Positions 1 through 64,000 of a stretch of DNA of 64,000 bases are shown one piece after another. The stretch's first letter is position 1, and every line of letters begins with the position of its first letter. This stretch comes from Thioalkalivibrio thiocyanodenitrificans ARhD 1 (GTDB lineage Bacteria; Pseudomonadota; Gammaproteobacteria; Ectothiorhodospirales; Ectothiorhodospiraceae). The notes beneath the pieces are model-generated. The model had not been told where the DNA came from. It did not search any database and saw nothing but the letters and a program-made list of their open reading frames with translations. The position numbers and the translations under genes are program-made. The stretch covers positions 1,003,583 to 1,067,582 of the forward strand of contig NZ_KB900536.1 in NCBI RefSeq assembly GCF_000378965.1. Direction: 5' to 3'.

Positions 1-23
1 CGGGCAAGCGGGGGCGGCGCAGA

Positions 24-198
24 TCAGAACTGTTTGGAAAGCCCTGCCTGCCTCAATACGGCGTTTGCCGTGTGCCGAGAAATTACGCTCAGTGATGGGG
101 CTGTACCAAATCTCATGATCACCTTTTCCCTGGCGTACGAAGTTACATCCCGCATCACGCAAAACGCGTTTCAGGTCCGGGGTAAAGCTACCCCCCAT
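24..198 (-). pseudogene. hicA: HicA-type mRNA interferase toxin, frameshifted remnant
   Basis: Read leftward from the ATG at 198, the first 37 or so codons match the HicA/YcfA pattern (LKRVLRDAGCNFVRQGKGDHEIWYSP), including the catalytic His in the GKGDHEIW segment. After NFS the frame is lost. The conserved family C-terminus (HTANAVLRQAGLSKQF, then TGA at 26-24) is present in another frame. Compared with the usual family sequence, about 7-8 codons (a VDxxIKSR-like segment) are missing, and the missing length is not a multiple of three. In the start frame there is no stop before the window edge. The start codon overlaps the hicB stop by one base, as in an intact translationally coupled pair. 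The toxin is therefore probably inactive. A sequencing error alone would not explain the missing residues. Confidence 0.75.
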
Positions 199-440
199 CA
201 GCTCGCCAGGCGGACGCTATCGTGGCGCTCCGCAATGACTTCGAACGGCAGTTCATCGTTCTCTGTCTGCGGGGTAATGCCATTGGCTTCCAGTAGTTCG
301 GGGATGAGTACGCGCAGCTTTTCAGTGAGAGCTTCGATGGTATCCGCCTCGGTCACCAGGCCCGGCACATCATCGCTTTCTGCGGCCCAGACCTTTGCGT
401 CTGGATCCCACAAGGCATTGATGCGAATGACGGTAGCCAT
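198..440 (-). CDS. hicB: HicB-like antitoxin, DUF1902 family
   Basis: An 80-residue protein beginning MATVIRINALWDPDAKVWAAE, the compact beta-alpha-beta fold of the HicB/DUF1902 antitoxins that bind and neutralise HicA. The start at 440 has GAGG upstream; the longer reading back to 533 adds sequence unlike the family. It lies directly upstream of the broken hicA with a one-base stop/start overlap. Here the antitoxin comes first, an order seen in some hicBA loci. No separate DNA-binding domain is visible at the C-terminus, so autoregulation is uncertain. With its toxin broken, the gene is probably a relic or a guard against related toxins elsewhere. Confidence 0.75.
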   Translation of the reverse strand: MATVIRINALWDPDAKVWAAESDDVPGLVTEADTIEALTEKLRVLIPELLEANGITPQTENDELPFEVIAERHDSVRLAS

Positions 441-572
441 ACTGGAGCCTCGGGTTACCCGGTTACCGGAAAAATTATAGTCAACTATGAGGAGGGCATA
501 GCAGCAGTCTGCACCCCGATCGCTCCTCATCACCCGCCAATCCCCGCTGAACTATCTTAACCCATTGATTAT

Positions 573-649
573 TGGCGCCCCGATCAGGATTCGAACCTGA
601 GACCTTCCCCTTAGGAGGGGGACGCTCTATCCAGCTGAGCTATCGGGGC
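573..649 (-). tRNA. tRNA-Arg (anticodon CCT)
   Basis: The minus strand folds as a full cloverleaf. The acceptor stem is GCCCCGA paired with TCGGGGC, followed by discriminator G and an encoded CCA at 575-573. The D-arm begins GCTC. The anticodon loop is CTCCTAA, giving anticodon CCT, and the T-loop is TTCGAAT. It decodes AGG. The hicBA remnant lies just past its 3' end, a common place for mobile DNA, but no attachment-site duplication was seen. Confidence 0.97.
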
Positions 650-775
650 GGCGGGGAGAACGCAGCACAGGATACGGGATACGGGTTGCGGGAGGGAAGC
701 GCGGGCGCCGGCGCGTGCCGCCCGCCGCTTGCAGCGGGCACGCTTTTCCGACGTCCGACGCGGGGGAAGACGTGG

Positions 776-817
776 CTCGGGCCGGCATGCGGCAGGGATG
801 CCGCATGCCGGCCCGAG
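776..817 (-). terminator. Strong 19-bp hairpin after the DUF4382 lipoprotein gene
   Basis: A perfect 19-bp inverted repeat (776-794 against 799-817) with a GGGA loop starts 10 bases beyond the stop of the leftward gene at 827. No T-run follows, so it may end or protect the transcript without being a classical intrinsic terminator. Confidence 0.55.
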
Positions 818-826
818 AGGTTGCGC

Positions 827-2401
827 TCAGTCGCCCGAGCCCGGGGGACCGGCGTGTTCCGGCGGCCCCGCATGATCGGGCGGCCCGGCATGGGGCGGCG
901 GACCACCGCCCACGTCACTCACCACCTGATCATTCATGCCCAGGGTAATGGCCACGATACGGTGCGCCTCGAAGTAACTCTCGCCCTGCTCGCCCTGGGC
1001 GATGATGCGCACCCGGTCGAAGTCACCCAGGTCGGCGAGGGCACCATCGGACACCTGGCCCTGCCCGCTGATCACGAGCTGGCCGCCCTCCTCGAGCTGG
1101 ACCCAGTGAACTTCACCGTTCACGTCCACCTGCAGGGTGTCTTCGTTCTCCACGGCGATCAGTTCTCCCCTGATATTCGTGGGAGACGCGCCGAAAGCCT
1201 CGCCGTTACCGTCATCGTCATCGTCATCGTCACCTCGCAGAATCACCAGGGTCGCCGGGATCGGATTCGAGGGACCGCCGACAATGCCCATGAAGGTCAG
1301 GCCCTGCCCGTCCATGATGGCCTCGGCGCCCAACGGCTGACCCCGGTTGTCGACCACGGGGGTCTCCGGCGCCAGGGCCACCGTGCGTCCGTCGCGCAGC
1401 ACGAAGTGACCGTTCTCGTCCACGGGACCGCCGGCAGCGCCGCCACGCGTACCTACCGTCGGGCGAGTGCCCATGGTGATGCTCAGCACCTCCAGCACAC
1501 GGCGGCCATCCTCCGGATCCCGTTCAAGCAGACCCATGGCGATGAGGCGCGCGCCTTCCGTGAGGGCATCGGGACCAACCAGAGCGCCGGTAGTGTCGAA
1601 CACCGGGCTTTCATCGTTCAACGAGAGACGCACACAGGCCGTCTCGGACGCCGCTGTGGCGGGGCAGACCAGCACGCGGTCTTCCTCCGCCAGACGCACC
1701 AGGCCACTGACGCCCAGCAGCGGCGCGTCTTCCCCGGCGGTCTCCATCTCCTCGTTGTCGACGGCCTCCGGCAGCCCGTTCTCTTCACCGTTTCCGTTCT
1801 CGCCGTTGCCCTCATCCTCCTCGAAGACACGGACAAACACGACCGGACGGAAGATCAGGTTTCCGGTGCCGGTCTCCGTGATCAGCAGCGAATTCCGGGC
1901 GTCGAGATCAAGCTCCAGATAGAGCGTCTGATCCTCGGCCACGGTGAGCGGCTCCTTCGGCAAAAGGTCGATCTTGCCGCTCGGCAGCGTGGCGAACACG
2001 CTGCTCGGCGGTTCGGTGCCGTTATCGACGAGTTCGACCTGGGAGATGAACAGGCGAACCTTCTCGTAGTCGTCGATCGGTACCTCTTCCGCGACGACGA
2101 ACAGATCCGCGTAGTCGCGCAACTGCAGGATATCGATGGTCTCTTCGCCTTCGAACAGGACGACCTGTTCCGCATCGGAGGCGTCCTCGCGAGGCAGCAG
2201 CACGATGCCGGTGATGGTGACATGGATCTCGTCGTAGAGAAGGGTCGGCGCGTCGGTGAGCAGCACCGCCACGTTGCCGGTGGGACCGGTCGTGTCACTG
2301 CTGCCCGTGCCCGAGCCTCCGCCACAGGCACCGAGCAGCAGCGAGAGGCCCATGACCAGGGCCGCGGTGACGTATGTGAATCGGGATTTCGGGAAGTTCA
2401 T
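827..2401 (-). CDS. DUF4382/DUF5666-type lipoprotein with an acidic run and a proline-rich tail
   Basis: A 524-residue predicted lipoprotein. The start MNFPKSRF at 2401 is chosen because AGGGGG precedes it; an upstream ATG would add ten residues before the signal. The signal peptide ends in a lipobox (LLGAC, Cys about 26) followed by a glycine/serine linker. Residues about 40-190 (VAVLLTDAP...EIHVTITGIVLL) look like DUF4382. The rest contains several OB-like modules of the DUF5666 type (GELIAVENEDTLQVDVNG and similar). There is an acidic EEDEGNGENGNGEEN linker, a run of seven Asp encoded by a trinucleotide repeat near 1215-1237, and a C-terminal tail with four AGPP units. No enzymatic motif is visible. 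It is probably an exported, acidic, surface-anchored protein of unknown role, transcribed alone. Confidence 0.75.
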   Translation of the reverse strand: MNFPKSRFTYVTAALVMGLSLLLGACGGGSGTGSSDTTGPTGNVAVLLTDAPTLLYDEIHVTITGIVLLPREDASDAEQVVLFEGEETIDILQLRDYADLFVVAEEVPIDDYEKVRLFISQVELVDNGTEPPSSVFATLPSGKIDLLPKEPLTVAEDQTLYLELDLDARNSLLITETGTGNLIFRPVVFVRVFEEDEGNGENGNGEENGLPEAVDNEEMETAGEDAPLLGVSGLVRLAEEDRVLVCPATAASETACVRLSLNDESPVFDTTGALVGPDALTEGARLIAMGLLERDPEDGRRVLEVLSITMGTRPTVGTRGGAAGGPVDENGHFVLRDGRTVALAPETPVVDNRGQPLGAEAIMDGQGLTFMGIVGGPSNPIPATLVILRGDDDDDDDGNGEAFGASPTNIRGELIAVENEDTLQVDVNGEVHWVQLEEGGQLVISGQGQVSDGALADLGDFDRVRIIAQGEQGESYFEAHRIVAITLGMNDQVVSDVGGGPPPHAGPPDHAGPPEHAGPPGSGD

Positions 2402-2683
2402 GATTGCCCCCTGCACGATGGTTGTGTCCAAGCCGTTCCGGCAAGGCTCTCGGCTTTTTGCGCGACTCCGGGGTCCTTCCGGGGTCGCGATCGTCGGCCG
2501 TCAGGCTATCGGGCTCCCTGGGGTTCAACGTTGTCCGGCATCACATTCCCGGGCATCCGGCGATGGGTTCGGGGACGAATGGCACCCGGTACCCGACGGG
2601 CTGTACTCAGGTGTCCCGAAATGCCGGACTCATGGCATGATGGAATCGTTTCGGCATCCCGGGCGGCATGAGGAAGAGATGAG

Positions 2684-3097
2684 ATGAAGGTCACGGAACG
2701 CTTCGAGGTCGGGGATCCGCTGGGCCGGGAGGCACGGACCCTCCGGGCCGGCACCTACAACCGCGCGCAGTTGCTGCTGGCCCGAAGCGGCGAGCCGGCG
2801 CTCTTTGTGCCCATCCGCAGCATGCAGTACCTGGCCGTGATCGAGCCCCGGGAATTCGTCTTCGTGGACGGTTTCGGTTGCCGCACGGTGGAACTGCTGT
2901 GGCGCGGATTCCGGCCCGGAGAGCGTGAATCCCTGGACGACCCGGTACCCTTCGAGATGGTGTACTTCCGCCCGGACGCCCCGGACCTGATGCGCCGCCT
3001 GCACACCGAGTTCCCGCGCGCCCTCCAGCTTCTGGCCGAGCGCCGGGAAACGGCACCGACAGGCACTAATGTTGTGGATTTCAAAAGATGCCAATAG
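2684..3097 (+). CDS. Conserved hypothetical protein, 137 residues
   Basis: The protein begins MKVTERFEVGDPLGREARTL; the ATG at 2684 has GAAGAGATGAG upstream. It is soluble, with no signal peptide, membrane segment or metal motif. The middle (FVPIRSMQYLAVIEPREFVFVDG) looks like a beta-rich domain and the C-terminal third is helical (APDLMRRLHTEFPRALQLLAER). I do not recognise the family. It diverges from the lipoprotein gene. Its last codons and TAG stop run into a family A heptamer element, so the final residues (KRCQ) are partly specified by the repeat. Confidence 0.7.
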   Translation: MKVTERFEVGDPLGREARTLRAGTYNRAQLLLARSGEPALFVPIRSMQYLAVIEPREFVFVDGFGCRTVELLWRGFRPGERESLDDPVPFEMVYFRPDAPDLMRRLHTEFPRALQLLAERRETAPTGTNVVDFKRCQ

Positions 3098-3174
3098 TCA
3101 GTTGTCAGTTGTCAGTTGTCAGTTGTCGGTTCTGCCTTTAACCACGGACAACGGACAACTGACTATTGGCATCT
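3089..3174. repeat. Heptamer element, family A (GTCAGTT)
   Basis: The left arm carries four tandem GTCAGTT-like units and the right arm the reverse complement (GACAACTGACTATTGGCATC). The outer 20 or so bases pair perfectly. It lies between two convergent genes: the TAG stop of the gene ending at 3097 is inside the left arm, and the stop of tctB at 3176 is two bases past the right arm. It could act as a two-way transcript end. Confidence 0.9.
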
Positions 3175-3175
3175 C

Positions 3176-3631
3176 TTAATCAAACGGGACTTTCAGGGCG
3201 AAGGCGAAGATGACGTAGCCGATGGTGGCGACGCTGACCGAGATGACCAGGAACCCGGTGAGCGCACGCAGGGTCCAGGGCTCGAAACGGGCGAGCAGGC
3301 CCGCGCAGATGAAACCCACCACGCTGGCGGGATAGAAGCCGATGCTGGCGATCAGCACGACCCACAGGGCCCCCACGCCCACCAGCGCCAGGGGACGCCA
3401 GAGGGACTGGATCGGCGTGACCGGGGTGGGCGGCAGACCGGCAATCACCCGCGCGATCAGGGCCACGCCGACGACGATCATGACGATGGCCACGGTGCGC
3501 GGGAAGATGGAACCGAACCGGGTGTAGTGTTCGGTCACCCAGAGCACGTAACCGGCCAGACCGATGCAGAACGCCGCCGCCGCGAGGCCCGACCAGTCGC
3601 GTCCGGCGTGCTTTTCGGTATCACTCTTCAT
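3176..3631 (-). CDS. tctB: Tripartite tricarboxylate transporter small membrane subunit, TctB family
   Basis: A 151-residue integral membrane protein with about four hydrophobic segments (LAAAAFCIGLAGYVLWV, TVAIVMIVVGVALIA, LALVGVGALWVVLIASIG, FLVISVSVATIGYVIFAFAL), the size and layout of TctB. It assists the large TctA channel in secondary uptake of a carboxylate delivered by TctC. It overlaps the end of tctA by 11 bases and is last in the leftward gntR-tctC-tctA-tctB unit. The substrate cannot be read from the sequence. Confidence 0.85.
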   Translation of the reverse strand: MKSDTEKHAGRDWSGLAAAAFCIGLAGYVLWVTEHYTRFGSIFPRTVAIVMIVVGVALIARVIAGLPPTPVTPIQSLWRPLALVGVGALWVVLIASIGFYPASVVGFICAGLLARFEPWTLRALTGFLVISVSVATIGYVIFAFALKVPFD

Positions 3632-5126
3632 TGGTGGGCAGCAGCTTTGACTTGAAGCGTTTCATGATCAGCGGATACAGCAGGCCCAGCAGGATGAGGC
3701 CGATGATCACCAGCGAAATGGGTCGTGCGAAGTAGATGCCGAACAGGTTGTCCGAAGCACTGCCGATGAGCCAGGACTGCACGAAACCCTGCTCCGCGAT
3801 TGCCCCGAGCACCACCCCCAGGACGATGGGCGCCGGGGCGAATCCGGCCCGGCTCAGCACCCAGGCGACCACGCCAAGCGCCATCATGATGACCACATCG
3901 GCATAGCTGCTGTGAATGGCGTAGGTGCCCAGCACGGTCATCAGCAGGATGCCCGGCACCAGCAGCGTCTTGGGGATGGCCACGAATGCGCGGAAGGCGT
4001 AGCGCCCGATCAGCAGGCCGATCGGCAACATGATCACGGTGGCGATCATCAGGCCGAAGATGAAGGTGTAGACCACGTCTCCGTGTTCGGTGAACAGGTT
4101 GGGCCCGATGCGGATGCCGTGCACCAGCAGCGCGCCCAGGATGATCGCATCCGGCGGCGTGCCGGGGATGCCCAGCACCAGGGTGGGGATGAAGCCGCCC
4201 CCCACCGTACCGTTGTTGGCGGACTCCGAGGCGATGATGCCGCCGGGAGCGCCCTTGCCGAATTCTTCCGGATTCCGGGCGCTGCGCCGTGCCTCGGAAT
4301 AGGCGATCAGGGATGCCACGGACCCGCCGGCGGCGGGCAGCGCGCCGACCAGGGTGCCGATGGCGGAACTCTTGAGCAGGTTGACCTTTTCCCGCCATGC
4401 GTGACGGAAGGCCTCGCCAAGGCGCAGACCCTTATTCTCCCCCGCGTTGACCTCCATGTGCGGGTCCGGCGAGGACACCAGGTCCAGGATCACCGGGATG
4501 CAGAAGATGCCGATCAGCGCGACGATGATGTCCACGCCGCCCACCAGGGCCGGCTGATTGAAGGTGAAGCGCATGTCGCCGCCCACCACGGCGGAGCCCG
4601 TGAACGAGATCAGCAGACCCAGGCAGGCCCCGAGCAGGCCCTTGAGCAGGGTGCCCTTGGAGAGTGATGCCACCAGGGTCAGACCGAGCACCGCCAGCCA
4701 GAAGTACTCCGGCGGACCGAAGGCCAGTGCGATCTTCGCCAGCTGCGGGGCGAGCAGCAACAGGGCCACCACGCTCAGGAAGCCGCCGGTCACCGAGGCC
4801 AGGGTGGCGAGACTCAGGGCCATCTGCCCGTCGCCGCGCCTTGCCATGGGATAACCGTCGAAGGTGGTGGCAATCGATGAAGGTGTGCCTGGCGTATTGG
4901 CCAGGATGGCGGCGTAGCAGCCGCCGTAGATGGCGCCCATGTAGATGGCCGCCAGGGTGATCAGGGCCGAATCGGCCGGCATGGTGAAGGTCAGCGGGAC
5001 CAGCACCGCCACCGCCATGGTGGCGGTGAGCCCCGGCATGCCGCCGATGGCCACCCCCGCGATGACCCCGCCCACCGCCAGCATGAGGTTCAAGGGCGTG
5101 AGCGCCTGAAACAGGTACTCGAACAT
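3621..5126 (-). CDS. tctA: Tripartite tricarboxylate transporter large permease, TctA family
   Basis: A 501-residue permease of typical TctA length with about 11-12 membrane segments. It has the paired TctA signatures: GVIAGVAIGGMPGLTATMAVA near the N-terminus, and LPAAGGSVASLIAY plus GAPGGIIASESANNGTVGG in the middle. It forms the transport path for a dicarboxylate or related acid brought by TctC, driven by an ion gradient. It follows tctC by 59 bases and overlaps tctB. A second, distinct TctABC set lies at 53.9-56.9 kb; this one belongs with the GntR regulator and the enolase-superfamily enzyme. Confidence 0.92.
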   Translation of the reverse strand: MFEYLFQALTPLNLMLAVGGVIAGVAIGGMPGLTATMAVAVLVPLTFTMPADSALITLAAIYMGAIYGGCYAAILANTPGTPSSIATTFDGYPMARRGDGQMALSLATLASVTGGFLSVVALLLLAPQLAKIALAFGPPEYFWLAVLGLTLVASLSKGTLLKGLLGACLGLLISFTGSAVVGGDMRFTFNQPALVGGVDIIVALIGIFCIPVILDLVSSPDPHMEVNAGENKGLRLGEAFRHAWREKVNLLKSSAIGTLVGALPAAGGSVASLIAYSEARRSARNPEEFGKGAPGGIIASESANNGTVGGGFIPTLVLGIPGTPPDAIILGALLVHGIRIGPNLFTEHGDVVYTFIFGLMIATVIMLPIGLLIGRYAFRAFVAIPKTLLVPGILLMTVLGTYAIHSSYADVVIMMALGVVAWVLSRAGFAPAPIVLGVVLGAIAEQGFVQSWLIGSASDNLFGIYFARPISLVIIGLILLGLLYPLIMKRFKSKLLPTNEE

Positions 5127-5185
5127 GGATCAGTTCCGTTGCATCAGCCGGTACTTGTGCAGGGTCTGCGCGGGGGTGACCCGTG

Positions 5186-6148
5186 TCAGCGGATCATGCC
5201 CAGCAGGCGCGCCACCTCCTGGTAGTTCTCGGAGAGCTGACGGCTGTATTCGGCCATCTCCGAGTAGGGGATGTCCAGCAACACGTAGCCCGCGTCCTCC
5301 ATGCGCTTGCGCAGGTCGGGATCCTGGTTCACCTTGGCGAATACGTCCGACATCTGGTGGCGCATCTCCTCGGACACACCGTTGGGCACGGCCACGCCGC
5401 GGCGGGCACCACCGGTGAAGTCGATGCCCTTTTCCTTGAAGGTGGGCACATCCGGGAACAGGGGATGACGTTCTTCCGTGGCCACGCCCAGCAGGCGCAC
5501 CTGGTCACCCTGCTGCACACCTGCCGTGGTAAACGCCCACTGGGCCTGAACCTGGCGGCCAAGCAGCGCGGCCGAGGCAGCGGCGGTACCGGTAAAGGGC
5601 ACGTACGTGGTCTGGATGCCCGCGAAGTGGTCGAAGCTCTCCTTGGCCACGTGGGGCGCGGAGTTGGTGCCGGTGCCGGCCACGGTGATGGTGCCCGGGG
5701 CAGCCTTGGCGCGTGCGATGTAGTCGTCCAGATCCTTGATCGGGCTGTCATGGGGCACGATCAGGGCATAGGGGGTGAGCTGGAAGATGTAGACCACGTT
5801 CACGTCTTCGGTCTTGTAGCCCACGTTGCCCGCCAGGGGCTGCAGGAAGATGTGCGGTGTGTTGATGCCCATGATGGCGGAGCCATCGCTGGTGATGCGG
5901 TTGAGCTGGGCCCAGCCCGCCGCGCCGCCGGCACCCACCCGGTACTGGTAGATGAAACCGTGCCCGGTCACTTTCTTGAACGTGGACTCCTGCATGCGTG
6001 CCGTGATGTCCGACTCGCCGCCCGGATTGAAGTTGATGATGTAGGTGACGTCTCCCGTGGGCCACTCGGCGGAAGCCGTCGCGGCAAAACCCAGGGACAG
6101 TGCCGCCACACAGGCGACGGCAAGACTCGATAAACGTGAGAGTTTCAT
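5186..6148 (-). CDS. tctC: Tripartite tricarboxylate transporter periplasmic binding protein, TctC/Bug family
   Basis: A 320-residue protein with a cleavable signal peptide (LSSLAVACVAALSLGFAATASA, cleaved before EWPTGDV). It then shows the TctC fold: a VTYIINFNPGGESDITARM ligand-loop segment, a GAGGAAGWAQ motif near residue 80 and a C-terminal DIPYSEMAEYSRQLSENY. It would capture the substrate in the periplasm. Its ATG at 6148 overlaps the gntR stop (ATGA), so the two are translationally coupled. The Bug family binds diverse carboxylates and nothing here fixes the ligand. Confidence 0.9.
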   Translation of the reverse strand: MKLSRLSSLAVACVAALSLGFAATASAEWPTGDVTYIINFNPGGESDITARMQESTFKKVTGHGFIYQYRVGAGGAAGWAQLNRITSDGSAIMGINTPHIFLQPLAGNVGYKTEDVNVVYIFQLTPYALIVPHDSPIKDLDDYIARAKAAPGTITVAGTGTNSAPHVAKESFDHFAGIQTTYVPFTGTAAASAALLGRQVQAQWAFTTAGVQQGDQVRLLGVATEERHPLFPDVPTFKEKGIDFTGGARRGVAVPNGVSEEMRHQMSDVFAKVNQDPDLRKRMEDAGYVLLDIPYSEMAEYSRQLSENYQEVARLLGMIR

Positions 6149-6972
6149 GATCCCGCTCCTCCAATGGTGTCTTTTTTGCTACCCAGTAGTTGTATATCCA
6201 GTCTGACGAAATCGCCGCGATAGACGATCTCCGCCACGTAGATCACCCGATCCGAGCGATCGGTGATGACCCGGCGAACCTCCGCCACCGGTCCACCCAC
6301 GTCCATGTCCAGCAACCGCGCCGTCTCCATGTCGGCCCGCCCCACCGTCAGGGTCTGATGGGCGGAGCCGAACGCCACCTGCTCCATGCCGTTCAGGGTC
6401 TCCAGGACGAGGCGCTCCCTGAACCGTTCCGGAGCCAGCGCGTAGATATCGCTGGCGAGAAACAGATCGATCTCGCAGTAGGGCCGCCCGTCGCGCGTGT
6501 GAATGCGGTGGATGCGCTGATAACACGCAGCGGGTGTACCGTCCTCCGGCCGCAGCGGGTCCGGGTGCGCCACCTCCATGGTTTCGATCAGGCGCATCCG
6601 TGTGCCGTCGATCATGCGCAACAGGCTCGACCACTCGGTCCCCACGGGCAGCCAGCGATCATTGCTGGGCCGACGGGTCACGAAGGTCCCCTTGCCCTGG
6701 CGTCTCCAGATCAGCCCCTCCTGCTCCAGCAGCCCGATGGCCTGGCGCACGGTCACCCGCGCCACGCCGAAGCGTTCCGCCAGGTCCTCAAGACTCGGAA
6801 TGCGCTCTCCGGGTGCCCACTCCCCGGCGCTGATCCGCTGCCGCAGGTCGGACGCCACCTGGTCGTACAGGGGCAGGCGGCTGTGCGCGTAGGCACTCGC
6901 CGGCCCTGTGACGGCCCCTGGATCCGGTCTGTTCTCGATCATCCTGGCCCCATGCGGCAGATGTCCGTTCAA
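6145..6972 (-). CDS. GntR-family transcriptional regulator with a UTRA (HutC-type) ligand domain
   Basis: A 275-residue regulator. The N-terminal winged helix (about residues 32-100) contains PLYDQVASDLRQRI, GERIPSLEDLAERFGVARVTVRQAI and GLIWRRQGKGTFV. Residues about 115-265 form a UTRA domain for a small effector. The start may instead be Met11. It is first in the leftward transporter operon, so it is transcribed with the genes it probably controls, and it faces the enolase-superfamily gene across 110 bases. A perfect palindrome in that gap (6991-7004) is the likely operator. Confidence 0.88.
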   Translation of the reverse strand: MNGHLPHGARMIENRPDPGAVTGPASAYAHSRLPLYDQVASDLRQRISAGEWAPGERIPSLEDLAERFGVARVTVRQAIGLLEQEGLIWRRQGKGTFVTRRPSNDRWLPVGTEWSSLLRMIDGTRMRLIETMEVAHPDPLRPEDGTPAACYQRIHRIHTRDGRPYCEIDLFLASDIYALAPERFRERLVLETLNGMEQVAFGSAHQTLTVGRADMETARLLDMDVGGPVAEVRRVITDRSDRVIYVAEIVYRGDFVRLDIQLLGSKKDTIGGAGS

Positions 6973-6990
6973 CGATGAAAGATATGGTCG

Positions 6991-7004
6991 TACTATTTAT
7001 AGTA
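6991..7004. promoter_or_regulatory. Putative GntR operator, TACTAT-TT-ATAGTA
   Basis: A perfect inverted repeat with a two-base centre sits 19 bases upstream of the gntR start and about 80 bases upstream of the divergent enolase-superfamily gene. Its position suits simultaneous control of both transcripts. The match to any particular GntR subfamily consensus was not tested. Confidence 0.5.
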
Positions 7005-7082
7005 TCTTTACCGAAGGACAGGCTACCATTGAATGACCGCCGACGCCAAGACATCGGCCAACACGACTCCGAGGGGAAACCC

Positions 7083-8309
7083 GTGCCCATGCACCGCGAC
7101 GAAGTTCTGACCCCGAGCGATCCGCCGCTGGACCCGGACGCCGCCCTGCCCGGCACGGCTGCCGTATCCGTCCGCCGGGTGGAGACCTTCGTCTTCCGCG
7201 CTCCCATCGACACCCCCGTGGTGACCTCGTTCGGCGAAATGCACAGCCGGCCCGCGGTGCTGGTACGGGTGGAAGACGCCGACGGCGTTTGGGGCTGGGG
7301 CGAGGTCTGGTGCAACTTCCCCGCCTGCGGCGCCGAACACCGGGCGCGGCTCCTGGACACGGTGCTGGCGCCCCTTCTGCTGGACACGCGCTTTTCGGGC
7401 GTACCGGAGGCCACCCGCGCGCTGGAGGCCGCCCTTCGGATCCTGGCGGTCCAGACCGGGGAATGGGGTCCGCTGGCCCAGGTGCTGGCAGGCGTGGACA
7501 TCGCCCTCTGGGATCTGGCGGCCCGCCGCGCCGGGCAACCGCTGGCACGGCTGCTCGGCGGCACGAGCGCCATGAGGCAGGTCCCCGCCTATGCCAGCGG
7601 CATCAACCCCGGGGACGTGCCGCGGATCCTTGCAGGCAGCCGGGCGGCGGGTTATCGGGCATTCAAGATCAAGGTAGGTTTTGGCCATGAGGCCGATCTG
7701 GCGGCACTGGACCGTGCCCGGACCTGCCTCGCCCCGGGCGAGCGGCTCATGCTGGATGCGAACCAGGCCTGGTCCGTGGACGAGGCCTTGCGGATGGCGG
7801 AAGCGCTCGCCGCGTTCGGGCCCGAATGGCTCGAGGAGCCCCTGGGTGCGCATCAACCCCTGGATGAATGGCGCCGTCTCGCCGGGTCCTCCCCGGTGCC
7901 CTTGGCCGGCGGGGAAAACCTGCGCGGCACGGCCGCCTTCAAACGTGCCATCGAGGCCGGCGTGATGCAGGTGGTGCAGCCCGACATCTGCAAGTGGGGC
8001 GGGTTCACGGGCTGCCTGCCCGTGGCACGCGCCGCGCTCGCCACCGGCCGGCGCTACTGCCCCCATTTCCTGGGTGCCGGCATCGGCCTGATGGCATCGG
8101 CCCACCTGCTGGCCGCGGCAGGCGGTGACGGTCTGCTGGAAGTGGACGCCAACCCCAATCCGCTGCGCGAAGTGCTGGGCACCCCCTTCCCGCCCCTGGA
8201 CAGCGAGGGCCGCCTCCCCCTGCCCGCGACGCCCGGACTGGGTGTGGAGCCCGACCTGAACGCCGCCCGCCCCTGGCAGGTGATGCATCTGGAAGGCGGT
8301 GAGTTGTGA
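7083..8309 (+). CDS. Mandelate racemase/muconate-lactonizing enzyme family protein (enolase superfamily)
   Basis: About 408 residues. I prefer the GTG at 7083 (GAGGGG six bases upstream) or the ATG at 7089; an ATG at 6975 is open but would put the operator palindrome inside the gene. The N-terminal capping domain (VRRVETFVFRAPIDTPVVTSFG) is followed by the barrel, with the KxK-type acid/base motif (AFKIKVGFG) and the three metal-ligand strands: D in MLDANQAW, E in WLEEPLG and E in LAGGENL. It would abstract a proton alpha to a carboxylate (racemisation, dehydration or cycloisomerisation). Divergence from a carboxylate transporter suggests that it acts on the imported acid, identity unknown. 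The stop is inside a family A repeat. Confidence 0.85.
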   Translation: MPMHRDEVLTPSDPPLDPDAALPGTAAVSVRRVETFVFRAPIDTPVVTSFGEMHSRPAVLVRVEDADGVWGWGEVWCNFPACGAEHRARLLDTVLAPLLLDTRFSGVPEATRALEAALRILAVQTGEWGPLAQVLAGVDIALWDLAARRAGQPLARLLGGTSAMRQVPAYASGINPGDVPRILAGSRAAGYRAFKIKVGFGHEADLAALDRARTCLAPGERLMLDANQAWSVDEALRMAEALAAFGPEWLEEPLGAHQPLDEWRRLAGSSPVPLAGGENLRGTAAFKRAIEAGVMQVVQPDICKWGGFTGCLPVARAALATGRRYCPHFLGAGIGLMASAHLLAAAGGDGLLEVDANPNPLREVLGTPFPPLDSEGRLPLPATPGLGVEPDLNAARPWQVMHLEGGEL

Positions 8310-8386
8310 GTTTGTCCGTAGTCAGTTGTCAGTTCTGCCTTTAACAACGGACAACGGACAACGGACAACTGACAACGGACAAACTC
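8308..8386. repeat. Heptamer element, family A
   Basis: Left arm with TTTGTCCGTAGTCAGTTGTC and right arm with the reverse complement, including three CAACGGA units and CAACTGA. The outer GAGTTTGTCC / GGACAAACTC arms pair exactly. It occupies the whole gap between two convergent genes, and both stop codons fall at its edges (8307-8309 and 8385-8387). Confidence 0.9.
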
Positions 8387-10556
8387 ACCCAACTACCCGC
8401 CGTACGCTGGTGACATTGGGCAGTGCGCCGAGCTTGTCCATCAGGCCGCTGAGCTGGGCGCTGTCCTCCACCTCCAGGGTCAGTTCCATGGTGACGGACT
8501 GGTCGCTGCGGTCGGTACGGGTGGTGGCCGACAGGACGTTGATGTGGTCGTTGGCCATGACGCCGGTAATGTCGCGCAACAGGCCCTGGCGGTCGAAGGC
8601 CTCGATGCGCACATCCACCGGGTAGGCCCGGGGCTCGGCACCCCAGTTCACCTCCACGAGGCGCACCCGCTTCTCGGCGGGCATGCGCAGGACGTTCACG
8701 CAGTCGCGCCGGTGGATGCTCACCCCCTTGCCCCGTGTGATGAATCCGATGATGGGGTCGCCGGGCACGGGCCGGCAGCAGCGGGCGATCTGGGTAAGCA
8801 GATTGCCCACGCCCCGGATGTGAATCTCGGACCGGTCGGCCGCGGCGGGCTTGGGGCCGCGTCTGCGGCGCTTGCTGGTGACCAGGGATTCGACCGCCGG
8901 GGCCACCGGCTGCAGGGCGGTGGCCAACTGGGCCGGGCTGATGTCACCCGCGCCCACGGCCACGAGGAACTCCTCCCGGTTGGGCAGATGGAAGCGCCGC
9001 GCCAAGGCCTCAGTGTCCGGATTGGTCACGCCCATGCGCTGGCATTCCCGGTCGAAGATGCTGCGTCCCTCGGAGACATTGCGATCGTGGTCCTGGAGCT
9101 TGAACCATGACCGGGCCTTGGCCCGCGCCCGGGAGGTGCGGAGATACCCCATGCTGGGGTTGAACCAGTCACGGCTCGGGCCGCCCTGACGGGTGGTGAG
9201 CACCTCCACGCGCTGCCCCGAGCGCAGGGTGTAGGTGAGCGGCACGATGCGCCCGTCCACCTTGGCACCCCGGCAGCGGTGGCCCACCTCCGTGTGGATG
9301 GCGTAGGCGAAGTCCAGCGGCGTGGCACCCCTGGGCAGGTCCACCACGTCACCCCGGGGGGTGAGCACGAACACCCGGTCCTGAAACAGCTCGGACCGGA
9401 AGCTGTCGATGAGGGCCTCGTCGTCCTCGCGGTTCTCCAGCAGGCGGCGCAGGGAGCCGATGGCGCGCCCCATGGCCTGGTCCTCGCGTCCGCCCTCCTT
9501 GTAGCGCCAGTGGGCGGCCACGCCGAGTTCCGCGAAGTCGTCCATCTCCCGGGTCCGGATCTGCACCTCCACCACCTTGGCCTTCGGGCCGATCACCGCC
9601 GTGTGCAGGGACTGGTAGCCGTTGTCCTTGGGATTGGCGATGTAGTCGTCGAACTCCTGGGGAATGTGGGGCCACAGGCCGTGGACCACGCCCAGCACGG
9701 TGTAACAGGTGGAGACCCGGTCCACGGTCACCCGCACGGCGCGGAGATCATAGAGTTCGTCGAAATCGAGCTGCTTGCGGCGCATCTTGCGCCAGATGCT
9801 GTAGATGTGTTTCGGCCGCCCCAGCACCTTGGCCTCGACACCCTCGTCGCGCAGGGCCTTCTCCAGGCGCTCCATGAAGTCCCGGATGAAGGCCTCCCGC
9901 TCGGTCCGGCTCTCCTCCAGCAGTTTCGCCACCCGACGGTATTCATCGGGCTCCAGGATGCGGAAGGACAGATCCTCCATCTCCCACTTGAGCTGCCCGA
10001 TGCCCAGACGATGGGCCAGGGGCGCGAACACCTCCAGGGTCTCCCGGGCGTAGGCCCGGCCCAGGTCGTCCGGATGCCGGGATATGAGGCGCAGGCGCTG
10101 CACCCGGTATGCCAGCTTGATGAGCACCGCACGCACGTCTTCCACCACCGCCAGTAGCAGGCGGCGCACCCGCTCGGCCTGCTCCGGGCCGGTTGCGGAC
10201 CCCTGGGGCATCTCCTCCTTGAAGGTGAGCATCCAGTTGACGCTGCGCACCAGCCCCGCCACCGGCTCGCCGAAGCGCTCGCGCATCCCGGCCTCGGGCA
10301 GGCGCCGCTCCATGAAGGCGTCCAGCAACAGGGTGGCGATCAGGGTTTCGCGATCCACGCCCAGCAGGCGCAGGATCTCCGCCACGTCCAGGGCGCTGGG
10401 ACGCAGGGGATCGTCCCCGCGATAGGCCACGGCCATCTTCAGCGCCTCGCGAAGGCGCGTATCCGTGGGGTCCCCGGGGACCGCGGCGAAGTGCGCCTCC
10501 AGCTCGTGGAGCGGCGCGCCGGAGACATGCTTCTTGTGGTAGTGGGAATGTTTCAT
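8385..10556 (-). CDS. relA: GTP pyrophosphokinase, (p)ppGpp synthetase I
   Basis: A 723-residue RelA. Its N-terminal HD domain is degenerate: the usual HD pair is replaced (ATLLLDAFMERRLPE), so it should be synthetase-only, unlike SpoT. The synthetase domain follows (KVLGRPKHIYSIWRKMRRK, FDELYDLRAVRV, NGYQSLHTAV, AAHWRYKEG). Then come a TGS domain (DRVFVLTPRGDVVDLPRGATPLDFAY) and a C-terminal zinc-finger/ACT region (ARCCRPVPGDPIIGFITRGKG, and the final 75 residues). It makes pppGpp on ribosomes with uncharged tRNA. I start at the ATG at 10556; the frame also opens at a TTG 36 bases earlier. It stands alone. Confidence 0.95.
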   Translation of the reverse strand: MKHSHYHKKHVSGAPLHELEAHFAAVPGDPTDTRLREALKMAVAYRGDDPLRPSALDVAEILRLLGVDRETLIATLLLDAFMERRLPEAGMRERFGEPVAGLVRSVNWMLTFKEEMPQGSATGPEQAERVRRLLLAVVEDVRAVLIKLAYRVQRLRLISRHPDDLGRAYARETLEVFAPLAHRLGIGQLKWEMEDLSFRILEPDEYRRVAKLLEESRTEREAFIRDFMERLEKALRDEGVEAKVLGRPKHIYSIWRKMRRKQLDFDELYDLRAVRVTVDRVSTCYTVLGVVHGLWPHIPQEFDDYIANPKDNGYQSLHTAVIGPKAKVVEVQIRTREMDDFAELGVAAHWRYKEGGREDQAMGRAIGSLRRLLENREDDEALIDSFRSELFQDRVFVLTPRGDVVDLPRGATPLDFAYAIHTEVGHRCRGAKVDGRIVPLTYTLRSGQRVEVLTTRQGGPSRDWFNPSMGYLRTSRARAKARSWFKLQDHDRNVSEGRSIFDRECQRMGVTNPDTEALARRFHLPNREEFLVAVGAGDISPAQLATALQPVAPAVESLVTSKRRRRGPKPAAADRSEIHIRGVGNLLTQIARCCRPVPGDPIIGFITRGKGVSIHRRDCVNVLRMPAEKRVRLVEVNWGAEPRAYPVDVRIEAFDRQGLLRDITGVMANDHINVLSATTRTDRSDQSVTMELTLEVEDSAQLSGLMDKLGALPNVTSVRRVVG

Positions 10557-10646
10557 AGGACGAAGGGACAAGTTACAAGAGCGAGGATACAACGGGAAAC
10601 GAAATACCGGTGTCTGAAACGGCTGACTATTTGTGACTCACCGGTC

Positions 10647-10755
10647 CGCATGGGTCCGCTGCGCTTGACCCATCCTACCGCTGCCATCCCGCCGTCACCC
10701 GTCGTCGGCGTTGTGGCCCTTCCGCATGGGTCCGCTTCGCTTTGCCCATCCTACC
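10647..10755. repeat. Two copies of a dispersed GGGTCCGC...GACCCATCCTACC palindromic repeat
   Basis: Copies at 10647-10679 and 10723-10755 share CGCATGGGTCCGCT, then CGC and a TTGACCCATCCTACC-like end. Each half forms a stem (ATGGGTC with GACCCAT). Two further copies lie at 63723-63755 (inverted) and 63837-63868. It is a REP-like intergenic element in the gap upstream of relA. Confidence 0.85.
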
Positions 10756-10782
10756 GGTTGCCCTCTGCATTCACTTTTCTGC

Positions 10783-13278
10783 TCATGCGGCCTTTCGCAG
10801 CGTGAGCAGCGGCGGGTGTCTCAGCACGCCCCGGGCGCCCAGCCAGCCGGCCAGGCCGACGCCGAGGGCGCCGCCGCCGACACCGGCGATCCACAGCCAG
10901 GGGTTGACCGCGAAAGGCAGGTCGAAGATCTGCCGGGCGAGGATATAACCCACCAGTGTCGCCCCGGCGGCGGCCAGCAGGCCCGCCAACAGGCCCATGA
11001 CCAGGAACTCCGAGAGCAGGCCGGCAAGCACCTGGCGGCGGCTGGCACCCAGGGTGCGCAGCAGGGCGGTCTCGTGCCGGCGCACGTCCCGGGTGGACTG
11101 GATCGCGGCAAACAACACGGTCACCCCGGCCAGGAGGGTGAAAAGGAACACGTATTCCACCGCCAGCGTGGCCCGGTCCATGATGGAACGCACCTGGTCC
11201 ATGAGTGCGCGCACATCCAGCACGGTGACACTGGGAAACCGGCGCACGGCGTCGGCCAGCAGGCCGTCACCGGCGTCATCCAGCCGGAAGCTGGTGATGT
11301 AGGTGGTCGGCATGTCCGCGAGCAGCGCCGGGGTCGCCACCACGAAGAAGTTCACGTTGAAGGAATCCCAGTGCACCTTGCGCAGACTGGTGACAGTACC
11401 TTCCACGCGCTCGCCGGCAATGCGGAAACTGAGCCGGTCGCCCATTTCGATACCCAGGGTGTCGGCCAGCCCCTCCTCCACGGACCACTGGCCCGGGTCG
11501 CCGCCCGGCTGCCACCAGCGGCCGGCCACGATGCGATTGTCCGGCTGGGGCTCGTCGCCGAAGGAGAGATTGAACTCCCGGGCCGCCAGCCGCTCGGCCC
11601 GGGGATTGGTGTAGTCCTCGGGATCGACCGCCCGGCCGTTGATGGCGGTGAGCCGCCCGCGCACCATGGGGTAGTAGGCCGGCGCCGGCAGACCCCGGGA
11701 TTCGAACAGGTCCTGCAGCGGCGCCACCTGGTCCGGCTGCACGTTGATCATGAAATGGTTGGGGGCATCCGGCGGCAGGTTCTGCTCCCAGGCCGAGAGC
11801 AGGTCCACCCGTACCAGGGCCAGCAGCAGCAGGGCCATGATGCCCAGCCCGAAGGCGGAGAGCTGCACCGCGCTCAGGCTGCCGCGACGGGACAGGTTGG
11901 CCAGCCCGAAGCGCAGCGCCACGCCGCCCCGCGTACGCAGCGGCCGGAGCAGCAGGATCATCCCCCAGGCCACACCCCAGAGCACCAGACCCATGACCAC
12001 GGCGCCGCCCAGCACGCGACCCGCCATGCGCATGTCACCCGACTGCCAGAGCAGCAGAACCGCCAGGGTCGCCAGGGCCAGGCCCAGCACCAGCCACATG
12101 GACGGCGGCGGTGCACCCAGTTCCCGGCGCAGCACCCGCAGCGGCGGAACCCGGCCGATGCGCAGCATGGACGGCAGCGCGAAACCCAGCACGGTCACCA
12201 GCCCGACGGCGAGCCCCGTGAACACCGGCCAGGCGGAGGCCCCGGGCAGACCGCCGGCGAACCACCGGCCCAGCAGGCCGGTGAGCACCGTCTGGGCACC
12301 GTAACCCGCCAGGGCGCCGGCCAGGCTGGACAGGAGGGCGATCCACAGCAGGCGCAGCAGAAAGACCCGCACCACGAAATCCCGGCTCGCGCCCAGGCAG
12401 CGCATCACGGCGCTGGTGTCGGACTGGCGATCGCTGTAATGGCGCGCCGCCACGGCAATGGCCCCGCCGGCCAGCAGCACCGCCACCAGCGCCGCCAGGC
12501 CCAGGAACTGTTCCGCCCGCTCGAGGGCCTGGCGCAATTCGGGGCGTGCATCACGCACGCTCTCGATGCGCTGGTTGGGGGCGAGGCGCGGCGCGGCCCA
12601 CGCCCGAAACTCGCCGACCGCGGCCTCGTCCCCGGCCACCAGCAACTGGTGGCGCACGCGGCTGGCGGGCGTGACCAGGCCCGTGGCGGGCACATCGGCC
12701 AGGTTGAACATCACCCGGGGAGCCAACTGGAACAGGTCCCCGCCCCGGTCGGGTTCGTAGGTGAGCACCCGGGTGACCTCCAGCTCGATCTCCCCCACCT
12801 GCAGCCGGTCACCCGGTTCAAACCCCATCTGCTGGAACAGGCGTGCCTCGACCCACACCTGGCCCGGACCGGGACCCTCGACCCGCGCCTGTTCTTCCCC
12901 GAAAAGGGTTTCGGAGACGCGAAGCTGCCCGCGCAGGGGGTAACCGCCATCCACGGCCTTGAGTTCCGCAAGCTGCGCGGCGTCCTCGAACAGCACCACG
13001 CTGGGGAAGGTCACGAACCGGGCGGTGGACAGCCCGCGCCCCCGGGCGCCCGCCTCCAGGGCGTCATCCACCGCTTCCGCGGAGGCTACCACCAGGTCCG
13101 CCCCGAGCAGTTCCGTGGCCTGGAGCAGCATGGCCCGCTGCACCCGGTCGGTGAAGAACCCCACGGAGGTCACCGCCGCCACGGCGATCACCACCGCCAG
13201 CGCCAGCACCTGCAACTCGCCCGCGCGCCACTCGCGCATCAGCGAACGCAGGGAATAGCGGATCGCGCCACCGTTCAT
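10783..13278 (-). CDS. ybbP: FtsX-like permease subunit of an ABC transporter, YbbP family
   Basis: An 831-residue membrane protein with an N-terminal segment (LQVLALAVVIAVAAVTSVGFF), a large periplasmic region, and two later FtsX blocks of membrane segments (around residues 260-400 and 700-830) ending LLTLRKAA. This is the ten-segment MacB/FtsX-like plan of YbbP. Its start overlaps the ybbA stop (ATGA), so the two form one unit. With YbbA it makes a type VII-like ABC assembly that probably moves or extracts a lipid or envelope substrate. The role is not firmly established even in E. coli. Confidence 0.9.
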   Translation of the reverse strand: MNGGAIRYSLRSLMREWRAGELQVLALAVVIAVAAVTSVGFFTDRVQRAMLLQATELLGADLVVASAEAVDDALEAGARGRGLSTARFVTFPSVVLFEDAAQLAELKAVDGGYPLRGQLRVSETLFGEEQARVEGPGPGQVWVEARLFQQMGFEPGDRLQVGEIELEVTRVLTYEPDRGGDLFQLAPRVMFNLADVPATGLVTPASRVRHQLLVAGDEAAVGEFRAWAAPRLAPNQRIESVRDARPELRQALERAEQFLGLAALVAVLLAGGAIAVAARHYSDRQSDTSAVMRCLGASRDFVVRVFLLRLLWIALLSSLAGALAGYGAQTVLTGLLGRWFAGGLPGASAWPVFTGLAVGLVTVLGFALPSMLRIGRVPPLRVLRRELGAPPPSMWLVLGLALATLAVLLLWQSGDMRMAGRVLGGAVVMGLVLWGVAWGMILLLRPLRTRGGVALRFGLANLSRRGSLSAVQLSAFGLGIMALLLLALVRVDLLSAWEQNLPPDAPNHFMINVQPDQVAPLQDLFESRGLPAPAYYPMVRGRLTAINGRAVDPEDYTNPRAERLAAREFNLSFGDEPQPDNRIVAGRWWQPGGDPGQWSVEEGLADTLGIEMGDRLSFRIAGERVEGTVTSLRKVHWDSFNVNFFVVATPALLADMPTTYITSFRLDDAGDGLLADAVRRFPSVTVLDVRALMDQVRSIMDRATLAVEYVFLFTLLAGVTVLFAAIQSTRDVRRHETALLRTLGASRRQVLAGLLSEFLVMGLLAGLLAAAGATLVGYILARQIFDLPFAVNPWLWIAGVGGGALGVGLAGWLGARGVLRHPPLLTLRKAA

Positions 13279-13973
13279 CGGGCTTCCAGGACCCCGTCGC
13301 GCAGAAACAGGCGGCGGTCGCAGCGTCCCGCCAGTTCCACGTCATGGGTGACCATCACCAGCGCCGTGCCGGAGGCCACCTTGAGATCGAACAGCAGGCG
13401 GATGATCTGGTCACCGGTGACCTGGTCCAGGTTGCCGGTGGGCTCATCGGCGAACAGTACCCGGGGACCGGGGGCGAAGGCGCGGGCAATGGCCACCCGC
13501 TGCTGCTCGCCGCCGGAAAGCTGGCTGGGGTAATGGGCGACCCGGTCCCTGAGCCCCACCCGCTCCAGGGCCTCGAGCGCCACCCTGCGGGCATCGCCCG
13601 GATGATCCCCCAGTTCCAGGCCCAGCATCACGTTCTCCAGGGCCGTCAGCGCCGGCAGGAGCTGGAAGGACTGAAACACGAAACCCACCCGTCCGGCACG
13701 CAGCCGGGCCCGGTCATCCTCATCCAGCGCACCCAGGGATTCGGACATCAGGCGAACTTCTCCGCCGCTGGGCAGATCCAAACCGGCAAGCAACCCCAGC
13801 AGGGTCGACTTGCCGGACCCGGAGGCCCCCAGGATCGCGACTGCCTCGGAGGGCGCCACGGACAGATCCACGCCCTTGAGGATATCCAGGCGCCCGCCCG
13901 GCCCCTGCACGAACTTGACCAGCCCGGCCGCCTCCACCATGGCGCCGTTTGACACGTTAGAATCGGACCCCAT
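13275..13973 (-). CDS. ybbA: ABC transporter ATP-binding protein, YbbA family
   Basis: About 232 residues from the ATG at 13973, or 221 from the ATG at 13940; neither start has a clear ribosome site. Walker A is GASGSGKST, the Q-loop VFQSFQLL, the signature LSGGEQQR and Walker B VLFADEPTGNLD, with H-loop VMVTHD. It powers YbbP. Divergent from tesA with almost no gap, the same arrangement as tesA-ybbA-ybbP in E. coli. The 13973 start would overlap the tesA start codon on the other strand, leaving the divergent promoters inside the coding sequences. Confidence 0.92.
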   Translation of the reverse strand: MGSDSNVSNGAMVEAAGLVKFVQGPGGRLDILKGVDLSVAPSEAVAILGASGSGKSTLLGLLAGLDLPSGGEVRLMSESLGALDEDDRARLRAGRVGFVFQSFQLLPALTALENVMLGLELGDHPGDARRVALEALERVGLRDRVAHYPSQLSGGEQQRVAIARAFAPGPRVLFADEPTGNLDQVTGDQIIRLLFDLKVASGTALVMVTHDVELAGRCDRRLFLRDGVLEAR

Positions 13974-14649
13974 GAAACGCCTGCTCCTGTTGTTTGCCCT
14001 GCTGATTCTGCCACCCGGCCTCGCCGCCGGTGAACGACCCACGCTGATGGTGCTGGGCGACAGCCTGAGCGCCGCCTACGGTTTTGCCGAGGAGGAAGGC
14101 TGGGTGGCCCTGCTGGAACGGCGCGTGGCCGACCACGACCCGCCCTGGCGGGTGGTCAACGCCAGCATCAGCGGCGACACCACCCGGGGCGCACTCACCC
14201 GCCTGCCCCGGGCCCTGGAACGCCACGACCCGGCGCTGGTGATCATCGAACTGGGGGGTAACGACGGCCTGCGGGGCGTCCACCCGAACCAGATGCTCGA
14301 CGAGATGCGCACCAACCTCACCGAACTGGTCCGGTTGAGCCTGGAACACGGCGCCGATGTCCTGCTGCTCGGGATGCACCTGCCCCCCAACTACGGCAGC
14401 CATTTCACCGAGAGGTTCCACCGGATCTACCACGACGTGGCCCGGGAAATGGATGTCTCGTTGGTTCCGTTCTTCCTGGAAGGGGTGGCCGAGGACCGCG
14501 CGCTCATGCAGCCTGACGGTATCCACCCCACCGCCGAAGCGCAAGCACGGATGCTGGAGAATGTCTGGGAGATGCTGGAAGAGATGGTCAGTTGTCCGTC
14601 GTCAGTGGCCAGTTGCACCAACAACGGACAACGGACTACTGACTATTGA
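13972..14649 (+). CDS. tesA: Acyl-CoA thioesterase I / lysophospholipase (GDSL hydrolase)
   Basis: A 225-residue SGNH hydrolase. The signal peptide (RLLLLFALLILPPGLAAG) sends it to the periplasm. Block I is VLGDSLSAAYG with the nucleophile Ser, then NASISGDTT, block III ELGGNDGLRG, and block V DGIHPTAEA with the catalytic Asp and His. It hydrolyses acyl thioesters and lysophospholipids. The last 19 or so residues (from SCPSSVASC to TTDY) fall outside the family and are encoded by the adjacent heptamer element, so the repeat has extended the protein. The stop overlaps the convergent DUF3330 stop by seven bases. Confidence 0.93.
   Translation: MKRLLLLFALLILPPGLAAGERPTLMVLGDSLSAAYGFAEEEGWVALLERRVADHDPPWRVVNASISGDTTRGALTRLPRALERHDPALVIIELGGNDGLRGVHPNQMLDEMRTNLTELVRLSLEHGADVLLLGMHLPPNYGSHFTERFHRIYHDVAREMDVSLVPFFLEGVAEDRALMQPDGIHPTAEAQARMLENVWEMLEEMVSCPSSVASCTNNGQRTTDY
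14586..14649. repeat. Heptamer element, family A, inside tesA and the DUF3330 gene ends
   Basis: Left arm GTCAGTTGTCCGTCGTCAGTG and right arm CAACGGACAACGGACTACTG, ending in ACTATTGAC. The element carries both convergent stop codons: TGA of tesA at 14647-14649 and, on the other strand, TAG at 14645-14643. Confidence 0.88.
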
Positions 14650-14840
14650 CTGTCTTCAGGCTTATCGTCGATCTGGATCAGGCCCTTTCGCCAGAGGTCG
14701 TAGCATTCGAGACCGCAGAAATGCTGAACGTACTCTTCCTCCTCCACGCTGTGAGATTCGTGGGGAGGCAACTCCTTGAGACAGATCTCGCAGGCGATGA
14801 GCTCCGGTTCAGTGGGGTAAGGCTTCCTGGTCATGGGCAT
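14643..14840 (-). CDS. DUF3330 family small cysteine protein
   Basis: 65 residues from the ATG at 14840 (MPMTRKPYPTEPE). It has the DUF3330 cysteine pattern: CEICLKELP near residue 18 and HFCGLECYDLWR near residue 43, four Cys likely to bind a zinc ion. The family often occurs in mobile mercury-resistance units, but nothing of that kind is seen here. The final Ser-Gln-stop (AGT CAA TAG) is written by the family A repeat. Function unknown. Confidence 0.8.
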   Translation of the reverse strand: MPMTRKPYPTEPELIACEICLKELPPHESHSVEEEEYVQHFCGLECYDLWRKGLIQIDDKPEDSQ

Positions 14841-14887
14841 TCCGTCACGGGAATCGCGAACACCTCCAAAGCATAGTCGAAAATGCT

Positions 14888-14944
14888 GTGACTGGTCAGT
14901 GATCAGTTGTTTATTGCAACTGACCACTGACAACTGACTATTGA
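14888..14944. repeat. Heptamer element, family A, upstream of the DUF3330 gene and at the htpX stop
   Basis: CTGGTCAGTGATCAGTTG pairs with CAACTGACCACTGACAACTG across a short TTTATTG loop. The htpX TAG stop (14940-14938) is inside the right end. Confidence 0.88.
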
Positions 14945-15834
14945 CGGGTGTTGGGAGAGGCCTTCAGCGCCATGATGCGCTGCTCCAGGGGCGGGTGGCT
15001 CATGAACAGCTTCTTGAGGCCCTGGCCCATGCCGCCGCGGATGCCAAAGGCGGCCAGTTGATCGGGCATCCGGGTGGGCTGATGCACGGCACGCAGACTC
15101 TCCAGCGCCGAGATCATCTTCTCCCGCCCGGCCAGGCGGGCGCCGCCGGCATCGGCGCGGAACTCCCGCTGGCGGGAGAACCACATGACGATGATGGACG
15201 CCAGGATGGCCAGGATGATCTCCGCCACGATGGTGGTGATCCAGAAGCCGGGGCCATGGCCGCGCTCGTTCTTGAATACCACCCGGTCCACGAAGTGGCC
15301 GATCACCCGGGCAATGAATATCACGAAGGTGTTCACCACACCCTGGATGAGCGCCAGGGTCACCATGTCGCCGTTGGCGACGTGACTCACCTCATGGCCG
15401 AGCACTGCCTCCACCTCGTCGGCGTTCATGCGCTCCATCAGTCCGGTGCTCACCGCAACCAGGGCGTTGTTCTTGCTCATGCCGGTGGCAAAGGCATTGG
15501 GATCCGGGGAATTGAAGACACCCACCTCCGGCATGCCGATACCCGCCTGCCGGGCCTGGCGCTGCACGGTTTCCAGCAGCCATTGTTCGGTGCTGTTGCG
15601 CGGTTTCTCGATGATATGCACCCGCATCGTCCGCTTGGCCATCCACTTGGAGATGGCCAGGGAGATAAAGGAGCCGCCGAAGCCGAACACGGCCGCGAAG
15701 ACCAGCAGGGCATTGAGATTCAGCCCGGTACCGGTCTCGTCCAGGATGCGCTCCACGCCCAGCAGGCGCAGGGTGATGCTCAGCACCACGATGATGGCCA
15801 GGTTGGTGGCCAGGAACAGGGCAACGCGCTTCAT
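14938..15834 (-). CDS. htpX: Membrane zinc metalloprotease HtpX
   Basis: 298 residues, the usual HtpX length. Two N-terminal membrane segments ([19 protein letters not shown] and [20 protein letters not shown]) are followed by the HExxH zinc site in [14 protein letters not shown]. Two more hydrophobic segments follow, and the third zinc ligand is probably Glu in [14 protein letters not shown]. It degrades damaged inner-membrane proteins with FtsH. The last codons CGT CAA TAG end at a family A element, so the C-terminal Gln may come from the repeat. Confidence 0.96.
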
Positions 15835-15915
15835 CGTCTCTCCGAATCGTAAGGCGTTCAGGACCTTGGGAACGTCGTATTAGATAGGGGCAAAGCCGAA
15901 AAATTCAACCTTGAA

Positions 15916-15982
15916 GGCTGTCCGTTGTCAGTGGTCCGTTGTCAGTTGTGAAAAAAACAACGGACCACTGACTACTGACCGC
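15916..15982. repeat. Heptamer element, family A, at the parC stop
   Basis: TGTCCGTTGTCAGTGGTCCGTTGTCAGTTGT, then AAAAAAA, then CAACGGACCACTGACTACTGACCG. A long imperfect hairpin with an A-rich loop. The right arm encodes the parC C-terminal Ser-Gly-Gln and TAG stop (15974-15972). Confidence 0.88.
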
Positions 15983-18221
15983 TCCTTAGAGCGTCCACCT
16001 TCTGGAACCCCCTCGGCAGCTTGCGGCCGCGCTTGCCGCGTTCGCCGGCGTATTCGTCCACCTCGGGGCCCTTCATGGTCTTGAACTTCCTGCCGGCCAC
16101 CACGGTGAGGGGCTCGCCGTCCTGAACCAGGGTGACGGCGGCGACCCATTCCGCCCGGGTTTTGAGCTTCGCCGAGGGGACGTTGATGATCTTGTTGCCC
16201 TTGCCGCGGGCCATGCGCGGCAGCTCGGCCAGCGGTGTCACCAGCAGGTGACCCTCGCTGGTGGCGGCGGCGATCCAGTCCTGCTCCGGGTCGCGCACCC
16301 GCACCGGCGGCAGCACCTTCGCCCCGGCGGGCACGCCCAGGACCGCCTTGCCCGCCTTGTTGCGGCTCTGCATGTCCTCCAGGGAGCAAACGAACCCGTA
16401 GCCGTAATCGGTGGCCAGCAGGAACAGGTCCGAGGGCGCTCCCATCATCACGCCCACGAAACGGGCTCCGTCGGGGGGCGTAAGGCGGCCGGACAGGGGT
16501 TCGCCCTGCCCCCGGGCCGAGGGCAGCGTGTGGGCCGGCAGGGTGTAGGTGCGGCCCGTGGAGTCGATGAATACGGCGGGCTGGTTGCTGCGCCCCCGGG
16601 CCACGGACTGGAAACCGTCGCCCGACTTGTAGTTCAGGGCATGGGCATCCACGTCATGCCCCTTGGCGGCACGCACCCAGCCCATCTTCGAGAGCACCAC
16701 CGTCAGCGGTTCGGTGGGAATGAGTTCGGACTCGTCCATGGCCTGGGCCGCGGCCCGCTCGACGATGGGAGATCGGCGGGCGTCGCCGAACTTCTCCGCG
16801 TCGGCCATGATCTCGTCGCGGATGAGGCGTTTCAGGCGCGCGGCGGAACCGAGTGTCTTCTGGAGCGTGTCACGTTCCTTCCCCAGTTCCTCCTGCTCGC
16901 CGCGGATCTTCATTTCCTCGAGTTTCGCCAGGTGACGGAGTTTCAGTTCGAGGATCGCCTCGGCCTGGACGTCCGTGAGTCCGAAGCGTTTCATGAGCAC
17001 GGGCTTCGGTTCGTCGTTCTCGCGGATGACGCGGATCACCTCGTCGATGTTGAGATAGGCGATCAGCAGGCCTTCCAGGACGTGCAGCCTCGCCAGCACC
17101 TTGTCCAGGCGCCACTGAAGGCGCCGGCGCACGGTCTCGGTGCGAAAGCCCAGCCACTCGCCGAGCAGGGTGGCCAGGTCCTTCACCCGGGGACGGCCGT
17201 CCAGGCCGATCAGATTCATGTTGATCCGGTAACTGCGTTCCAGATCCGTGGTGGCGAACAGGTGGGCCATGAGCGCCTCCACGTCCACCCGGCTGCTGCG
17301 CGGCTGGATGACCAGGCGGGTGGGATGTTCATGGTCCGACTCGTCGCGCAGGTCCTCCACCATGGGCAGCTTCTTCGCGTTCATCTGCGCTGCGATCTGC
17401 TCCAGCACCCTGGCGCCGGAGACCTGGTGGGGCAGCGCGGTGATGATGATGTCGCCGTTCTCGCGCTCGTAACGGGCGCGCATGCGAAGGGCGCCGTTAC
17501 CGGTCTCGTAGACCTTCCGCAGTTCCGCCCGCGGCGTGATGATCTCCGCCTCGGTGGGGAAATCCGGACCCTGGATGTGCTCACAGAGGTCCGCCACGGT
17601 GGCCTTCGGATTCTCCAGCAGATGCACGCAGGCGGCGGCCACCTCGCGCAGGTTGTGGGGCGGGATGTCGGTGGCCATGCCCACGGCGATGCCGGTGCCC
17701 CCGTTGAGCAGCACGTTGGGCAGGCGCGCGGGCAGCACCTTCGGCTCTTCCATTGTGCCGTCGAAGTTGAGCACCCAATCCACGGTGCCCTGCCCCAGCT
17801 CCGAGAGCAGCAGCTGCGCGTAGGGGGAGAGCCGCGACTCGGTGTAACGCATGGCGGCGAAGGACTTGGGATCGTCCGGCGAGCCCCAGTTGCCCTGCCC
17901 GTCCACGAAGGGATAGCGGTAGGAGAAAGGCTGGGCCATGAGCACCATGGCCTCGTAGCAGGCGGAATCCCCGTGGGGATGGAACTTGCCCAGCACATCG
18001 CCCACGGTGCGCGCCGACTTCTTGTACTTGGAGGCCGCCGACAGCCCCAGCTCGCTCATGGCGTAGATGATGCGCCGCTGCACGGGCTTGAGGCCGTCGC
18101 CGATATGCGGCAGCGCCCGGTCGAGGATCACGTACATGGAGTAATCCAGGTACGCCTTCTCGGTGAAGTCCTTGAGCGGCAGCCGCTCGGCGCCTTCCAG
18201 ATTCAGATCAAGACTGCTCAT
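15972..18221 (-). CDS. parC: DNA topoisomerase IV subunit A
   Basis: 749 residues from the ATG at 18221 ([19 protein letters not shown]). The winged-helix/tower core includes [29 protein letters not shown] and the catalytic Tyr in [14 protein letters not shown]. The C-terminal third is a beta-pinwheel of the ParC kind without a GyrA box. With ParE it decatenates replicated chromosomes. It lies near parE, separated by a HAD gene and two family D repeats. The final residues Ser-Gly-Gln and the TAG stop lie in a heptamer element. Confidence 0.96.
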
Positions 18222-18246
18222 GATAGTTGCCGCTTTGAATTTGTTA

Positions 18247-18382
18247 AAAAACCCCTCGACGCAAAGGCGCGAAGGCGCAAAGGTTCGCAAAGAGATTCCT
18301 TGCGTGAACTACAAATGCAAAGAACCATGTGCTTACAGAGAAATCTTTGCGTTCCTTTGCGTCATTGCGTCTTTGCGTCGCG
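18247..18382. repeat. Heptamer element, family D (CGCAAAG), parC side of the HAD gene
   Basis: The left arm starts GACGCAAAGGCGCGAAGGCG; the right arm ends GCGTCATTGCGTCTTTGCGT. It is a long imperfect fold-back occupying the gap between parC and the HAD phosphatase gene. A close copy is at 19349-19470. Confidence 0.88.
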
Positions 18383-18386
18383 GTCC

Positions 18387-19316
18387 TTACTCCGACAAGT
18401 GCCGCGGCGCCTTGCCGACCTTGTCTCCCAGTGCACGTTCGCGGTCGGTGACGATGCGCTCGGCGATCTTCTGCACGGCGTCGGTGAGCCACATGCAGGT
18501 CTGGGTGCCCTGCCGGTAGTCGGCCGGGCCGAAGGCCTGCACGCGGCCCTGGCGCTGCAGCTCGTTGACCTGGCTGAATTCCCGGCGCTGGCCCGGGTTG
18601 TAGACACCGTAGGTATAGCCCCCATTGCGCTTGACCACCGAGAACACGGGCACGTCGGAAGGGCCGTCGGCGATGTAGATCATGTTCTGGAACGGGATGC
18701 GCCGCTCGGCCTCCGCTACCGCCGCGTTCACGTCGATCTGCTCCGGGTGCTTGTTCACCCCCTTGTTGATCTCGAACACTGCGCGGGTCTTGGTGGTGTT
18801 GTCCAGCACGTAACCGACCTGCGCGATCACCGGCGGATCGGTATTCAGGTCCTCCAGGAACTCGCACCCCCAGACGCCGTCCAGATACGGCGCGATGGCG
18901 CTGCCGCGGATGGTACGCGTGAAACCCGTGCTCACCACGTAATGCTCCAGCGTGATGTCGTGATGGGCATAGCGCGGCTCGCGCTCCACCGTCTCCTTCA
19001 ACTCGCCGAAGAACTCCGGCAGCCCCGGATAGAACTCGAGCCGCGCGCCCAGTTCGCCCAGTTTCTCGTTGCTCAGATCCCTGAACACGCCGCGGCGCAC
19101 ATAGTCGAGGATGTGATTGAGATAATTCATCTCCCCCGACACCTGCTCTGAACCGCGCTCGCGGTAGATGCGCGAAAGCTCATTGACCTCGCGCCAGAAC
19201 TGACGCTCGTCCACCCCGTAATGCTCGAACAAGGGCCCCTGCATGTAGCCCGGAATCAGCGTCTTGTCGAAATCCCACACCACCGCGATGATGGTCTGGG
19301 TGAACAGTGTGGCCAT
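18387..19316 (-). CDS. HAD-family phosphatase
   Basis: A 309-residue haloacid dehalogenase-type hydrolase. Motif I is WDFDKTLIPG (nucleophile Asp), motif II is around VVSTGFTRTI, and motif III/IV is the Lys near NKGVNKHPEQ plus MIYIADGPSDVPVF. A helical cap lies between. It would dephosphorylate a small phosphorylated substrate that I cannot name. It sits between parE and parC with nearly identical family D repeats on both sides, which makes it a candidate for loss or movement by recombination. The TAA stop is followed within ten bases by the repeat. Confidence 0.85.
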   Translation of the reverse strand: MATLFTQTIIAVVWDFDKTLIPGYMQGPLFEHYGVDERQFWREVNELSRIYRERGSEQVSGEMNYLNHILDYVRRGVFRDLSNEKLGELGARLEFYPGLPEFFGELKETVEREPRYAHHDITLEHYVVSTGFTRTIRGSAIAPYLDGVWGCEFLEDLNTDPPVIAQVGYVLDNTTKTRAVFEINKGVNKHPEQIDVNAAVAEAERRIPFQNMIYIADGPSDVPVFSVVKRNGGYTYGVYNPGQRREFSQVNELQRQGRVQAFGPADYRQGTQTCMWLTDAVQKIAERIVTDRERALGDKVGKAPRHLSE

Positions 19317-19348
19317 GTTCCTGAACCCCTCTTTCCGATAAACCCTTT

Positions 19349-19470
19349 TCGACGCAAAGGCGCAAAGACGCAGTGAATCGCAAAAGTTCTCTGTGCAAGA
19401 AAACCGCCTTGGATCTTCAGCGATTGAATCTCTTTGCGTTCCTTTGCGTCATCGCGTCTTTGCGTCGAAA
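19349..19470. repeat. Heptamer element, family D, parE side of the HAD gene
   Basis: GACGCAAAGGCGCAAAGACGC on the left; GCGTTCCTTTGCGTCATCGC and CTTTGCGTCG on the right. The right-hand 34 or so bases are nearly identical to 18346-18379. Confidence 0.88.
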
Positions 19471-19480
19471 GCTTTTCCAG

Positions 19481-21373
19481 TCAGACCTCCACCTCAGCCA
19501 GATGCCCCTTGGTCTCCAGCCAGCTCTTTCGATCGGCGGCGCGCTTCCTGGCCAGCAGCATGTCCAGCAGGGTGTTGGTGTCGTCGCCGGCGTCCACGGT
19601 GAGCTGCACCAGGCGCCGGGTGTCCGGGTCCATGGTGGTCTCGCGCAGCTGCAGGGGGTTCATCTCGCCCAGCCCCTTGAAGCGGGTCACCGATACCTTG
19701 CCCTTCTTCTTCTCCGCCTCGATGCGCTCCAGCACGCCCTGCTTCTCGTGCTCGTCCAGCGCGTAGAAGGTCTCCTTGCCGACATCGATGCGAAACAGCG
19801 GCGGCATGGCCACGTATACATGGCCGTGCTCCACCAGGGGCCGGAAGTGGCGCACGAACAGGGCGCACAGCAGCGTGGCGATATGGGCGCCGTCGGAATC
19901 CGCATCGGCCAGGATGCAGATCTTGCCGTAGCGCAGATCCTTCAAATCCGGCGCACCCGGTTCCACGCCCACGGCGACGCTGATGTCGTGGATCTCCTGG
20001 GACCCCAGCACCTGGTCCGGCTCCACCTCCCAGGCGTTCAGGATCTTGCCGCGCAGCGGCATGATGGCCTGAAACTCCCGGTCCCGGGCCTGCTTGGCGG
20101 AACCGCCCGCGGAGTCGCCCTCGACCAGAAAGAGTTCGGTGCGGGCCAGATCCTGGCTCGCGCAGTCGGCCAGCTTGCCCGGAAGCGTCGGGCCCTGGGT
20201 GACCTTCTTGCGCACCACCTTGCGGCCGGCGCGGGCGCGGCGCTGGGCGCTGTTGATGGCCAGTTCGGCGATGCGCTCGCCGGCCCCCGGGTGCTGGTTG
20301 AGCCAGAGGCTGAAGGCGTCCTTGACCACGCCCGAGACGAATGGCGCAGCCTCGCGCGAGGACAGGCGTTCCTTGGTCTGACCGGCGAACTGGGGATCCT
20401 GCATCTTGAAGGAGAGGATGTACGAGACACGATCCCAGACGTCCTCGGGGGTGAGCTTCACGCCCCGGGGGAGCAGGTTTCTGAATTCGCAGAACTCGCG
20501 CACCGCGTCGGTGAGCCCCGTGCGCAGGCCGTTGACGTGGGTGCCCCCCTGGCCCGTGGGGATGAGGTTCACGTAGCTCTCGGTCACCGCGTCGCCGCCC
20601 TCGGGCAGCCACACCACCGCCCACTCGGCCGCCTCGGTCTGGCCGGCCACGGACCCCATGAAGGGCTCCTCGGGCACGCGCTCGAATCCGGCCACCGCCT
20701 CCACGAGGTAGTCCCGGAGGCCCGCCTCGTAGCACCAGTCAGCGCGCTCGCCGGTGATCTCGTCGTAGAAGCTGACCGCGAGTCCGGGGCACAGCACCGC
20801 CTTGGCCCGCAGGATGTGCTTCAATCTCGGCACCGAGAATCCGGGCGAATCGAAATACTTCGGGTCCGGCCAGAAACGCAACGTGGTGCCGGTATTGCGC
20901 CGGCCCACCTCGCCCACGACCTCCAGTTCGCTCTTCTTGTAGCCACCGGCGAAGGCCATGTTGTATTCCCTGCCGTCGCGCCTGATCCACACCTCCAGGT
21001 GCCTTGAGAGTGCATTCACCACGGACACGCCCACGCCGTGCAGGCCGCCGGAAAACTGGTAGCTCTTGTCCGAGAACTTGCCGCCCGCATGCAGCGTGGA
21101 GAGGATCACCTCCACGCCGGGGCGTTTCTCCTTCGGGTGCATGTCCACGGGCATGCCGCGCCCGTCATCAGCCACGGAGAGTGAGCCGTCCTTGTGCAGC
21201 ACCAGGTCGATCTTCTTCGCGTACCCCGCAATGGCCTCGTCCACCGAGTTGTCGATCACCTCCTGGGCCATGTGGTTGGGCCGGGAGGTGTCGGTATACA
21301 TGCCCGGACGCTTGCGTACCGGGTCCAGCCCGGAGAGAACTTCAATATCAGCCGCGTTGTAACTGGTGGTCAT
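19481..21373 (-). CDS. parE: DNA topoisomerase IV subunit B
   Basis: 630 residues from the ATG at 21373 (MTTSYNAADIEVLSGLDPVRKRPGMY). The GHKL ATPase has IDNSVDEAIAGYA and DDGRGMPVDMHPKEK, then the transducer. The TOPRIM domain contains LVEGDSAGGSAKQ and ADADSDGAHI. The length (630, not about 800) and sequence indicate ParE and not GyrB. It provides the ATPase for topoisomerase IV. Transcribed leftward, divergent from the AddA-like gene. Confidence 0.96.
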   Translation of the reverse strand: MTTSYNAADIEVLSGLDPVRKRPGMYTDTSRPNHMAQEVIDNSVDEAIAGYAKKIDLVLHKDGSLSVADDGRGMPVDMHPKEKRPGVEVILSTLHAGGKFSDKSYQFSGGLHGVGVSVVNALSRHLEVWIRRDGREYNMAFAGGYKKSELEVVGEVGRRNTGTTLRFWPDPKYFDSPGFSVPRLKHILRAKAVLCPGLAVSFYDEITGERADWCYEAGLRDYLVEAVAGFERVPEEPFMGSVAGQTEAAEWAVVWLPEGGDAVTESYVNLIPTGQGGTHVNGLRTGLTDAVREFCEFRNLLPRGVKLTPEDVWDRVSYILSFKMQDPQFAGQTKERLSSREAAPFVSGVVKDAFSLWLNQHPGAGERIAELAINSAQRRARAGRKVVRKKVTQGPTLPGKLADCASQDLARTELFLVEGDSAGGSAKQARDREFQAIMPLRGKILNAWEVEPDQVLGSQEIHDISVAVGVEPGAPDLKDLRYGKICILADADSDGAHIATLLCALFVRHFRPLVEHGHVYVAMPPLFRIDVGKETFYALDEHEKQGVLERIEAEKKKGKVSVTRFKGLGEMNPLQLRETTMDPDTRRLVQLTVDAGDDTNTLLDMLLARKRAADRKSWLETKGHLAEVEV

Positions 21374-21495
21374 GGAAGGCTGAGAACCCAAGATAGTGGG
21401 GCCAACGGGCCCGGGAGATACAAGATAATGGGCGACATACCCTACAGGATACAAGGCCCTTGAGGTAGGTCCACACCCCCAAAAGCTGTATCTTT

Positions 21496-21541
21496 ACCTT
21501 GCCACTTGCCACTTGCCACTTGCCACTTGCCACTTGCCACT
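21496..21541. repeat. Heptamer element, family E (TTGCCAC), single-armed
   Basis: Six head-to-tail TTGCCAC units, ending immediately before the ATG of the AddA-like gene. Unlike the other elements it has no inverted partner arm and lies in a divergent gap at a 5' end. Confidence 0.9.
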
Positions 21542-21542
21542 G

Positions 21543-24500
21543 ATGTCAGCCACAGATCCCGATCTCAACGTCTCCGTCTTCGCCTCGGCCGGCTCCGGGA
21601 AGACCTACCTGCTGGTCACGCGCATCCTGCGCCTGCTGCTCGCCGGCGCCCGGCCGGACGGCATCCTGGCGGTGACCTTCACCCGCATGGCCGCGGGCGA
21701 GATGCAGACCCGCCTCACCGAGCGGCTGCTTGAGTGGCAGGATCTGGACGACGCGGCACTGGAAAAGGCGCTGGCGGACATGGGGGTGCCGCCGGACGAC
21801 ACCCTGCTGGAACGGGCCCGGCGGCTGTTCGAGACCACGCTGCTGGCGGACCGCCCGGTGCGTACCACCACCTTCCACGCCTTCTGCCAGGACATCCTGG
21901 CGCGCTTTCCCCTGGAGGCACAGGTACCGCCGGGCTTCGAGCTGGCGGACAACGAACGCGAACTCCGGGATCGGGCATGGGACGCCCTGGTCAGCGTGGC
22001 CACCCGGGAACCGGACGGCCCTCTGGCCGGGGCGCTGCAGGCGCTGCTCACCACGCTCGGCGGGGTGGACAACGTGCGCAAGGCCCTGGACGGATTTCTC
22101 GCCCACCGGGAGGACTGGTGGGCCTGGACCGAGCACGAGGCCGATCCCCTGGCATTTGCCCGGGCGCGCATCGCCGCGGAACTGGCAGTGGACCCCGACG
22201 CGGACCCCCGGGCCGACTGCCTGGACCCGCCCACCCGCGAGGCGCTGGCGGAACTGGCGGCCCTCTTGGCCCGCAACACCCCCACCGACCAGGGCCTGGG
22301 CCAGGGCCTGGCCGATGCACTGGCGCGGGAGGATGCCGACCTGCTGTTCCACGCGGCGCGCACCGCCCTGCTGACCCAGGCGAATACGCTCAGGTCGCGC
22401 AAAGCCAGTGCCGCCCAGGCCAAACGCCTGGGGGGCGCCGAAACGGAGGACCGGTTCCTGGCACTGCACCGGTCCCTGGGTGAGGAGTTCCTCGACGCCC
22501 TGGACCGGCTCGCCCGCCAGCACAGCCTGCGGCTCAACCGCGCCTGGTTCACCGCCGGGCTGGCGTATCTGGATCATTACCAGGCGATCAAGGAAGAACT
22601 GCGCATCCTGGATTTCACCGACCTGGAGTGGCGCACCTACCGGCTGCTCAACCACGGCGACCACGCACTGTGGGTGCAGTACCGGCTGGACAGCCGCATC
22701 GATCACCTGCTCATCGACGAGTTCCAGGACACCAACCCCACCCAGTGGCGGCTCATGCTGCCACTGCTGGAGGAACTGGCCGCCCAGGGGGACCGGCAGG
22801 GCCGCAGCGTCTTTCTGGTGGGCGACACCAAGCAGTCCATCTACAGCTTCCGCCGGGCCGATCCCCGGCTGCAGGAGATTGCCGCGCGCTGGATCCGCGA
22901 GCGTCTGGGCGGGCGCCCGGAATCGCTGGACCGGTCGTGGCGCTCCAGCCCCGCGGTCATGGACTTCGTCAACCGCGTGTTCACCGCCGCCCCCGCCCTG
23001 CGCGAGGCGCTCCCGGATTTCCATCCCCATGACACCCACCTGCAGAACCTGTGGGGCCGCGTGGAGGTCTGGCCGCTGGTCGAGGCGGAAACGGACACCG
23101 GCGACGCAACGCCGCCCGAGGGCCTGCGCAACCCGCTGACCACGGCCCGCGCCGACACCGGCGACGACCTGCACGCCTGGGAGGGCCTTGGCATCGCCCG
23201 GCGCATCCGGGAAATGGTAGCCGCGGGCCTGATGGTCGGCCGGGGCGCGCAGGCCCGCCCCATCGGCTACGGCGACATCACCATCCTGGTGCGCAACCGC
23301 ACCCATGTGGGGGCCATCGAGGACGCCCTGCGTGACGCCGGGGTCCCCTATCTGAGCGCCGCCCGGGGCGAGCTGCTGGATCATCTGGAGGTGCGCGATC
23401 TGGAGGCCCTGCTGCGCATACTCATCACCCCCCATGACGATCTCGCCCTGGCCCAGGTGCTGCGCTCGCCGGTGTTCTCGGTGGGGCACGGCGAACTGGA
23501 ACAACTGGCGGACGCGGGATCCGGCCCCTGGCATGCGCGTCTCGAGGCCCTGGCACCGGCACTGCCCGATGAGAGCCCGCTCAGGCAGGCGGCGGAGAAA
23601 CTCGGGCGCTGGCGCCTCTGGAGCGATGCCCTGCCGGTGCACGACCTGCTGGATCGCATCTTCCTGGACGGCAACGTGCTGGCCCGGTACGCCGCCGGCA
23701 GCCGCCCCGACCGGGTGCCCACGGTCCTGGCCAGCCTGATCCGCTTCCTGGAACTGGCGCTGGAGGTGGACAGCGGCCGCTATCCGAGTCTCGTGCATTT
23801 CCTGTCGCGCCTGCACGGTCTGCGGGATCAGGCGGATGCCGCCCCGGACACCCCGCCGGTGCGGGGCGCCAGCGCCCGGGTACGCATCATGACCATCCAC
23901 GCCGCCAAGGGCCTGGAAGCCCCGGTGATCTTTCTGGCGGATGCGGCCGCCGTCCCCAGGGATTCCAAGACCTATGAAGCCCTGGTGGACTGGCCCACGG
24001 GCGAGGACCACCCCCGGCTCATGCGGCTGCTGCCCAGGAGCGGCGATCTCGACCGGATCACCGCCGATGCACTGGACAGATACCGGGCCGCCCGTGCCAG
24101 GGAGGATGCCAACCTGCTGTACGTGGCCCTGACCCGGGCCCGCCAGGTGCTGATCGTCTCGGCCAGTGCACGGGCCAGGAGCAACGGCGGCTGGTATGCG
24201 CACATCCGGGAGGCCGTGTCCCCCGAGGCGGCCACGACGGACGGCCTGCCTGGCAGGTACACGGATGGGGGCATCTGGGTCCACGAAACGGGCCAGCCGC
24301 CGCCGTCGGGTTCGGGCGCCGTCACCGACACCCCCGGATCGCTCCCGCCCCCTGCCGGACTGGCGTCGCCCCTGGCCCGCGCCGCGCCGGAACTGGAGAT
24401 CGCCCCCAGCCGGGAGGCAGGCGGCTTCGGCGACCGCGGGCCGGACAGCGACCGCACCGGCGATGAGGACGCCCGCCTGCGTGGCGTGGCCATCCACCGC

Positions 24501-24950
24501 CTGCTGGAATGGCTGACATCCGGACAGAAAGAACCGGACGCCGCCCTGTGCCGCCGCCTGGCGGCCGAGCAGGCCCTGGACCCGGACCATCCCGAACTGG
24601 CAGACTGGCTCGCCGAGGCCCGCGCGGTGGTCGCCGACCCGGCCCTGGCGGCGGTGTTCGCCCCGCAACCCGGCACCCGGGACTACAACGAGGTCCCGCT
24701 GCAATATACCCATGCCGACGGACGTACGGTGTATGGCATCATCGACCGCCTGCGGGTGACTGAAGAACGTGTCCTGCTGGTGGATTACAAGACCCATCGG
24801 GTGGCCGATTATGCCGCCGCCCGCCGCCTGGCGGAAAGATACGCCGCACCCATGGCCCTTTACGCGGAAGGCGTGCGCCGGCTGTGGCCGGGGCGGACGG
24901 TGCAGGGGCTGCTTCTGTTCACGCACATCCGGAAAGTGGTGAAAGGGTAA
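21543..24950 (+). CDS. UvrD/RecB-type helicase-nuclease (AddA-like)
   Basis: 1,135 residues. Superfamily 1 helicase motifs: Ia Walker A SAGSGKTYLL (residue about 15), AVTFTRMAAGEM, TTTFHAFCQ, DEAH-type LLIDEFQDTNPTQW, GDTKQSIYSFRRADP, MTIHAAKGLEAPVIFL and YVALTRARQVL. The C-terminal 130 residues form a PD-(D/E)xK nuclease (GVAIHRLLEWL, YGIIDRLR, VLLVDYKTHR). It would unwind and resect broken DNA ends. AddA normally pairs with AddB, encoded next to it; no addB is here, because the upstream neighbour is parE in the opposite direction. The ATG at 21543 directly follows a TTGCCAC array and shows no ribosome site, so expression is puzzling. Confidence 0.88.
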   Translation: MSATDPDLNVSVFASAGSGKTYLLVTRILRLLLAGARPDGILAVTFTRMAAGEMQTRLTERLLEWQDLDDAALEKALADMGVPPDDTLLERARRLFETTLLADRPVRTTTFHAFCQDILARFPLEAQVPPGFELADNERELRDRAWDALVSVATREPDGPLAGALQALLTTLGGVDNVRKALDGFLAHREDWWAWTEHEADPLAFARARIAAELAVDPDADPRADCLDPPTREALAELAALLARNTPTDQGLGQGLADALAREDADLLFHAARTALLTQANTLRSRKASAAQAKRLGGAETEDRFLALHRSLGEEFLDALDRLARQHSLRLNRAWFTAGLAYLDHYQAIKEELRILDFTDLEWRTYRLLNHGDHALWVQYRLDSRIDHLLIDEFQDTNPTQWRLMLPLLEELAAQGDRQGRSVFLVGDTKQSIYSFRRADPRLQEIAARWIRERLGGRPESLDRSWRSSPAVMDFVNRVFTAAPALREALPDFHPHDTHLQNLWGRVEVWPLVEAETDTGDATPPEGLRNPLTTARADTGDDLHAWEGLGIARRIREMVAAGLMVGRGAQARPIGYGDITILVRNRTHVGAIEDALRDAGVPYLSAARGELLDHLEVRDLEALLRILITPHDDLALAQVLRSPVFSVGHGELEQLADAGSGPWHARLEALAPALPDESPLRQAAEKLGRWRLWSDALPVHDLLDRIFLDGNVLARYAAGSRPDRVPTVLASLIRFLELALEVDSGRYPSLVHFLSRLHGLRDQADAAPDTPPVRGASARVRIMTIHAAKGLEAPVIFLADAAAVPRDSKTYEALVDWPTGEDHPRLMRLLPRSGDLDRITADALDRYRAARAREDANLLYVALTRARQVLIVSASARARSNGGWYAHIREAVSPEAATTDGLPGRYTDGGIWVHETGQPPPSGSGAVTDTPGSLPPPAGLASPLARAAPELEIAPSREAGGFGDRGPDSDRTGDEDARLRGVAIHRLLEWLTSGQKEPDAALCRRLAAEQALDPDHPELADWLAEARAVVADPALAAVFAPQPGTRDYNEVPLQYTHADGRTVYGIIDRLRVTEERVLLVDYKTHRVADYAAARRLAERYAAPMALYAEGVRRLWPGRTVQGLLLFTHIRKVVKG

Positions 24951-24954
24951 GTCA

Positions 24955-25123
24955 AGGCTCAAAGTTCAAGGTTCAAAGTTCAACGTTCAAGGTTCAAGGT
25001 TCAAGGTTCCAGGTTCCAGGTTCAAGGTTCAACGGATAGGCTGCCTGCCCAACTTTGAACTTTGAACTTTGAACTTTGAACTTTGAACTTTGAACTTTGA
25101 ACTTTGAACTTTGAACCTTGAAT
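24955..25123. repeat. Heptamer element, family B (TTCAAAG/TTCAAGG)
   Basis: The left arm holds about ten TTCAAGG/TTCAAAG units. A 20-base centre (GGATAGGCTGCCTGCCC) follows, and the right arm has about twelve CTTTGAA units. It begins three bases after the helicase-nuclease stop and fills the gap before cnoX. Confidence 0.92.
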
Positions 25124-25189
25124 CTCCCCGCCTCATCCCAATACATCTGTCCCAGTCAACGCCAACGCAAGCCAGGAGGAACCACCCCC

Positions 25190-26050
25190 ATGTCCGACTC
25201 CCCTTACATCATCGACGTCACCCAGGGCAATTTCGAGCAGGTGGTGCTGGAGGGGTCGCAGGAACGGCCGGTGCTGGTGGACTTCTGGGCGGACTGGTGC
25301 CAGCCCTGCCACATGCTCGCCCCGGTGCTGGAAAAGCTGGTTCAGGAGTACGAGGGCCGCGTCATTCTGGCCAAGATCAACTCCGACGAGCAGCAGGCCC
25401 TGGCCGCCAGTTTCGGGGTGCGCAGCCTGCCGACCGTGATGATATTCCGTGACCGCAAGCCCGTGGACCAGTTCATGGGCGTGCAGCCGGAATCCGCCAT
25501 CCGCGCCCTGCTCTCCCGGCATCTGCCGCGCGATTCCGACACCCAGCGCGATGCGGCACGGGAACAACTGGAGGCAGGGGATGCGGAATCGGCACTGACC
25601 ACCTTGCAGGCGGCCATCGACAGCGATCCGGACAATCAGGCCATCAAGATCGACATCGCCCGGGCGCTCATGGCCCTGGGCCGGGCCGACGAGGCGGATG
25701 ACACCCTGAAGACGCTGCCCATGGATCTGCACCAGGATGAGGAGGTGCAGCGCCTGGAGGCACAGATACAGTTCGCCCGGGTGGCGGCCCGGGGTGAAGA
25801 ACTGGCGAGGCTGGAGGCCGAGACGGAATCCGGCGACAACCCGGAGGCACTGCACCGCGTGGCGGCGGCCAGGATCCTCTCCGAGGACTACGAGTCGGCC
25901 CTTGCCCTGCTCCTGCGCCTGATGCAAAAGCACCGAAAGTACGGGGACGACGCCGGCCACAAGGGCCTGCTCACCGCCTTCGAACTGCTGGGCGCGCAGC
26001 ATCCGCTGGTCAAGGAATACCGGCGCAAGATGGTGAGCCTACTGTACTGA
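25190..26050 (+). CDS. cnoX: Thioredoxin-like chaperone with TPR repeats, CnoX (YbbN)
   Basis: 286 residues; the ATG at 25190 follows CAGGAGGA. Residues 1-110 are a thioredoxin fold with active site WADWCQPCHML. The C-terminal 170 residues are TPR-like helices (LEAGDAESALTTLQAAIDSDPDN, ARALMALGRADEADDTLKTLP), the CnoX plan. E. coli CnoX has a single-Cys SQHC site; this one has the full CxxC, so it may also exchange disulfides. It protects proteins from oxidation and hands them to GroEL. Single gene, with a repeat at each side. Confidence 0.92.
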   Translation: MSDSPYIIDVTQGNFEQVVLEGSQERPVLVDFWADWCQPCHMLAPVLEKLVQEYEGRVILAKINSDEQQALAASFGVRSLPTVMIFRDRKPVDQFMGVQPESAIRALLSRHLPRDSDTQRDAAREQLEAGDAESALTTLQAAIDSDPDNQAIKIDIARALMALGRADEADDTLKTLPMDLHQDEEVQRLEAQIQFARVAARGEELARLEAETESGDNPEALHRVAAARILSEDYESALALLLRLMQKHRKYGDDAGHKGLLTAFELLGAQHPLVKEYRRKMVSLLY

Positions 26051-26120
26051 CAACTGGGAATTGTGAATTGGGAAGTGAGAAGTTGATGTCCGTTCCCGCT
26101 TCCCAATTCTCACTTCCTAC
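26051..26120. repeat. Heptamer element, family C (GAAGTGG/GAATTGG)
   Basis: GGGAATTGTGAATTGGGAAG then GCTTCCCAATTCTCACTTCC: an imperfect fold-back between convergent cnoX and dsbC. It starts at the cnoX stop and ends against the dsbC TAA stop. Confidence 0.88.
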
Positions 26121-26843
26121 TTACTCTTTGGCCTGCTCCATGATCCGCTCCAGATCGGCCACCGGGCGGTAGCCGGGCAGCATGACGCCGGATTCCAGGA
26201 CCAGGGCGGGAGTGCCCCGGACACCCAGTTGCTCGCCCAGCGCCATGTGCTCCTGGACGGGGTTGTCGCAGTTGGCCACGGGGATCTCGCGGCCCAGCTT
26301 GGCCTCATCCATGGCATGGTTGCGATCCTCGGCGCACCAGATGCCCACGGCCTTGAGGTAGCTCGGGGAATTGATCCCGGTACGCGGGAACAGCAGGTAA
26401 CGGATCTTGATGCCGCGCTCGTTGTACTCGCTCATCTCCGAATGCATCCGGCGGCAGAAGGTGCAGTCCGCGTCGGTAAAGACCGTCAGCACATGCCGTG
26501 TCTCGCCGTCGGGCGGATAGATCACCATGCGCGACTCGTCCAGGGTATCCACCACCTGCTTCCTGGCCTGGGTGCGGCTGGCTTCCGTCAGATTGGTCCG
26601 GGTCTCGGTGTCCACCAGGGTGCCCTCGAGCACGTACTTTCCATCCCCGCTCATGTAGAAGACCTGGATGCCATAGCGCACCTCGAACACCCCCTCCACC
26701 GGCGTTTCCACGACCGCGTCCGGGGTGGCGTTGGGGATCAGGGCCTGCATCCGCTCACGCACCACTTCCTCCGAGGCGATGGCGGACAGGGAAATACCGG
26801 CCAGGACGAGACCCAGCAGGGCGGCAATCGGGGGCTTGATCAT
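26121..26843 (-). CDS. dsbC: Thiol:disulfide interchange protein DsbC
   Basis: 240 residues from the ATG at 26843 (GGAAGG upstream). The signal peptide (AALLGLVLAGISLSAIAS) is followed by the DsbC dimerisation domain (about residues 25-85) and a thioredoxin domain with active site DADCTFCRRMHSEM and cis-Pro loop GVRGTPALVLESG. A second Cys pair (WCAED...NCDNP) matches the structural disulfide of DsbC. It isomerises wrong disulfides in the periplasm. Single gene between two family C repeats. Confidence 0.94.
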   Translation of the reverse strand: MIKPPIAALLGLVLAGISLSAIASEEVVRERMQALIPNATPDAVVETPVEGVFEVRYGIQVFYMSGDGKYVLEGTLVDTETRTNLTEASRTQARKQVVDTLDESRMVIYPPDGETRHVLTVFTDADCTFCRRMHSEMSEYNERGIKIRYLLFPRTGINSPSYLKAVGIWCAEDRNHAMDEAKLGREIPVANCDNPVQEHMALGEQLGVRGTPALVLESGVMLPGYRPVADLERIMEQAKE

Positions 26844-26917
26844 GTAATCGGACCTTCCGGGAGGCAAGTGATTTTCAGCTTAGCTGGAAATAAGACGCGC
26901 GATGATGCCAAAGATTC

Positions 26918-27032
26918 CATCCAAGTGGGAATCCTGAATTGCGAAGTGAGAAATAACGGCATTCCGCATCCACAGTCCGGGACACACCCATTCCCACTTC
27001 CAGATTCACACTTCCAAATTCCCACTTCCCAC
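26918..27032. repeat. Heptamer element, family C, between dsbC and xerD
   Basis: Left arm AAGTGGGAATCCTGAATTGCGAAGTGAG; right arm CATTCCCACTTCC and AAATTCCCACTTCCCACTTA. The right end touches the xerD TAA stop (27035-27033). Confidence 0.88.
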
Positions 27033-27959
27033 TTATCCCCTTGGATGGTGTTCCCCGTGCAGTTCCTTGAGCCGGGCCCGGGCCACGTGGGTATAGATCT
27101 GCGTGGTGGAGAGATCGCTGTGGCCCAGCAGCATCTGGACCACACGCAGGTCCGCGCCGTGGTTGAGCAGATGGGTGGCGAAGGCATGGCGCAGGGTGTG
27201 GGGCGAGAGATGCTTGCGGATGCCCGCCCGGGCGGCGTAACGGCGGATCAGGTGCCAGAAGGCCTGGCGGGTCATGCCGCCGCCGCGTCTGGTCACGAAC
27301 AGGTCATCGCAGGCGCCCCGGCCCTTGAGCAGCACGGGACGTGACTGCTCCAGATAACGGGCCACCCAGGCGGATGCCTCCTCCCCCAGGGGCACGAGGC
27401 GCTCCTTGCCGCCCTTGCCCACCGTACGCACCACCCCGTGGCGAAGATTCACCTGGTCCACCCTGAGCCCCACAAGTTCCGACACCCGCAGCCCGGTGGC
27501 ATAGATCAGCTCCAGCATGGCGCGGTCCCTGAGCCCCAGATCCGTATCGACATCCGGCGCGGCCAGCAGAGCCTCCACGTCCGCCTCGCTCAGGGTGTCC
27601 GGCAGCGGCCGCCCCGGCCGGGGCGAGTCGATCCGGGCCGTGGGATCATCCTTGCGGCGGCCGTCGCGCACCAGGTGGCGGTAGAACCGGCGCAAACTGG
27701 AGAGCAGCCGGGCGGTGGAGCGGGGCCGGGCCCCGGCGGCGACCCGGTGGGAGAGATAGGCCAGCAGATCGGCCCGGTCCGCCCGCTCCACTGCCTTGCC
27801 GGCGCCCGCAAGCCAGCGGGCCAGCGCCGTCAGGTCGGCCCGGTAGGCGGACAGGGTATGTTCACTGAGACCGTGCTCGGCCCAGATGGAGTCCAGGAAC
27901 GCATCGATGGCCCGTGTCGACAGGGAGACGGAGTCTGACTCGGACGGCGTATCAGACAT
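27033..27959 (-). CDS. xerD: Site-specific tyrosine recombinase XerD
   Basis: 308 residues from the ATG at 27959. The N-terminal SAM-like core-binding domain (AIDAFLDSIWAEHGLSEHTL, LARWLAG) is followed by the catalytic domain with Arg in YATGLRVSELVGL, HxxR in SPHTLRHAFATHLL, and HSDLSTTQIYTHV carrying the His and the Tyr nucleophile. With XerC it resolves chromosome dimers at dif. XerC is not in this window. The overall sequence fits the housekeeping enzyme and not an integron or phage integrase. Confidence 0.94.
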   Translation of the reverse strand: MSDTPSESDSVSLSTRAIDAFLDSIWAEHGLSEHTLSAYRADLTALARWLAGAGKAVERADRADLLAYLSHRVAAGARPRSTARLLSSLRRFYRHLVRDGRRKDDPTARIDSPRPGRPLPDTLSEADVEALLAAPDVDTDLGLRDRAMLELIYATGLRVSELVGLRVDQVNLRHGVVRTVGKGGKERLVPLGEEASAWVARYLEQSRPVLLKGRGACDDLFVTRRGGGMTRQAFWHLIRRYAARAGIRKHLSPHTLRHAFATHLLNHGADLRVVQMLLGHSDLSTTQIYTHVARARLKELHGEHHPRG

Positions 27960-27963
27960 CGGA

Positions 27964-28070
27964 CACGAACGGCGAAGTGGGAATTGGGAAGTGGGAACTA
28001 CAAGACTTCTCACATCCCAATTCCCACTTCCGACTTGGTTTCCAAATTCTCACTTCCCACTTTTCGTCAG
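27964..28070. repeat. Heptamer element, family C, between xerD and the slipin gene
   Basis: GGCGAAGTGGGAATTGGGAA on the left; CATCCCAATTCCCACTTCC and TTCTCACTTCCCACTTTTC on the right. It reaches into the slipin gene and supplies its last codons (AGT GGG AAG TGA). Confidence 0.88.
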
Positions 28071-28805
28071 TGCCTTGAAAATCTCCCCCATCTCGATGGG
28101 CAGCGGGAAGAACAGGGTGGACGACCCGGTCTTGGTGGACATGTCGTTCATGGTCTGCAGGTAACGCAACTGCAGTGCGGCGGGATAACGTCCGATGATC
28201 TCGGCGGCCTCCGACAGCTTTTCGGCGGCCTGCAGCTCGCCTTCCGCGTGGATCACCTTGGCGCGCCGTTCACGCTCGGCCTCGGCCTGACGTGCAATGG
28301 CGCGGATCATGCTTTCGTTGAGATCCACGTGCTTGATCTCCACGTTGGTCACCTTGATGCCCCAGGCGTCGGTCTGCTTGTCGAGGATCTCCTGGATATC
28401 GGCGTTGAGCTTGTCGCGCTCGGAAAGCATCTCGTCCAAATCGTGCTTGCCCAGGACCGAACGCAGAGTGGTCTGGGCCAGTTGGCTGGTGGCGGCGTAG
28501 TAGTCCTCCACCTGAATGATGGCCTTGGCGGAATCCATGACGCGGAAGTAGAGCACCGCGTTGACGCGCACGGTCACGTTGTCCTGGGAGATCACGTCCT
28601 GGCTGGGGACGTCCAGGGTGATGATGCGCAGGTCCACCCGCACCATCTGTTGAATCCCCGGGATGACGATGATCAGGCCGGGCCCTTTCACGGACTGGAA
28701 CCTGCCCAGGAAAAAGACCACGCCGCGCTCGTACTCCGGAACGATCCGGATGGACATGACCAGGAGGCCCACGACCAGGGCCACGGGTACCAGATAGGCG
28801 ATCAT
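28050..28805 (-). CDS. Slipin, stomatin/prohibitin (SPFH) family membrane protein
   Basis: 251 residues. One N-terminal membrane segment ([19 protein letters not shown]) is followed by the SPFH domain ([23 protein letters not shown]) and a helical coiled region ([34 protein letters not shown]). It forms oligomers that organise membrane microdomains. It overlaps the nfeD stop (ATGA), the classic operon in which the NfeD protease cleaves the slipin partner. The C-terminal Ser-Gly-Lys-stop is encoded by the family C repeat. Confidence 0.92.
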
Positions 28806-30298
28806 GTGGCAGCTCCTTTGTTGGTGTCGGTTTGTTCAGCCACCGGCTCCACCTCGAGCCGCAGGCCCTTCATGCCGGTCACTTTCACCGGATCTCCCCC
28901 GTAGACCGGAACGGGAGACTCGGCGGACCAGGACTCGCTGTGCAGCCAGACGCGTCCCTTGTTGCCCTCGAAATCCTCCACGGCCGTACCTTCCAGACCG
29001 ATCATTTCCTCCTGGCCCGTGACCACCTTTCGCCTCCGGATGCCAAACAGCCGGCTCAGAATCCAGATAAAGAACGCGGCTGACACCAGGGCGACACCGC
29101 CGATCAGCGGGATGGAGATATTCAGGGTTGCTTCGTCCATCAGAATGATCGATCCCAGTACGAACGCGGCGATGCCGCCGAAGCCCAGTATGCCGAAACT
29201 GGGCGCGAAGGCCTCGGCAATCATCAATACGATACCCAGAAGGATGAGCGCAAGCCCGGCGTAGTTGATGGGCAGCACCTGGAAGGCGTACAGGGCCAGC
29301 ACCAGGCAGATCACTCCCACCACGCCAGGGAAGATGTTGCCCGGGTTGGCCAGCTCGAAGATGATGCCGTAGATGCCCACCATCATCAGGATGTAGGCGA
29401 TATTGGGGTTGGTGATCACCGACAGCAGCCGGCTGCGCCAGTCCGGCTCGATCTCCACCACCTGCAGATTTTCCGTGTCCAGCACACGTTCGCCCACTTC
29501 CATCTTCACGGTGCGTCCATGGATCTGCTCCAGCAGATCCGCCACGCTCTCGGCCACCACATCGATGACGTTCTTCTCCAGCGCCTCGGTGGCGGTCAGG
29601 TTCACCGCCTCGCGCACCGCCTCCTCGGCCCAGTCGGCGTTTCGGCCGTGGCGCTCGGCGAGGCCGCGGATATAGGCCACCGCGTCCTCCAGGACCTTGC
29701 GCTCCATGGCATCTGCGCCCCGGCGGGGTTGCGCGCGTTCCTCGGCATCTTCCTCGCCGGCGGCGGCCTCGTCACCGTTGTCGGACGCTTCGTTCTCGTC
29801 CGCCTGCCCCCTGGATCTGTCTGGCCGATCCTGCTGATCATCGGGCATGCCCGGCACCCCGCCGATCTGCACCGGCGTGGCCGAGCCCAGATTGGTGGCC
29901 GGAGCCATGGCGGCGATATGGCTGGCATAGAGGATATAGGTACCCGCGCTGGCGGCGCGGGATCCGGGGGGTGATACATAGCTGGCGACGGGTACCGGCG
30001 AGGAGAGGATCTCCTTGATGATCTCGCGCATGGCCGTGTCGAGACCACCCGGGGTATCCATGCGCAGGATCACCACCTCGGCACCATCGTCGCGCGCCTG
30101 CCGGATGCCGCGCACGACATAGTCGCTGGTGGCGGGCCCGATGGCTCCGGAGATTTCCAGCAGGACCGCGGTACGCCGGTCATCCTGACCGGAGACCCCC
30201 AGGGCAAGGCCGGCGCCCAGCAGGAACAGGAAGCCCCACACCAGGAGGCGGAACATGCCTGCGAATCCGTGTCGCGTTTCACCCATGCCAGTTATCAT
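28802..30298 (-). CDS. nfeD: NfeD-family membrane-bound serine protease (ClpP class)
   Basis: About 498 residues from the ATG at 30298; Met at 30286 is also possible, and a longer reading would precede the signal segment. Signal/membrane segment [20 protein letters not shown]. The ClpP-like domain has [16 protein letters not shown] and the nucleophile Ser in [15 protein letters not shown], with a Lys later ([12 protein letters not shown]). An acidic low-complexity insert (residues about 160-205) interrupts it. Four membrane segments follow and then a C-terminal OB-fold NfeD domain. It processes the slipin encoded just downstream. Confidence 0.92.
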
Positions 30299-30327
30299 AG
30301 CATCCCGTTCATGTAGCCTCTCTGACC

Positions 30328-30939
30328 ATGGCACAGGCAAATCATTCAATCGGGGCAATCACCGGTGCCGTGCTGGCCGGCGGCAGGGCGACGCGCATGG
30401 GAGGCCGGGACAAGGGACTGCTGCCGCTCGGCGGGGAACCCATGGTGCGGCGCGTGCTCCGCGCCCTCGCACCCCAGGTGCGTACGCTCGTGATCAACGC
30501 CAACCGCAACGAACCGGTCTACACCACGTTCGGCTACCCGGTGGTCACGGACGATCACGACGATTATCCCGGGCCCCTGGCCGGCATGGCCGCAGCCCTG
30601 CGCCATGCGCCGACGGACTGGGTGCAATGCGTGCCCTGCGATGCCCCGACACTGCCGGAAGACCTGGTGGCCCGACTGTGGCGCGCACTGCAAGGCACCG
30701 ATGCCCTGATCGCCCTGCCCTTCGACGGCCACCGCATCCAGCCTCTGTTCGCCCTGCTGCACCGGGATCTCCTCCCCGCACTCGACGCCGATATCCGTGC
30801 CGGACGCCTGGCCGTGGGCCGCTGGATGCTGGATCACACACACGTTGAGGTGGATTTCTCCGACTGCCCCGGGGGATTCGCGAACCTCAACACACCCGAG
30901 GAACTGGCTTTACATCAGTCAGTGGTCCGTGGCCAGTAG
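30328..30939 (+). CDS. mobA: Molybdenum cofactor guanylyltransferase
   Basis: 203 residues. The nucleotide-binding signature is VLAGGRATRMGGRDKGLLPLGG near residue 14. It continues with VVTDDHDDYPGPLAGM and VPCDAPTLPEDLVARL, and ends with NLNTPEEL. It attaches GMP to molybdopterin, giving the MGD cofactor needed by DMSO-reductase-family enzymes such as ArxA, whose locus begins immediately downstream. The last four residues (VRGQ) and TAG are encoded by a family A repeat. Convergent with arxR. Confidence 0.93.
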   Translation: MAQANHSIGAITGAVLAGGRATRMGGRDKGLLPLGGEPMVRRVLRALAPQVRTLVINANRNEPVYTTFGYPVVTDDHDDYPGPLAGMAAALRHAPTDWVQCVPCDAPTLPEDLVARLWRALQGTDALIALPFDGHRIQPLFALLHRDLLPALDADIRAGRLAVGRWMLDHTHVEVDFSDCPGGFANLNTPEELALHQSVVRGQ

Positions 30940-31058
30940 TCAGTTGTCAGTTGTCAGTTGTCAGTTGTCAGTTGTCAGTTGTCAGTTGTCAGTTGTCAGG
31001 AGCCTGACTCCGGTAGAGGGCCTGTCAAAGGGGTTTCCAACAACTGACAACTGACTAA
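30921..31058. repeat. Heptamer element, family A, mobA/arxR boundary
   Basis: Eight or so GTCAGTT units on the left, beginning at the mobA TAG stop. A 52-base centre follows, then CAACTGACAACTGACTAATC on the right, carrying the arxR TAG stop. This is the last heptamer element before a 30-kb stretch without any. Confidence 0.92.
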
Positions 31059-32389
31059 TCCGACATTCCCAGACGCTTCATTCGTTCCCAGAGGTTCTTG
31101 CGGCTGATGCCCAGGTTGGCGGCGGTGTGCCCGATGTGGCCGTCATGCAGCTCCAGGGCGCGGCGGATGTAACTCTCCTCGCAGGTTTTCAGGTAATGGC
31201 TCAGGCGGCCGGCGTCCTGATACGCGCCCTGCGCCGGTTCCCGCGGTTCGTCGAAGAAGACCTCCGCCTGAAGCAGCGGGCCGGGGTTCAGGATCCAGGC
31301 CCGTTCAACGGCGTGCTTGAGCTCCCGGATGTTGCCGGGCCATGGATGACGCAGCAATGCCTGCTCGGCGGCGGCCGTCAATTGCTTGAGCGGCTCACCG
31401 CTTTCACGCGCATGCGCCTCCAGGAACTGCCGCACCAGCCAGGGAATGTCTTCGGGACGTTCCCGAAGGGGCGGGATGCGCAGGTGGATCACGTGGATGC
31501 GGTAGTAGAGATCCTCCCGGAACCTGCCATCCCTGACCATCTGCAACAGGTCCTGGTGGGTGGCGCATATCAGGCGCAGACGCACGGACACCGGGGCGTC
31601 GCCGCCGACGCGCACGATCTGTCGTTCCTGGATGGCGCGCAACAGCTTGACCTGCATCACCAGGGGCATGTCGCCGATCTCGTCCAGAAAGAGCGTGCCG
31701 CCGTCGGCCTGCTCGAACACCCCGGCACGAGAACGCACCGCGCCGGTGAATGCGCCCTTCTCATGACCGAAGAGTTCGGCCTCCAGAAGGGTTTCGGTGA
31801 GCCCGCCGCAGTTCACCGCCACGAAAGGCTGCGAGGCATTCTGCGCATCCAGCCGATGCAGTTCGCGCGCGACGGCCTCCTTGCCGACACCGGACTCGCC
31901 GGTGATCAGCACCGTGCCCGCCTGGGTCGCCAGTCGCGGCAAGAGGGCCTCCAGACGCCGCATGGCCGGTGAAACGCCCAGCCGGGCACCCTGCCCGCGG
32001 ACGGTATCGCCCGCCGGCACGATGAGCCCGTGGAGCTTTTCCACCAGGGCATCCAGGTCGAAGGGCTTGGTGATGTAATCGGCCGCGCCCCGTTTGAGCA
32101 GGGCCACCGCGCGGTCCACCGCGCCGTAGCCGGTAATGAACAGCCAGGGACAGGTCACGCTGCCCGCGGCCATCAACTCCTCGAACAGCGCATCACCGTC
32201 GCCGTCCGGCAGTCGGATGTCGCTGATCACCACGTCGTGGGCGTGGTCCGGCAAGACCGCGCGCGCCTCGGCCAGGTCTCGGCACCAGTCCACTTCAAAG
32301 CCCTCGAGTGCGAACCGGTCGCACAGGGACTCCCCCATGATGGGATCATCCTCGACAAGGCACAGCCGCGGATGCATCCCGCCGCTCAT
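31055..32389 (-). CDS. arxR: ArxR, sigma-54-dependent response regulator
   Basis: 444 residues. The receiver domain (residues about 8-120) has acidic pocket LVEDDP, phospho-Asp in VVISDIRLPDGDG and Lys in ITKPFD. The AAA+ domain has GESGVGKEAVAREL, the sigma-54 contact loop GAFTGAV, and LDEIGD. The C-terminal Fis-type helix-turn-helix is HIGHTAANLGISRKNLWERMKRLG. It would drive the sigma-54 promoter at 34,923 via the palindromes at 34,810 and 34,852. It overlaps the arxS stop, in the unit arxX-arxS-arxR. Confidence 0.88.
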   Translation of the reverse strand: MSGGMHPRLCLVEDDPIMGESLCDRFALEGFEVDWCRDLAEARAVLPDHAHDVVISDIRLPDGDGDALFEELMAAGSVTCPWLFITGYGAVDRAVALLKRGAADYITKPFDLDALVEKLHGLIVPAGDTVRGQGARLGVSPAMRRLEALLPRLATQAGTVLITGESGVGKEAVARELHRLDAQNASQPFVAVNCGGLTETLLEAELFGHEKGAFTGAVRSRAGVFEQADGGTLFLDEIGDMPLVMQVKLLRAIQERQIVRVGGDAPVSVRLRLICATHQDLLQMVRDGRFREDLYYRIHVIHLRIPPLRERPEDIPWLVRQFLEAHARESGEPLKQLTAAAEQALLRHPWPGNIRELKHAVERAWILNPGPLLQAEVFFDEPREPAQGAYQDAGRLSHYLKTCEESYIRRALELHDGHIGHTAANLGISRKNLWERMKRLGMSD

Positions 32390-33834
32390 GCGGCCTCCCA
32401 GACGCGCAGCGGCAGTGACACCCGGAATACGGTTCGCCCGTCACCGCTTTGCACCTCGATACGCCCTTCCATCTGCTGGACCAACTGGTAGGTGACCCAC
32501 AGGCCGAGGCCATGGCCCCGGCCCGGCGTCCCCGAGAACGGTTCAAACAGGCGGGTCATCTGCATGCGCGAGATGGGTTCTCCGTGATTGACCACCTCCA
32601 CATGCAGACCCTGTTCCCGGGGCCACAGGCGGCAGATCACCCGACCGCCCGGTTCACTCGCCTGCACGGCATTGAGCAGCAGGTTGAGCATGATCTGGCG
32701 CACCTGGGTGGAGGGGAGCGCGAGCGGTTCCCTGACGCGGCTGTCCCAGACCAGTTCCAGTGACTTGCCATGCGCGTCCGGCAGGATGAGGGTGTGGATG
32801 TCGTGGATGTCCTGTGGCGTGAGCGCATGGCTTTCCAGCCGTGCCTCCACGAGCAGCGCGCCCACCGTCTCCTTGATCTGTCGCAATCCCCGTTCCAGCA
32901 GCGATATGGTGCGCTCCGTGACCGCGTCCGGATCGCCATGGCGGCGATAGGTACTGACGGCGTTGAGCATGCCGCCGAGCGGGTTGTTGATCTCGTGGGC
33001 GATCCCCGCGGTCAGGCGCCCCACGGCCGCCAGGCGCTCGGACGCCATGACACCACGTTCCAGTTCCTGCTTCTGGCGCAGCTCGGCGAGCATGCGTTTC
33101 AACTGGGTACCCGCCTGGCCGATCTCGTCCCTGGATTCGTACAGGCGGCACTCGTCCTCGGAGGGGATCTCCGGGCCGACGCGCCCCATGCAGTCGGCCA
33201 GCTGCACCAGCGGTTCCGCCATGCGGCGGCCCCAGTACCAGGACAGCGGCAGGAGCAGGACCAGCACCAGCAGCGTGATCAGGCCCGCCCGCCAGACGAT
33301 ACTGAAGAACCGGGGCACGAACAGGGATTTGGGATATTCCAGGACGAGCATGCCCAGGTGCACACCGTCGAACACGATGGGCGCCACCATGAAGAAGTGG
33401 GTGGCTTCGGACAACTCGACGGCGCGGGGCCCCTTTTCCGCCCCCTCCTGCAATGCAGTATCCAGCCTGGCGTACTCCGGGCCCAGTCGCTCCAGCCCGA
33501 CGAGCATGGGGTAGTCCATGGGTTGCGTGGACACGTATATCCGCCTGTCCGGATCGAGCACCATGATGAGTTCGGCGCCCAGCGTGGACTGACCCGCCTG
33601 CAGCGGCGAGTTGATGGTCTCGTAAACGCGCCAGACATCATCGTGAATCATCGGTGTGACGAGGGTATTGGACAGGAGACGCCCCATGCTCTCGGCATTC
33701 TCGAACAGATCGCGACGCACCTGATCATACTCCCTTGCCAGGATCGCGCCGGTGATGAGCACGGCGGTAATGAGCACCAGCACCGTCGCGCGCAGGGGGA
33801 TCTTGTAGCGGAAACTGAGGTTGCGAAGGATCAT
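32386..33834 (-). CDS. arxS: ArxS, membrane sensor histidine kinase
   Basis: 482 residues. Membrane segments at about 17-35 (LRATVLVLITAVLITGAIL) and 181-200 (GLITLLVLVLLLPLSWYWG) frame a periplasmic sensor. A HAMP-like linker follows, then the H-box GIAHEINNPLGGML with the phosphoacceptor His. The ATPase shows a MLNLLLNAVQASEPGG N-box and GRGHGLGLWVTYQLVQ. Partner of ArxR, and probably of the periplasmic protein ArxX encoded three bases upstream. In the known arx systems this trio senses arsenite. Confidence 0.85.
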   Translation of the reverse strand: MILRNLSFRYKIPLRATVLVLITAVLITGAILAREYDQVRRDLFENAESMGRLLSNTLVTPMIHDDVWRVYETINSPLQAGQSTLGAELIMVLDPDRRIYVSTQPMDYPMLVGLERLGPEYARLDTALQEGAEKGPRAVELSEATHFFMVAPIVFDGVHLGMLVLEYPKSLFVPRFFSIVWRAGLITLLVLVLLLPLSWYWGRRMAEPLVQLADCMGRVGPEIPSEDECRLYESRDEIGQAGTQLKRMLAELRQKQELERGVMASERLAAVGRLTAGIAHEINNPLGGMLNAVSTYRRHGDPDAVTERTISLLERGLRQIKETVGALLVEARLESHALTPQDIHDIHTLILPDAHGKSLELVWDSRVREPLALPSTQVRQIMLNLLLNAVQASEPGGRVICRLWPREQGLHVEVVNHGEPISRMQMTRLFEPFSGTPGRGHGLGLWVTYQLVQQMEGRIEVQSGDGRTVFRVSLPLRVWEAA

Positions 33835-33837
33835 GGT

Positions 33838-34689
33838 TTACAGGCGTCCCGTCGCACGGGCCATGTGCGCGATCTCGTCATAAAGCCGGGCGGTGCCCGA
33901 CACGAAACCGTCGAGGTTGAGTTTCTCCAGGAGGCGGGTCCCCGTCTCGTCCCGGCCCATGTCCATCAGCACGGATTGCACCGCGTCGAACTCGGCCTGC
34001 GACAGTGAGGCGGCGGCCACGAACGGCGGAAATCCGAATTGCCCGGACTGCTTGACCACCCGTGTCTGCCCGGTGATCTCCGGATGGAGCCGTTCCAGGG
34101 TATCCCAGACGTAACCGTCCACCGCCCCTCCGTTGGCCATGCCCACGGCCACGGCCTCCACCACCCGCCGATGGGACCAGGTGAAGAACGTCCTGCGGAA
34201 GAAGCGCTCGGGCACGCTACCGCGCTGATGCAGCTGATAGAGGGTGTACAGGTAGCCGGAATTGGAATTGGGATCCGAGAAGGCGAATATCTGATTGTCC
34301 AGGTCATCCAGCGATGCGGATATCCGGTCGATGGCGGGCACGATGAAGTAGGAGCGGTACAGGGGCTGCCCGTGGTACAGAGGCACCGCCAGCAAGCGCA
34401 TTCGGCTCAACTGCTGGACGTAGGGGTAGCCGCAGACCCAGGCGATGTCCACGCCGCCCATCACCACCTGCTCGATGATCTCCCGGTAGCTGGCCCGTTG
34501 CACGAAGGCCACCGGGCGTCCCAACCGCACCGCCAGGTAATGCCGCCAGTCGTTAAGGAAGGCCGCCTGGTCATCCAGAAACACCGGGGTCAGGCCGATA
34601 CGCAACGGGGGCGCACCGGCGACGGCGCCGCCCGCCAGGGCACCCGCCATTCCGGCAGCCAGTCCCCGCAATAGAGTTCTTCGCTTCAT
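33838..34689 (-). CDS. arxX: ArxX, periplasmic phosphate/phosphonate-type binding protein
   Basis: 283 residues from MKRRTLLRGLAAG at 34689. The upstream frame is open but would bury the signal. The N-terminus has a twin-arginine/Sec-like signal (AAGMAGALAGGAVAGA). The PhnD-like fold runs from LRIGLTPVFLDDQAAFLNDW through AWVCGYPYV and FSDPNSNSGYLYTLYQL. Proteins of this family beside two-component systems bind oxyanions and signal to the kinase. In arx loci the candidate ligand is arsenite. First gene of arxXSR, divergent from the oxidase operon. Confidence 0.83.
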   Translation of the reverse strand: MKRRTLLRGLAAGMAGALAGGAVAGAPPLRIGLTPVFLDDQAAFLNDWRHYLAVRLGRPVAFVQRASYREIIEQVVMGGVDIAWVCGYPYVQQLSRMRLLAVPLYHGQPLYRSYFIVPAIDRISASLDDLDNQIFAFSDPNSNSGYLYTLYQLHQRGSVPERFFRRTFFTWSHRRVVEAVAVGMANGGAVDGYVWDTLERLHPEITGQTRVVKQSGQFGFPPFVAAASLSQAEFDAVQSVLMDMGRDETGTRLLEKLNLDGFVSGTARLYDEIAHMARATGRL

Positions 34690-34800
34690 GGGCAACGCAC
34701 CGGGGCCTGATTGACCGAAGGCCCGACTGTTCAGTTTAGGCACGGCAGTCATCGGGACGACATGAGGCCGATCAATAAACCGGTCCGTCGCGATCCGGTA

Positions 34801-34834
34801 CCGCCGGGTGTTACCCATGGGTAACACCCGGCGG
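34801..34834. promoter_or_regulatory. ArxR site 1: perfect 34-bp palindrome with core GTTACC-N4-GGTAAC
   Basis: The two 17-base halves are exact reverse complements. The core is GTTACC CATG GGTAAC at 34,810-34,825. Centre at 34,817.5, about 132 bases upstream of the inferred start of transcription. Confidence 0.7.
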
Positions 34835-34851
34835 CTGAGAACGGCCGGCAG

Positions 34852-34867
34852 GTTACCGGTGGGTAAC
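34852..34867. promoter_or_regulatory. ArxR site 2: GTTACC-N4-GGTAAC
   Basis: The core is GTTACC GGTG GGTAAC. Its centre at 34,859.5 is 42 bases from site 1, about four helical turns, so the two sites face the same side of DNA. Confidence 0.7.
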
Positions 34868-34922
34868 CCCCTCAAGGGGGCATATGTTTTCCAACCCCAT
34901 GTTTATCGGCGTTTTCCTGTAT

Positions 34923-34937
34923 TGGCACACCCCGTGC
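34923..34937 (+). promoter_or_regulatory. Sigma-54 (-24/-12) promoter of the arx operon
   Basis: TGGCAC-ACCCC-GTGC, close to the consensus TGGCAC-N5-TTGC, with the GG and GC pairs exactly 12 bases apart. Transcription should begin near 34,949, about 85 bases before the arxB2 ATG at 35,034. This also argues against longer arxB2 starts. Confidence 0.72.
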
Positions 34938-35033
34938 AGGGTATTCAGTCAACACGTTGCATGCCAGATCCGGGTGCCCCGGCACAGAGGACAAGGCGGC
35001 GACCGATGCACACTGAATAAGGACGCCAGGACC

Positions 35034-36275
35034 ATGGCGATCACCGCCAAAGTCAGCGCTGTTTCATCGCTTGCGCGTCTCTCCCCGCACGGGGGACCGT
35101 GGGCAGACCAGTCTGCCTGCCTTGGCCTGCGCTTCCCCGGCACCGGATGCCGCGCATGCGAAAGCGCCTGTCCGGCATCCGTGTTGAAGGTGACAACCGG
35201 GGGACTCGAACTGGCCGACGGTTGCATCCGGTGCGGACGCTGCGCCGCGGTCTGCCCCACCCATGCCCTGTCAGTCCCCGGTTTTCAGACCTCTGCCCCT
35301 GACGACGGGCGGGACGCATTGATGGTCGACTGCGCGAAGGTACCCGGTGCCGGGGAGTTTCCCGGCGAGTTGCGCGTCCCCTGCCTCGGGGGCCTCAGCC
35401 GCAGCCGCCTCCTCGCCCTGGTGAAGGCAAGGCCGGAGCGTCCCGTGGTGCTCATGGATCGCGGCTGGTGCACGGACTGCGCTGCCGGGGGCTGCCGCTC
35501 TCCGGCCATGGAACAGGTCGCGGAGGTCAACCGCTGGCTGGCCGCCATGGGGGTGCCCGAACACCGGCACATTCGCCATCAATCCCGCCCCCTGCCCCTT
35601 TCCCGCATGCCGCCGGAGATTCCCGACCCGGCCATGGCCCGGCCCATGGACCGCCGGGGCTTCCTGCGCCAGCTGGCGGGCCAGGTGGCGGTGGCCGCCC
35701 AGGGCGGCGATCCGGCGCACGACCGGGTGGGCGATCCGGTCGACCCGGACGGTTCCATGCGAATCCATCCGGCGGAACGCGCTGCCATCCTGGCGCAACT
35801 GAAGGACATGTCCCCCAACGGCCGGCGGACCCTGCCCCCCGACCTGTTCACGATGGTGGAGATCGACGCCGATCGCTGCCATCACCACGGTGTATGCGCG
35901 ACAACCTGTCCCACCGGGGCGTTGCGTGTCTGGACGAACGGTGACGAGTGCGGCACCCGGTTCGACCCGGTCACCTGCACAGGCTGCGGCGAGTGCGAAC
36001 GCAACTGTCCGCAACAGGCGCTCCGGCTGCGGCGACCCGAAACCGTCACCACGCCCGTACGGCCGCACATCCTGAGCCGTCATGACACGCGTGTCTGCGT
36101 CCGATGCCACACACGTTTCGTTGCCCGGGGGCTCGTACCGGACGACACGGACCTGCCCGTATGTCCCGCTTGCGAAAGATCCAACGGATTGATGGCGTCC
36201 ACGTTCGAACGCCACTTTGGCCGATCGCAGCACCCGGCCGACCGACAACCACCCCAGGAGAGAGAAAGCATATGA
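35034..36275 (+). CDS. arxB2: ArxB2, polyferredoxin-type iron-sulfur protein
   Basis: 413 residues from the ATG at 35,034, downstream of the sigma-54 promoter. The N-terminal part has CRACESACP and CIRCGRCAAVCP (4Fe-4S pairs), then a Cys-rich CTDCAAGGC. Near residue 205 an internal RRGFLRQLAGQVAVAA resembles a twin-arginine signal. A second ferredoxin module follows (CHHHGVCATTCP and CTGCGECERNCP), and a C-terminal CVRC...CPAC pair suggests a zinc ribbon. The layout looks like a NapF-like module joined to a second module. It starts the arx operon and its TGA overlaps the arxA ATG. Presumed electron carrier or assembly factor. Confidence 0.82.
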   Translation: MAITAKVSAVSSLARLSPHGGPWADQSACLGLRFPGTGCRACESACPASVLKVTTGGLELADGCIRCGRCAAVCPTHALSVPGFQTSAPDDGRDALMVDCAKVPGAGEFPGELRVPCLGGLSRSRLLALVKARPERPVVLMDRGWCTDCAAGGCRSPAMEQVAEVNRWLAAMGVPEHRHIRHQSRPLPLSRMPPEIPDPAMARPMDRRGFLRQLAGQVAVAAQGGDPAHDRVGDPVDPDGSMRIHPAERAAILAQLKDMSPNGRRTLPPDLFTMVEIDADRCHHHGVCATTCPTGALRVWTNGDECGTRFDPVTCTGCGECERNCPQQALRLRRPETVTTPVRPHILSRHDTRVCVRCHTRFVARGLVPDDTDLPVCPACERSNGLMASTFERHFGRSQHPADRQPPQERESI

Positions 36276-38764
36276 ATGTCTTGAAGGCACTCATGACCCG
36301 TCGCCGCTTCCTGAAGGTCAGCGGCACCGTGGGCGTCGCCGGCGCAGCCGCGGCTAAACTCACCGGATTCACCGCCGCAGCCACGGCATCCGCACCCGCC
36401 GGAGCCACGATCCGCGGCGAGACCACGGTGACCAAGAACATCTGCGCACAGTGTCCGGCACGCTGCGGCATCGACGTGTACACCACCAACGGCCGCGTAC
36501 ATGCCATCTACGGCGACAAGGGCAACCCCATCGCCAACGGAAAGCTCTGCCCCAAGGGACATCTGGGCACGTACTTTCTGTACGACCCGGACCGCTTCCG
36601 GGGCCCCATGAAGCGCACCAACCCGCGCAAGGGGCGCAACGAGGATCCGGGGTTCGTGCCAATCTCCTGGGACGAGGCACTGGACACGGTGGCCGCGCGC
36701 ATCAACCGGCTGCGCGAGAACGGCGAGGCACACCGGTTCGCCCACTTCTACGGGCGCGGCTGGGGTTCCTCGGATGCCGGCCTCTATGGGGATTTCGGCA
36801 AACTGATCGGCACCCCCAACTCGGCCATCGGTCATGCCTCCATGTGCGCGGAAGGGTCCAAGCGCGCAAAGCAGGCTACCGACGGCAACAACTCCTATAA
36901 CGCCTACGATTACAGGAACACGAACTATATCCTGTGCTTCGGCGCTTCCTTCCTGGAGGCATTCCGGCCCTACAACTATCTGATGCAGGTGTGGGGATAC
37001 ATGCGCAGCAAGAGTCCGATGACGCGCGTCACCGCCATCGACGTGCGCATGAACCCGACCCTCGCGGCGGCCGATCGCGCCCTGATGGTCAAGCCCGGAA
37101 CGGACGGCGCCCTGGCCCTGGCCATCGCCCATGTCATGCTCACCGAAGGACTCTGGGACAGGGATTTCGTTGGCGACTTCCACGACGGCCGCAACCGCTT
37201 CCGTGCCGGCCAGCGCATTGCCCCGGGAAGCTTTGAGGAGAAGTGGACCCAGGGACTGATCGGCTGGTGGAACGATGAAGTCAAGGACCGTACGCCGAGC
37301 TGGGCCGAGAGCGTCACCGGCGTCCCTGCGCGACAGATCGTCACCGTTGCCCGGGAGTTCGGCACCACCCGGCCGGCCATGGCGATCATGGAGCGCGGCC
37401 CCACGGCGCATACCAATGGCGTGTACAACGGAATGGCCATTCACGCCCTGAATGCCCTGTCCGGCGCGATGTTCGCCGAAGGCGGTCTGTTCTACCAGAT
37501 GGGCTCCCCGTACGGACCGCTTCCCGCCAACTCGGACGACCACATGGATGACATCGCCCGGGAAATGCGCGGTAAGCATCCGCGCATCGACATGGCGCGC
37601 ACGGATCGCTGGCCCATGTCCGGGACCATGATGCAGGAGGTTGCCCGCAACCATGTGAACGGGGACCCCTACAAGCTGGACACGGCCATGTTCTTCTACA
37701 CGAACCCCGTGTGGACGGCACCCGACACCAGCCACTGGGAAACGATGCTGAGCGAGATCTTCGTGATCGACACCTCGCCGTTCCCGGGCGAAACGGCCAT
37801 GTTCGCCGACCTGGTGCTCCCAGATCACACCTACCTGGAGCGCCTACAGGACGCACCCACCTATCCCTTCGAGGGCTGGCCCATGGCCGCCCTGCGGGTG
37901 CCGGCCGTCGATCCGATCTACGACACCAAGCACTTCGGCGACACGCTGATCGAGATCGGCAAGCGCATCAACGGGCCCACTGCGGAGTTCTACCGCAGGC
38001 TGGACAATGTGGAGAACTGCCTGCGCCATCGGGCCGAGGGTTTCCGCGACAACCCCGGCGACAACGGCGTGATGGACTTCGAGACATGGAAGGAGAAAGG
38101 CGTCTGGTACAGGAAGCCCTATCACTGGCGGCAGGTGCGCGGCGAGTTCTACGAGTGGGACGGCGAGGGTTACAACCGCCGGATGACGCCCGAGGAAGTC
38201 AGGGACAAACTGCTCAGAACGCCCTCCGGCCGATTCGAGCTGAAAGCCTCGTTCCTGGAGGCCCACGCGGACTACATCAACAGCCGGCTCGGCGTACCCC
38301 ACGAACGGGTCGGATACCCCCAGTGGATCGAGCCGCGCCATACCGGCGGTGATCGCGATCTGCATTTCGTCACACCCAAGACCCCGCTGACCGCCGAGGG
38401 CCGCAGCGGCAACATTCCGCACGCCACCGCCTTGCAGCAGCCCTCGGTAGGCGGGCGGCGGACCGTGTACATGGAGATCCATCCGAAGACGGCGCGGGAA
38501 CGCGGCATCCGCAACGGCGACCTGGTGAGGGTCACCTCCGATCTGGGATCGATCCACGCGTATTGCCGCTTCACCGCTTCCAATCGCCCGGACACGGTGG
38601 TGCTCCCCTATGAGCACGGCCACTGGGCACAGGGGCGCTGGGCCACGGCCCAGGAGCGCAGCACACACCCCGGAAATCCAAGCGAAATCACCGCGAACGT
38701 CTCGGATCCCATCTCCGGTCTTGCCTGCTATTACACCGGCAAAGTCACCGTCGAACGGGCCTGA
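36272..38764 (+). CDS. arxA: ArxA, anaerobic arsenite oxidase catalytic subunit
   Basis: 830 residues, of the molybdopterin (DMSO reductase) family. A Tat signal (TRRRFLKVSG, residues 9-18) exports it folded. The 4Fe-4S motif is C58-x2-C61-x3-C65-x27-C93, the spacing of ArxA/ArrA. Central blocks include GRGWGSSDAGLYGDFG, DYRNTNYILCFGASFLEAFRP and TRVTAIDVRMNPTLAAADR; the C-terminal cofactor domain runs from about residue 700. It oxidises arsenite to arsenate in the periplasm. It belongs to the Arr/Arx clade, but the operon (arxB2ABCD with arxXSR) favours Arx; dissimilatory arsenate reductase is the alternative. Confidence 0.85.
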   Translation: MNVLKALMTRRRFLKVSGTVGVAGAAAAKLTGFTAAATASAPAGATIRGETTVTKNICAQCPARCGIDVYTTNGRVHAIYGDKGNPIANGKLCPKGHLGTYFLYDPDRFRGPMKRTNPRKGRNEDPGFVPISWDEALDTVAARINRLRENGEAHRFAHFYGRGWGSSDAGLYGDFGKLIGTPNSAIGHASMCAEGSKRAKQATDGNNSYNAYDYRNTNYILCFGASFLEAFRPYNYLMQVWGYMRSKSPMTRVTAIDVRMNPTLAAADRALMVKPGTDGALALAIAHVMLTEGLWDRDFVGDFHDGRNRFRAGQRIAPGSFEEKWTQGLIGWWNDEVKDRTPSWAESVTGVPARQIVTVAREFGTTRPAMAIMERGPTAHTNGVYNGMAIHALNALSGAMFAEGGLFYQMGSPYGPLPANSDDHMDDIAREMRGKHPRIDMARTDRWPMSGTMMQEVARNHVNGDPYKLDTAMFFYTNPVWTAPDTSHWETMLSEIFVIDTSPFPGETAMFADLVLPDHTYLERLQDAPTYPFEGWPMAALRVPAVDPIYDTKHFGDTLIEIGKRINGPTAEFYRRLDNVENCLRHRAEGFRDNPGDNGVMDFETWKEKGVWYRKPYHWRQVRGEFYEWDGEGYNRRMTPEEVRDKLLRTPSGRFELKASFLEAHADYINSRLGVPHERVGYPQWIEPRHTGGDRDLHFVTPKTPLTAEGRSGNIPHATALQQPSVGGRRTVYMEIHPKTARERGIRNGDLVRVTSDLGSIHAYCRFTASNRPDTVVLPYEHGHWAQGRWATAQERSTHPGNPSEITANVSDPISGLACYYTGKVTVERA

Positions 38765-38791
38765 CCCTGAACATCGAGAGGAGCTTCAATC

Positions 38792-39544
38792 ATGGCAAAG
38801 TGGGGAATGGTCATCGACCTGGACAAGTGCACCGGATGCCAGGCCTGCACCACGGCCTGCGGCATGGAGAACAACACCCTGCCCGGTGAAAACTGGCAGG
38901 ACGTGCTGTACTACAACGAAGGCGAGTACCCGAGCGCGCAGATGAAGTGGCTGCCGAGGCCATGCATGCAGTGCGAGAATCCCTCCTGCGTACACGTCTG
39001 CCCGACCCGGGCCACCTACAAGGACGAAGCGGCCGGGGGCATCGTGTTCGTGGACTGGAACAAGTGCATCGGCTGCAAGTACTGCATGATCGCCTGCCCG
39101 TACGGTGTGCGCTTCTATACCGACGAGCGGCCGCTGCTTGAGCCCAACATCAAGGACGTGTTCCCGGGCGCAGACGGACAGCAGTGGAGTCCGCCGTACC
39201 AGAACCCGAACGTCGACTGGCGCCGTGGCATCGGCATCCAGCCAAAGGGCGTGGTCTCCAAGTGCACCTTCTGCTACCACAAGGTGAGCCAGGCACCGGC
39301 CGGCACGCCAGACCTGGACGAGGATGATCCCGAACTGGTGGAGTACGTGCCCGCCTGCGTACGCACCTGCCCGCCCAAGGCACGCTACTTCGGCGATCTG
39401 GACAACCCGGCCTCCAACGTGAACAAGCTCATTGCCGATCGCAAGGGGGTACGCCTTCTGGACCACACGGGCAACAGGCCGCAGGTCTACTACCTGGGCA
39501 CCGGAGCCGGCATCCCGACCTTCCGGCCCGCCCCCAAGGCATAA
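38792..39544 (+). CDS. arxB: ArxB, four-cluster ferredoxin subunit
   Basis: 250 residues with four 4Fe-4S motifs: CTGCQACTTAC near residue 13, CMQCENPSCVHVC, CIGCKYCMIAC, and a split fourth motif CTFCYHK...CVRTCP. This is the PsrB/DmsB type of electron-transfer subunit. It has no signal peptide, so it would be exported with ArxA on the Tat signal. It passes electrons from the Mo site of ArxA to the membrane quinone protein ArxC. It follows arxA by 27 bases with GAGAGGA as ribosome site. Confidence 0.88.
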   Translation: MAKWGMVIDLDKCTGCQACTTACGMENNTLPGENWQDVLYYNEGEYPSAQMKWLPRPCMQCENPSCVHVCPTRATYKDEAAGGIVFVDWNKCIGCKYCMIACPYGVRFYTDERPLLEPNIKDVFPGADGQQWSPPYQNPNVDWRRGIGIQPKGVVSKCTFCYHKVSQAPAGTPDLDEDDPELVEYVPACVRTCPPKARYFGDLDNPASNVNKLIADRKGVRLLDHTGNRPQVYYLGTGAGIPTFRPAPKA

Positions 39545-39574
39545 ACGAACAGCCACGCTGAGGAGTTCAGGATT

Positions 39575-40747
39575 ATGAGCGCACGCGCAGAAAGCGTCTT
39601 GCCGGAGCAGCAATCCGGCAGCCTGCCGATCGGGATCATCATTACCGGCCTGATACTGGTCGGGGTCGGTCTGATCGGCCTACTCAATCTATTCGCCCAG
39701 GGGCACGCCGCCTTCAACGTCGGCAGTGACGGCGTGGTCTGGGGCCTGCCGATCATTGCCTATCTTTTCCTGGCGCTCTCGTCGACAGGCTTGGCAATGG
39801 TGGCCTCGCTGGCGCTGGTGTTCGGGATGAAGGACTTCTATCCCATCGCCAAACGCAGTCTGTGGCTGGCCATCGGTCTGCTGATCGGTGCCTTTGTCAC
39901 CCTGGCCTTTGAGCTGGGCCACCCCTTTCGCATGCTCTGGGCCATGCCCCTGAACTTGCAGGTAACCTCCCCCATGTTCTGGATGGGCGTCTGGTATGCG
40001 GTCGCCCTGGTGTTCATGGTGCTCAAGTGCACCTCACTGCAAAGAGGCGACTGGACAAGCCAACGCAGCCGCTCAATCGGCGTCATTACCCTGGCCGCAG
40101 AGATCGCCGCCGCCGGGACCCTCGGCCTGGTATTCGGCATGATGGCCATGCGTCCCTTCTGGTACGGATCGTTCGTGCCGCTTTACTTCCTCGCCACGGC
40201 AGCGCTGTCGGGCATCGCCTTCGCGACACTGTTCACCTACATCGCCCACGGCCTGGACACTTCGCGCATGGGAGCGCAACTCAAGGGCCTCATGGAGCGC
40301 CATCTCCCCAACACATTCGCACTGGTGCTGGGCGTGGTGCTGGTTTTCCATGTCGGCCGCGTCATTACTGGGCTTTGGAGCAACAATCCCGAGATCAGCA
40401 TGGTGATGTGGCATCAGGCAGGCACCTGGATGTTCCATGTGGAGTTGTGGCTGGGCATGGCACTGCCCCTGGTGCTGCTGCTCACGCCTTCCCTGCGGTC
40501 ACGTCCCGGCGTGCAGGTGCTGAGCGCGATCCTGGTACTGATCGCCATGTTCATCAGCCGCTACCTGTACGTCACCGGAGGGCAGATCGTTCCCCTCTGG
40601 AAGGGCACGTGGATGCCAGACTTCATCGCCTACACGCCTTCATTCACCGAATGGTCCCTGATGTTCCTGGGCGTCGGAGTCGGACTGCTGATCTACGCCT
40701 ACGGTTCGTGGAAGCTCAGCCTGAATGCGCAGCCGACAGGCGCCTGA
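39575..40747 (+). CDS. arxC: ArxC, NrfD/PsrC-type membrane anchor
   Basis: 390 residues with nine or ten membrane segments (GIIITGLILVGVGLIGLLNLF, IIAYLFLALSSTGLAMVASLALVFG, AIGLLIGAFVTLAFELGHPFRML and others), typical of the NrfD family. It anchors ArxAB and exchanges electrons with quinone. The ATG at 39575 follows GAGGAG. A GC-rich hairpin lies downstream, before arxD. Confidence 0.87.
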   Translation: MSARAESVLPEQQSGSLPIGIIITGLILVGVGLIGLLNLFAQGHAAFNVGSDGVVWGLPIIAYLFLALSSTGLAMVASLALVFGMKDFYPIAKRSLWLAIGLLIGAFVTLAFELGHPFRMLWAMPLNLQVTSPMFWMGVWYAVALVFMVLKCTSLQRGDWTSQRSRSIGVITLAAEIAAAGTLGLVFGMMAMRPFWYGSFVPLYFLATAALSGIAFATLFTYIAHGLDTSRMGAQLKGLMERHLPNTFALVLGVVLVFHVGRVITGLWSNNPEISMVMWHQAGTWMFHVELWLGMALPLVLLLTPSLRSRPGVQVLSAILVLIAMFISRYLYVTGGQIVPLWKGTWMPDFIAYTPSFTEWSLMFLGVGVGLLIYAYGSWKLSLNAQPTGA

Positions 40748-40789
40748 CCCCAACCTCCACGGGGTGTTGCATACGCCCCCTCCTCCCTG

Positions 40790-40824
40790 CCCCGGCGCGG
40801 CTTGCGCGCCCGGGGTCCTTTTCT
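40790..40824 (+). terminator. Hairpin with short T-run between arxC and arxD
   Basis: CCCCGGCGCG, a GCTT loop and CGCGCCCGGGG pair with one bulge, followed by TCCTTTT. It could weaken read-through, so that arxD is made in smaller amounts than the structural subunits. Confidence 0.5.
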
Positions 40825-40857
40825 GAAACGGGCACCATCAGGATGGAGTACGGACAC

Positions 40858-41778
40858 ATGGCGATGTCACAGAACCACCTCCTCATGCCTGGTCCGGCGG
40901 CATGGACCGAATGGGCGGAAGCCTGCCTGTGCCTCGGTCACGGATTTCTGCCTCCGCGGCATCCGCGGTTTCGCAGGGGGCTGAGAGACGATCTGACCGC
41001 GGATCTGCGTGACCTCAATCGGCAGATGTCCCTCGCGAGTGAAGGTGCCCTGGCGCGGTTCGAATCGGCCTTGCGGGATCTCGATCCGGATTCCGACGCC
41101 CTGTTGCGCACATACAGCCAACTCTTTCTCGCACCGCCCACACCGGCGAGCCTGAACGCGGGCATGTACCTGGACGGCGGCATCTTGGGCAACAGCGTCC
41201 TCGAGATGGAGGAGATATACGAGCGCTACGCCCTGGCCAGGGATGCGGAGTTTCGCGACCTACCCGATCACCTGGCCCTTCAACTGCAATTCCTCGGCTA
41301 CCTGATGGCCTGGTCCAGCGAAAGCGATACGCCGGACGAGGCACTCAAGGATGCCCACGGCTTCATCCGCAACCACCTGCTGACCTGGCTTCCCGTGCTC
41401 ATCCGGCAATGCCGGTGCGCGGAAGCACGGTACGCGCTGCCCCCCGTGTACAGTTCACTCGTCGCCGTGACGCTCGAGGCACTGGACAGCCTGCACCGTG
41501 TGCTGCCCGAGCCTGCCGCAGGCGATATCGAGACCCCACCCCGGGACATCCCCGACAACCCCGCGCCGAAACCGGCTGCGGACAGCGGTGATACAGCCAC
41601 ATGCGGCCGTTGCAGCAGGCCCTTCATGGCAGGCAGTGAACTCGCCGCCATGATCACGGCGCTTCAGTCCCACGGACTGGATGCCAGTCACCTGGCCGTG
41701 TGCGCCGATTGCCGGACATCAGCCATGGGCCTGCAACCGCTGACGCCGCCCCGGCCAAAGAAGCCCGGCCGGGAATGA
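40858..41778 (+). CDS. arxD: ArxD, TorD-family maturation chaperone with a C-terminal zinc-ribbon-like tail
   Basis: 306 residues from the ATG at 40858 (GGAG upstream; an earlier ATG at 40843 lacks spacing). Residues about 30-200 are all-helical TorD/DmsD-like (LRTYSQLFLAPPTPASLNAGMYLDGGILGNSV, LQLQFLGYLMAW). It would hold ArxA in the cytoplasm until Fe-S and Mo cofactor are inserted and protect the Tat signal. The tail (residues about 240-290) has CGRCSRPF and CADC about 45 residues apart, four Cys that could bind zinc, linked through a Pro/Asp-rich stretch. That addition is not part of the usual TorD core. Confidence 0.82.
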   Translation: MAMSQNHLLMPGPAAWTEWAEACLCLGHGFLPPRHPRFRRGLRDDLTADLRDLNRQMSLASEGALARFESALRDLDPDSDALLRTYSQLFLAPPTPASLNAGMYLDGGILGNSVLEMEEIYERYALARDAEFRDLPDHLALQLQFLGYLMAWSSESDTPDEALKDAHGFIRNHLLTWLPVLIRQCRCAEARYALPPVYSSLVAVTLEALDSLHRVLPEPAAGDIETPPRDIPDNPAPKPAADSGDTATCGRCSRPFMAGSELAAMITALQSHGLDASHLAVCADCRTSAMGLQPLTPPRPKKPGRE

Positions 41779-41820
41779 GTCCGGGTAACCGGCGGACCGC
41801 ACCCGCAAGGGGGGTTGATC

Positions 41821-42318
41821 ATGAACATGCCACCCACGATCTCCAGGGGACACCGGGTCACGGTGAAATGCCGAGTCCGCGACCATGACACCGGCGCCCC
41901 GCTGGGTGAAGAGTCCGGGCTCCCCGGTGAATCCTCCTTCACCTACCTGCACGGATTCGAGGACAGTGCCATCCCGGGGCTGTCCCGGGCACTGCAAGGG
42001 GCGGCCGAGGGATTCTCGGGCGAGGTCACCATTCCCCCGGTGCTGGCCTTCGGTGCATACCGGCCGGAGCTGGTGTTCGAGGCCATGCGCGAGAACCTGC
42101 CCGCCGACACTCCGCTGACACCCGGGAAACCCCTGTACACCTGCAGTGACCAGGGCGCCTTTCAATTGCGCGTCGTACGGCTCACCGACCGGGGTGCCGT
42201 GCTCGACGGCAATCACCCCCTGGCGGGTCGAACCTTGCGGGTAAACGTGGAGGTCGTATCCGTGCGTCAGGCCACCGCCGAGGAGATTGCGCGGGGCACA
42301 ACCGCACCCGCCCACTGA
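41821..42318 (+). CDS. FKBP-type peptidyl-prolyl isomerase, SlyD/SlpA-like
   Basis: 165 residues; AAGGGGGG precedes the ATG at 41821. The FKBP half has SRGHRVTVKCRVRDHDTGAPL and the IPGLSRALQGAAEGF motif; the insert-in-flap domain lies in the middle, and the C-terminal strand is GNHPLAGRTLRVNVEVVSV. It catalyses proline isomerisation. No metal-binding His tail like SlyD is seen. It follows arxD by 42 bases in the same direction, so it may help fold the arx proteins. That link is inferred from position only. Confidence 0.8.
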   Translation: MNMPPTISRGHRVTVKCRVRDHDTGAPLGEESGLPGESSFTYLHGFEDSAIPGLSRALQGAAEGFSGEVTIPPVLAFGAYRPELVFEAMRENLPADTPLTPGKPLYTCSDQGAFQLRVVRLTDRGAVLDGNHPLAGRTLRVNVEVVSVRQATAEEIARGTTAPAH

Positions 42319-42349
42319 CCAATCACACCGAGCCCGACCGGGCACAGGA

Positions 42350-42390
42350 GTCGTAGGTTGGGGTTCACGTTGCTCACCCCAACCTACGAC
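42350..42390. terminator. Palindrome between two convergent genes
   Basis: GTCGTAGGTTGGGGT and its exact reverse complement (15 bp) around an 11-base loop, between the FKBP gene (ends 42318) and the universal stress gene (ends 42512). It resembles dispersed GTAGGTTGGG elements of gammaproteobacteria and could end transcription both ways. Confidence 0.6.
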
Positions 42391-42511
42391 ACTTGTTGCC
42401 CTTCGAAGCCCCCGAAAACCGCCTGTTCTCACGGGGACAATGGGTGATTCCGGAGTTTGCTGTTTTCTCCGCGCCTGCGCGTCTCCGCAAGAGAATCAGG
42501 CAATGGCTCCG

Positions 42512-43342
42512 TCATCCTGACACGCGCTCCGGCACCAGCAGCACCAGCCGGCGCGCGCCGTGACACACCGCCTCTGCGGTACTGCCCAGCAGCAGGTCGG
42601 TCATGGGATTGTGGCCGCGCCGGCCGATAATGATGAGGTCCGCATCCTTCTCTTCCGCCACCCGTGCGATCTGCTCGGCGGGCCTGCCCTTGCCAAGCAG
42701 TACCGTCTCGAACCCGTCGGCCGGTGCCTGCTCGCCCAATGCAGCCACATGGGCTTCAACACGGCGATGCTGGTCCTCGAATTCCGGTCGGCCTTCCCAT
42801 CGACCCACGGACACGACCACCCCGGGCTCACACTGGCGCAGCAGTCTCAGGAACACGGCCTCGGCACCGGCGGCTGCGGCGGAACCGTCGGTGGCCAGCA
42901 GGGGGCGACACACCGCCTTCTCCGGCAACACGGCGGTCTCGTCCGTGGGCGCCAGCAGCAGGGGGCGCTCGATCCGGCGGGCCAGGTCGAGAACGGTGCT
43001 GCCCAGCAGGAGATCCCTCAGCGTGCTGTGGCCGTGGCTTCCGGCCAGGATGACGCCGGCCTCCCGCTCCCGGGCCACGCGTCCCAGTTCAGCGGCCACC
43101 AGCCCGACACACACTTCGGTGTCGACCTGAAAACCCCGTGCCCGAAGCGAATCCGCGACTTTGCCAAGCCGTTGCTCGTAATGCGTGCGATGGCTCACCT
43201 CCGGCGCCTGGGTGTAACCGGAGGCGATCACGTGTACCAGTGTCAGCCGGTGGCAGCCCAGGGCCTTCACACGCTCCAACTGTGCCTCCAGGCGCTGCCA
43301 GGCGGGAGAGAAATCCACGGCCACCAGGATATGCTCAAACAT
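42512..43342 (-). CDS. Tandem-domain universal stress protein (UspA family)
   Basis: 276 residues holding two UspA folds. Domain 1 (residues 1-135) begins MFEHILVAVDFSPA and has GSHGHSTLRDLLLGST. Domain 2 has LLATDGSAAAAGAEA and the nucleotide loop GRRGHNPMTDLLLGSTAEAV. Both retain G-2x-G-9x-G(S/T) loops, so ATP binding is likely. It lies 27 bases beyond the CC/Se-motif gene and is probably the last gene of the ars operon. A second UspA-like tandem protein is encoded at 49671-50504. Confidence 0.87.
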   Translation of the reverse strand: MFEHILVAVDFSPAWQRLEAQLERVKALGCHRLTLVHVIASGYTQAPEVSHRTHYEQRLGKVADSLRARGFQVDTEVCVGLVAAELGRVAREREAGVILAGSHGHSTLRDLLLGSTVLDLARRIERPLLLAPTDETAVLPEKAVCRPLLATDGSAAAAGAEAVFLRLLRQCEPGVVVSVGRWEGRPEFEDQHRRVEAHVAALGEQAPADGFETVLLGKGRPAEQIARVAEEKDADLIIIGRRGHNPMTDLLLGSTAEAVCHGARRLVLLVPERVSG

Positions 43343-43369
43343 GTGTGACTCCCGATTCCCGGATGCGAT

Positions 43370-43669
43370 TCATGGCCTGTTCGTCCAGCGATCCACCGCG
43401 CCTTCCACCGTCAGGCGGTGCAGGGACAGGAAACCCTCCAGGTCGATTCGGCAGGATCCGTCGTGCAGTCCACGTTCCACATGCACGCATACACCGTCCA
43501 CCTCCTGCGCAGCGTACCTTTTGCGGCTGCGGGGCGCACCCGCCTCGGCCACCGGCACCGCTGCGTGACCTCCGCAGCAGCCATGGCGCGGTGAGCCGCG
43601 CAGCGTCACTTCACCACCCCGGTCCAGCAGCCAGTCCCGCGCCGGGGCGCTGAGGCTGATCGCGTTCAC
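43370..43669 (-). CDS. CC/Se-motif family small protein
   Basis: 99 residues from a GTG at 43669 that overlaps the acr3 stop (GTGA). The N-terminal part resembles a HesB-like beta fold. The marker is GSPRHGCCGGHAAVPVAE near residue 30, with the adjacent Cys-Cys. In relatives one of these positions can be selenocysteine; here both are ordinary TGC/TGT codons. A third Cys is in VCVHVERG. The coupling to acr3 suggests a role with arsenic or redox handling. The activity is not known. Confidence 0.75.
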   Translation of the reverse strand: MNAISLSAPARDWLLDRGGEVTLRGSPRHGCCGGHAAVPVAEAGAPRSRKRYAAQEVDGVCVHVERGLHDGSCRIDLEGFLSLHRLTVEGAVDRWTNRP

Positions 43670-44754
43670 GCGGGATGCGGCGCCTCCTGCGCCGGGAACC
43701 AGTGCCGGGTGCGGTTGGCGATGCGCACCAGGGCCAGCATCAGCGGCACCTCCACCAGCACACCCACCACCGTGGCGAGCGCCGCCCCGGACTGCAGTCC
43801 GAACATGGCGATCGCCGCCGCCACGGCCAGCTCGAAGAAGTTGCTGGCGCCGATCATGGCACCGGGCGCCGCCACCGCGTGGCGCACCTTCCACGCCTTC
43901 GCCCAGCGATAGGCGATGTAGAAGATCAGGAACGTCTGGATGGTGAGCGGCACCGCGATCAGCAGGATGTGGAACGGGTTGTTCAGGATGGTCTCGCCCT
44001 GGAACGCGAACAGCAGCACGAGCGTGATCAGCAACCCGATGGGCGTCACCGGCGCCAGGCGCTTCATGAACACGTTGTCGAACCACTCGATGCCCTTGCG
44101 CCGGATGAGCAGAACCCGCGTGAGATAGCCGGCCGAGAACGGGATGACGATGTAGAGCAGCACGGACAGCGCCACCGTCTCCCAGGGCACGACAATGTTG
44201 GACACCCCCAGCAGCAACACGACGATGGGCGCGAAGGCCACGAGCATGATGAGATCGTTCACCGCCACCTGCACCAGCGTGTACGCGGCGTCCCCCCGGG
44301 TGAGGTAGCTCCACACGAACACCATGGCGGTGCAGGGCGCCGCGCCCAGCAGGATGGCGCCGGCCAGGTACTCGCGGCCCAGGTCCTCGGGGATCCACGG
44401 TGCGAACACCACCAGGAGGAAAAACCAGGCGAGGGCGAACATGGTGAAGGGCTTGATCAGCCAGTTGACCGTGGTGGTGACGCCGAGCCCCTTGGGCTCA
44501 CGGCGTACCCCCAGTATGGCGGAGAAGTCGATCTGCACCATCATGGGATAGATCATGGCCCAGATGAGGATCGCCACCGGGATCGACACCGAGGCGTATT
44601 CCCAGCGCGCCAGCGTTTCCGGGACCACGGGCAGCCACTGGCCGAGGGCCACACCGGCGATGATGCACAGGGCCACCCACACGGTCAGGTAGCGCTCGAA
44701 GAAGCCCATGCCCTCGCTGACGGGCACCGTATCGCTGGAAGCATTCCGATTCAC
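43666..44754 (-). CDS. acr3: Arsenite efflux permease, ACR3 family
   Basis: 362 residues with about ten membrane segments. The ACR3 signature APCTAMVFVWSYLTRGD contains the conserved membrane Cys needed for As(III) transport. It starts with a short polar tail (RNASSDTVPVSEGMGFFERY). It expels arsenite using the proton gradient, including that made by ArsC. Downstream of arsC by 34 bases and overlapping the CC/Se gene, in an arsR-arsC-acr3 operon. Having it beside arx fits a cell that handles high arsenite. Confidence 0.94.
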   Translation of the reverse strand: MNRNASSDTVPVSEGMGFFERYLTVWVALCIIAGVALGQWLPVVPETLARWEYASVSIPVAILIWAMIYPMMVQIDFSAILGVRREPKGLGVTTTVNWLIKPFTMFALAWFFLLVVFAPWIPEDLGREYLAGAILLGAAPCTAMVFVWSYLTRGDAAYTLVQVAVNDLIMLVAFAPIVVLLLGVSNIVVPWETVALSVLLYIVIPFSAGYLTRVLLIRRKGIEWFDNVFMKRLAPVTPIGLLITLVLLFAFQGETILNNPFHILLIAVPLTIQTFLIFYIAYRWAKAWKVRHAVAAPGAMIGASNFFELAVAAAIAMFGLQSGAALATVVGVLVEVPLMLALVRIANRTRHWFPAQEAPHPA

Positions 44755-44788
44755 GAACGGCCCCGACCCTTGCTATGCCATGGACTGC

Positions 44789-45268
44789 TCATGCGCCAGG
44801 CCCGCCGATACGGTCCAGTTCCGATAGCAGACGTTGCGGATCCCGTTCGAGCTCATCCAGGGACAGTGCCAGCAGGGCCTCGATGCACCGGCGCAGGATC
44901 CGGTAAGCCTGCTCGAAGGCCGCCTCGATCTCGGCCTCGCTGCCCGTAGCCCTGGCGGGATCCTCCACCCCCCAGTGGGCACGAATAGCCGATCCCAGAT
45001 ACGCGGGGCAGCTCTCGCCGGCGGCACTGGCGCACACGGTGATGACCACGTCGGGGGGCTCGGGGAGGTTGTCCCAGGACTTGCTGTGCAGGCCTTCGGT
45101 GGAGATGCCCTCCCGTTGCAGCAGGGCCAGGCTGCGCGGATGGACGAATCCGGTCGGCTTGCTGCCGGCGCTCATGGCCCGCCAGCCCGGCGGCGCCAGG
45201 TGGTTGAACACCGCTTCGGCGAGGATGGAACGGCAGGAGTTGCCGGTGCACAGGATCAGGATGTTCAT
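44789..45268 (-). CDS. arsC: Arsenate reductase, thioredoxin-linked (LMW-phosphatase type)
   Basis: 159 residues. The P-loop is ILCTGNSCRSILAEA with catalytic Cys near residue 7. The second and third redox cysteines are in VITVCASAAGESCP, and Asp in the last loop is VEDPARATGS. This is the ArsC type that shuttles a disulfide to thioredoxin. It reduces arsenate to arsenite for export by ACR3. Three bases after arsR, so coexpressed. Confidence 0.92.
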   Translation of the reverse strand: MNILILCTGNSCRSILAEAVFNHLAPPGWRAMSAGSKPTGFVHPRSLALLQREGISTEGLHSKSWDNLPEPPDVVITVCASAAGESCPAYLGSAIRAHWGVEDPARATGSEAEIEAAFEQAYRILRRCIEALLALSLDELERDPQRLLSELDRIGGPGA

Positions 45269-45271
45269 GGT

Positions 45272-45640
45272 TCAGGGCTCGCGGCGGGTGGCAGGCAGAT
45301 CGGAGTCGGCGTCGACGCATCCGGAGAGGGCGGAGACATTCACGCACAGCTCCGGGTGCCCGGCGCAGCACTCCTCCGTGAGATAGGCGATCAGCTCGGC
45401 CATCAGGGGAATGTTGGCCCGGTAGCGCTGGTAGCGGCCCTCCTGGGTCACCGACAGCAGGCCCGCGCGGGTCAGGGTCTTGAGATGGAAGGAGAGATTG
45501 GTGGGCGGCAGGTCCAGGGCGGCCGATATGTCGCCCGCCACCATGCCCTCCGGTCCTCGTCGCACCAGCAGCCGGTAGACGTCCAGCCGCACCGGCGAGG
45601 ACAGGGATTCGAACATCCCGATGGCTGTTGTCTGATCCAT
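45272..45640 (-). CDS. arsR: ArsR family arsenite-responsive repressor
   Basis: 122 residues. The winged helix runs from LSSPVRLDVYRLLVRRGPEG to HLKTLTRAGLLSVTQEGRYQRYRAN. The classical ELCVCDL metal site in helix 3 is absent. A C-terminal ECCAGHPELCVNVSALSGC cluster offers three or four Cys instead, resembling the off-centre arsenite site known in the Acidithiobacillus ferrooxidans ArsR. It represses its own operon until arsenite binds. A perfect operator lies just upstream. Confidence 0.92.
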   Translation of the reverse strand: MDQTTAIGMFESLSSPVRLDVYRLLVRRGPEGMVAGDISAALDLPPTNLSFHLKTLTRAGLLSVTQEGRYQRYRANIPLMAELIAYLTEECCAGHPELCVNVSALSGCVDADSDLPATRREP

Positions 45641-45670
45641 ATTTCAATACTACAAGAACTCTTGAAATAT
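45639..45670. promoter_or_regulatory. Operator palindrome of arsR
   Basis: ATATTTCAA at 45639-45647 mirrors TTGAAATAT at 45662-45670. Inside is CAAGA-AC-TCTTG, also symmetrical. It overlaps the 5' end of arsR, the usual place for ArsR repression. Whether the outer or inner symmetry binds the dimer is uncertain. Confidence 0.65.
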
Positions 45671-45742
45671 TGTCCAGCATCTTGCCGCAGGGAAGCGGGG
45701 TGTTACCGGTCAGAAAGGAATCAGCCCGCGAATGAATGCCAA

Positions 45743-46339
45743 TCAGTAATACGACTCCAGCGGGATCTCGCCCAACACGTCGAACCCGCCGGTGCCATCG
45801 GGCTGCAGGATCACGAGGCTGCCTGCCTCCACGTTCTGGAAGGTGATGGTGTTGATGTTCGGACGATGGGTCATCAGGAACAGATTGCCCGGGCCGCGGA
45901 AATCGCCGATACGATCACGCACGTCCTCCAGGAGGAAATCCGCGTCGTCCACGGGAAGAGCATTGAGCAGGTTCAGCGCATTCCAGCCCTCGGCCCCGCC
46001 AAAGCCCAGTTCCGCGGTCTCGCGCGCCCGGCAGAATTCGCTGGTCAGCACCTCTGCCACCTGCACCCCGTGCTGCCGGATGGCGTCTCCCAGAGCCCTG
46101 GCCTGCGCCCTGCCCTCGTCGCTGAGATTCTGCTCTTCACTGCAATCGCCATCGCTCAGGTGCAGGGAACGTTCCGGTTCCGCCTCCTCGGACTCGGTGT
46201 GGCGCACCATCGCGACCTTGCCCCCTTCCGCAAGGGCGGCCCACAGGGGATCCTTGGCCTGAACGGGGCCCACAGTCAGGCCGGCGAGCAGCAGCCCCGC
46301 CATTGCGGCGAGAGTGAAACGGCGTGTCATGGGTATCAT
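45743..46339 (-). CDS. Periplasmic histidine phosphatase family protein
   Basis: 198 residues from the ATG at 46339 (AGAGG six bases before). The signal peptide (FTLAAMAGLLLAGLTVGPVQA) is followed by the phosphatase core: VAMVRHTESEE (RHG-like motif with catalytic His), LTSEFCRARETAELGFG, and a second His in LFLMTHRPNINTIT. It is a broad class, including phosphohydrolases and lipopolysaccharide phosphatases. Substrate unknown. Divergent from mobB. Confidence 0.78.
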   Translation of the reverse strand: MIPMTRRFTLAAMAGLLLAGLTVGPVQAKDPLWAALAEGGKVAMVRHTESEEAEPERSLHLSDGDCSEEQNLSDEGRAQARALGDAIRQHGVQVAEVLTSEFCRARETAELGFGGAEGWNALNLLNALPVDDADFLLEDVRDRIGDFRGPGNLFLMTHRPNINTITFQNVEAGSLVILQPDGTGGFDVLGEIPLESYY

Positions 46340-46409
46340 GATCAACCTCTGAGTGATTTTTTATATTCGGTTTGCACCGGCCATTCTAGCCATATCCACA
46401 GTTAAATGA

Positions 46410-46423
46410 ATGATATTGATCAA
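46410..46423. promoter_or_regulatory. Possible FNR/Anr site between the phosphatase and mobB
   Basis: On the minus strand TTGAT-CAAT-ATCAT, one base from the FNR consensus TTGAT-N4-ATCAA. It lies 68 bases before mobB and could link Mo-cofactor supply to low oxygen. Confidence 0.4.
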
Positions 46424-46483
46424 GCGCAGCTTTGTGTCGATTGTTCGCCGATCCGCAAGGCTGTGCGACGATATACTGCGTGA

Positions 46484-47029
46484 ATGAATACCGATCACGT
46501 CGATACCCTGTCCTTCATGCTGCCCGTCCTGGGCTTTGCCGCCTGGAGCGGCACCGGCAAGACCACCCTGCTGACGCAGCTGATTCCGCGGCTTCGTGAA
46601 CGGGGCCTGCGCATCGCCATGGTCAAACACGCCCACCACGCGTTCGACGTGGACAAGCCGGGCAAGGACAGTTACGAGCTGCGCAAGGCCGGCGCGAGCC
46701 AGATGCTCATTGCCTCGAGCCGGCGCATGGCCCTGATGACCGAGCTCAACCCTCCCGCGGAACCCGGGCTCCCGGAGCTTCTGGCACGGCTGGACGCCAG
46801 CCGCGCGGACCTTGTGCTGGTGGAGGGTTTCAAGGAGGCACGGATTCCCAAGATCGAATTGCACCGCCCGAGCCTCGGCAAACCGCTGTTGTTCCCGGAC
46901 GATCCGGACATCGTCGCCGTGGCCAGTGACGCGCCCCCGGGGCGTCCCTGCGACCGCGTATTGCTGGATCTCAACGATCTCGGGACCATCACGGAATTTG
47001 TCCTACAATGGCAGCGCAACCACCGCTGA
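46484..47029 (+). CDS. mobB: Molybdopterin-guanine dinucleotide biosynthesis adaptor MobB
   Basis: 181 residues. Walker A is AAWSGTGKTTLLTQL near residue 20. It continues with MVKHAHHAFDVDKPGKDSYELRKAGA and LVLVEGFKEARIPKIELHR, family hallmarks of the MobB GTPase. It partners MobA in making MGD. A TATACT hexamer ends only seven bases before the ATG, so the transcript may be near-leaderless. Upstream of moeA in the same direction. Confidence 0.93.
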   Translation: MNTDHVDTLSFMLPVLGFAAWSGTGKTTLLTQLIPRLRERGLRIAMVKHAHHAFDVDKPGKDSYELRKAGASQMLIASSRRMALMTELNPPAEPGLPELLARLDASRADLVLVEGFKEARIPKIELHRPSLGKPLLFPDDPDIVAVASDAPPGRPCDRVLLDLNDLGTITEFVLQWQRNHR

Positions 47030-47058
47030 CACCCCGAATAAATGAAACGGCATGCCTC

Positions 47059-48318
47059 ATGACCCGAACACAGACCACCACCTGCATGGATGAATTCGAC
47101 CCCGCCGCCCAGACCGTGGAGCAGGCGCTGGCAAACATACACGCACTGACCGAACCCGCGAGAGGCATCGAGCGGGTCGGCCTGCGCGATGCCCTGGACC
47201 GTGTGCTCGCCCGTGATGTGCACGCGGCCATGGACGTGCCGCCGGAGCGCAACTCGGCCATGGACGGTTATGCCTTCGCCGGCCGGGATCTCGATCCCGA
47301 AGGCGGGACCCGGCTGAAGCTGACGGGGCAGTCCCTCGCGGGCCACCCGTTCTCCGGCACACTGGGCGCCGGTGAATGCATACGCATCATGACGGGCGCT
47401 GTCATGCCGGACGGGGCCGACTCGGTGGTGATGCAGGAACGGGTGGAGATCGACGGCGACGTGATCGTCCTGGCGCCCGGCACAGGAGCGGGTGAGAACG
47501 TGCGGCTGCCGGGCCAGGATGTGTGCCGGGGCGACGTGCTGCTGGGCGCGGGTCGCGCGATCAATGCCGCCGACATCGGCCTGCTGGCCTCCCAGGGGAT
47601 CGCCGAGGTGGACGTGCGCCGGCGACCCGTGGTGACCTATTTTTCCACCGGCGACGAACTGCGCGGCATCGGCGAGGTGCTGGCGTCCGGGCAGATCTAC
47701 GACAGCAACCGGCACACCCTCCATGCCCTGCTGCGGCGGCTGAGCGTGGAGATCCGGGACATGGGCGTCATCCCTGACGAGCCCCAAGCCATCCTGCAGG
47801 CCTTCAGGGACGCCATGGACACCTCGGACATGGTCATCACCACCGGCGGCGTCTCCGTGGGCGACGCCGATTATGTCAAGCAGACCCTGGAATCCCTGGG
47901 GCGCATCGATTTCTGGAAGATCGCCATGAAGCCGGGACGCCCGCTGGCCTTCGGCCGCCTGGGCAATGCCCTGTTCTTCGGTCTGCCCGGCAACCCGGTT
48001 TCCACCATGGCCACCTTCATCCTGTTCGTGCGCCCCTCTCTCCAGCGGCTCATGGGTGCGGAACCCCGAGAACCGCTGACACTGCGCGCCAGGTGTCTGA
48101 ACCGCCTGCGCAAGACCCCCGGGCGCACGGACTATCAGCGCGGCATCCTCTCCCGGGACGAGTCGGGCCGCCCGGTGGTGGGGACAACCGGCCTGCAGGG
48201 CTCCCACGTGCTCAGTTCCATGAGCCGCGCAAACGCGTTGATCGTCATCCCCCTGGAGGCGGGGGACGTGGAGGAAGGTACCGAAGTGGACGTCATACCG
48301 CTGGATGGCCTCATCTAG
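47059..48318 (+). CDS. moeA: Molybdopterin molybdenumtransferase MoeA
   Basis: 419 residues from the ATG at 47059; a start at 47008 is open but would overlap mobB by 22 bases. The N-terminal domain I (EQALANIHALTEPARGIERVGLRDALDRVLARDV) is followed by MNSAMDGYAF-like ERNSAMDGYAFAG, IMTGAVMPDGADSVVMQE, the MoCF-fold VVTYFSTGDEL and ITTGGVSVGDADYV, and the C-terminal beta domain. It inserts molybdate into adenylylated molybdopterin. Together with mobA and mobB it supplies cofactor next to the arx genes. Confidence 0.94.
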   Translation: MTRTQTTTCMDEFDPAAQTVEQALANIHALTEPARGIERVGLRDALDRVLARDVHAAMDVPPERNSAMDGYAFAGRDLDPEGGTRLKLTGQSLAGHPFSGTLGAGECIRIMTGAVMPDGADSVVMQERVEIDGDVIVLAPGTGAGENVRLPGQDVCRGDVLLGAGRAINAADIGLLASQGIAEVDVRRRPVVTYFSTGDELRGIGEVLASGQIYDSNRHTLHALLRRLSVEIRDMGVIPDEPQAILQAFRDAMDTSDMVITTGGVSVGDADYVKQTLESLGRIDFWKIAMKPGRPLAFGRLGNALFFGLPGNPVSTMATFILFVRPSLQRLMGAEPREPLTLRARCLNRLRKTPGRTDYQRGILSRDESGRPVVGTTGLQGSHVLSSMSRANALIVIPLEAGDVEEGTEVDVIPLDGLI

Positions 48319-48354
48319 CTGCGTGAAGCCCCCCGGGCGCCTGCCGGACACAGC

Positions 48355-48424
48355 GTAGGAGCCCGGTCCTCCGGGCGATCCTGCCCAACCCAAACCCCGA
48401 TCGCCCGGAGGACCGGGCTCCTAC
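48355..48424. terminator. Perfect 26-bp inverted repeat downstream of moeA
   Basis: The arms at 48355-48380 and 48399-48424 (GTAGGAGCCCGG outward, GATCG inward) pair along 26 bases around an 18-base loop. It belongs to the dispersed GTAGGAGCCC repeats common in gammaproteobacteria and could serve as a transcript end. Confidence 0.7.
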
Positions 48425-48533
48425 GGGCGGAAGACCTCGGCGGCGCGGCAAGATCTTGCCGCAGTGCAGCATTTCCGGTATATTGCACTGCAACAAACCG
48501 ATTGCCGTATAGACCTGTCCGGAGAATGCGCCG

Positions 48534-48797
48534 ATGTCCCGCCTGAGCTTTCGTTTTCCCGCCCCCGACGAGTCCGCAGCCCGCGACCAGGCGGCGGAAC
48601 TGGCAGCGATCGCTTCCCTGGAACCGGTACAGGTGACCCGGGATGGCAACGACGTCCGGGTCGAGATTCACCACCCCCTGGCCCTGTTGCTGGCCAGGGC
48701 AACCGACCTGGTCTGCTGCTGCTTCGGGTGCCTGTCCGAGTTCCTGTGCCCGCACCGGGCACACGACTACAAGCCGCAGGGCACGCAGGGCGCCTGA
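48534..48797 (+). CDS. Small hypothetical protein with a Cys cluster
   Basis: 87 residues (MSRLSFRFPAPDESA). The N-terminal 45 residues are a soluble alpha-beta segment; the C-terminal half has LVCCCFGCLSEFLCPH, five Cys within 12 residues, then a polar end. No family is recognised. The Cys cluster could bind a metal, and arsenite is conceivable given the neighbourhood, but that is a guess. It is a real gene candidate because it sits alone in a gap and the codon use fits. Confidence 0.5.
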   Translation: MSRLSFRFPAPDESAARDQAAELAAIASLEPVQVTRDGNDVRVEIHHPLALLLARATDLVCCCFGCLSEFLCPHRAHDYKPQGTQGA

Positions 48798-48837
48798 ACG
48801 GCCCGGGCGAGCGCGAGCCGGGGCCGCCGGACATGGC

Positions 48838-49617
48838 TTACGGCTGAAGACCCACGCGCTCCAGATGAGTCCGCACGATGGCCGCCACCGCCCGGTCAGC
48901 CTTGAAATGGACCTCGTGGCCCACCCCTTCGATCACATGCATTGCACCGCCGAGGGCGGCCGCGCCGGCCTGAACCCGCCTCAGAAAGCCGTCCTGTGCC
49001 CCTGCGTAATGACAGGAAGGCGGCATTCGCGCCATCGGGGGCAATGCCGGCCATTCCCGAAGCGCCAATGACACCGCGGCGAGCGCCGCCGGGTCATTGT
49101 TGCGCTCGAAGCGTTCGCGAAACACCCGCACCCCGGGCCCTTCCTCGGCGCCGTCCGGTGTCAGCACCCGCCAGAAGCCCTGCCAGTCGCCGCGGCTCAG
49201 GGCTCCGGCCCGGGCCTCGAGATAATCGGGCCCGTCGTCATCACCCGGCAGGGGCGGCCCGGCGCCGCCGACAATCAGCGAGGCCACCCGCTCGGGCGCA
49301 TGGGCCAGCATGGCCCAGGCATTCCGCCCGCCCATGGAATAGCCCCAGATATGTGCCCGGTCGATGCCCAGCGCATCCAGAACCGCGGTGAAATCCGCCA
49401 CCCGCCCACGCGTCTCATAGGCATCCTGTTCGTGGGGGCGATCGCTGCGTCCATGGCCCAGGGCATCCACCGCCACCAGGGCGTACCGTTGCGAGAAATC
49501 CCGCAGGTAGGGAAGCCAGCTCCTGCCCGACCCGCCGAACTCGTGCAGCAGCAGCACCGGCGCTCCGGCACCGTGCACCTGGAAATGAATCCGGAAACCT
49601 CGGGATGTGACCTGCAT
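48838..49617 (-). CDS. Alpha/beta hydrolase
   Basis: 259 residues from the ATG at 49617 (MQVTSRGFRIHF). The oxyanion region is VLLLHEFGGSGRSW. The nucleophile elbow GYSMGGRNAW has the Ser near residue 94, and the catalytic His lies in GVGHEVHFKADR near the end. A cap region sits between. Typical of esterases and lactonases. Substrate not predictable. It follows the universal stress gene by 53 bases on the same strand and may share a transcript. Confidence 0.85.
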   Translation of the reverse strand: MQVTSRGFRIHFQVHGAGAPVLLLHEFGGSGRSWLPYLRDFSQRYALVAVDALGHGRSDRPHEQDAYETRGRVADFTAVLDALGIDRAHIWGYSMGGRNAWAMLAHAPERVASLIVGGAGPPLPGDDDGPDYLEARAGALSRGDWQGFWRVLTPDGAEEGPGVRVFRERFERNNDPAALAAVSLALREWPALPPMARMPPSCHYAGAQDGFLRRVQAGAAALGGAMHVIEGVGHEVHFKADRAVAAIVRTHLERVGLQP

Positions 49618-49670
49618 CGTCGGTGATCGACCGCGGGTGTCGGGATCCTGCGCCCCGCCGCCGTGTGCGG

Positions 49671-50504
49671 CTACTTCACCACCAGTACCGCGCCGTCGAA
49701 GTGACCCACGACACGCTCGGAGACACTGCCCACCAGCAGACGCGCGATACCCGTACGGCCGTGGCTGCCGACCACGATCAGATCGGCCCCCTGCCGATTG
49801 GCGTACGAGACGATCACGTGGTGGGGTCGCCCTCTTTCCACGACGCAGTCCGCCAGGGTGTCCAGTCCGGCGAGGGAGGTCCTGGCACGATCGGCGATCT
49901 CCCGGGCGGTGCCGGCGTCGGGATCGTCCTTGCTGCCGGTGACGACCGCCAGTACATGCAGGGGGATTCTGAACGCCCGGGCAAACCAGGCGGCCGAGGC
50001 CACGGCCCGCTCGCTGAAATCCGAGCCGTCGGTGGCCACCACGATGCCATGCCAGGGGACGGATGCACCCCGGGGCGCCACCAGGACCGGGCACGGGGCA
50101 TGGCCGATCACCTTCGCCGTACTGTCGCCCATCATCAGGCGGCTGAGATCATTGCGGTTGCGCCGCCCCATGACGATCAACTGGGCCTCGGATTTCGCGG
50201 CATGATCCGTGATGGCGCGAAACGGTTCGGCCGCCGGTTCCACCACCGATGCGCAGGACACATTCTGCCCCGCCATGCGCCGGCACAGATCATCCACGTG
50301 ATCGCGGGCGTTCTTGACGGCCGCGTGTTCGCCATGGGGCACCACCACCGGGTACCCGGTGGCACCAAGCACCGCCTGCAGGACAGTCAGCCCCGCGCCG
50401 CTGTTTCTCGCCAGCCAGGCGGCGACCGCCTCGGCGGGATGGCTGTACTCGGTGCCGTCCGTTGCCAGCAGGATCCTTTCGAGTCGTTCAACTGGGGCAG
50501 CCAT
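49671..50504 (-). CDS. Tandem-domain universal stress protein (UspA family)
   Basis: 277 residues with two UspA folds. Domain 1 has RILLATDGTEYSHPAEAVAAW and GRRNRNDLSRLMMGDSTAKV; domain 2 has IVVATDGSDFSERAVASAAW and GSHGRTGIARLLVGSVSERV. Both nucleotide loops are present. It differs clearly from the Usp at 42.5 kb and is not a recent duplicate. It lies 83 bases after sauT on the same strand and may be the tail of the sulfonate cluster. Confidence 0.87.
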   Translation of the reverse strand: MAAPVERLERILLATDGTEYSHPAEAVAAWLARNSGAGLTVLQAVLGATGYPVVVPHGEHAAVKNARDHVDDLCRRMAGQNVSCASVVEPAAEPFRAITDHAAKSEAQLIVMGRRNRNDLSRLMMGDSTAKVIGHAPCPVLVAPRGASVPWHGIVVATDGSDFSERAVASAAWFARAFRIPLHVLAVVTGSKDDPDAGTAREIADRARTSLAGLDTLADCVVERGRPHHVIVSYANRQGADLIVVGSHGRTGIARLLVGSVSERVVGHFDGAVLVVK

Positions 50505-50587
50505 GTTTCACTCCGTCTCGTGCATTCCGTGGGCAGCCGCTGAGGGCATGCGGGGGAATCCGTGCGCAACCGCCCGGCCGTTTTCCT

Positions 50588-52159
50588 TCAGTCACGGCTC
50601 ATATTCGTGCTTACCGGAGGCGCCGTATGGCGCATCTCCTCCAGGATATCCGGGATCCGCAACCGCTGAATCTTTCCGGACGGCCCCTTGGGCACCCAGC
50701 GTACCACGGCGATCTCACAAGGCGCCTTGTACCGGCCCAGCTTGTCCACACAATACGCGCGCAGCGTCTCCCCTTCGAGAGACACGCCGTCGCTGGGCAC
50801 CACACAGGCCATGATCTCCTGACCGTAACGGTCATCGGGCACGGCGAAGGCGGCGGCCTCGAGCACGCCCGGGTACTGGAGCAGCACCTCGTCGATCTCC
50901 CGGGGAGCCACGTTCTCGCCCCCCTTGATGATCAGTTCCTTGATACGCCCGGTGATGAAAAAGTAACCGTCCTCGTCCTGATAGCCCAGGTCGCCGGTGT
51001 ACAACCAGCCGTCGTCGCCAAGGGCGCTGCGTGTGGCCTCGGGGTTCTTGTAGTACCCGGACATGACGTTGTCACCGCGAACCACCAACTCCCCCACCTG
51101 GCCCCGCGGCATCTCGTTGCCCTCGCTGTCCACCACCCGGACCTCGTTCCCGTAGGGGATGCCCGGCGACCCGTACTTGCCGGTGGCGGGCGGCAGCGGG
51201 TTCGACAGGATCTGCGCCGCGGTCTCGGTCAGGCCCATGGTCTCCACGATGCGGATGCCGAAGGAATCCTCGAACGCCTTGTGCATCTCGGGCGACAGTG
51301 CCGACGAGGCGCTTCGGCCGAAGCGCACCTGACGGAAACCTTCCCCGTTCTTCACGTGATCCGCCGTTTCCGCGGCCTTGTCGAGCACATAGGCGATGAT
51401 GGTGGGCACCACGCTGAACCAGGTGCACTGATGGCGCTCGATCCACGTCCAGAAGGCACTGCTGCTGTAGCGGTAAGGGATCACCAGACTGCCGCCGCTC
51501 AACAGCGGCGCGATGACCGTCACGATCTCGCCGTTGATGTGATAAAGGGGCAGCACGCACAGCGCCCGGTCCCGCTCCGTCAGGGAATGGGCCTCCACGG
51601 TGTATCGCCCGCCGGCGATCACACTGCGGTGACTGAGCATCACCCCCTTGGGGCGGCCCGTGGTGCCGGACGTGTAGATCAGCAGCGCCGTATCCTCCGG
51701 CTCGGGCCGGCCGCCGGCGGCCTCTTCGCCGGCCGGCCAGGGCCACCGGGGCCCCTGTTCCAGGTGCGTCGGAATCCGCGTGATGGCGCGGTCGATGCCC
51801 GCCACGATGGCCTCCGCCCGCTCGCGGTAGGTCTCCGTCACGAACAGGAGCCGGCTGTCCGAGTGATCCAGCACGTAGCGCAACTGATCGTCACCGGATA
51901 CCGCGTTCAGGGGCACGATGATCCGTCCGCTGGCCATCACGCCAAGAAACAGGATGGCGGACCAGAGGCCGTTCTCCATGAGAAAGGCTACCTTCTCGCC
52001 CCTGCCGACGCCGCCCGCGGAGAGATACCTGTCAATCACGTCGATGTAGCGGCGCAACTGTTCGAAGCTGACGGTTTCGGAGGTCTCGGGGCCGATGAGA
52101 AACGGCTCGTCCGCGCGCTTCCCGGCCCATTTTTCCGCGAGTGTGAGAATCGTGCTCAT
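50588..52159 (-). CDS. sauT: Sulfoacetate-CoA ligase candidate (AMP-forming)
   Basis: 523 residues of the acyl-CoA synthetase (ANL) superfamily. It has the P-loop YTSGTTGRPKGVML, the A5 motif around MGLTETAAQILSN, A7 DGWLYTGDLGYQDEDG and A10 with catalytic Lys in GPSGKIQRL near the C-terminus. It would activate sulfoacetate to sulfoacetyl-CoA, using ATP to AMP. The specificity is inferred from the position right after sauS and xsc. ATG at 52159 with GAGGG upstream. Last gene of the cluster before a stress gene. Confidence 0.78.
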   Translation of the reverse strand: MSTILTLAEKWAGKRADEPFLIGPETSETVSFEQLRRYIDVIDRYLSAGGVGRGEKVAFLMENGLWSAILFLGVMASGRIIVPLNAVSGDDQLRYVLDHSDSRLLFVTETYRERAEAIVAGIDRAITRIPTHLEQGPRWPWPAGEEAAGGRPEPEDTALLIYTSGTTGRPKGVMLSHRSVIAGGRYTVEAHSLTERDRALCVLPLYHINGEIVTVIAPLLSGGSLVIPYRYSSSAFWTWIERHQCTWFSVVPTIIAYVLDKAAETADHVKNGEGFRQVRFGRSASSALSPEMHKAFEDSFGIRIVETMGLTETAAQILSNPLPPATGKYGSPGIPYGNEVRVVDSEGNEMPRGQVGELVVRGDNVMSGYYKNPEATRSALGDDGWLYTGDLGYQDEDGYFFITGRIKELIIKGGENVAPREIDEVLLQYPGVLEAAAFAVPDDRYGQEIMACVVPSDGVSLEGETLRAYCVDKLGRYKAPCEIAVVRWVPKGPSGKIQRLRIPDILEEMRHTAPPVSTNMSRD

Positions 52160-52234
52160 GGTGATCTGAACCCTCGACAGAATCCCGGAATCAGTGATGA
52201 CGGATGCGGCAGCGCGCCGGGCGATGCCCGCCAG

Positions 52235-53677
52235 TCAATCCGCGTCGATGCCGTACTTCTTCCAGTACGGTTCAAACAGTTCCTGCATCGTCGGCTCCAC
52301 GGGGGGAATCGACCTCGCGATGCGCGTGATGTTCATGTAATGGTTGACATTCAGGTTCTCGGAGATGGGATTTCCACCCCAGGTCCCGCAGCCCATGGAC
52401 AGAGAGAACGGCAATCCGTTGTCGAAGCTTCCACCGGTCGCGAAGGCGTGGGCCTGGTTGACGATGACCCGGCATACGGGCATCTCCAGGCCCAGACGGC
52501 GGACGTGGTCATCGTCGCGGGTATGAATGCCGCATGAATGTCCAGCCCCCTGGTGCTCGAGGATCTCGCGCACCCGGTCGAAGGCGGCATCAAAATCCCG
52601 TGCACGGTAGAGGGTGAGCACTGGAGACAGCTTCTCGCTCGAAAACGGGTGGTCGCGCCCCACCCCGCTCTCCTCCACCATCAGGATGCGGACATCGTCC
52701 CCGGTGGCACGGTCAATGCCCGTGGCGCGCGCGATCTCCACGGCGCTCCTGGCAAGCAGGTTTCGATTCAACGCACCCTGCTGCCACAGATTCTCCTGCA
52801 GGCGCTGCTTCTCCTGCGCATCCAGCAGTACCGCCCCCTGGCGGGCCATGGCGGCCAGCATCGCGTCATAAACCTCGTCCACGATCACGAGGCTGTTCTC
52901 GGAGGAACAACTGGTGGCATTGTCGAAGGTCTTGGATGCCGCGATCCTGGCCGCCGCATCGTCCAGATCCGCCGAGGCATCGACAATGACCGGCACATTG
53001 CCGGTGCCCACGCCGATCGCCGGCGTGCCGCTGGCGTATGCGGCACGCACGTTGTTCTGGGAACCGGTGACCAGGACCAGATCCACCTGGCGCATCAGCT
53101 CCAGCGTCATCTCCTTGGTGACCGGCGTCGGCAGGTACTGCACCAGGTCCCTTGGCGCGCCCACGCGGTCGAGTTCCTCGTGCATGTAACCCACGAGCCG
53201 GGCGCACACCTCCGCCCCCTTGGGCGACGGCGAAAGGATCACCGCATTACGGCACTTGAGGGCATTGATGACCTTGTTGGCCGGCGTCGCGGCCGGATTC
53301 GTGGATGGCACCACCGCGCCCACCACTCCGACCGGACGGGCAATCTCCACCAGTCCGAGTTCGGGCAGCTCGCGGATTACGCCCACCGTCTTCCGTCCCT
53401 TGAGATCACGCAACAGACCCTTGGTCTTGCGCTCGTTCTTGATCATCTTGTCCCGAACATTGCCAAGCCCGGTCACCTTGACCGCCAGCTCCGAAAGCTC
53501 GCGGTTGCGATCGGGCTGCATGAGCGCCCAGGCGATGCCGGTGACCGCCTCGTCCACCCGGACCTGATCGAACTGTTCGAACAGGCGCTGGGCAGCCCGG
53601 GCCCGGGCAACCACTTCGGCGACTCGTGCCGCGGCCTCCGTGTCTGCCGCCTGTCCACTGACGTGTTGGGAAACCAT
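52235..53677 (-). CDS. sauS: Sulfoacetaldehyde dehydrogenase, CoA-acylating (candidate)
   Basis: 480 residues from the ATG at 53677. NAD(P)-dependent aldehyde dehydrogenase of the EutE/AdhE group: VVPSTNPAATPANKVINALKCRNAVILSP, GTGNVPVIVD and the catalytic Cys in ATSCSSENS. CoA-acylating enzymes can run in the reductive direction, sulfoacetyl-CoA to sulfoacetaldehyde, the step before Xsc. It lies 75 bases upstream of sauT and downstream of the TctC gene. The assignment rests on family and context, so it could prefer another aldehyde. Confidence 0.8.
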   Translation of the reverse strand: MVSQHVSGQAADTEAAARVAEVVARARAAQRLFEQFDQVRVDEAVTGIAWALMQPDRNRELSELAVKVTGLGNVRDKMIKNERKTKGLLRDLKGRKTVGVIRELPELGLVEIARPVGVVGAVVPSTNPAATPANKVINALKCRNAVILSPSPKGAEVCARLVGYMHEELDRVGAPRDLVQYLPTPVTKEMTLELMRQVDLVLVTGSQNNVRAAYASGTPAIGVGTGNVPVIVDASADLDDAAARIAASKTFDNATSCSSENSLVIVDEVYDAMLAAMARQGAVLLDAQEKQRLQENLWQQGALNRNLLARSAVEIARATGIDRATGDDVRILMVEESGVGRDHPFSSEKLSPVLTLYRARDFDAAFDRVREILEHQGAGHSCGIHTRDDDHVRRLGLEMPVCRVIVNQAHAFATGGSFDNGLPFSLSMGCGTWGGNPISENLNVNHYMNITRIARSIPPVEPTMQELFEPYWKKYGIDAD

Positions 53678-53860
53678 AGTCTTGCTCTCTGAAAGGGCTT
53701 CACCCATCCGCCGGGCCGGGCACAGGCCCATGCCTCACGTGGGGAGCCGCAACGACGCCGGACGGACCGGCGCCGGATAAGATCGGAATCAGGGGCCGGG
53801 CCGTCCCTGACCCCCACTCACCGTCCGTGACGGGCCCCTGTAAAAACACTGCCAACAGAC
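53678..53860. other. Gap between tctC and sauS with a GC-rich inverted repeat
   Basis: 183 bases. CAGGGGCCGGGCCGTC near 53790 pairs with GACGGGCCCCTG near 53830-53841 around a long loop. It could separate expression of the transporter from that of the enzymes. No T-run is visible on the minus strand. Confidence 0.4.
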
Positions 53861-54838
53861 TCAGTTGGCTTCCATGCCCTCGAACAACTGCTCCAGGGTC
53901 ACCTGCTGGCGCTCCCAGAGTTCCCGCGTCTCGGCCCGGTTCATGACACGCAGGGGTGAGCCGCCCGCCAGCATGCGGCCCTTCACGCGGTCGTGGTTGA
54001 ACATGTTCACGAACGCCTCGGACAGCCGCTCCAGCCGGTCCGCGGGGACGCCCTGGGGTGCCATCACACCGCGGAAGTTCACGCTGGTGTCGTCCACGTC
54101 GAAGCCCCGCTCCTTCAGGGTAGGCACATCCGGCAGGAAGTCCTTGTCACGCTCCAGGTCCGCGATGGCCAGGATTTTCAGACGATCGCGCGCACGATAG
54201 GCGTCGGACAGGTTGTTGAAGCCCGCCATGGTCTGACCGCCCTGCACGAACCGCATGGCATCCACACCGCCGGAAGTAGGCACATAACGCAGCTCGATGT
54301 CTGCCGCCCGCTCCAACTGCAGGCTCGCGATGTGGTGACCCACGAACTGTCCGGCACCCGATACCGTAACCCCGCCGGGATTCGCCCTGGCGTATTCGAC
54401 CAGATCTTCCACGGTGTCGAACTGGCTGTCCCGGGAGACGATCAGTACGGCAGGATCCGCACCCCAGTTGGCGATCGGCTCAAGGTTGTCCTTGTTGTAG
54501 TGGGTATCATGCATGATCGACTGCGCGATGAAATGCGGCACGTTGTATCCGGACAGCTCGTAGCCATCCTTGCCAAAGGACTGGACCACCTGGTTCCAGC
54601 CCACCTGACCACCGGCACCGGGGCGGTTGATGATCGCCACAGGCTGGCCCAGGAACTCCTCGGACGGAATGGTCACGATGCGTGCCTGGAAGTCGGAAGC
54701 ACCACCCGCGGTGTACGGGATCATTACGGTCAATGGACGTTCGGGGAAATCCGCCTGCACGGCGCCCAGCGCGCTCAGGCCGAATACGACCGGAACCGCC
54801 AGCAACCCCATCAGATATCGTTTCATGAAATTCATCAT
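53861..54838 (-). CDS. tctC: Periplasmic binding protein of a TTT transporter (TctC family), sulfonate cluster
   Basis: About 325 residues; the ATG at 54838 (or 54835) follows AAGGAGG. The signal peptide (YLMGLLAVPVVFGLSALGAVQA) is cleaved before DFPERPL. TctC features: VMIPYTAGGASDFQARI, NRPGAGGQVGWNQVV, GAGQFVGHHIASLQLE and APQGVPADRLERLSEAF. The ligand in this setting is probably sulfoacetate, since the gene lies between the TctAB permease and the sauST enzymes. Confidence 0.86.
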   Translation of the reverse strand: MMNFMKRYLMGLLAVPVVFGLSALGAVQADFPERPLTVMIPYTAGGASDFQARIVTIPSEEFLGQPVAIINRPGAGGQVGWNQVVQSFGKDGYELSGYNVPHFIAQSIMHDTHYNKDNLEPIANWGADPAVLIVSRDSQFDTVEDLVEYARANPGGVTVSGAGQFVGHHIASLQLERAADIELRYVPTSGGVDAMRFVQGGQTMAGFNNLSDAYRARDRLKILAIADLERDKDFLPDVPTLKERGFDVDDTSVNFRGVMAPQGVPADRLERLSEAFVNMFNHDRVKGRMLAGGSPLRVMNRAETRELWERQQVTLEQLFEGMEAN

Positions 54839-54912
54839 CGGTTACTACCTCCTTAACATCCCATTGTGGATTGTTTTGGGGCCGGTTCATGGCCGGCCCG
54901 CTGTTGGGCTCG

Positions 54913-55359
54913 TCAAAATAAGAGTGCTCGTGGCAAATGAACGTTCAACAGGAGAACAAACAAGAGATACAGGGTGAATGTGAAACACAGGCCGACGAAT
55001 ACCATGATTCCCAGCCGCCGCATGGTGAAACGTTCCGGGCTGAACACCAGGGCCGTGGCCATGAAGACCAGAAACGAGGTGGAGAAGAATCCCAGGCGCG
55101 GCGCGAGAAAGGCCAGCCCCAGCAGGATGACAAGCATGGGCCAGATGATCCGCATGGGGATCGATTCGATGTCGGCCGCCATGAGCAGCTTTCCGGGCTT
55201 GAACGCCATCACCGCGAGACCCACCGACAGCACGACCATGGTAAGCGCCACCATGCGCGGAAATTCGTACCCGCGGGCATCCGGCGATGACCAGATCAGG
55301 AGGCCGACGGACAGAAGCACGCAGGTGACGGCGGCCAGTCGTTGAGCCCAGACATTCAT
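54913..55359 (-). CDS. tctB: TTT transporter small permease (TctB family), sulfonate cluster
   Basis: 148 residues with four membrane segments (AVTCVLLSVGLLIWSS, MVVLSVGLAVMAF, IIWPMLVILLGLAFLA, MVFVGLCFTFTLYLLFVLLL). TctB size and layout. Overlaps the end of tctA (ATGA), and tctC follows after 74 bases. Unrelated in detail to the TctB at 3.2 kb. Confidence 0.83.
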   Translation of the reverse strand: MNVWAQRLAAVTCVLLSVGLLIWSSPDARGYEFPRMVALTMVVLSVGLAVMAFKPGKLLMAADIESIPMRIIWPMLVILLGLAFLAPRLGFFSTSFLVFMATALVFSPERFTMRRLGIMVFVGLCFTFTLYLLFVLLLNVHLPRALLF

Positions 55360-56879
55360 TTCCCCGATGCCTCCGCGCTTTGGGCCGCGCGACGTCTGCT
55401 GCGTATCTTGAGTTCACTGTAGATGCTGTAGCCCACCGACACGAGGCACAGGGAGATCAGTACGATATTGATGGTGCCGGTAAAGAAGTATGGCACGGGG
55501 CCGTCCAGGGCCGGGGCGATGATCAGCCCCTGGAGCAGGTTCTCCTCGGCAATGGGGCCGAGAATGATGCCCAGCACCACCGGTCCGGGGCCGAAACCGT
55601 AACGCATGGCGAAGTACATGCCCGTACCGAGCACGAGCATCACGAGAACGTCCGAATAGCTGTGCTGCACGCTGAACGTGCCGAAGATGGCCAGCACGGC
55701 CACGGCGCCCGCCATGTACTGCTTGGGAATACGGATCACGTAACGGCTCAGGGAACTGATATAGAGACCGAACACCATCAGCAGGATCTGCGCGGCCAGC
55801 AGGGCACCCAGGAACGTCCAGACCACCTGGCCGTGCTGCGTGAACAGATCCGGTCCAGGAAACAACCCCTGAATAAGCAGGCCGCCCAGCAGCACCGCCG
55901 CGGTGGGACTCCCCGGAATGCCCAGTGACAGCATGGGGACCAGTGACGACCCCACCATGGCATTGTTGGCGCTTTCCGAGGAAATGACGCCGTCCGCTTC
56001 CCCTTTGCCGTAATTCTCGGGATTCTTGCTGAACTTCTTGCTCTGATCGTAGGCCAGCAACCCGGCGATCTGCCCGCCGGCGCCGGGGATGAGCCCGACG
56101 ATGGCACCCACCACGCTGCCCAGGGAGAGCGTGCGCACCCGGCTCAGGTTGTAGCGCACCGACCGCCAGATGCTGCGGCTCTCCATCCGGAACTCTTCAC
56201 CGGACTGGCCCCGCCAGGCACTTTCCACCATGTAGAGCACCTGCGGAATGGCGAACAGCCCGATCAGCGCCGGCACGATGCTGACGCCGCCCTGCAGATG
56301 GCTGGTAAAGACGAATCGCTCCGTGCCGAGAATCGGGTTGAATCCGATCAGCGAGATCCAGATCCCGAACGCCCCGGCGATCAGCCCCTTCAGCACCGAC
56401 GCGCTGCCGAGCGATCCGATCACCGTGACGCCGAGGATGGCCACCCAGAAGAGTTCCGAAGGCCCGAAGCGCAACGCAAGTTCCGCCAGCGGCGGCGTGA
56501 AGAAGATCAGGACCAGCACGCCGAGCACACCGCCGATGCCGGAACTGATGAAGCAGTAATGCAGCGCCTCGGTGGCCCGGCCGCTCTTGGCCATGGGATG
56601 GCCGTCCAGGATCGTGGCGATATTGGCCGGCGCCCCCGGGATGTTGACGAGGATCGCGCTGACCGCGCCTCCGGCCACCGTGGAGGCATAGATCACGCCG
56701 AGCAGAATGAGCCCGGAGGTCGCATCCATCTGGAAGGTGAACGGGATCAGCAGCGCCACGGCCATGGTGGGGCTCACGCCGGGCATGGCGCCAAGCAGCA
56801 GCCCCACGACGGTCCCGAGGATCAGGATGACGAGGTTGACGCCACTGAATACCTCGGGAAGGTACGTTAGCAACTCCAC
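55356..56879 (-). CDS. tctA: TTT transporter large permease (TctA family), sulfonate cluster
   Basis: 507 residues, 11-12 membrane segments. The TctA motifs are GTVVGLLLGAMPGVSPTMAVALL at the N-terminus and AIVGLIPGAGGQIAGLLAYDQSKKF with EADGVISSESANNAMVGSS in the middle. It forms the transport channel. The tctA-tctB-tctC order differs from the 3-6 kb set (tctC-tctA-tctB), so the two systems are separate. It follows xsc by 299 bases. Confidence 0.92.
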   Translation of the reverse strand: MELLTYLPEVFSGVNLVILILGTVVGLLLGAMPGVSPTMAVALLIPFTFQMDATSGLILLGVIYASTVAGGAVSAILVNIPGAPANIATILDGHPMAKSGRATEALHYCFISSGIGGVLGVLVLIFFTPPLAELALRFGPSELFWVAILGVTVIGSLGSASVLKGLIAGAFGIWISLIGFNPILGTERFVFTSHLQGGVSIVPALIGLFAIPQVLYMVESAWRGQSGEEFRMESRSIWRSVRYNLSRVRTLSLGSVVGAIVGLIPGAGGQIAGLLAYDQSKKFSKNPENYGKGEADGVISSESANNAMVGSSLVPMLSLGIPGSPTAAVLLGGLLIQGLFPGPDLFTQHGQVVWTFLGALLAAQILLMVFGLYISSLSRYVIRIPKQYMAGAVAVLAIFGTFSVQHSYSDVLVMLVLGTGMYFAMRYGFGPGPVVLGIILGPIAEENLLQGLIIAPALDGPVPYFFTGTINIVLISLCLVSVGYSIYSELKIRSRRRAAQSAEASGK

Positions 56880-57067
56880 GATCGATTCTCCTGCCTCATG
56901 ACCCCTCCGCCGCTGTCCGGTGATCCCTTACCGGAACCTGTGCATGGCGCATGGAAACCTGTCCTCGGGGATCCGCGACCCCTGAAGATCCGTCCATGCG
57001 CTCGTTCGGGCAACACGCGATCCGATGCAATGCGCCTCCGCGGGGCACCGGATGCGTATTCACCCTT

Positions 57068-57082
57068 TATAGTCGTTCTATA
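57068..57082. promoter_or_regulatory. Possible promoter/operator before tctA, TATAG-N5-CTATA
   Basis: A perfect 5-5-5 inverted repeat in the xsc-tctA gap (56,880-57,178). The minus strand reads GACTATAAAGG, a possible -10 box. Similar CTATAAT and CTATAAA boxes occur upstream of xsc and iclR. The repeat could bind the IclR protein. A 16-bp palindrome just past the xsc stop (57,156-57,171) may end the xsc transcript. Confidence 0.35.
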
Positions 57083-57178
57083 TGGCTTCCCTATCTGCTG
57101 TCGACAATCTCGATCCGGCACGCAGCGGGCCGGTCACCTGCTTCCCCGGACAAGGGGGCGCCATGGCGCCCGCCCTGC

Positions 57179-58924
57179 TCACATGTACTTCTTGTACTTG
57201 TCCAGCAGGCGCTTGGGATGCTTGAGCGCGTCGCGGCGGAACGGGTCGCCCAGTTCCCGCGAGACATTGATCTCGATCACCGTGGTCTTGCCCTCCTGCT
57301 GCGCCTTGCATGCCGCAGCCAACGCGCCGCCCACATCGTCGAGCTTGTCGACGGTCACGCCCTCGGCACCCATGGAACGCGCAATCCCCGCCCATGACGG
57401 GCTGTTCAGATTCGAACCCACGAAACGCTCGCCGTAGTAATCCACCTGGTTCTTCTTCTCGGCGCCCCACTGGCGGTTGTTGAACACCACCGCCGTGACC
57501 GGGATGTTCTCCCGCACGCAGGTGAGGATCTCCACCATGCTCATCGCCCAGGCGCCATCACCCACGTAAGCCACCGCCGGTCGGTCCGGCGCACCCACCT
57601 TGCAACCGATGATCGCCGGCAGCGCATACCCGCAGTTGCCGAAACTCATGGCAGCGAAGAAGCTCCTTGGCTGTTCGAAGCGCAGGTAGGAATTGGACAC
57701 CGAGCAGATGTTGCCGATGTCCGTGGAAACCATGGCGTTGCCGGGCATGGCCTTCTCCAGTTCCCGAAGCACCTGACGCGGATGCAGGCCGCCGTCCGAA
57801 TCCGCCACCTTGAGACTCCAGTCGTCGCGCTCGTGGCTCCAGGAGTCGAGCTCCTTCTCCCACTGCGCCTTGGTGGTCTCGATGGTGCCAAGCCGCTCGT
57901 CACGGCTGGCGTCGCAGGCAAGCTTGCGGTCCTTGAGTCTTGCCAGCAGCGCACGCGCCACCGACGCCGCATCACCCAGCAGATCCACATCGGTGTTCTT
58001 CACCAGCCCCAGCATGTCCGGATTGACGTCCACCTGGATGATGCGCGCATCCTTCGGCCAGTAATCGAGCCCGTGCTGGGGCAGCGTGCCGAAGGGGCCA
58101 AGCCGGCTGCCGAGCGCCAGCACCACGTCGGCCTTCTCCATGAGCTGCATGCCGGCCTTGGAGCCCTGGTAGCCCAGCGGGCCGGCCCAAAGCTTGTGGC
58201 TCGCCGGGAAGGAGTCGTTGTGCAGGTAACTGTTGACCACCGGCGCGCTCAGGCGCTCGGCGAGTGCGATGCACTCGGCAACGCCGTCCGACATCACCAC
58301 CCCGCCTCCGGAGATGATGACCGGGAAACGTGCCTCGGCCAGCAGGTCGGCGGCCCGGTCCAGTTCACGCTCGCCGCCGGCGCCGCGCTCGATGACCTTC
58401 GGACCCGGGATCTCGCACTCGATCTCGCCGTAGAACAGATCACGCGGGATGTTGAGCTGGGTGGGCGCATTCTCGTTGATGGCACGATTGAAACAGCGCG
58501 CCGCGATCTCCGCCATGCGGTCCGAACGGCTCAGGTGCCCCTGGTACTTGGTGATCTTCTCGAAGTACGGCAGCTGCTCGGTCTCCTGGAAACCACCCAG
58601 GCCCTGGGAGTTGGTGCCCGTCTCCGGCGTGATCGCCACCACCGGGCTGTGCGCCCAGTAGGCCGCGGCGATGCCGGTGACAAAGTTGGTGATCCCCGGA
58701 CCGTTCTGAGCGACGCAGACCCCGTGCCGTCCGGTCACCCGGGAGTATCCGTCCGCCATGTGGGCGGATCCCTGTTCATGCACCGTGGGTATGAAACGGA
58801 TACCCGCCGGTTCGAAGATGTCCAGCGCATCCATGAACGCCGAACCCACGATGCCGAAGACATTCGTGACGCCATGCGCAGCCATTGTCTCCACCAAAGC
58901 CTCACTGGGGGTCATGCGTTTCAT
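57179..58924 (-). CDS. xsc: Sulfoacetaldehyde acetyltransferase
   Basis: 581 residues, full Xsc length. A thiamin diphosphate enzyme: N-terminal VFGIVGSAFMDALDIF...VHEQGSAHMADGYSRVTG with the catalytic Glu, the central domain, and the C-terminal pyrophosphate site GDGAWAMSMVEILTCVRENIPVTAVVFNN. The Xsc hallmarks EMSFGNCGYALP-like AAMSFGNCGYALPAIIG and FVGSNLNSPSWAGIARSMGA are clear. It splits sulfoacetaldehyde with phosphate into sulfite and acetyl phosphate. The ATG at 58924 follows AAGGAG. TATAAT on the minus strand at 59,045-59,040 is a candidate -10 box, about 110 bases upstream. Confidence 0.95.
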   Translation of the reverse strand: MKRMTPSEALVETMAAHGVTNVFGIVGSAFMDALDIFEPAGIRFIPTVHEQGSAHMADGYSRVTGRHGVCVAQNGPGITNFVTGIAAAYWAHSPVVAITPETGTNSQGLGGFQETEQLPYFEKITKYQGHLSRSDRMAEIAARCFNRAINENAPTQLNIPRDLFYGEIECEIPGPKVIERGAGGERELDRAADLLAEARFPVIISGGGVVMSDGVAECIALAERLSAPVVNSYLHNDSFPASHKLWAGPLGYQGSKAGMQLMEKADVVLALGSRLGPFGTLPQHGLDYWPKDARIIQVDVNPDMLGLVKNTDVDLLGDAASVARALLARLKDRKLACDASRDERLGTIETTKAQWEKELDSWSHERDDWSLKVADSDGGLHPRQVLRELEKAMPGNAMVSTDIGNICSVSNSYLRFEQPRSFFAAMSFGNCGYALPAIIGCKVGAPDRPAVAYVGDGAWAMSMVEILTCVRENIPVTAVVFNNRQWGAEKKNQVDYYGERFVGSNLNSPSWAGIARSMGAEGVTVDKLDDVGGALAAACKAQQEGKTTVIEINVSRELGDPFRRDALKHPKRLLDKYKKYM

Positions 58925-59280
58925 CAGTCTTTCTCCTTGGAAATAGGTCAGGCTCTGAATCCTGTCCCGCGGCCGGCCTCCCGAACCGGGGCCCGCGGCG
59001 GGTCACGAATCACGTCGGGCAGTACGAAATTAAGGGGCCATTATAGACAATTCCCGAGATGATGCGTCTCATTTTTAGCGTATTTTGTCGTTTTTGTGCA
59101 ATCAGAGGGAAAAAAGTTCTGGCCCATGGATTGCATGCACCTGTCCCGGACGGCATGGATTGCGAGAAACATGAATGACTTGCCGTCGGGAAATATCGCA
59201 CGGGATACACCGGGCGGTCGTGGTGACCGGACCGCCCGCATCGTCACGACGGCCGCAACGGTCCGGGTCTGCCCGGCGGT
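58925..59280. promoter_or_regulatory. xsc leader and promoter region
   Basis: 356 bases without a gene. It contains the minus-strand TATAAT at 59,045-59,040. GAGATGATGCGTCTC at 59,058-59,072, with GAGA/TCTC ends, lies where an activator or -35 contact would be. No good -35 box is present, which fits activated expression. Confidence 0.4.
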
Positions 59281-60048
59281 TCAGCCGTACATGATGGGGG
59301 CGAGTTCGCGGGCGGCCTCACGCAGATCCGGCAGGATGGCGCGCAGTTCCGCCAGGGAGCGGCGGGGAATGGAGGCATGAATGGATACGGCGACGATCGG
59401 CGCACCCCTGGGCGGGCGGATGGGCACGGCAATACAGGCCATCCCTTCGATGAATTCCTCGTTGTCGATGCCCACCTCCTCCCGGCGTGTACGCGCCAGT
59501 TCACGCTGAAAATCCTCCGGGTGCGTGATGGTGTGGCGGGTCTTGGGCTCGAGAACCAGCGAGGCGATCAGGCGGTCACGCACCCGCTTGGGCTGCAGGG
59601 CCAGCAACAGCTTGCCGGTGGCCGTGCAGTGCAGCGGCACATGGGAACCGACATCAAAACGCAGCCGCAGCGGCCAGGCGGAATCCACCCGGTCCAGGTA
59701 GGTGATGCGGTCACCTTCGAGCAGCACGATGTTGCAGGCCTCACCGACCTTCTTCGCCAGTTGCTGCAGGATCAGATGCTGCGGACCGCGCATGGCCTCG
59801 CACTGGAACACCTTGTAGGCAAGGTCACGCAATGCCGGGCCGGGCACGAAGCGACGGCCGGTCTCATCCTTGAGCAGGTAGCCCTCCTCCTCCAGCAGGG
59901 CCACGATGCGGTGTACGGTGGGTTTGGGCAGGCCTACCAGATCCGAGATCTCCGGAAGTGCCAGGGGCAGCTGGGCATTGGTCACCGCATGCAGCACCTG
60001 CAGCGTGCGCGCGCCCGCCGAACCGCTCTGACGCTTCTTAACCGGCAT
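59281..60048 (-). CDS. IclR-family transcriptional regulator of the sulfonate cluster
   Basis: 255 residues from the ATG at 60048 (GGAG upstream; a GTG 39 bases earlier is also open). The N-terminal winged helix (LPLALPEISDLVGLPKPTVHRIVALLEEEGYLLKDETG) is followed by the effector domain with the SHVPLHCTATGKLLLAL motif and EFIEGMACIAVPIRPPRGAPIVAVSIHA. It stands just upstream of xsc in the same direction, so it probably controls the xsc-tct-sau genes. The known sauSTU cluster of Cupriavidus necator also has its own regulator gene, sauR. Confidence 0.9.
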   Translation of the reverse strand: MPVKKRQSGSAGARTLQVLHAVTNAQLPLALPEISDLVGLPKPTVHRIVALLEEEGYLLKDETGRRFVPGPALRDLAYKVFQCEAMRGPQHLILQQLAKKVGEACNIVLLEGDRITYLDRVDSAWPLRLRFDVGSHVPLHCTATGKLLLALQPKRVRDRLIASLVLEPKTRHTITHPEDFQRELARTRREEVGIDNEEFIEGMACIAVPIRPPRGAPIVAVSIHASIPRRSLAELRAILPDLREAARELAPIMYG

Positions 60049-60311
60049 ATCCAGCCACTCCGCGGCCGCGGGCACCGGTCCACTCACCGTGACGCGGCAG
60101 TAAAACAGGCTGGTCGGCAGTCGTTGTTGTCACCATGCGGTTCCGTTCGATGTCGCGTCCGAAACAGGGCGCGATACCCGTTGCGATCGGAGAGATATGG
60201 AAGGCGCAGCCCACGCGAATATGAAACTCCCCCGCGTTTTTATAGCATGTCATCGCACCCCGGGCATTCGGGCCGGATGCTTTCAATCATGAAAACGCCG
60301 GCGGTGCCGAC
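60049..60311. other. ackA-iclR gap
   Basis: 263 bases without a gene. It includes a minus-strand TATAAAA at 60,244-60,238 that could be a -10 box for iclR. Nothing else was recognised. Confidence 0.35.
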
Positions 60312-61496
60312 TCACGCCATCTGCAGACAATCCAGCGTGTGCCGGGCGATCATCAGCTCCTCGTTGGTGGGGATCACCCACGCGTGGACCCCGCTGCCCC
60401 CGGTACTGATGCGGCCCGAGCCCTGCTCGTTGGCCGCTTCATCCAGCTGCAGACCCAGCCAGTCCAGGCGCCGGCAGATGGCCCGCCGTATGGGGGCCGC
60501 ATTCTCCCCGACCCCGGCGGTGAACACCAGCGCATCCAGTCCGCCCATGGCGGCCGCCAGGCTGCCGATCTCCCGAACCGCACGATAGACGTAGTACTCC
60601 ACCGCCTCGGCAGCCGCCGCTTCGTCGCTGGTCAACAGTTCCCGCATATCGGCGCTGATGCCGCCGGACAGGCCCAGCAGCCCGGATCGGCGGTAAAGCA
60701 GGTCCTCCAGCTCGGCAATGCTCATGCCTTCGTTCTGAAGCAGATGCAGGAGTACGCCCGGATCGATGCTGCCGCAGCGCTGGCCCATGGGCAGACCGTC
60801 CAGGGCGGTGAAGCCCATGGTCGTGGCCACGCTGCGGCCGTCCTGCAATGCACACATGCTGGCGCCGTTGCCCAGGTGCGCGACCACGGTCCGGCCGCGG
60901 GCGGCACGGGCGTCGACGTCCGGAAGCACCGAGGCGATGTACTCATAGGACAGGCCGTGGAATCCGTAGCGCAGGATGCCCCTGTCCTCGTACTCCCTGG
61001 GGAGCGCGAAGCGCTGTGCCACCCGGGGCTGCCGGCGGTGCACCGCGGTATCGAAACAGGCGACCTGAGGCAGGGACGACCACAACCGGGATACCGCGTG
61101 AATGGCCTTGAGATTCTGGAGCTGGTGCAGGGGCGCCAGGCTGCTGTAACTCTCCAGCATGGCCAGCGTGTCCGGCTCCAGACGCACGGGACGGCTGAAA
61201 TGGGCGCCGCCATGCACCACCCGGTGGCCCGCCCCCACCAGTTGCCCGTCTTCCAGAAGCTCCTCCAGCCAACGCAGCGCCTGGTCCAGGGCCTGATCGT
61301 GATCGGCGGCATCATCCAGATTGCGCCTGAGCAGGGATCGGCCCTGCTCATCTGCGAAGCAGAGATACGCACGGCGCCCCCCCAGGCCGTCGGCCTGCCC
61401 GCGAAAGCGCGGTTCCAGAACAAGGCCATTCACCGCGTAGAGCGCAAACTTGATACTGGACGAACCTGCATTGATGACCAGAAGGCTTCGGGTCAT
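60312..61496 (-). CDS. ackA: Acetate kinase
   Basis: 394 residues, standard length. N-terminal LLVINAGSSSIKFALYAV, the GHRVVHGG motif, FDTAVHRRQPRVAQRFALP and AHLGNGASMCALQDGRSVATTMGF (acetate kinase signatures); the C-terminal Gly-rich VFTAGVGENAAPIRRAI. It turns acetyl phosphate and ADP into acetate and ATP. It is colinear with iclR and xsc, which produces acetyl phosphate. Usually a pta gene follows xsc; no pta is present here. It may equally be a general housekeeping enzyme. Confidence 0.93.
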   Translation of the reverse strand: MTRSLLVINAGSSSIKFALYAVNGLVLEPRFRGQADGLGGRRAYLCFADEQGRSLLRRNLDDAADHDQALDQALRWLEELLEDGQLVGAGHRVVHGGAHFSRPVRLEPDTLAMLESYSSLAPLHQLQNLKAIHAVSRLWSSLPQVACFDTAVHRRQPRVAQRFALPREYEDRGILRYGFHGLSYEYIASVLPDVDARAARGRTVVAHLGNGASMCALQDGRSVATTMGFTALDGLPMGQRCGSIDPGVLLHLLQNEGMSIAELEDLLYRRSGLLGLSGGISADMRELLTSDEAAAAEAVEYYVYRAVREIGSLAAAMGGLDALVFTAGVGENAAPIRRAICRRLDWLGLQLDEAANEQGSGRISTGGSGVHAWVIPTNEELMIARHTLDCLQMA

Positions 61497-61566
61497 GGTG
61501 TCTCCGCATCTGTCTCAGGGCCGTCGAACTCGAAAGGCAATTCGGGACTGAAAGGTGAAAACATGG

Positions 61567-61741
61567 AGTAAAGTTCAAGGTTCAAAGTTCAAAGTTCAAG
61601 GCAAAGTCCCCCACGACGATCCCGCGGTGTCCTTATCCTTTGAACCTTGAACCTTGAACCTTGAACCTTGAACCTTGAACTTTGAACTTTGAACTTTGAA
61701 CTTTGAACTTTGAACTTTGAACTTTGAACTTTGAACTTTGC
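61567..61741. repeat. Heptamer element, family B
   Basis: Left arm GTTCAAGGTTCAAAGTTCAA, a centre with CCCACGACGATCCC, then about 17 TTGAACC/TTGAACT units to the right. It fills the 302-base gap between ackA and the DUF2173 genes, and it is the first heptamer element after the 30-kb gap. Confidence 0.92.
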
Positions 61742-61798
61742 CGCCGAGTATAGGGATCCGACCCGGCTCACGCGACCCGCCTGCCATCGCAAGGCCAC

Positions 61799-62131
61799 TC
61801 AGAAACGGGCCACGTCATCCAGTTCGCGCATGACCTCGTTGATGGAGGTCTCCGCATTGACGACGAGACAGACCAGGTTGCCGATGGAGCATACCGAGTG
61901 GGCATGTCCACGCACGATCCAGCCCTTGGGGGGTGTCCAGCCGCGCAGCCGGGTGAACATGGAGAACTGGTCCGCATTGCCCTGGGTGAAGCGCTTGTAG
62001 TCGTGAGCGAAGCGCGCCAGCCGGGACATGTTCACTGCATCCAGCAGTCCGTACCCCTCAACGAACGCGCCGTCGTCGCGGAAGCGGGCCACCACCATCA
62101 CGCCATCCAGCGCCAGCAGCCGCCTGATCAT
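61799..62131 (-). CDS. DUF2173 family protein, copy 3 of 3
   Basis: 110 residues. The DUF2173 pattern, close to the roadblock/LC7 fold: a short N-terminal ALDGVMVVARFRDDGAFVEGYG sheet, a helix (VNMSRLARFAHDYKRFTQGNADQF), then PKGWIVRGHAHSVCSIGNLVCLVV and a final helix INEVMRELDD. Last of three, three bases after the next. No enzymatic residues. Family members are common in sulfur-oxidising gammaproteobacteria. Function unknown. Confidence 0.8.
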   Translation of the reverse strand: MIRRLLALDGVMVVARFRDDGAFVEGYGLLDAVNMSRLARFAHDYKRFTQGNADQFSMFTRLRGWTPPKGWIVRGHAHSVCSIGNLVCLVVNAETSINEVMRELDDVARF

Positions 62132-62134
62132 TCC

Positions 62135-62473
62135 TCAGCCCGCCAGGGCGGCGTAGGCCGCTTCCACGTCGCCCTCTTCGTTGCGCAGTATCACCCCATG
62201 ACAACCATTGATGACGGCTGTCCAATCCATGCCGATGAGCGTGAATCCCTCGATGGGATAGAAACCGCTCATGCCGGTCAGTCCCTCCCAGCCCCGCGCC
62301 TGCATCGAGGCCAGGGATATGTTCGCCACACAGACATGGCTGAGCATGTCCAGGGCCACCTCATCCATGCCGGAATCCGGCGCGATCTCGTGACTGACCA
62401 GTTCTCCCTTGTCAGAGAACCGGAAGGCGGCGATGGCGCCGCTCAGCGTCATGAGCGTACTCAACTCAATCAT
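62135..62473 (-). CDS. DUF2173 family protein, copy 2 of 3
   Basis: 112 residues, MIELSTLMTLSGAIAAFRFSDKGELVSHE. It keeps the DUF2173 elements (helix with MDEVALDMLSHVCVANISLASM, GFYPIEGFTLIGMDWTAVI, VEAAYAALAG). Clearly related to its neighbours but only loosely so, so the duplication is old. A three-base gap to copy 3 implies coupling. Confidence 0.8.
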   Translation of the reverse strand: MIELSTLMTLSGAIAAFRFSDKGELVSHEIAPDSGMDEVALDMLSHVCVANISLASMQARGWEGLTGMSGFYPIEGFTLIGMDWTAVINGCHGVILRNEEGDVEAAYAALAG

Positions 62474-62527
62474 TCGAACACCTCTTCCCCTCGCTGCGCA
62501 TATGCGGACCCGGTACGGATGTCCGGG

Positions 62528-62884
62528 TCAGACCATGTCGATAGCCACTTCGTCGAGCGATTCGTGCATGCACCTCAGCACGGCGTTCATGGTGCCGTCC
62601 GCGTTCTCCAGGAAGCAGAAGAAATTGGCCATGACGCAGACGCTGAACCGCGGGCCCCTGACCGCCCAGCCCCGTGAGGGCACCAGCCCGCACCCCGGGC
62701 AGAACACCCCCAGCATGTCGCATTCCATGTGCACCCCCATATGGGTAGCCCGGCACATGATGGACGCCATGCGGGCCATCTCCGGCGTCAGATTGCCGTC
62801 GTAGGAAAACCGGTCACCCCGGTAGGAATACTCTCCGGCCGCCAGGACACCCGGCTGCGCCATGAGATTTCGAACCAATCCCAT
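62528..62884 (-). CDS. DUF2173 family protein, copy 1 of 3
   Basis: 118 residues, MGLVRNLMAQPGVLAAGEYSYRGDRFSYD. The pattern is as in the family (LTPEMARMASIMCRATHMGVHM, SRGWAVRGPRFSVCVMANFFCFLEN, MNAVLRCMHESLDEVAI). It has four or more Cys scattered. First of the set, 54 bases before copy 2. The three proteins could form heteromers, as roadblock proteins do. Confidence 0.82.
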   Translation of the reverse strand: MGLVRNLMAQPGVLAAGEYSYRGDRFSYDGNLTPEMARMASIMCRATHMGVHMECDMLGVFCPGCGLVPSRGWAVRGPRFSVCVMANFFCFLENADGTMNAVLRCMHESLDEVAIDMV

Positions 62885-63162
62885 GAACCCCTCCCGTCAA
62901 AGGTGCGGCGATCCAGGCAGGACACCGCACGGAAACGGAACCGTCTCCGCCCGAAACCCGTTCGCGGCGGGGATTCCCTTATAATGGCCCGCTTCTGCAT
63001 GGGCGGGCTTTTCCGCGAATTTTTACCACAGCGGTCCGGTTCTCGCCATAAAATCGATCGGAGCTATTGAAAAAATTGATGGGATTTCCGGGATCCACGA
63101 CCGACATCGCGAAACCGGGTACGGGGCCGGGCACGATCCCACCCGCCGCCACAGGATGATCC

Positions 63163-63669
63163 ATGCCACTTGAACAACCCTGCCCGGAGCCCGTCTCCCT
63201 GCCCCGCAGACTGGGCGCCATGATCTACGACGGCCTGTTGCTGCTGGCCCTGCTCATGGTGGCGGAGTTCCTTATCGCAGCCCCCTTCGGCATCACCGAG
63301 GAACACCCGCTGTTCCTCCCGCTGCGCCTCTATGTGCCGGTGCTGGCCTTCGGCTTCCTGGGCTGGTTCTGGACGCGCCCCCAGGGCCGGACACTGGGCA
63401 TGCAGGCCTGGCATGTCCACCTGCTCAGCGACGAGGGCGGGCCGGTCACCTGGCGGCAGGCGGGCATCCGCTTCATCGTCGCCCTGTTCCAGTGGTGCAT
63501 CGTACTTGCCGCTATCGCCCTCTACCTGCGGGGCTGGTGGTGGGCCGTCCTGCCGCTGGCGCTGGTGGTGGCGGGCGGACTCGTGCTGACCTGGCGCGAC
63601 CCCCGGCAACTCATGCTGCATGACCGGCTCTCGGGTACGCACCTGATGAGGGTGAGGGGTGAGGGGTGA
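63163..63669 (+). CDS. RDD-family membrane protein
   Basis: 168 residues. The RDD domain starts PRRLGAMIYDGLLLLALLMVAEFL. Membrane segments run at about 20-38, 52-70 (VPVLAFGFLGWFW), 104-125 (FIVALFQWCIVLAAIALYL) and 128-145. The RTLGMQAW motif precedes the third segment, and the C-terminal RDPRQLMLHDRLSGTHLM is typical. RDD proteins are often linked to ion or osmotic stress. Transport activity is not established for this one. ATG at 63163 after AGGA. Confidence 0.85.
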   Translation: MPLEQPCPEPVSLPRRLGAMIYDGLLLLALLMVAEFLIAAPFGITEEHPLFLPLRLYVPVLAFGFLGWFWTRPQGRTLGMQAWHVHLLSDEGGPVTWRQAGIRFIVALFQWCIVLAAIALYLRGWWWAVLPLALVVAGGLVLTWRDPRQLMLHDRLSGTHLMRVRGEG

Positions 63670-64000
63670 CGCATGGAGCATGATGGCCGCCCCGTCACTT
63701 ACCACTGCTCTTCATCCCTCCCGTAGGATGGGTCAAGCGCAGCGGACCCATGCGGAAGAGACCGTGACGGGCTGACCGAGGAGCGTAACGAGTGGCCGGT
63801 CAGCCCGTCACTTGTCACTCGTCACCATCCGTTCAGCATGGGTCCGCTGCGCTTGACCCATCCTACGGTCCACTCGTTACTGTTGACCGCTAACCCCTGG
63901 CTGCCTTGGTGAGGGTGGCGTGAAGATCGAAGTTCAAGGTTGAAGGTTCAATGTTCAAAGGGGGTGGGTGACTGTGCCACTTCTCCGTTGAACCTTGAAC
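63670..64000. repeat. Repeat-filled end: two palindromic REP-like copies, a 15-bp inverted repeat and a family B heptamer element
   Basis: No gene in these 331 bases. There is an inverted copy of the GGGTCCGC repeat at 63723-63755 and a direct copy at 63837-63868. Between them, GTGACGGGCTGACCG pairs with its reverse complement (63764-63778, 63797-63811). From about 63928 to the end a family B element has GTTCAAGGTTGAAGGTTCAA and ends in TTGAACCTTGAAC. Confidence 0.85.

Follow-up and report, generated by a model that had tools for sequence, protein, structure and literature searches.

Paired palindromes and a -24/-12 promoter box in a probable ArxR control region of the arx operon of Thioalkalivibrio thiocyanodenitrificans ARhD 1

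Introduction

Sigma-54 enhancers of the NtrC type are composed of paired dyads located upstream of a -24/-12 promoter, and their regulators combine a receiver, an AAA+ domain with the GAFTGA motif and a Fis domain. In general the half-site, the signal and the target of these enhancers differ from those of the ArxR module described here.

The closest described system is that of AioR. In 12 aio operons accompanied by aioXSR, and not in others, Li 2013 reported a pair of palindromes together with a -24/-12 box (PMC3834237). Like the arx sites described below, the AioR sites of aioBA consist of two palindromes lying 100-200 nt above the first structural gene and followed by a -24/-12 box; they are tied to the XSR module, being absent without it, and share the dyad form GTT-N10-AAC. 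AioR is also, like ArxR, an NtrC-type regulator associated with a periplasmic protein X and a kinase S. Its binding to the cognate dyad was demonstrated by EMSA and DNase I footprinting on GTTCGGATTTCCGAAC, of the GTTCGG form, in Agrobacterium GW4 (Shi 2017, PMC5335332). The locus studied here differs by its target, the arx operon, and by its half-site, GTTACC and not the GTTCGG form of Agrobacterium GW4.

For arx itself, Badilla 2018 predicted an RpoN promoter and a single ArxR site in Alkalilimnicola ehrlichii MLHE-1 (PMC5908839). The idea is the same, i.e. ArxR and RpoN upstream of arx, but the MLHE-1 site is one 14-base sequence, gtaacaattcaagc, proposed by homology to NT-26, whereas we describe a twin 16-bp dyad with a consensus drawn from 26 loci. 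Two MLHE-1 strings given in that paper have no match among the 93 loci that we compared. As of 2019, a part for ArxR in the regulation of arx was described as undemonstrated (PMC6683785, PMC6549141). The arx module is the counterpart of the published AioR twin sites and is not wholly new, the idea having been partly anticipated in 2018 (PMC5908839). What goes beyond these twin sites is a split in which the operator follows the regulator, and the existence of loop-less Rhodobacterales regulators, with no box found in the four readable promoters; a literature search covering few subscription papers returned no description of a twin arx operator or of loop-less AioR proteins.

Results

Genes of the locus

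The window, i.e. the whole stretch of 64,000 nucleotides analysed, contains two divergent gene sets, named after the published arx order (PMC6683785, PMC6549141) and, except where stated, recognised by Pfam. On the plus strand the controlled operon opens with arxB2 (iron-sulphur protein, 35034-36275), followed by arxA (the molybdopterin subunit of arsenite oxidase, 36104-38764, with its start somewhere in 36104-36270), arxB (iron-sulphur subunit, 38792-39544) and arxC (NrfD-like membrane subunit, 39575-40747). The best NCBIfam model for ArxA is ArrA, with 447 bits, far under the cut-off of 1600; this is expected since the two are sister clades. On the minus strand lie arxX (a PhnD/AioX-type periplasmic binding protein, 33838-34689), arxS (sensor histidine kinase, 32386-33834) and arxR (response regulator, 31055-32389).

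ArxR has the domains of an NtrC-type activator: a receiver (PF00072), an AAA+ sigma-54 domain (PF00158, Sigma54_activat) and a Fis-type HTH (PF02954) with the sequence SRKNLWERM. Its AAA+ domain has the Walker A motif GESGVGK and the GAFTGA loop, so that the sigma-54 contact loop announced by the first-pass annotation is indeed there.

Two groups of neighbours were noted in passing. A small FKBP-like protein (Pfam FKBP_C just under its cut-off) adjoins the arx genes at 41815-42318, as another does in Thioalkalivibrio halophilus HL17 (locus L020, 6649-7119); such proteins are possible accessories of the arx system. Beside the arx operon, at 42512-45640 on the minus strand, we recognised by eye an ArsR, an ArsC-like phosphatase, an Acr3-like transporter and a universal stress protein.

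Two palindromic sites precede arxB2

The sequence GTTACC-N4-GGTAAC had been noticed twice in this region from the letters alone, and the motif scan recovers both copies, as palindromes without assigned strand: the predicted distal ArxR operator GTTACCCATGGGTAAC at 34810-34825 and the predicted proximal one GTTACCGGTGGGTAAC at 34852-34867, 42 bp apart. The two sites fit the 16-bp dyad form GTT-N10-AAC, and they lie between arxX, which starts at 34689, 121 bp away, and arxB2, which starts at 35034. Relative to the latter ATG the dyads begin at -224 and -182, the distal one being slightly beyond 200.

These are the only two exact GTTACC-N4-GGTAAC copies of the 3.75-Mb genome, in which a reversed control pattern has no exact match. 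When two mismatches are allowed the window contains 4 matches for 0.61 expected, a number reached in 1 of 100 dinucleotide shuffles. With up to three mismatches, no GTTCGG half-site of the alpha-type AioR operator (GTTCGG-N4-CCGAAC) was found in the arxX-arxB2 intergenic region of the window.

The sites are confined to arx loci with arxXSR

The first-pass annotation had proposed to look for the dyads upstream of arxB2 in other arx loci. A protein scan of genomes gave 19 arx loci and further genome searches added more; after removal of duplicates (L042, L046 and L047, identical to L009, L003 and L020) the set comprised 33 loci, window included. Four are cut before a readable promoter (L004, L014, L015 and L045, with an end too near or inside the operon), 25 carry arxX, arxS and arxR, three lack them (L043, L044 and L054), and in L011 the dyad pair is present and the contig ends before a possible arxXSR, which is why it is left out of the 25.

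The dyads are conserved. In all 25 arx loci where arxXSR is present and the upstream DNA can be read, a site with at most one mismatch precedes arxB2. In 24 of them two sites form a pair, at a distance of 28-46 bp and with no more than four mismatches summed; the exception, L058, has two sites 182 bp apart. Over the 1.7 kb upstream of arxB2 or arxA, the loci without arxXSR (0/3) show no site even when three mismatches are allowed; they have no pair anywhere in their 19 kb, and their genomes encode no ArxX detectable at E 1e-20. The dyads are thus present only with the XSR module.

Controls give low backgrounds. Shuffling the 33 loci (589 kb) in 200-bp blocks yields 0.1 pair per set, and 52 of the 63 sites with at most one mismatch in the arx loci fall inside arx promoter regions. 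Among arx-negative relatives an exact site occurs in 3 of 34 genomes, once in each and never paired. Where a genome has both arx and arxXSR (18 genomes), an exact site lies in the arx locus in 13 cases and only elsewhere in one (G012), the other four having variants only; G251, with arx and no ArxX, has one exact site, on a different contig. In L039 an additional exact site lies inside arxX, where several relatives show weaker likenesses; we take it as a coding coincidence.

A dyad alone names no protein, and here the sites stand between two divergent genes; they could therefore be operators of another regulator (a repressor, or an anaerobic or arsenic regulator unlinked to arxXSR) acting on arxB2 or arxX. 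The distribution described above, 25/25 against 0/3, makes this improbable. It is further disfavoured by L008, L010 and L018, where arxXSR lies downstream of the operon: the sites stay at arxB2 and none is found near the separate arxX.

Only two pairs were found outside arx promoters in the 33 loci, at 7283/7326 in L020 and at 14809/14851 in L056. The first (7283-7341, 43 bp apart) precedes a gene of the metallo-beta-lactamase fold (7476-8468), a relative of SoxH-like proteins inserted between arxX and arxB2. The second (14809-14866, 42 bp apart) precedes a second molybdoenzyme of the DMSO-reductase family (15084-17666), a few kb below the arx operon. Both genes are possible further ArxR targets; no clear -24/-12 box was seen at either pair, judging from the four best boxes in L020 and by eye in L056.

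A -24/-12 box faces arxB2

A box TGGCAC-N5-GTGC facing arxB2 had also been pointed out, and it is found as TGGCACACCCCGTGCA at 34923-34938 on the plus strand, its first base 71 bp downstream of that of the proximal operator. If C34937 is position -12, the transcription start should lie near 34949 on the same strand, 12 bases downstream of the -12 GC. The palindrome centres then stand about 90 and about 132 bp above the start, in agreement with the earlier estimate. A search for sigma-70 promoters over 34000-36000 found none.

In the other loci the box is also frequent: 21 of the 25 have one scoring at least 17 within 130 bp downstream of the proximal site, for a background of 0.31 per kb per strand at this threshold. 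Among the remaining four, L040 and L041 have weak boxes (15.0 and 16.5 respectively) and L056, which has two candidate targets, and L057 have the dyads but no good box within 130 bp.

In the opposite orientation the result is uniform. A box of at least 17 facing arxX within 0-300 bp occurs in none of the 25 loci (0/25), and a sigma-54 promoter for arxX is rejected. This count also speaks against another regulator acting through the dyads. The dyads could in addition control arxX, ArxR repressing or activating its own operon, which is compatible with the control of arxB2: they lie close above the arxX start in the window, and the arxX and arxB2 operons are divergent in 22/25 loci. We consider such autoregulation rather unlikely, given that no sigma-54 box faces arxX, that no site accompanies arxX where it is separate, and that aioXSR of NT-26 is reported to be constitutive (PMC6011840).

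The arxB2 start proposed in the first-pass annotation, ATG 35034, is supported by the positions of the alternatives and by the closest relative, L007. The in-frame ATGs 34884 and 34899 precede the inferred transcription start, the remaining in-frame GTG 34974 corresponds to a cysteine position in L007, and L007 has an upstream in-frame stop; for these reasons we retain ATG 35034.

Spacing and helical phase

Paired sites of the beta/gamma loci are mostly 42-45 bp apart (21 of 29 spacings); six spacings are 31-33 bp, and two are 64 bp with an intervening site. The -24 element follows the proximal site at discrete distances (58-60, 69-71, 80-82, 92-93, 104 and 111), which step by about one helical turn.

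With one distance per lineage group (15 groups) the phase concentration is R = 0.85 for a period of 10.9 bp, the distances and the groups having been assigned by hand and five distances coming from weaker boxes. None of 5000 uniform draws in which the period was left free attained this value, and 1 of 20000 did so in a repeat. The first run omitted L056 and L057; inclusion of the outlier L057 in the repeat did no harm (R = 0.71, 0/20000). Addition of four beta plasmid groups gives R = 0.73 (0/20000), and the eight alpha loci alone give R = 0.86 (47/20000).

The conserved element is the 16-bp core

Around the distal operator extends a perfect palindrome of 34 bp (34801-34834, no strand), as had been remarked. 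The palindrome is perfect here, but it is not the conserved element. In 52 sites with at most one mismatch, from 26 loci, the information ends at the 16-bp core and the flanks hold at most 0.35 bits per position. The set was picked by similarity to the motif, so that the information of the 12 core positions is inflated, while the flanks were not selected in this way. The extended palindrome was accordingly rejected as recognition element, and since conservation is confined to the 16-bp core, the 34-bp palindrome is peculiar to this locus, its outer arms being unconserved except in close relatives.

That a perfect palindrome of 34 bp far exceeds the conserved core could mean that it is a structural element (a terminator, a cruciform or an RNA hairpin) with a secondary resemblance to a binding site. 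This is very improbable: the palindrome lies above the inferred transcription start and is not followed by a T run, no terminator-like site was called at it, and its outer arms are unconserved in the 52 sites.

Near-perfect long palindromes were seen elsewhere in L007 (16/17 pairs) and at one site of L008, at -276 (16/17), compared with 17/17 in the window. Very long near-perfect palindromes around single operator cores are thus observed in two lineages, with outer arms that carry no conserved sequence.

Proposed mechanism

The conservation of the dyads, of their pairing and of the box in other arx loci supports the earlier reading of the region as an ArxR control module. Further support comes from aio, where AioR was footprinted on its dyad, and from the Rhodobacterales regulators without GAFTGA, whose readable promoters have no box (see below). 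The comparison of sequences establishes the two sites, the fact that they are paired, phased and restricted to arx loci with arxXSR, the box and the ArxR domains. We take the module to be real and very probably functional: 34801-34949 would be the region that controls the arxB2-A-B-C-(D) operon, driven by arsenite through ArxXSR and sigma-54 (probability about 0.88).

Periplasmic ArxX would bind arsenite and the signal would pass via the kinase ArxS to ArxR. Dimers of phosphorylated ArxR would then occupy both 16-bp dyads, which lie four turns apart on one face of the helix, and ArxR would assemble its AAA+ ring there. The GAFTGA loop would open the sigma-54 RNA polymerase waiting at TGGCAC-N5-GTGC, and the arx operon would be transcribed from near 34949, with translation from ATG 35034.

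The operator, defined precisely and conserved in its pairing and phase, is a target for footprinting. Its consensus lets genome scans find more ArxR targets, and the control region would provide a ready-made promoter part responsive to arsenite.

Operator form and regulator lineage in arx and aio

We compared 20 plasmid loci that encode a relative of AioX or ArxX; L080 (Methylorubrum), with no ArxR match, was dropped, which leaves 6 beta and 13 alpha loci. GTTACC-type sites with at most two mismatches are present in all six beta loci, before aio in four of them. The 13 alpha loci all carry GTTCGG-N4-CCGAAC with at most one mismatch, including Cereibacter azotoformans where the target is arxB2, and none has a GTTACC-type site with up to two mismatches in the scanned regions (in L092, the IS3 side only). 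The long L055 region shows one GTTCGG-like match, with two mismatches.

The recognition helix of the regulator changes in parallel: it reads R-K-N/S/T in 30/30 readable beta/gamma regulators and R-T-T in 12/12 alpha ones, being unreadable in L005 (contig end) and L090 (split reading frame). Thus the half-site and the XSR regulator's recognition helix vary together, in aio and arx alike, which is a further argument against operators of an unlinked regulator. The R-K-x and R-T-T residues presumably set the operator specificity. The GTTACC/GTTCGG split coincides with a single deep branch and may therefore represent one change.

The single AioR motif published by Shi 2017 has mixed letters at the same positions (PMC5335332). 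This ambiguous motif, GT[TC][AC][CG]..., reads as a mixture of the GTTACC and GTTCGG forms.

Rhodobacterales regulators without the sigma-54 loop

The AioR/ArxR of five Rhodobacterales loci (L078, L083, L088, L091 and L092) have no GAFTGA loop at all (5/5). Their palindromes are kept in all five, that of L092 lying above an IS3 element. No box of at least 17 was found in the four readable promoters (best 14.5); that of L092 was not judged, the IS3 separating the palindrome from aioB. GAFTGA or a variant (GAFSGA, GSFSGA) is present in 14/14 of the other plasmid loci, and so is the box (14/14). The losses of the loop and of the box are confined to one order and possibly represent one event.

The NtrC of Rhodobacter capsulatus, which has lost GAFTGA and works with sigma-70 (as cited in PMC10274813), lacks the same loop; in the Rhodobacterales AioR/ArxR, by comparison, signal and targets concern arsenite oxidation.

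Taken jointly, these comparisons make it fairly likely that there are two operator dialects, set by regulator lineage and not by enzyme: R-K-x with GTTACC-N4-GGTAAC in beta/gamma, for arx and aio, and R-T-T with GTTCGG-N4-CCGAAC in alpha, for aio and the Cereibacter arx. On the same account the Rhodobacterales regulators would have left sigma-54, the GAFTGA loop and the -24/-12 box being lost together and the palindromes kept. The regulator-operator split and the joint loss of loop and box offer a natural experiment on DNA specificity and on the change of sigma factor in such activators.

As a last observation, the IS3 element of L092 (10018-11353), between an AioR-type palindrome and aioB, is in Pseudosulfitobacter pseudonitzschiae H46.
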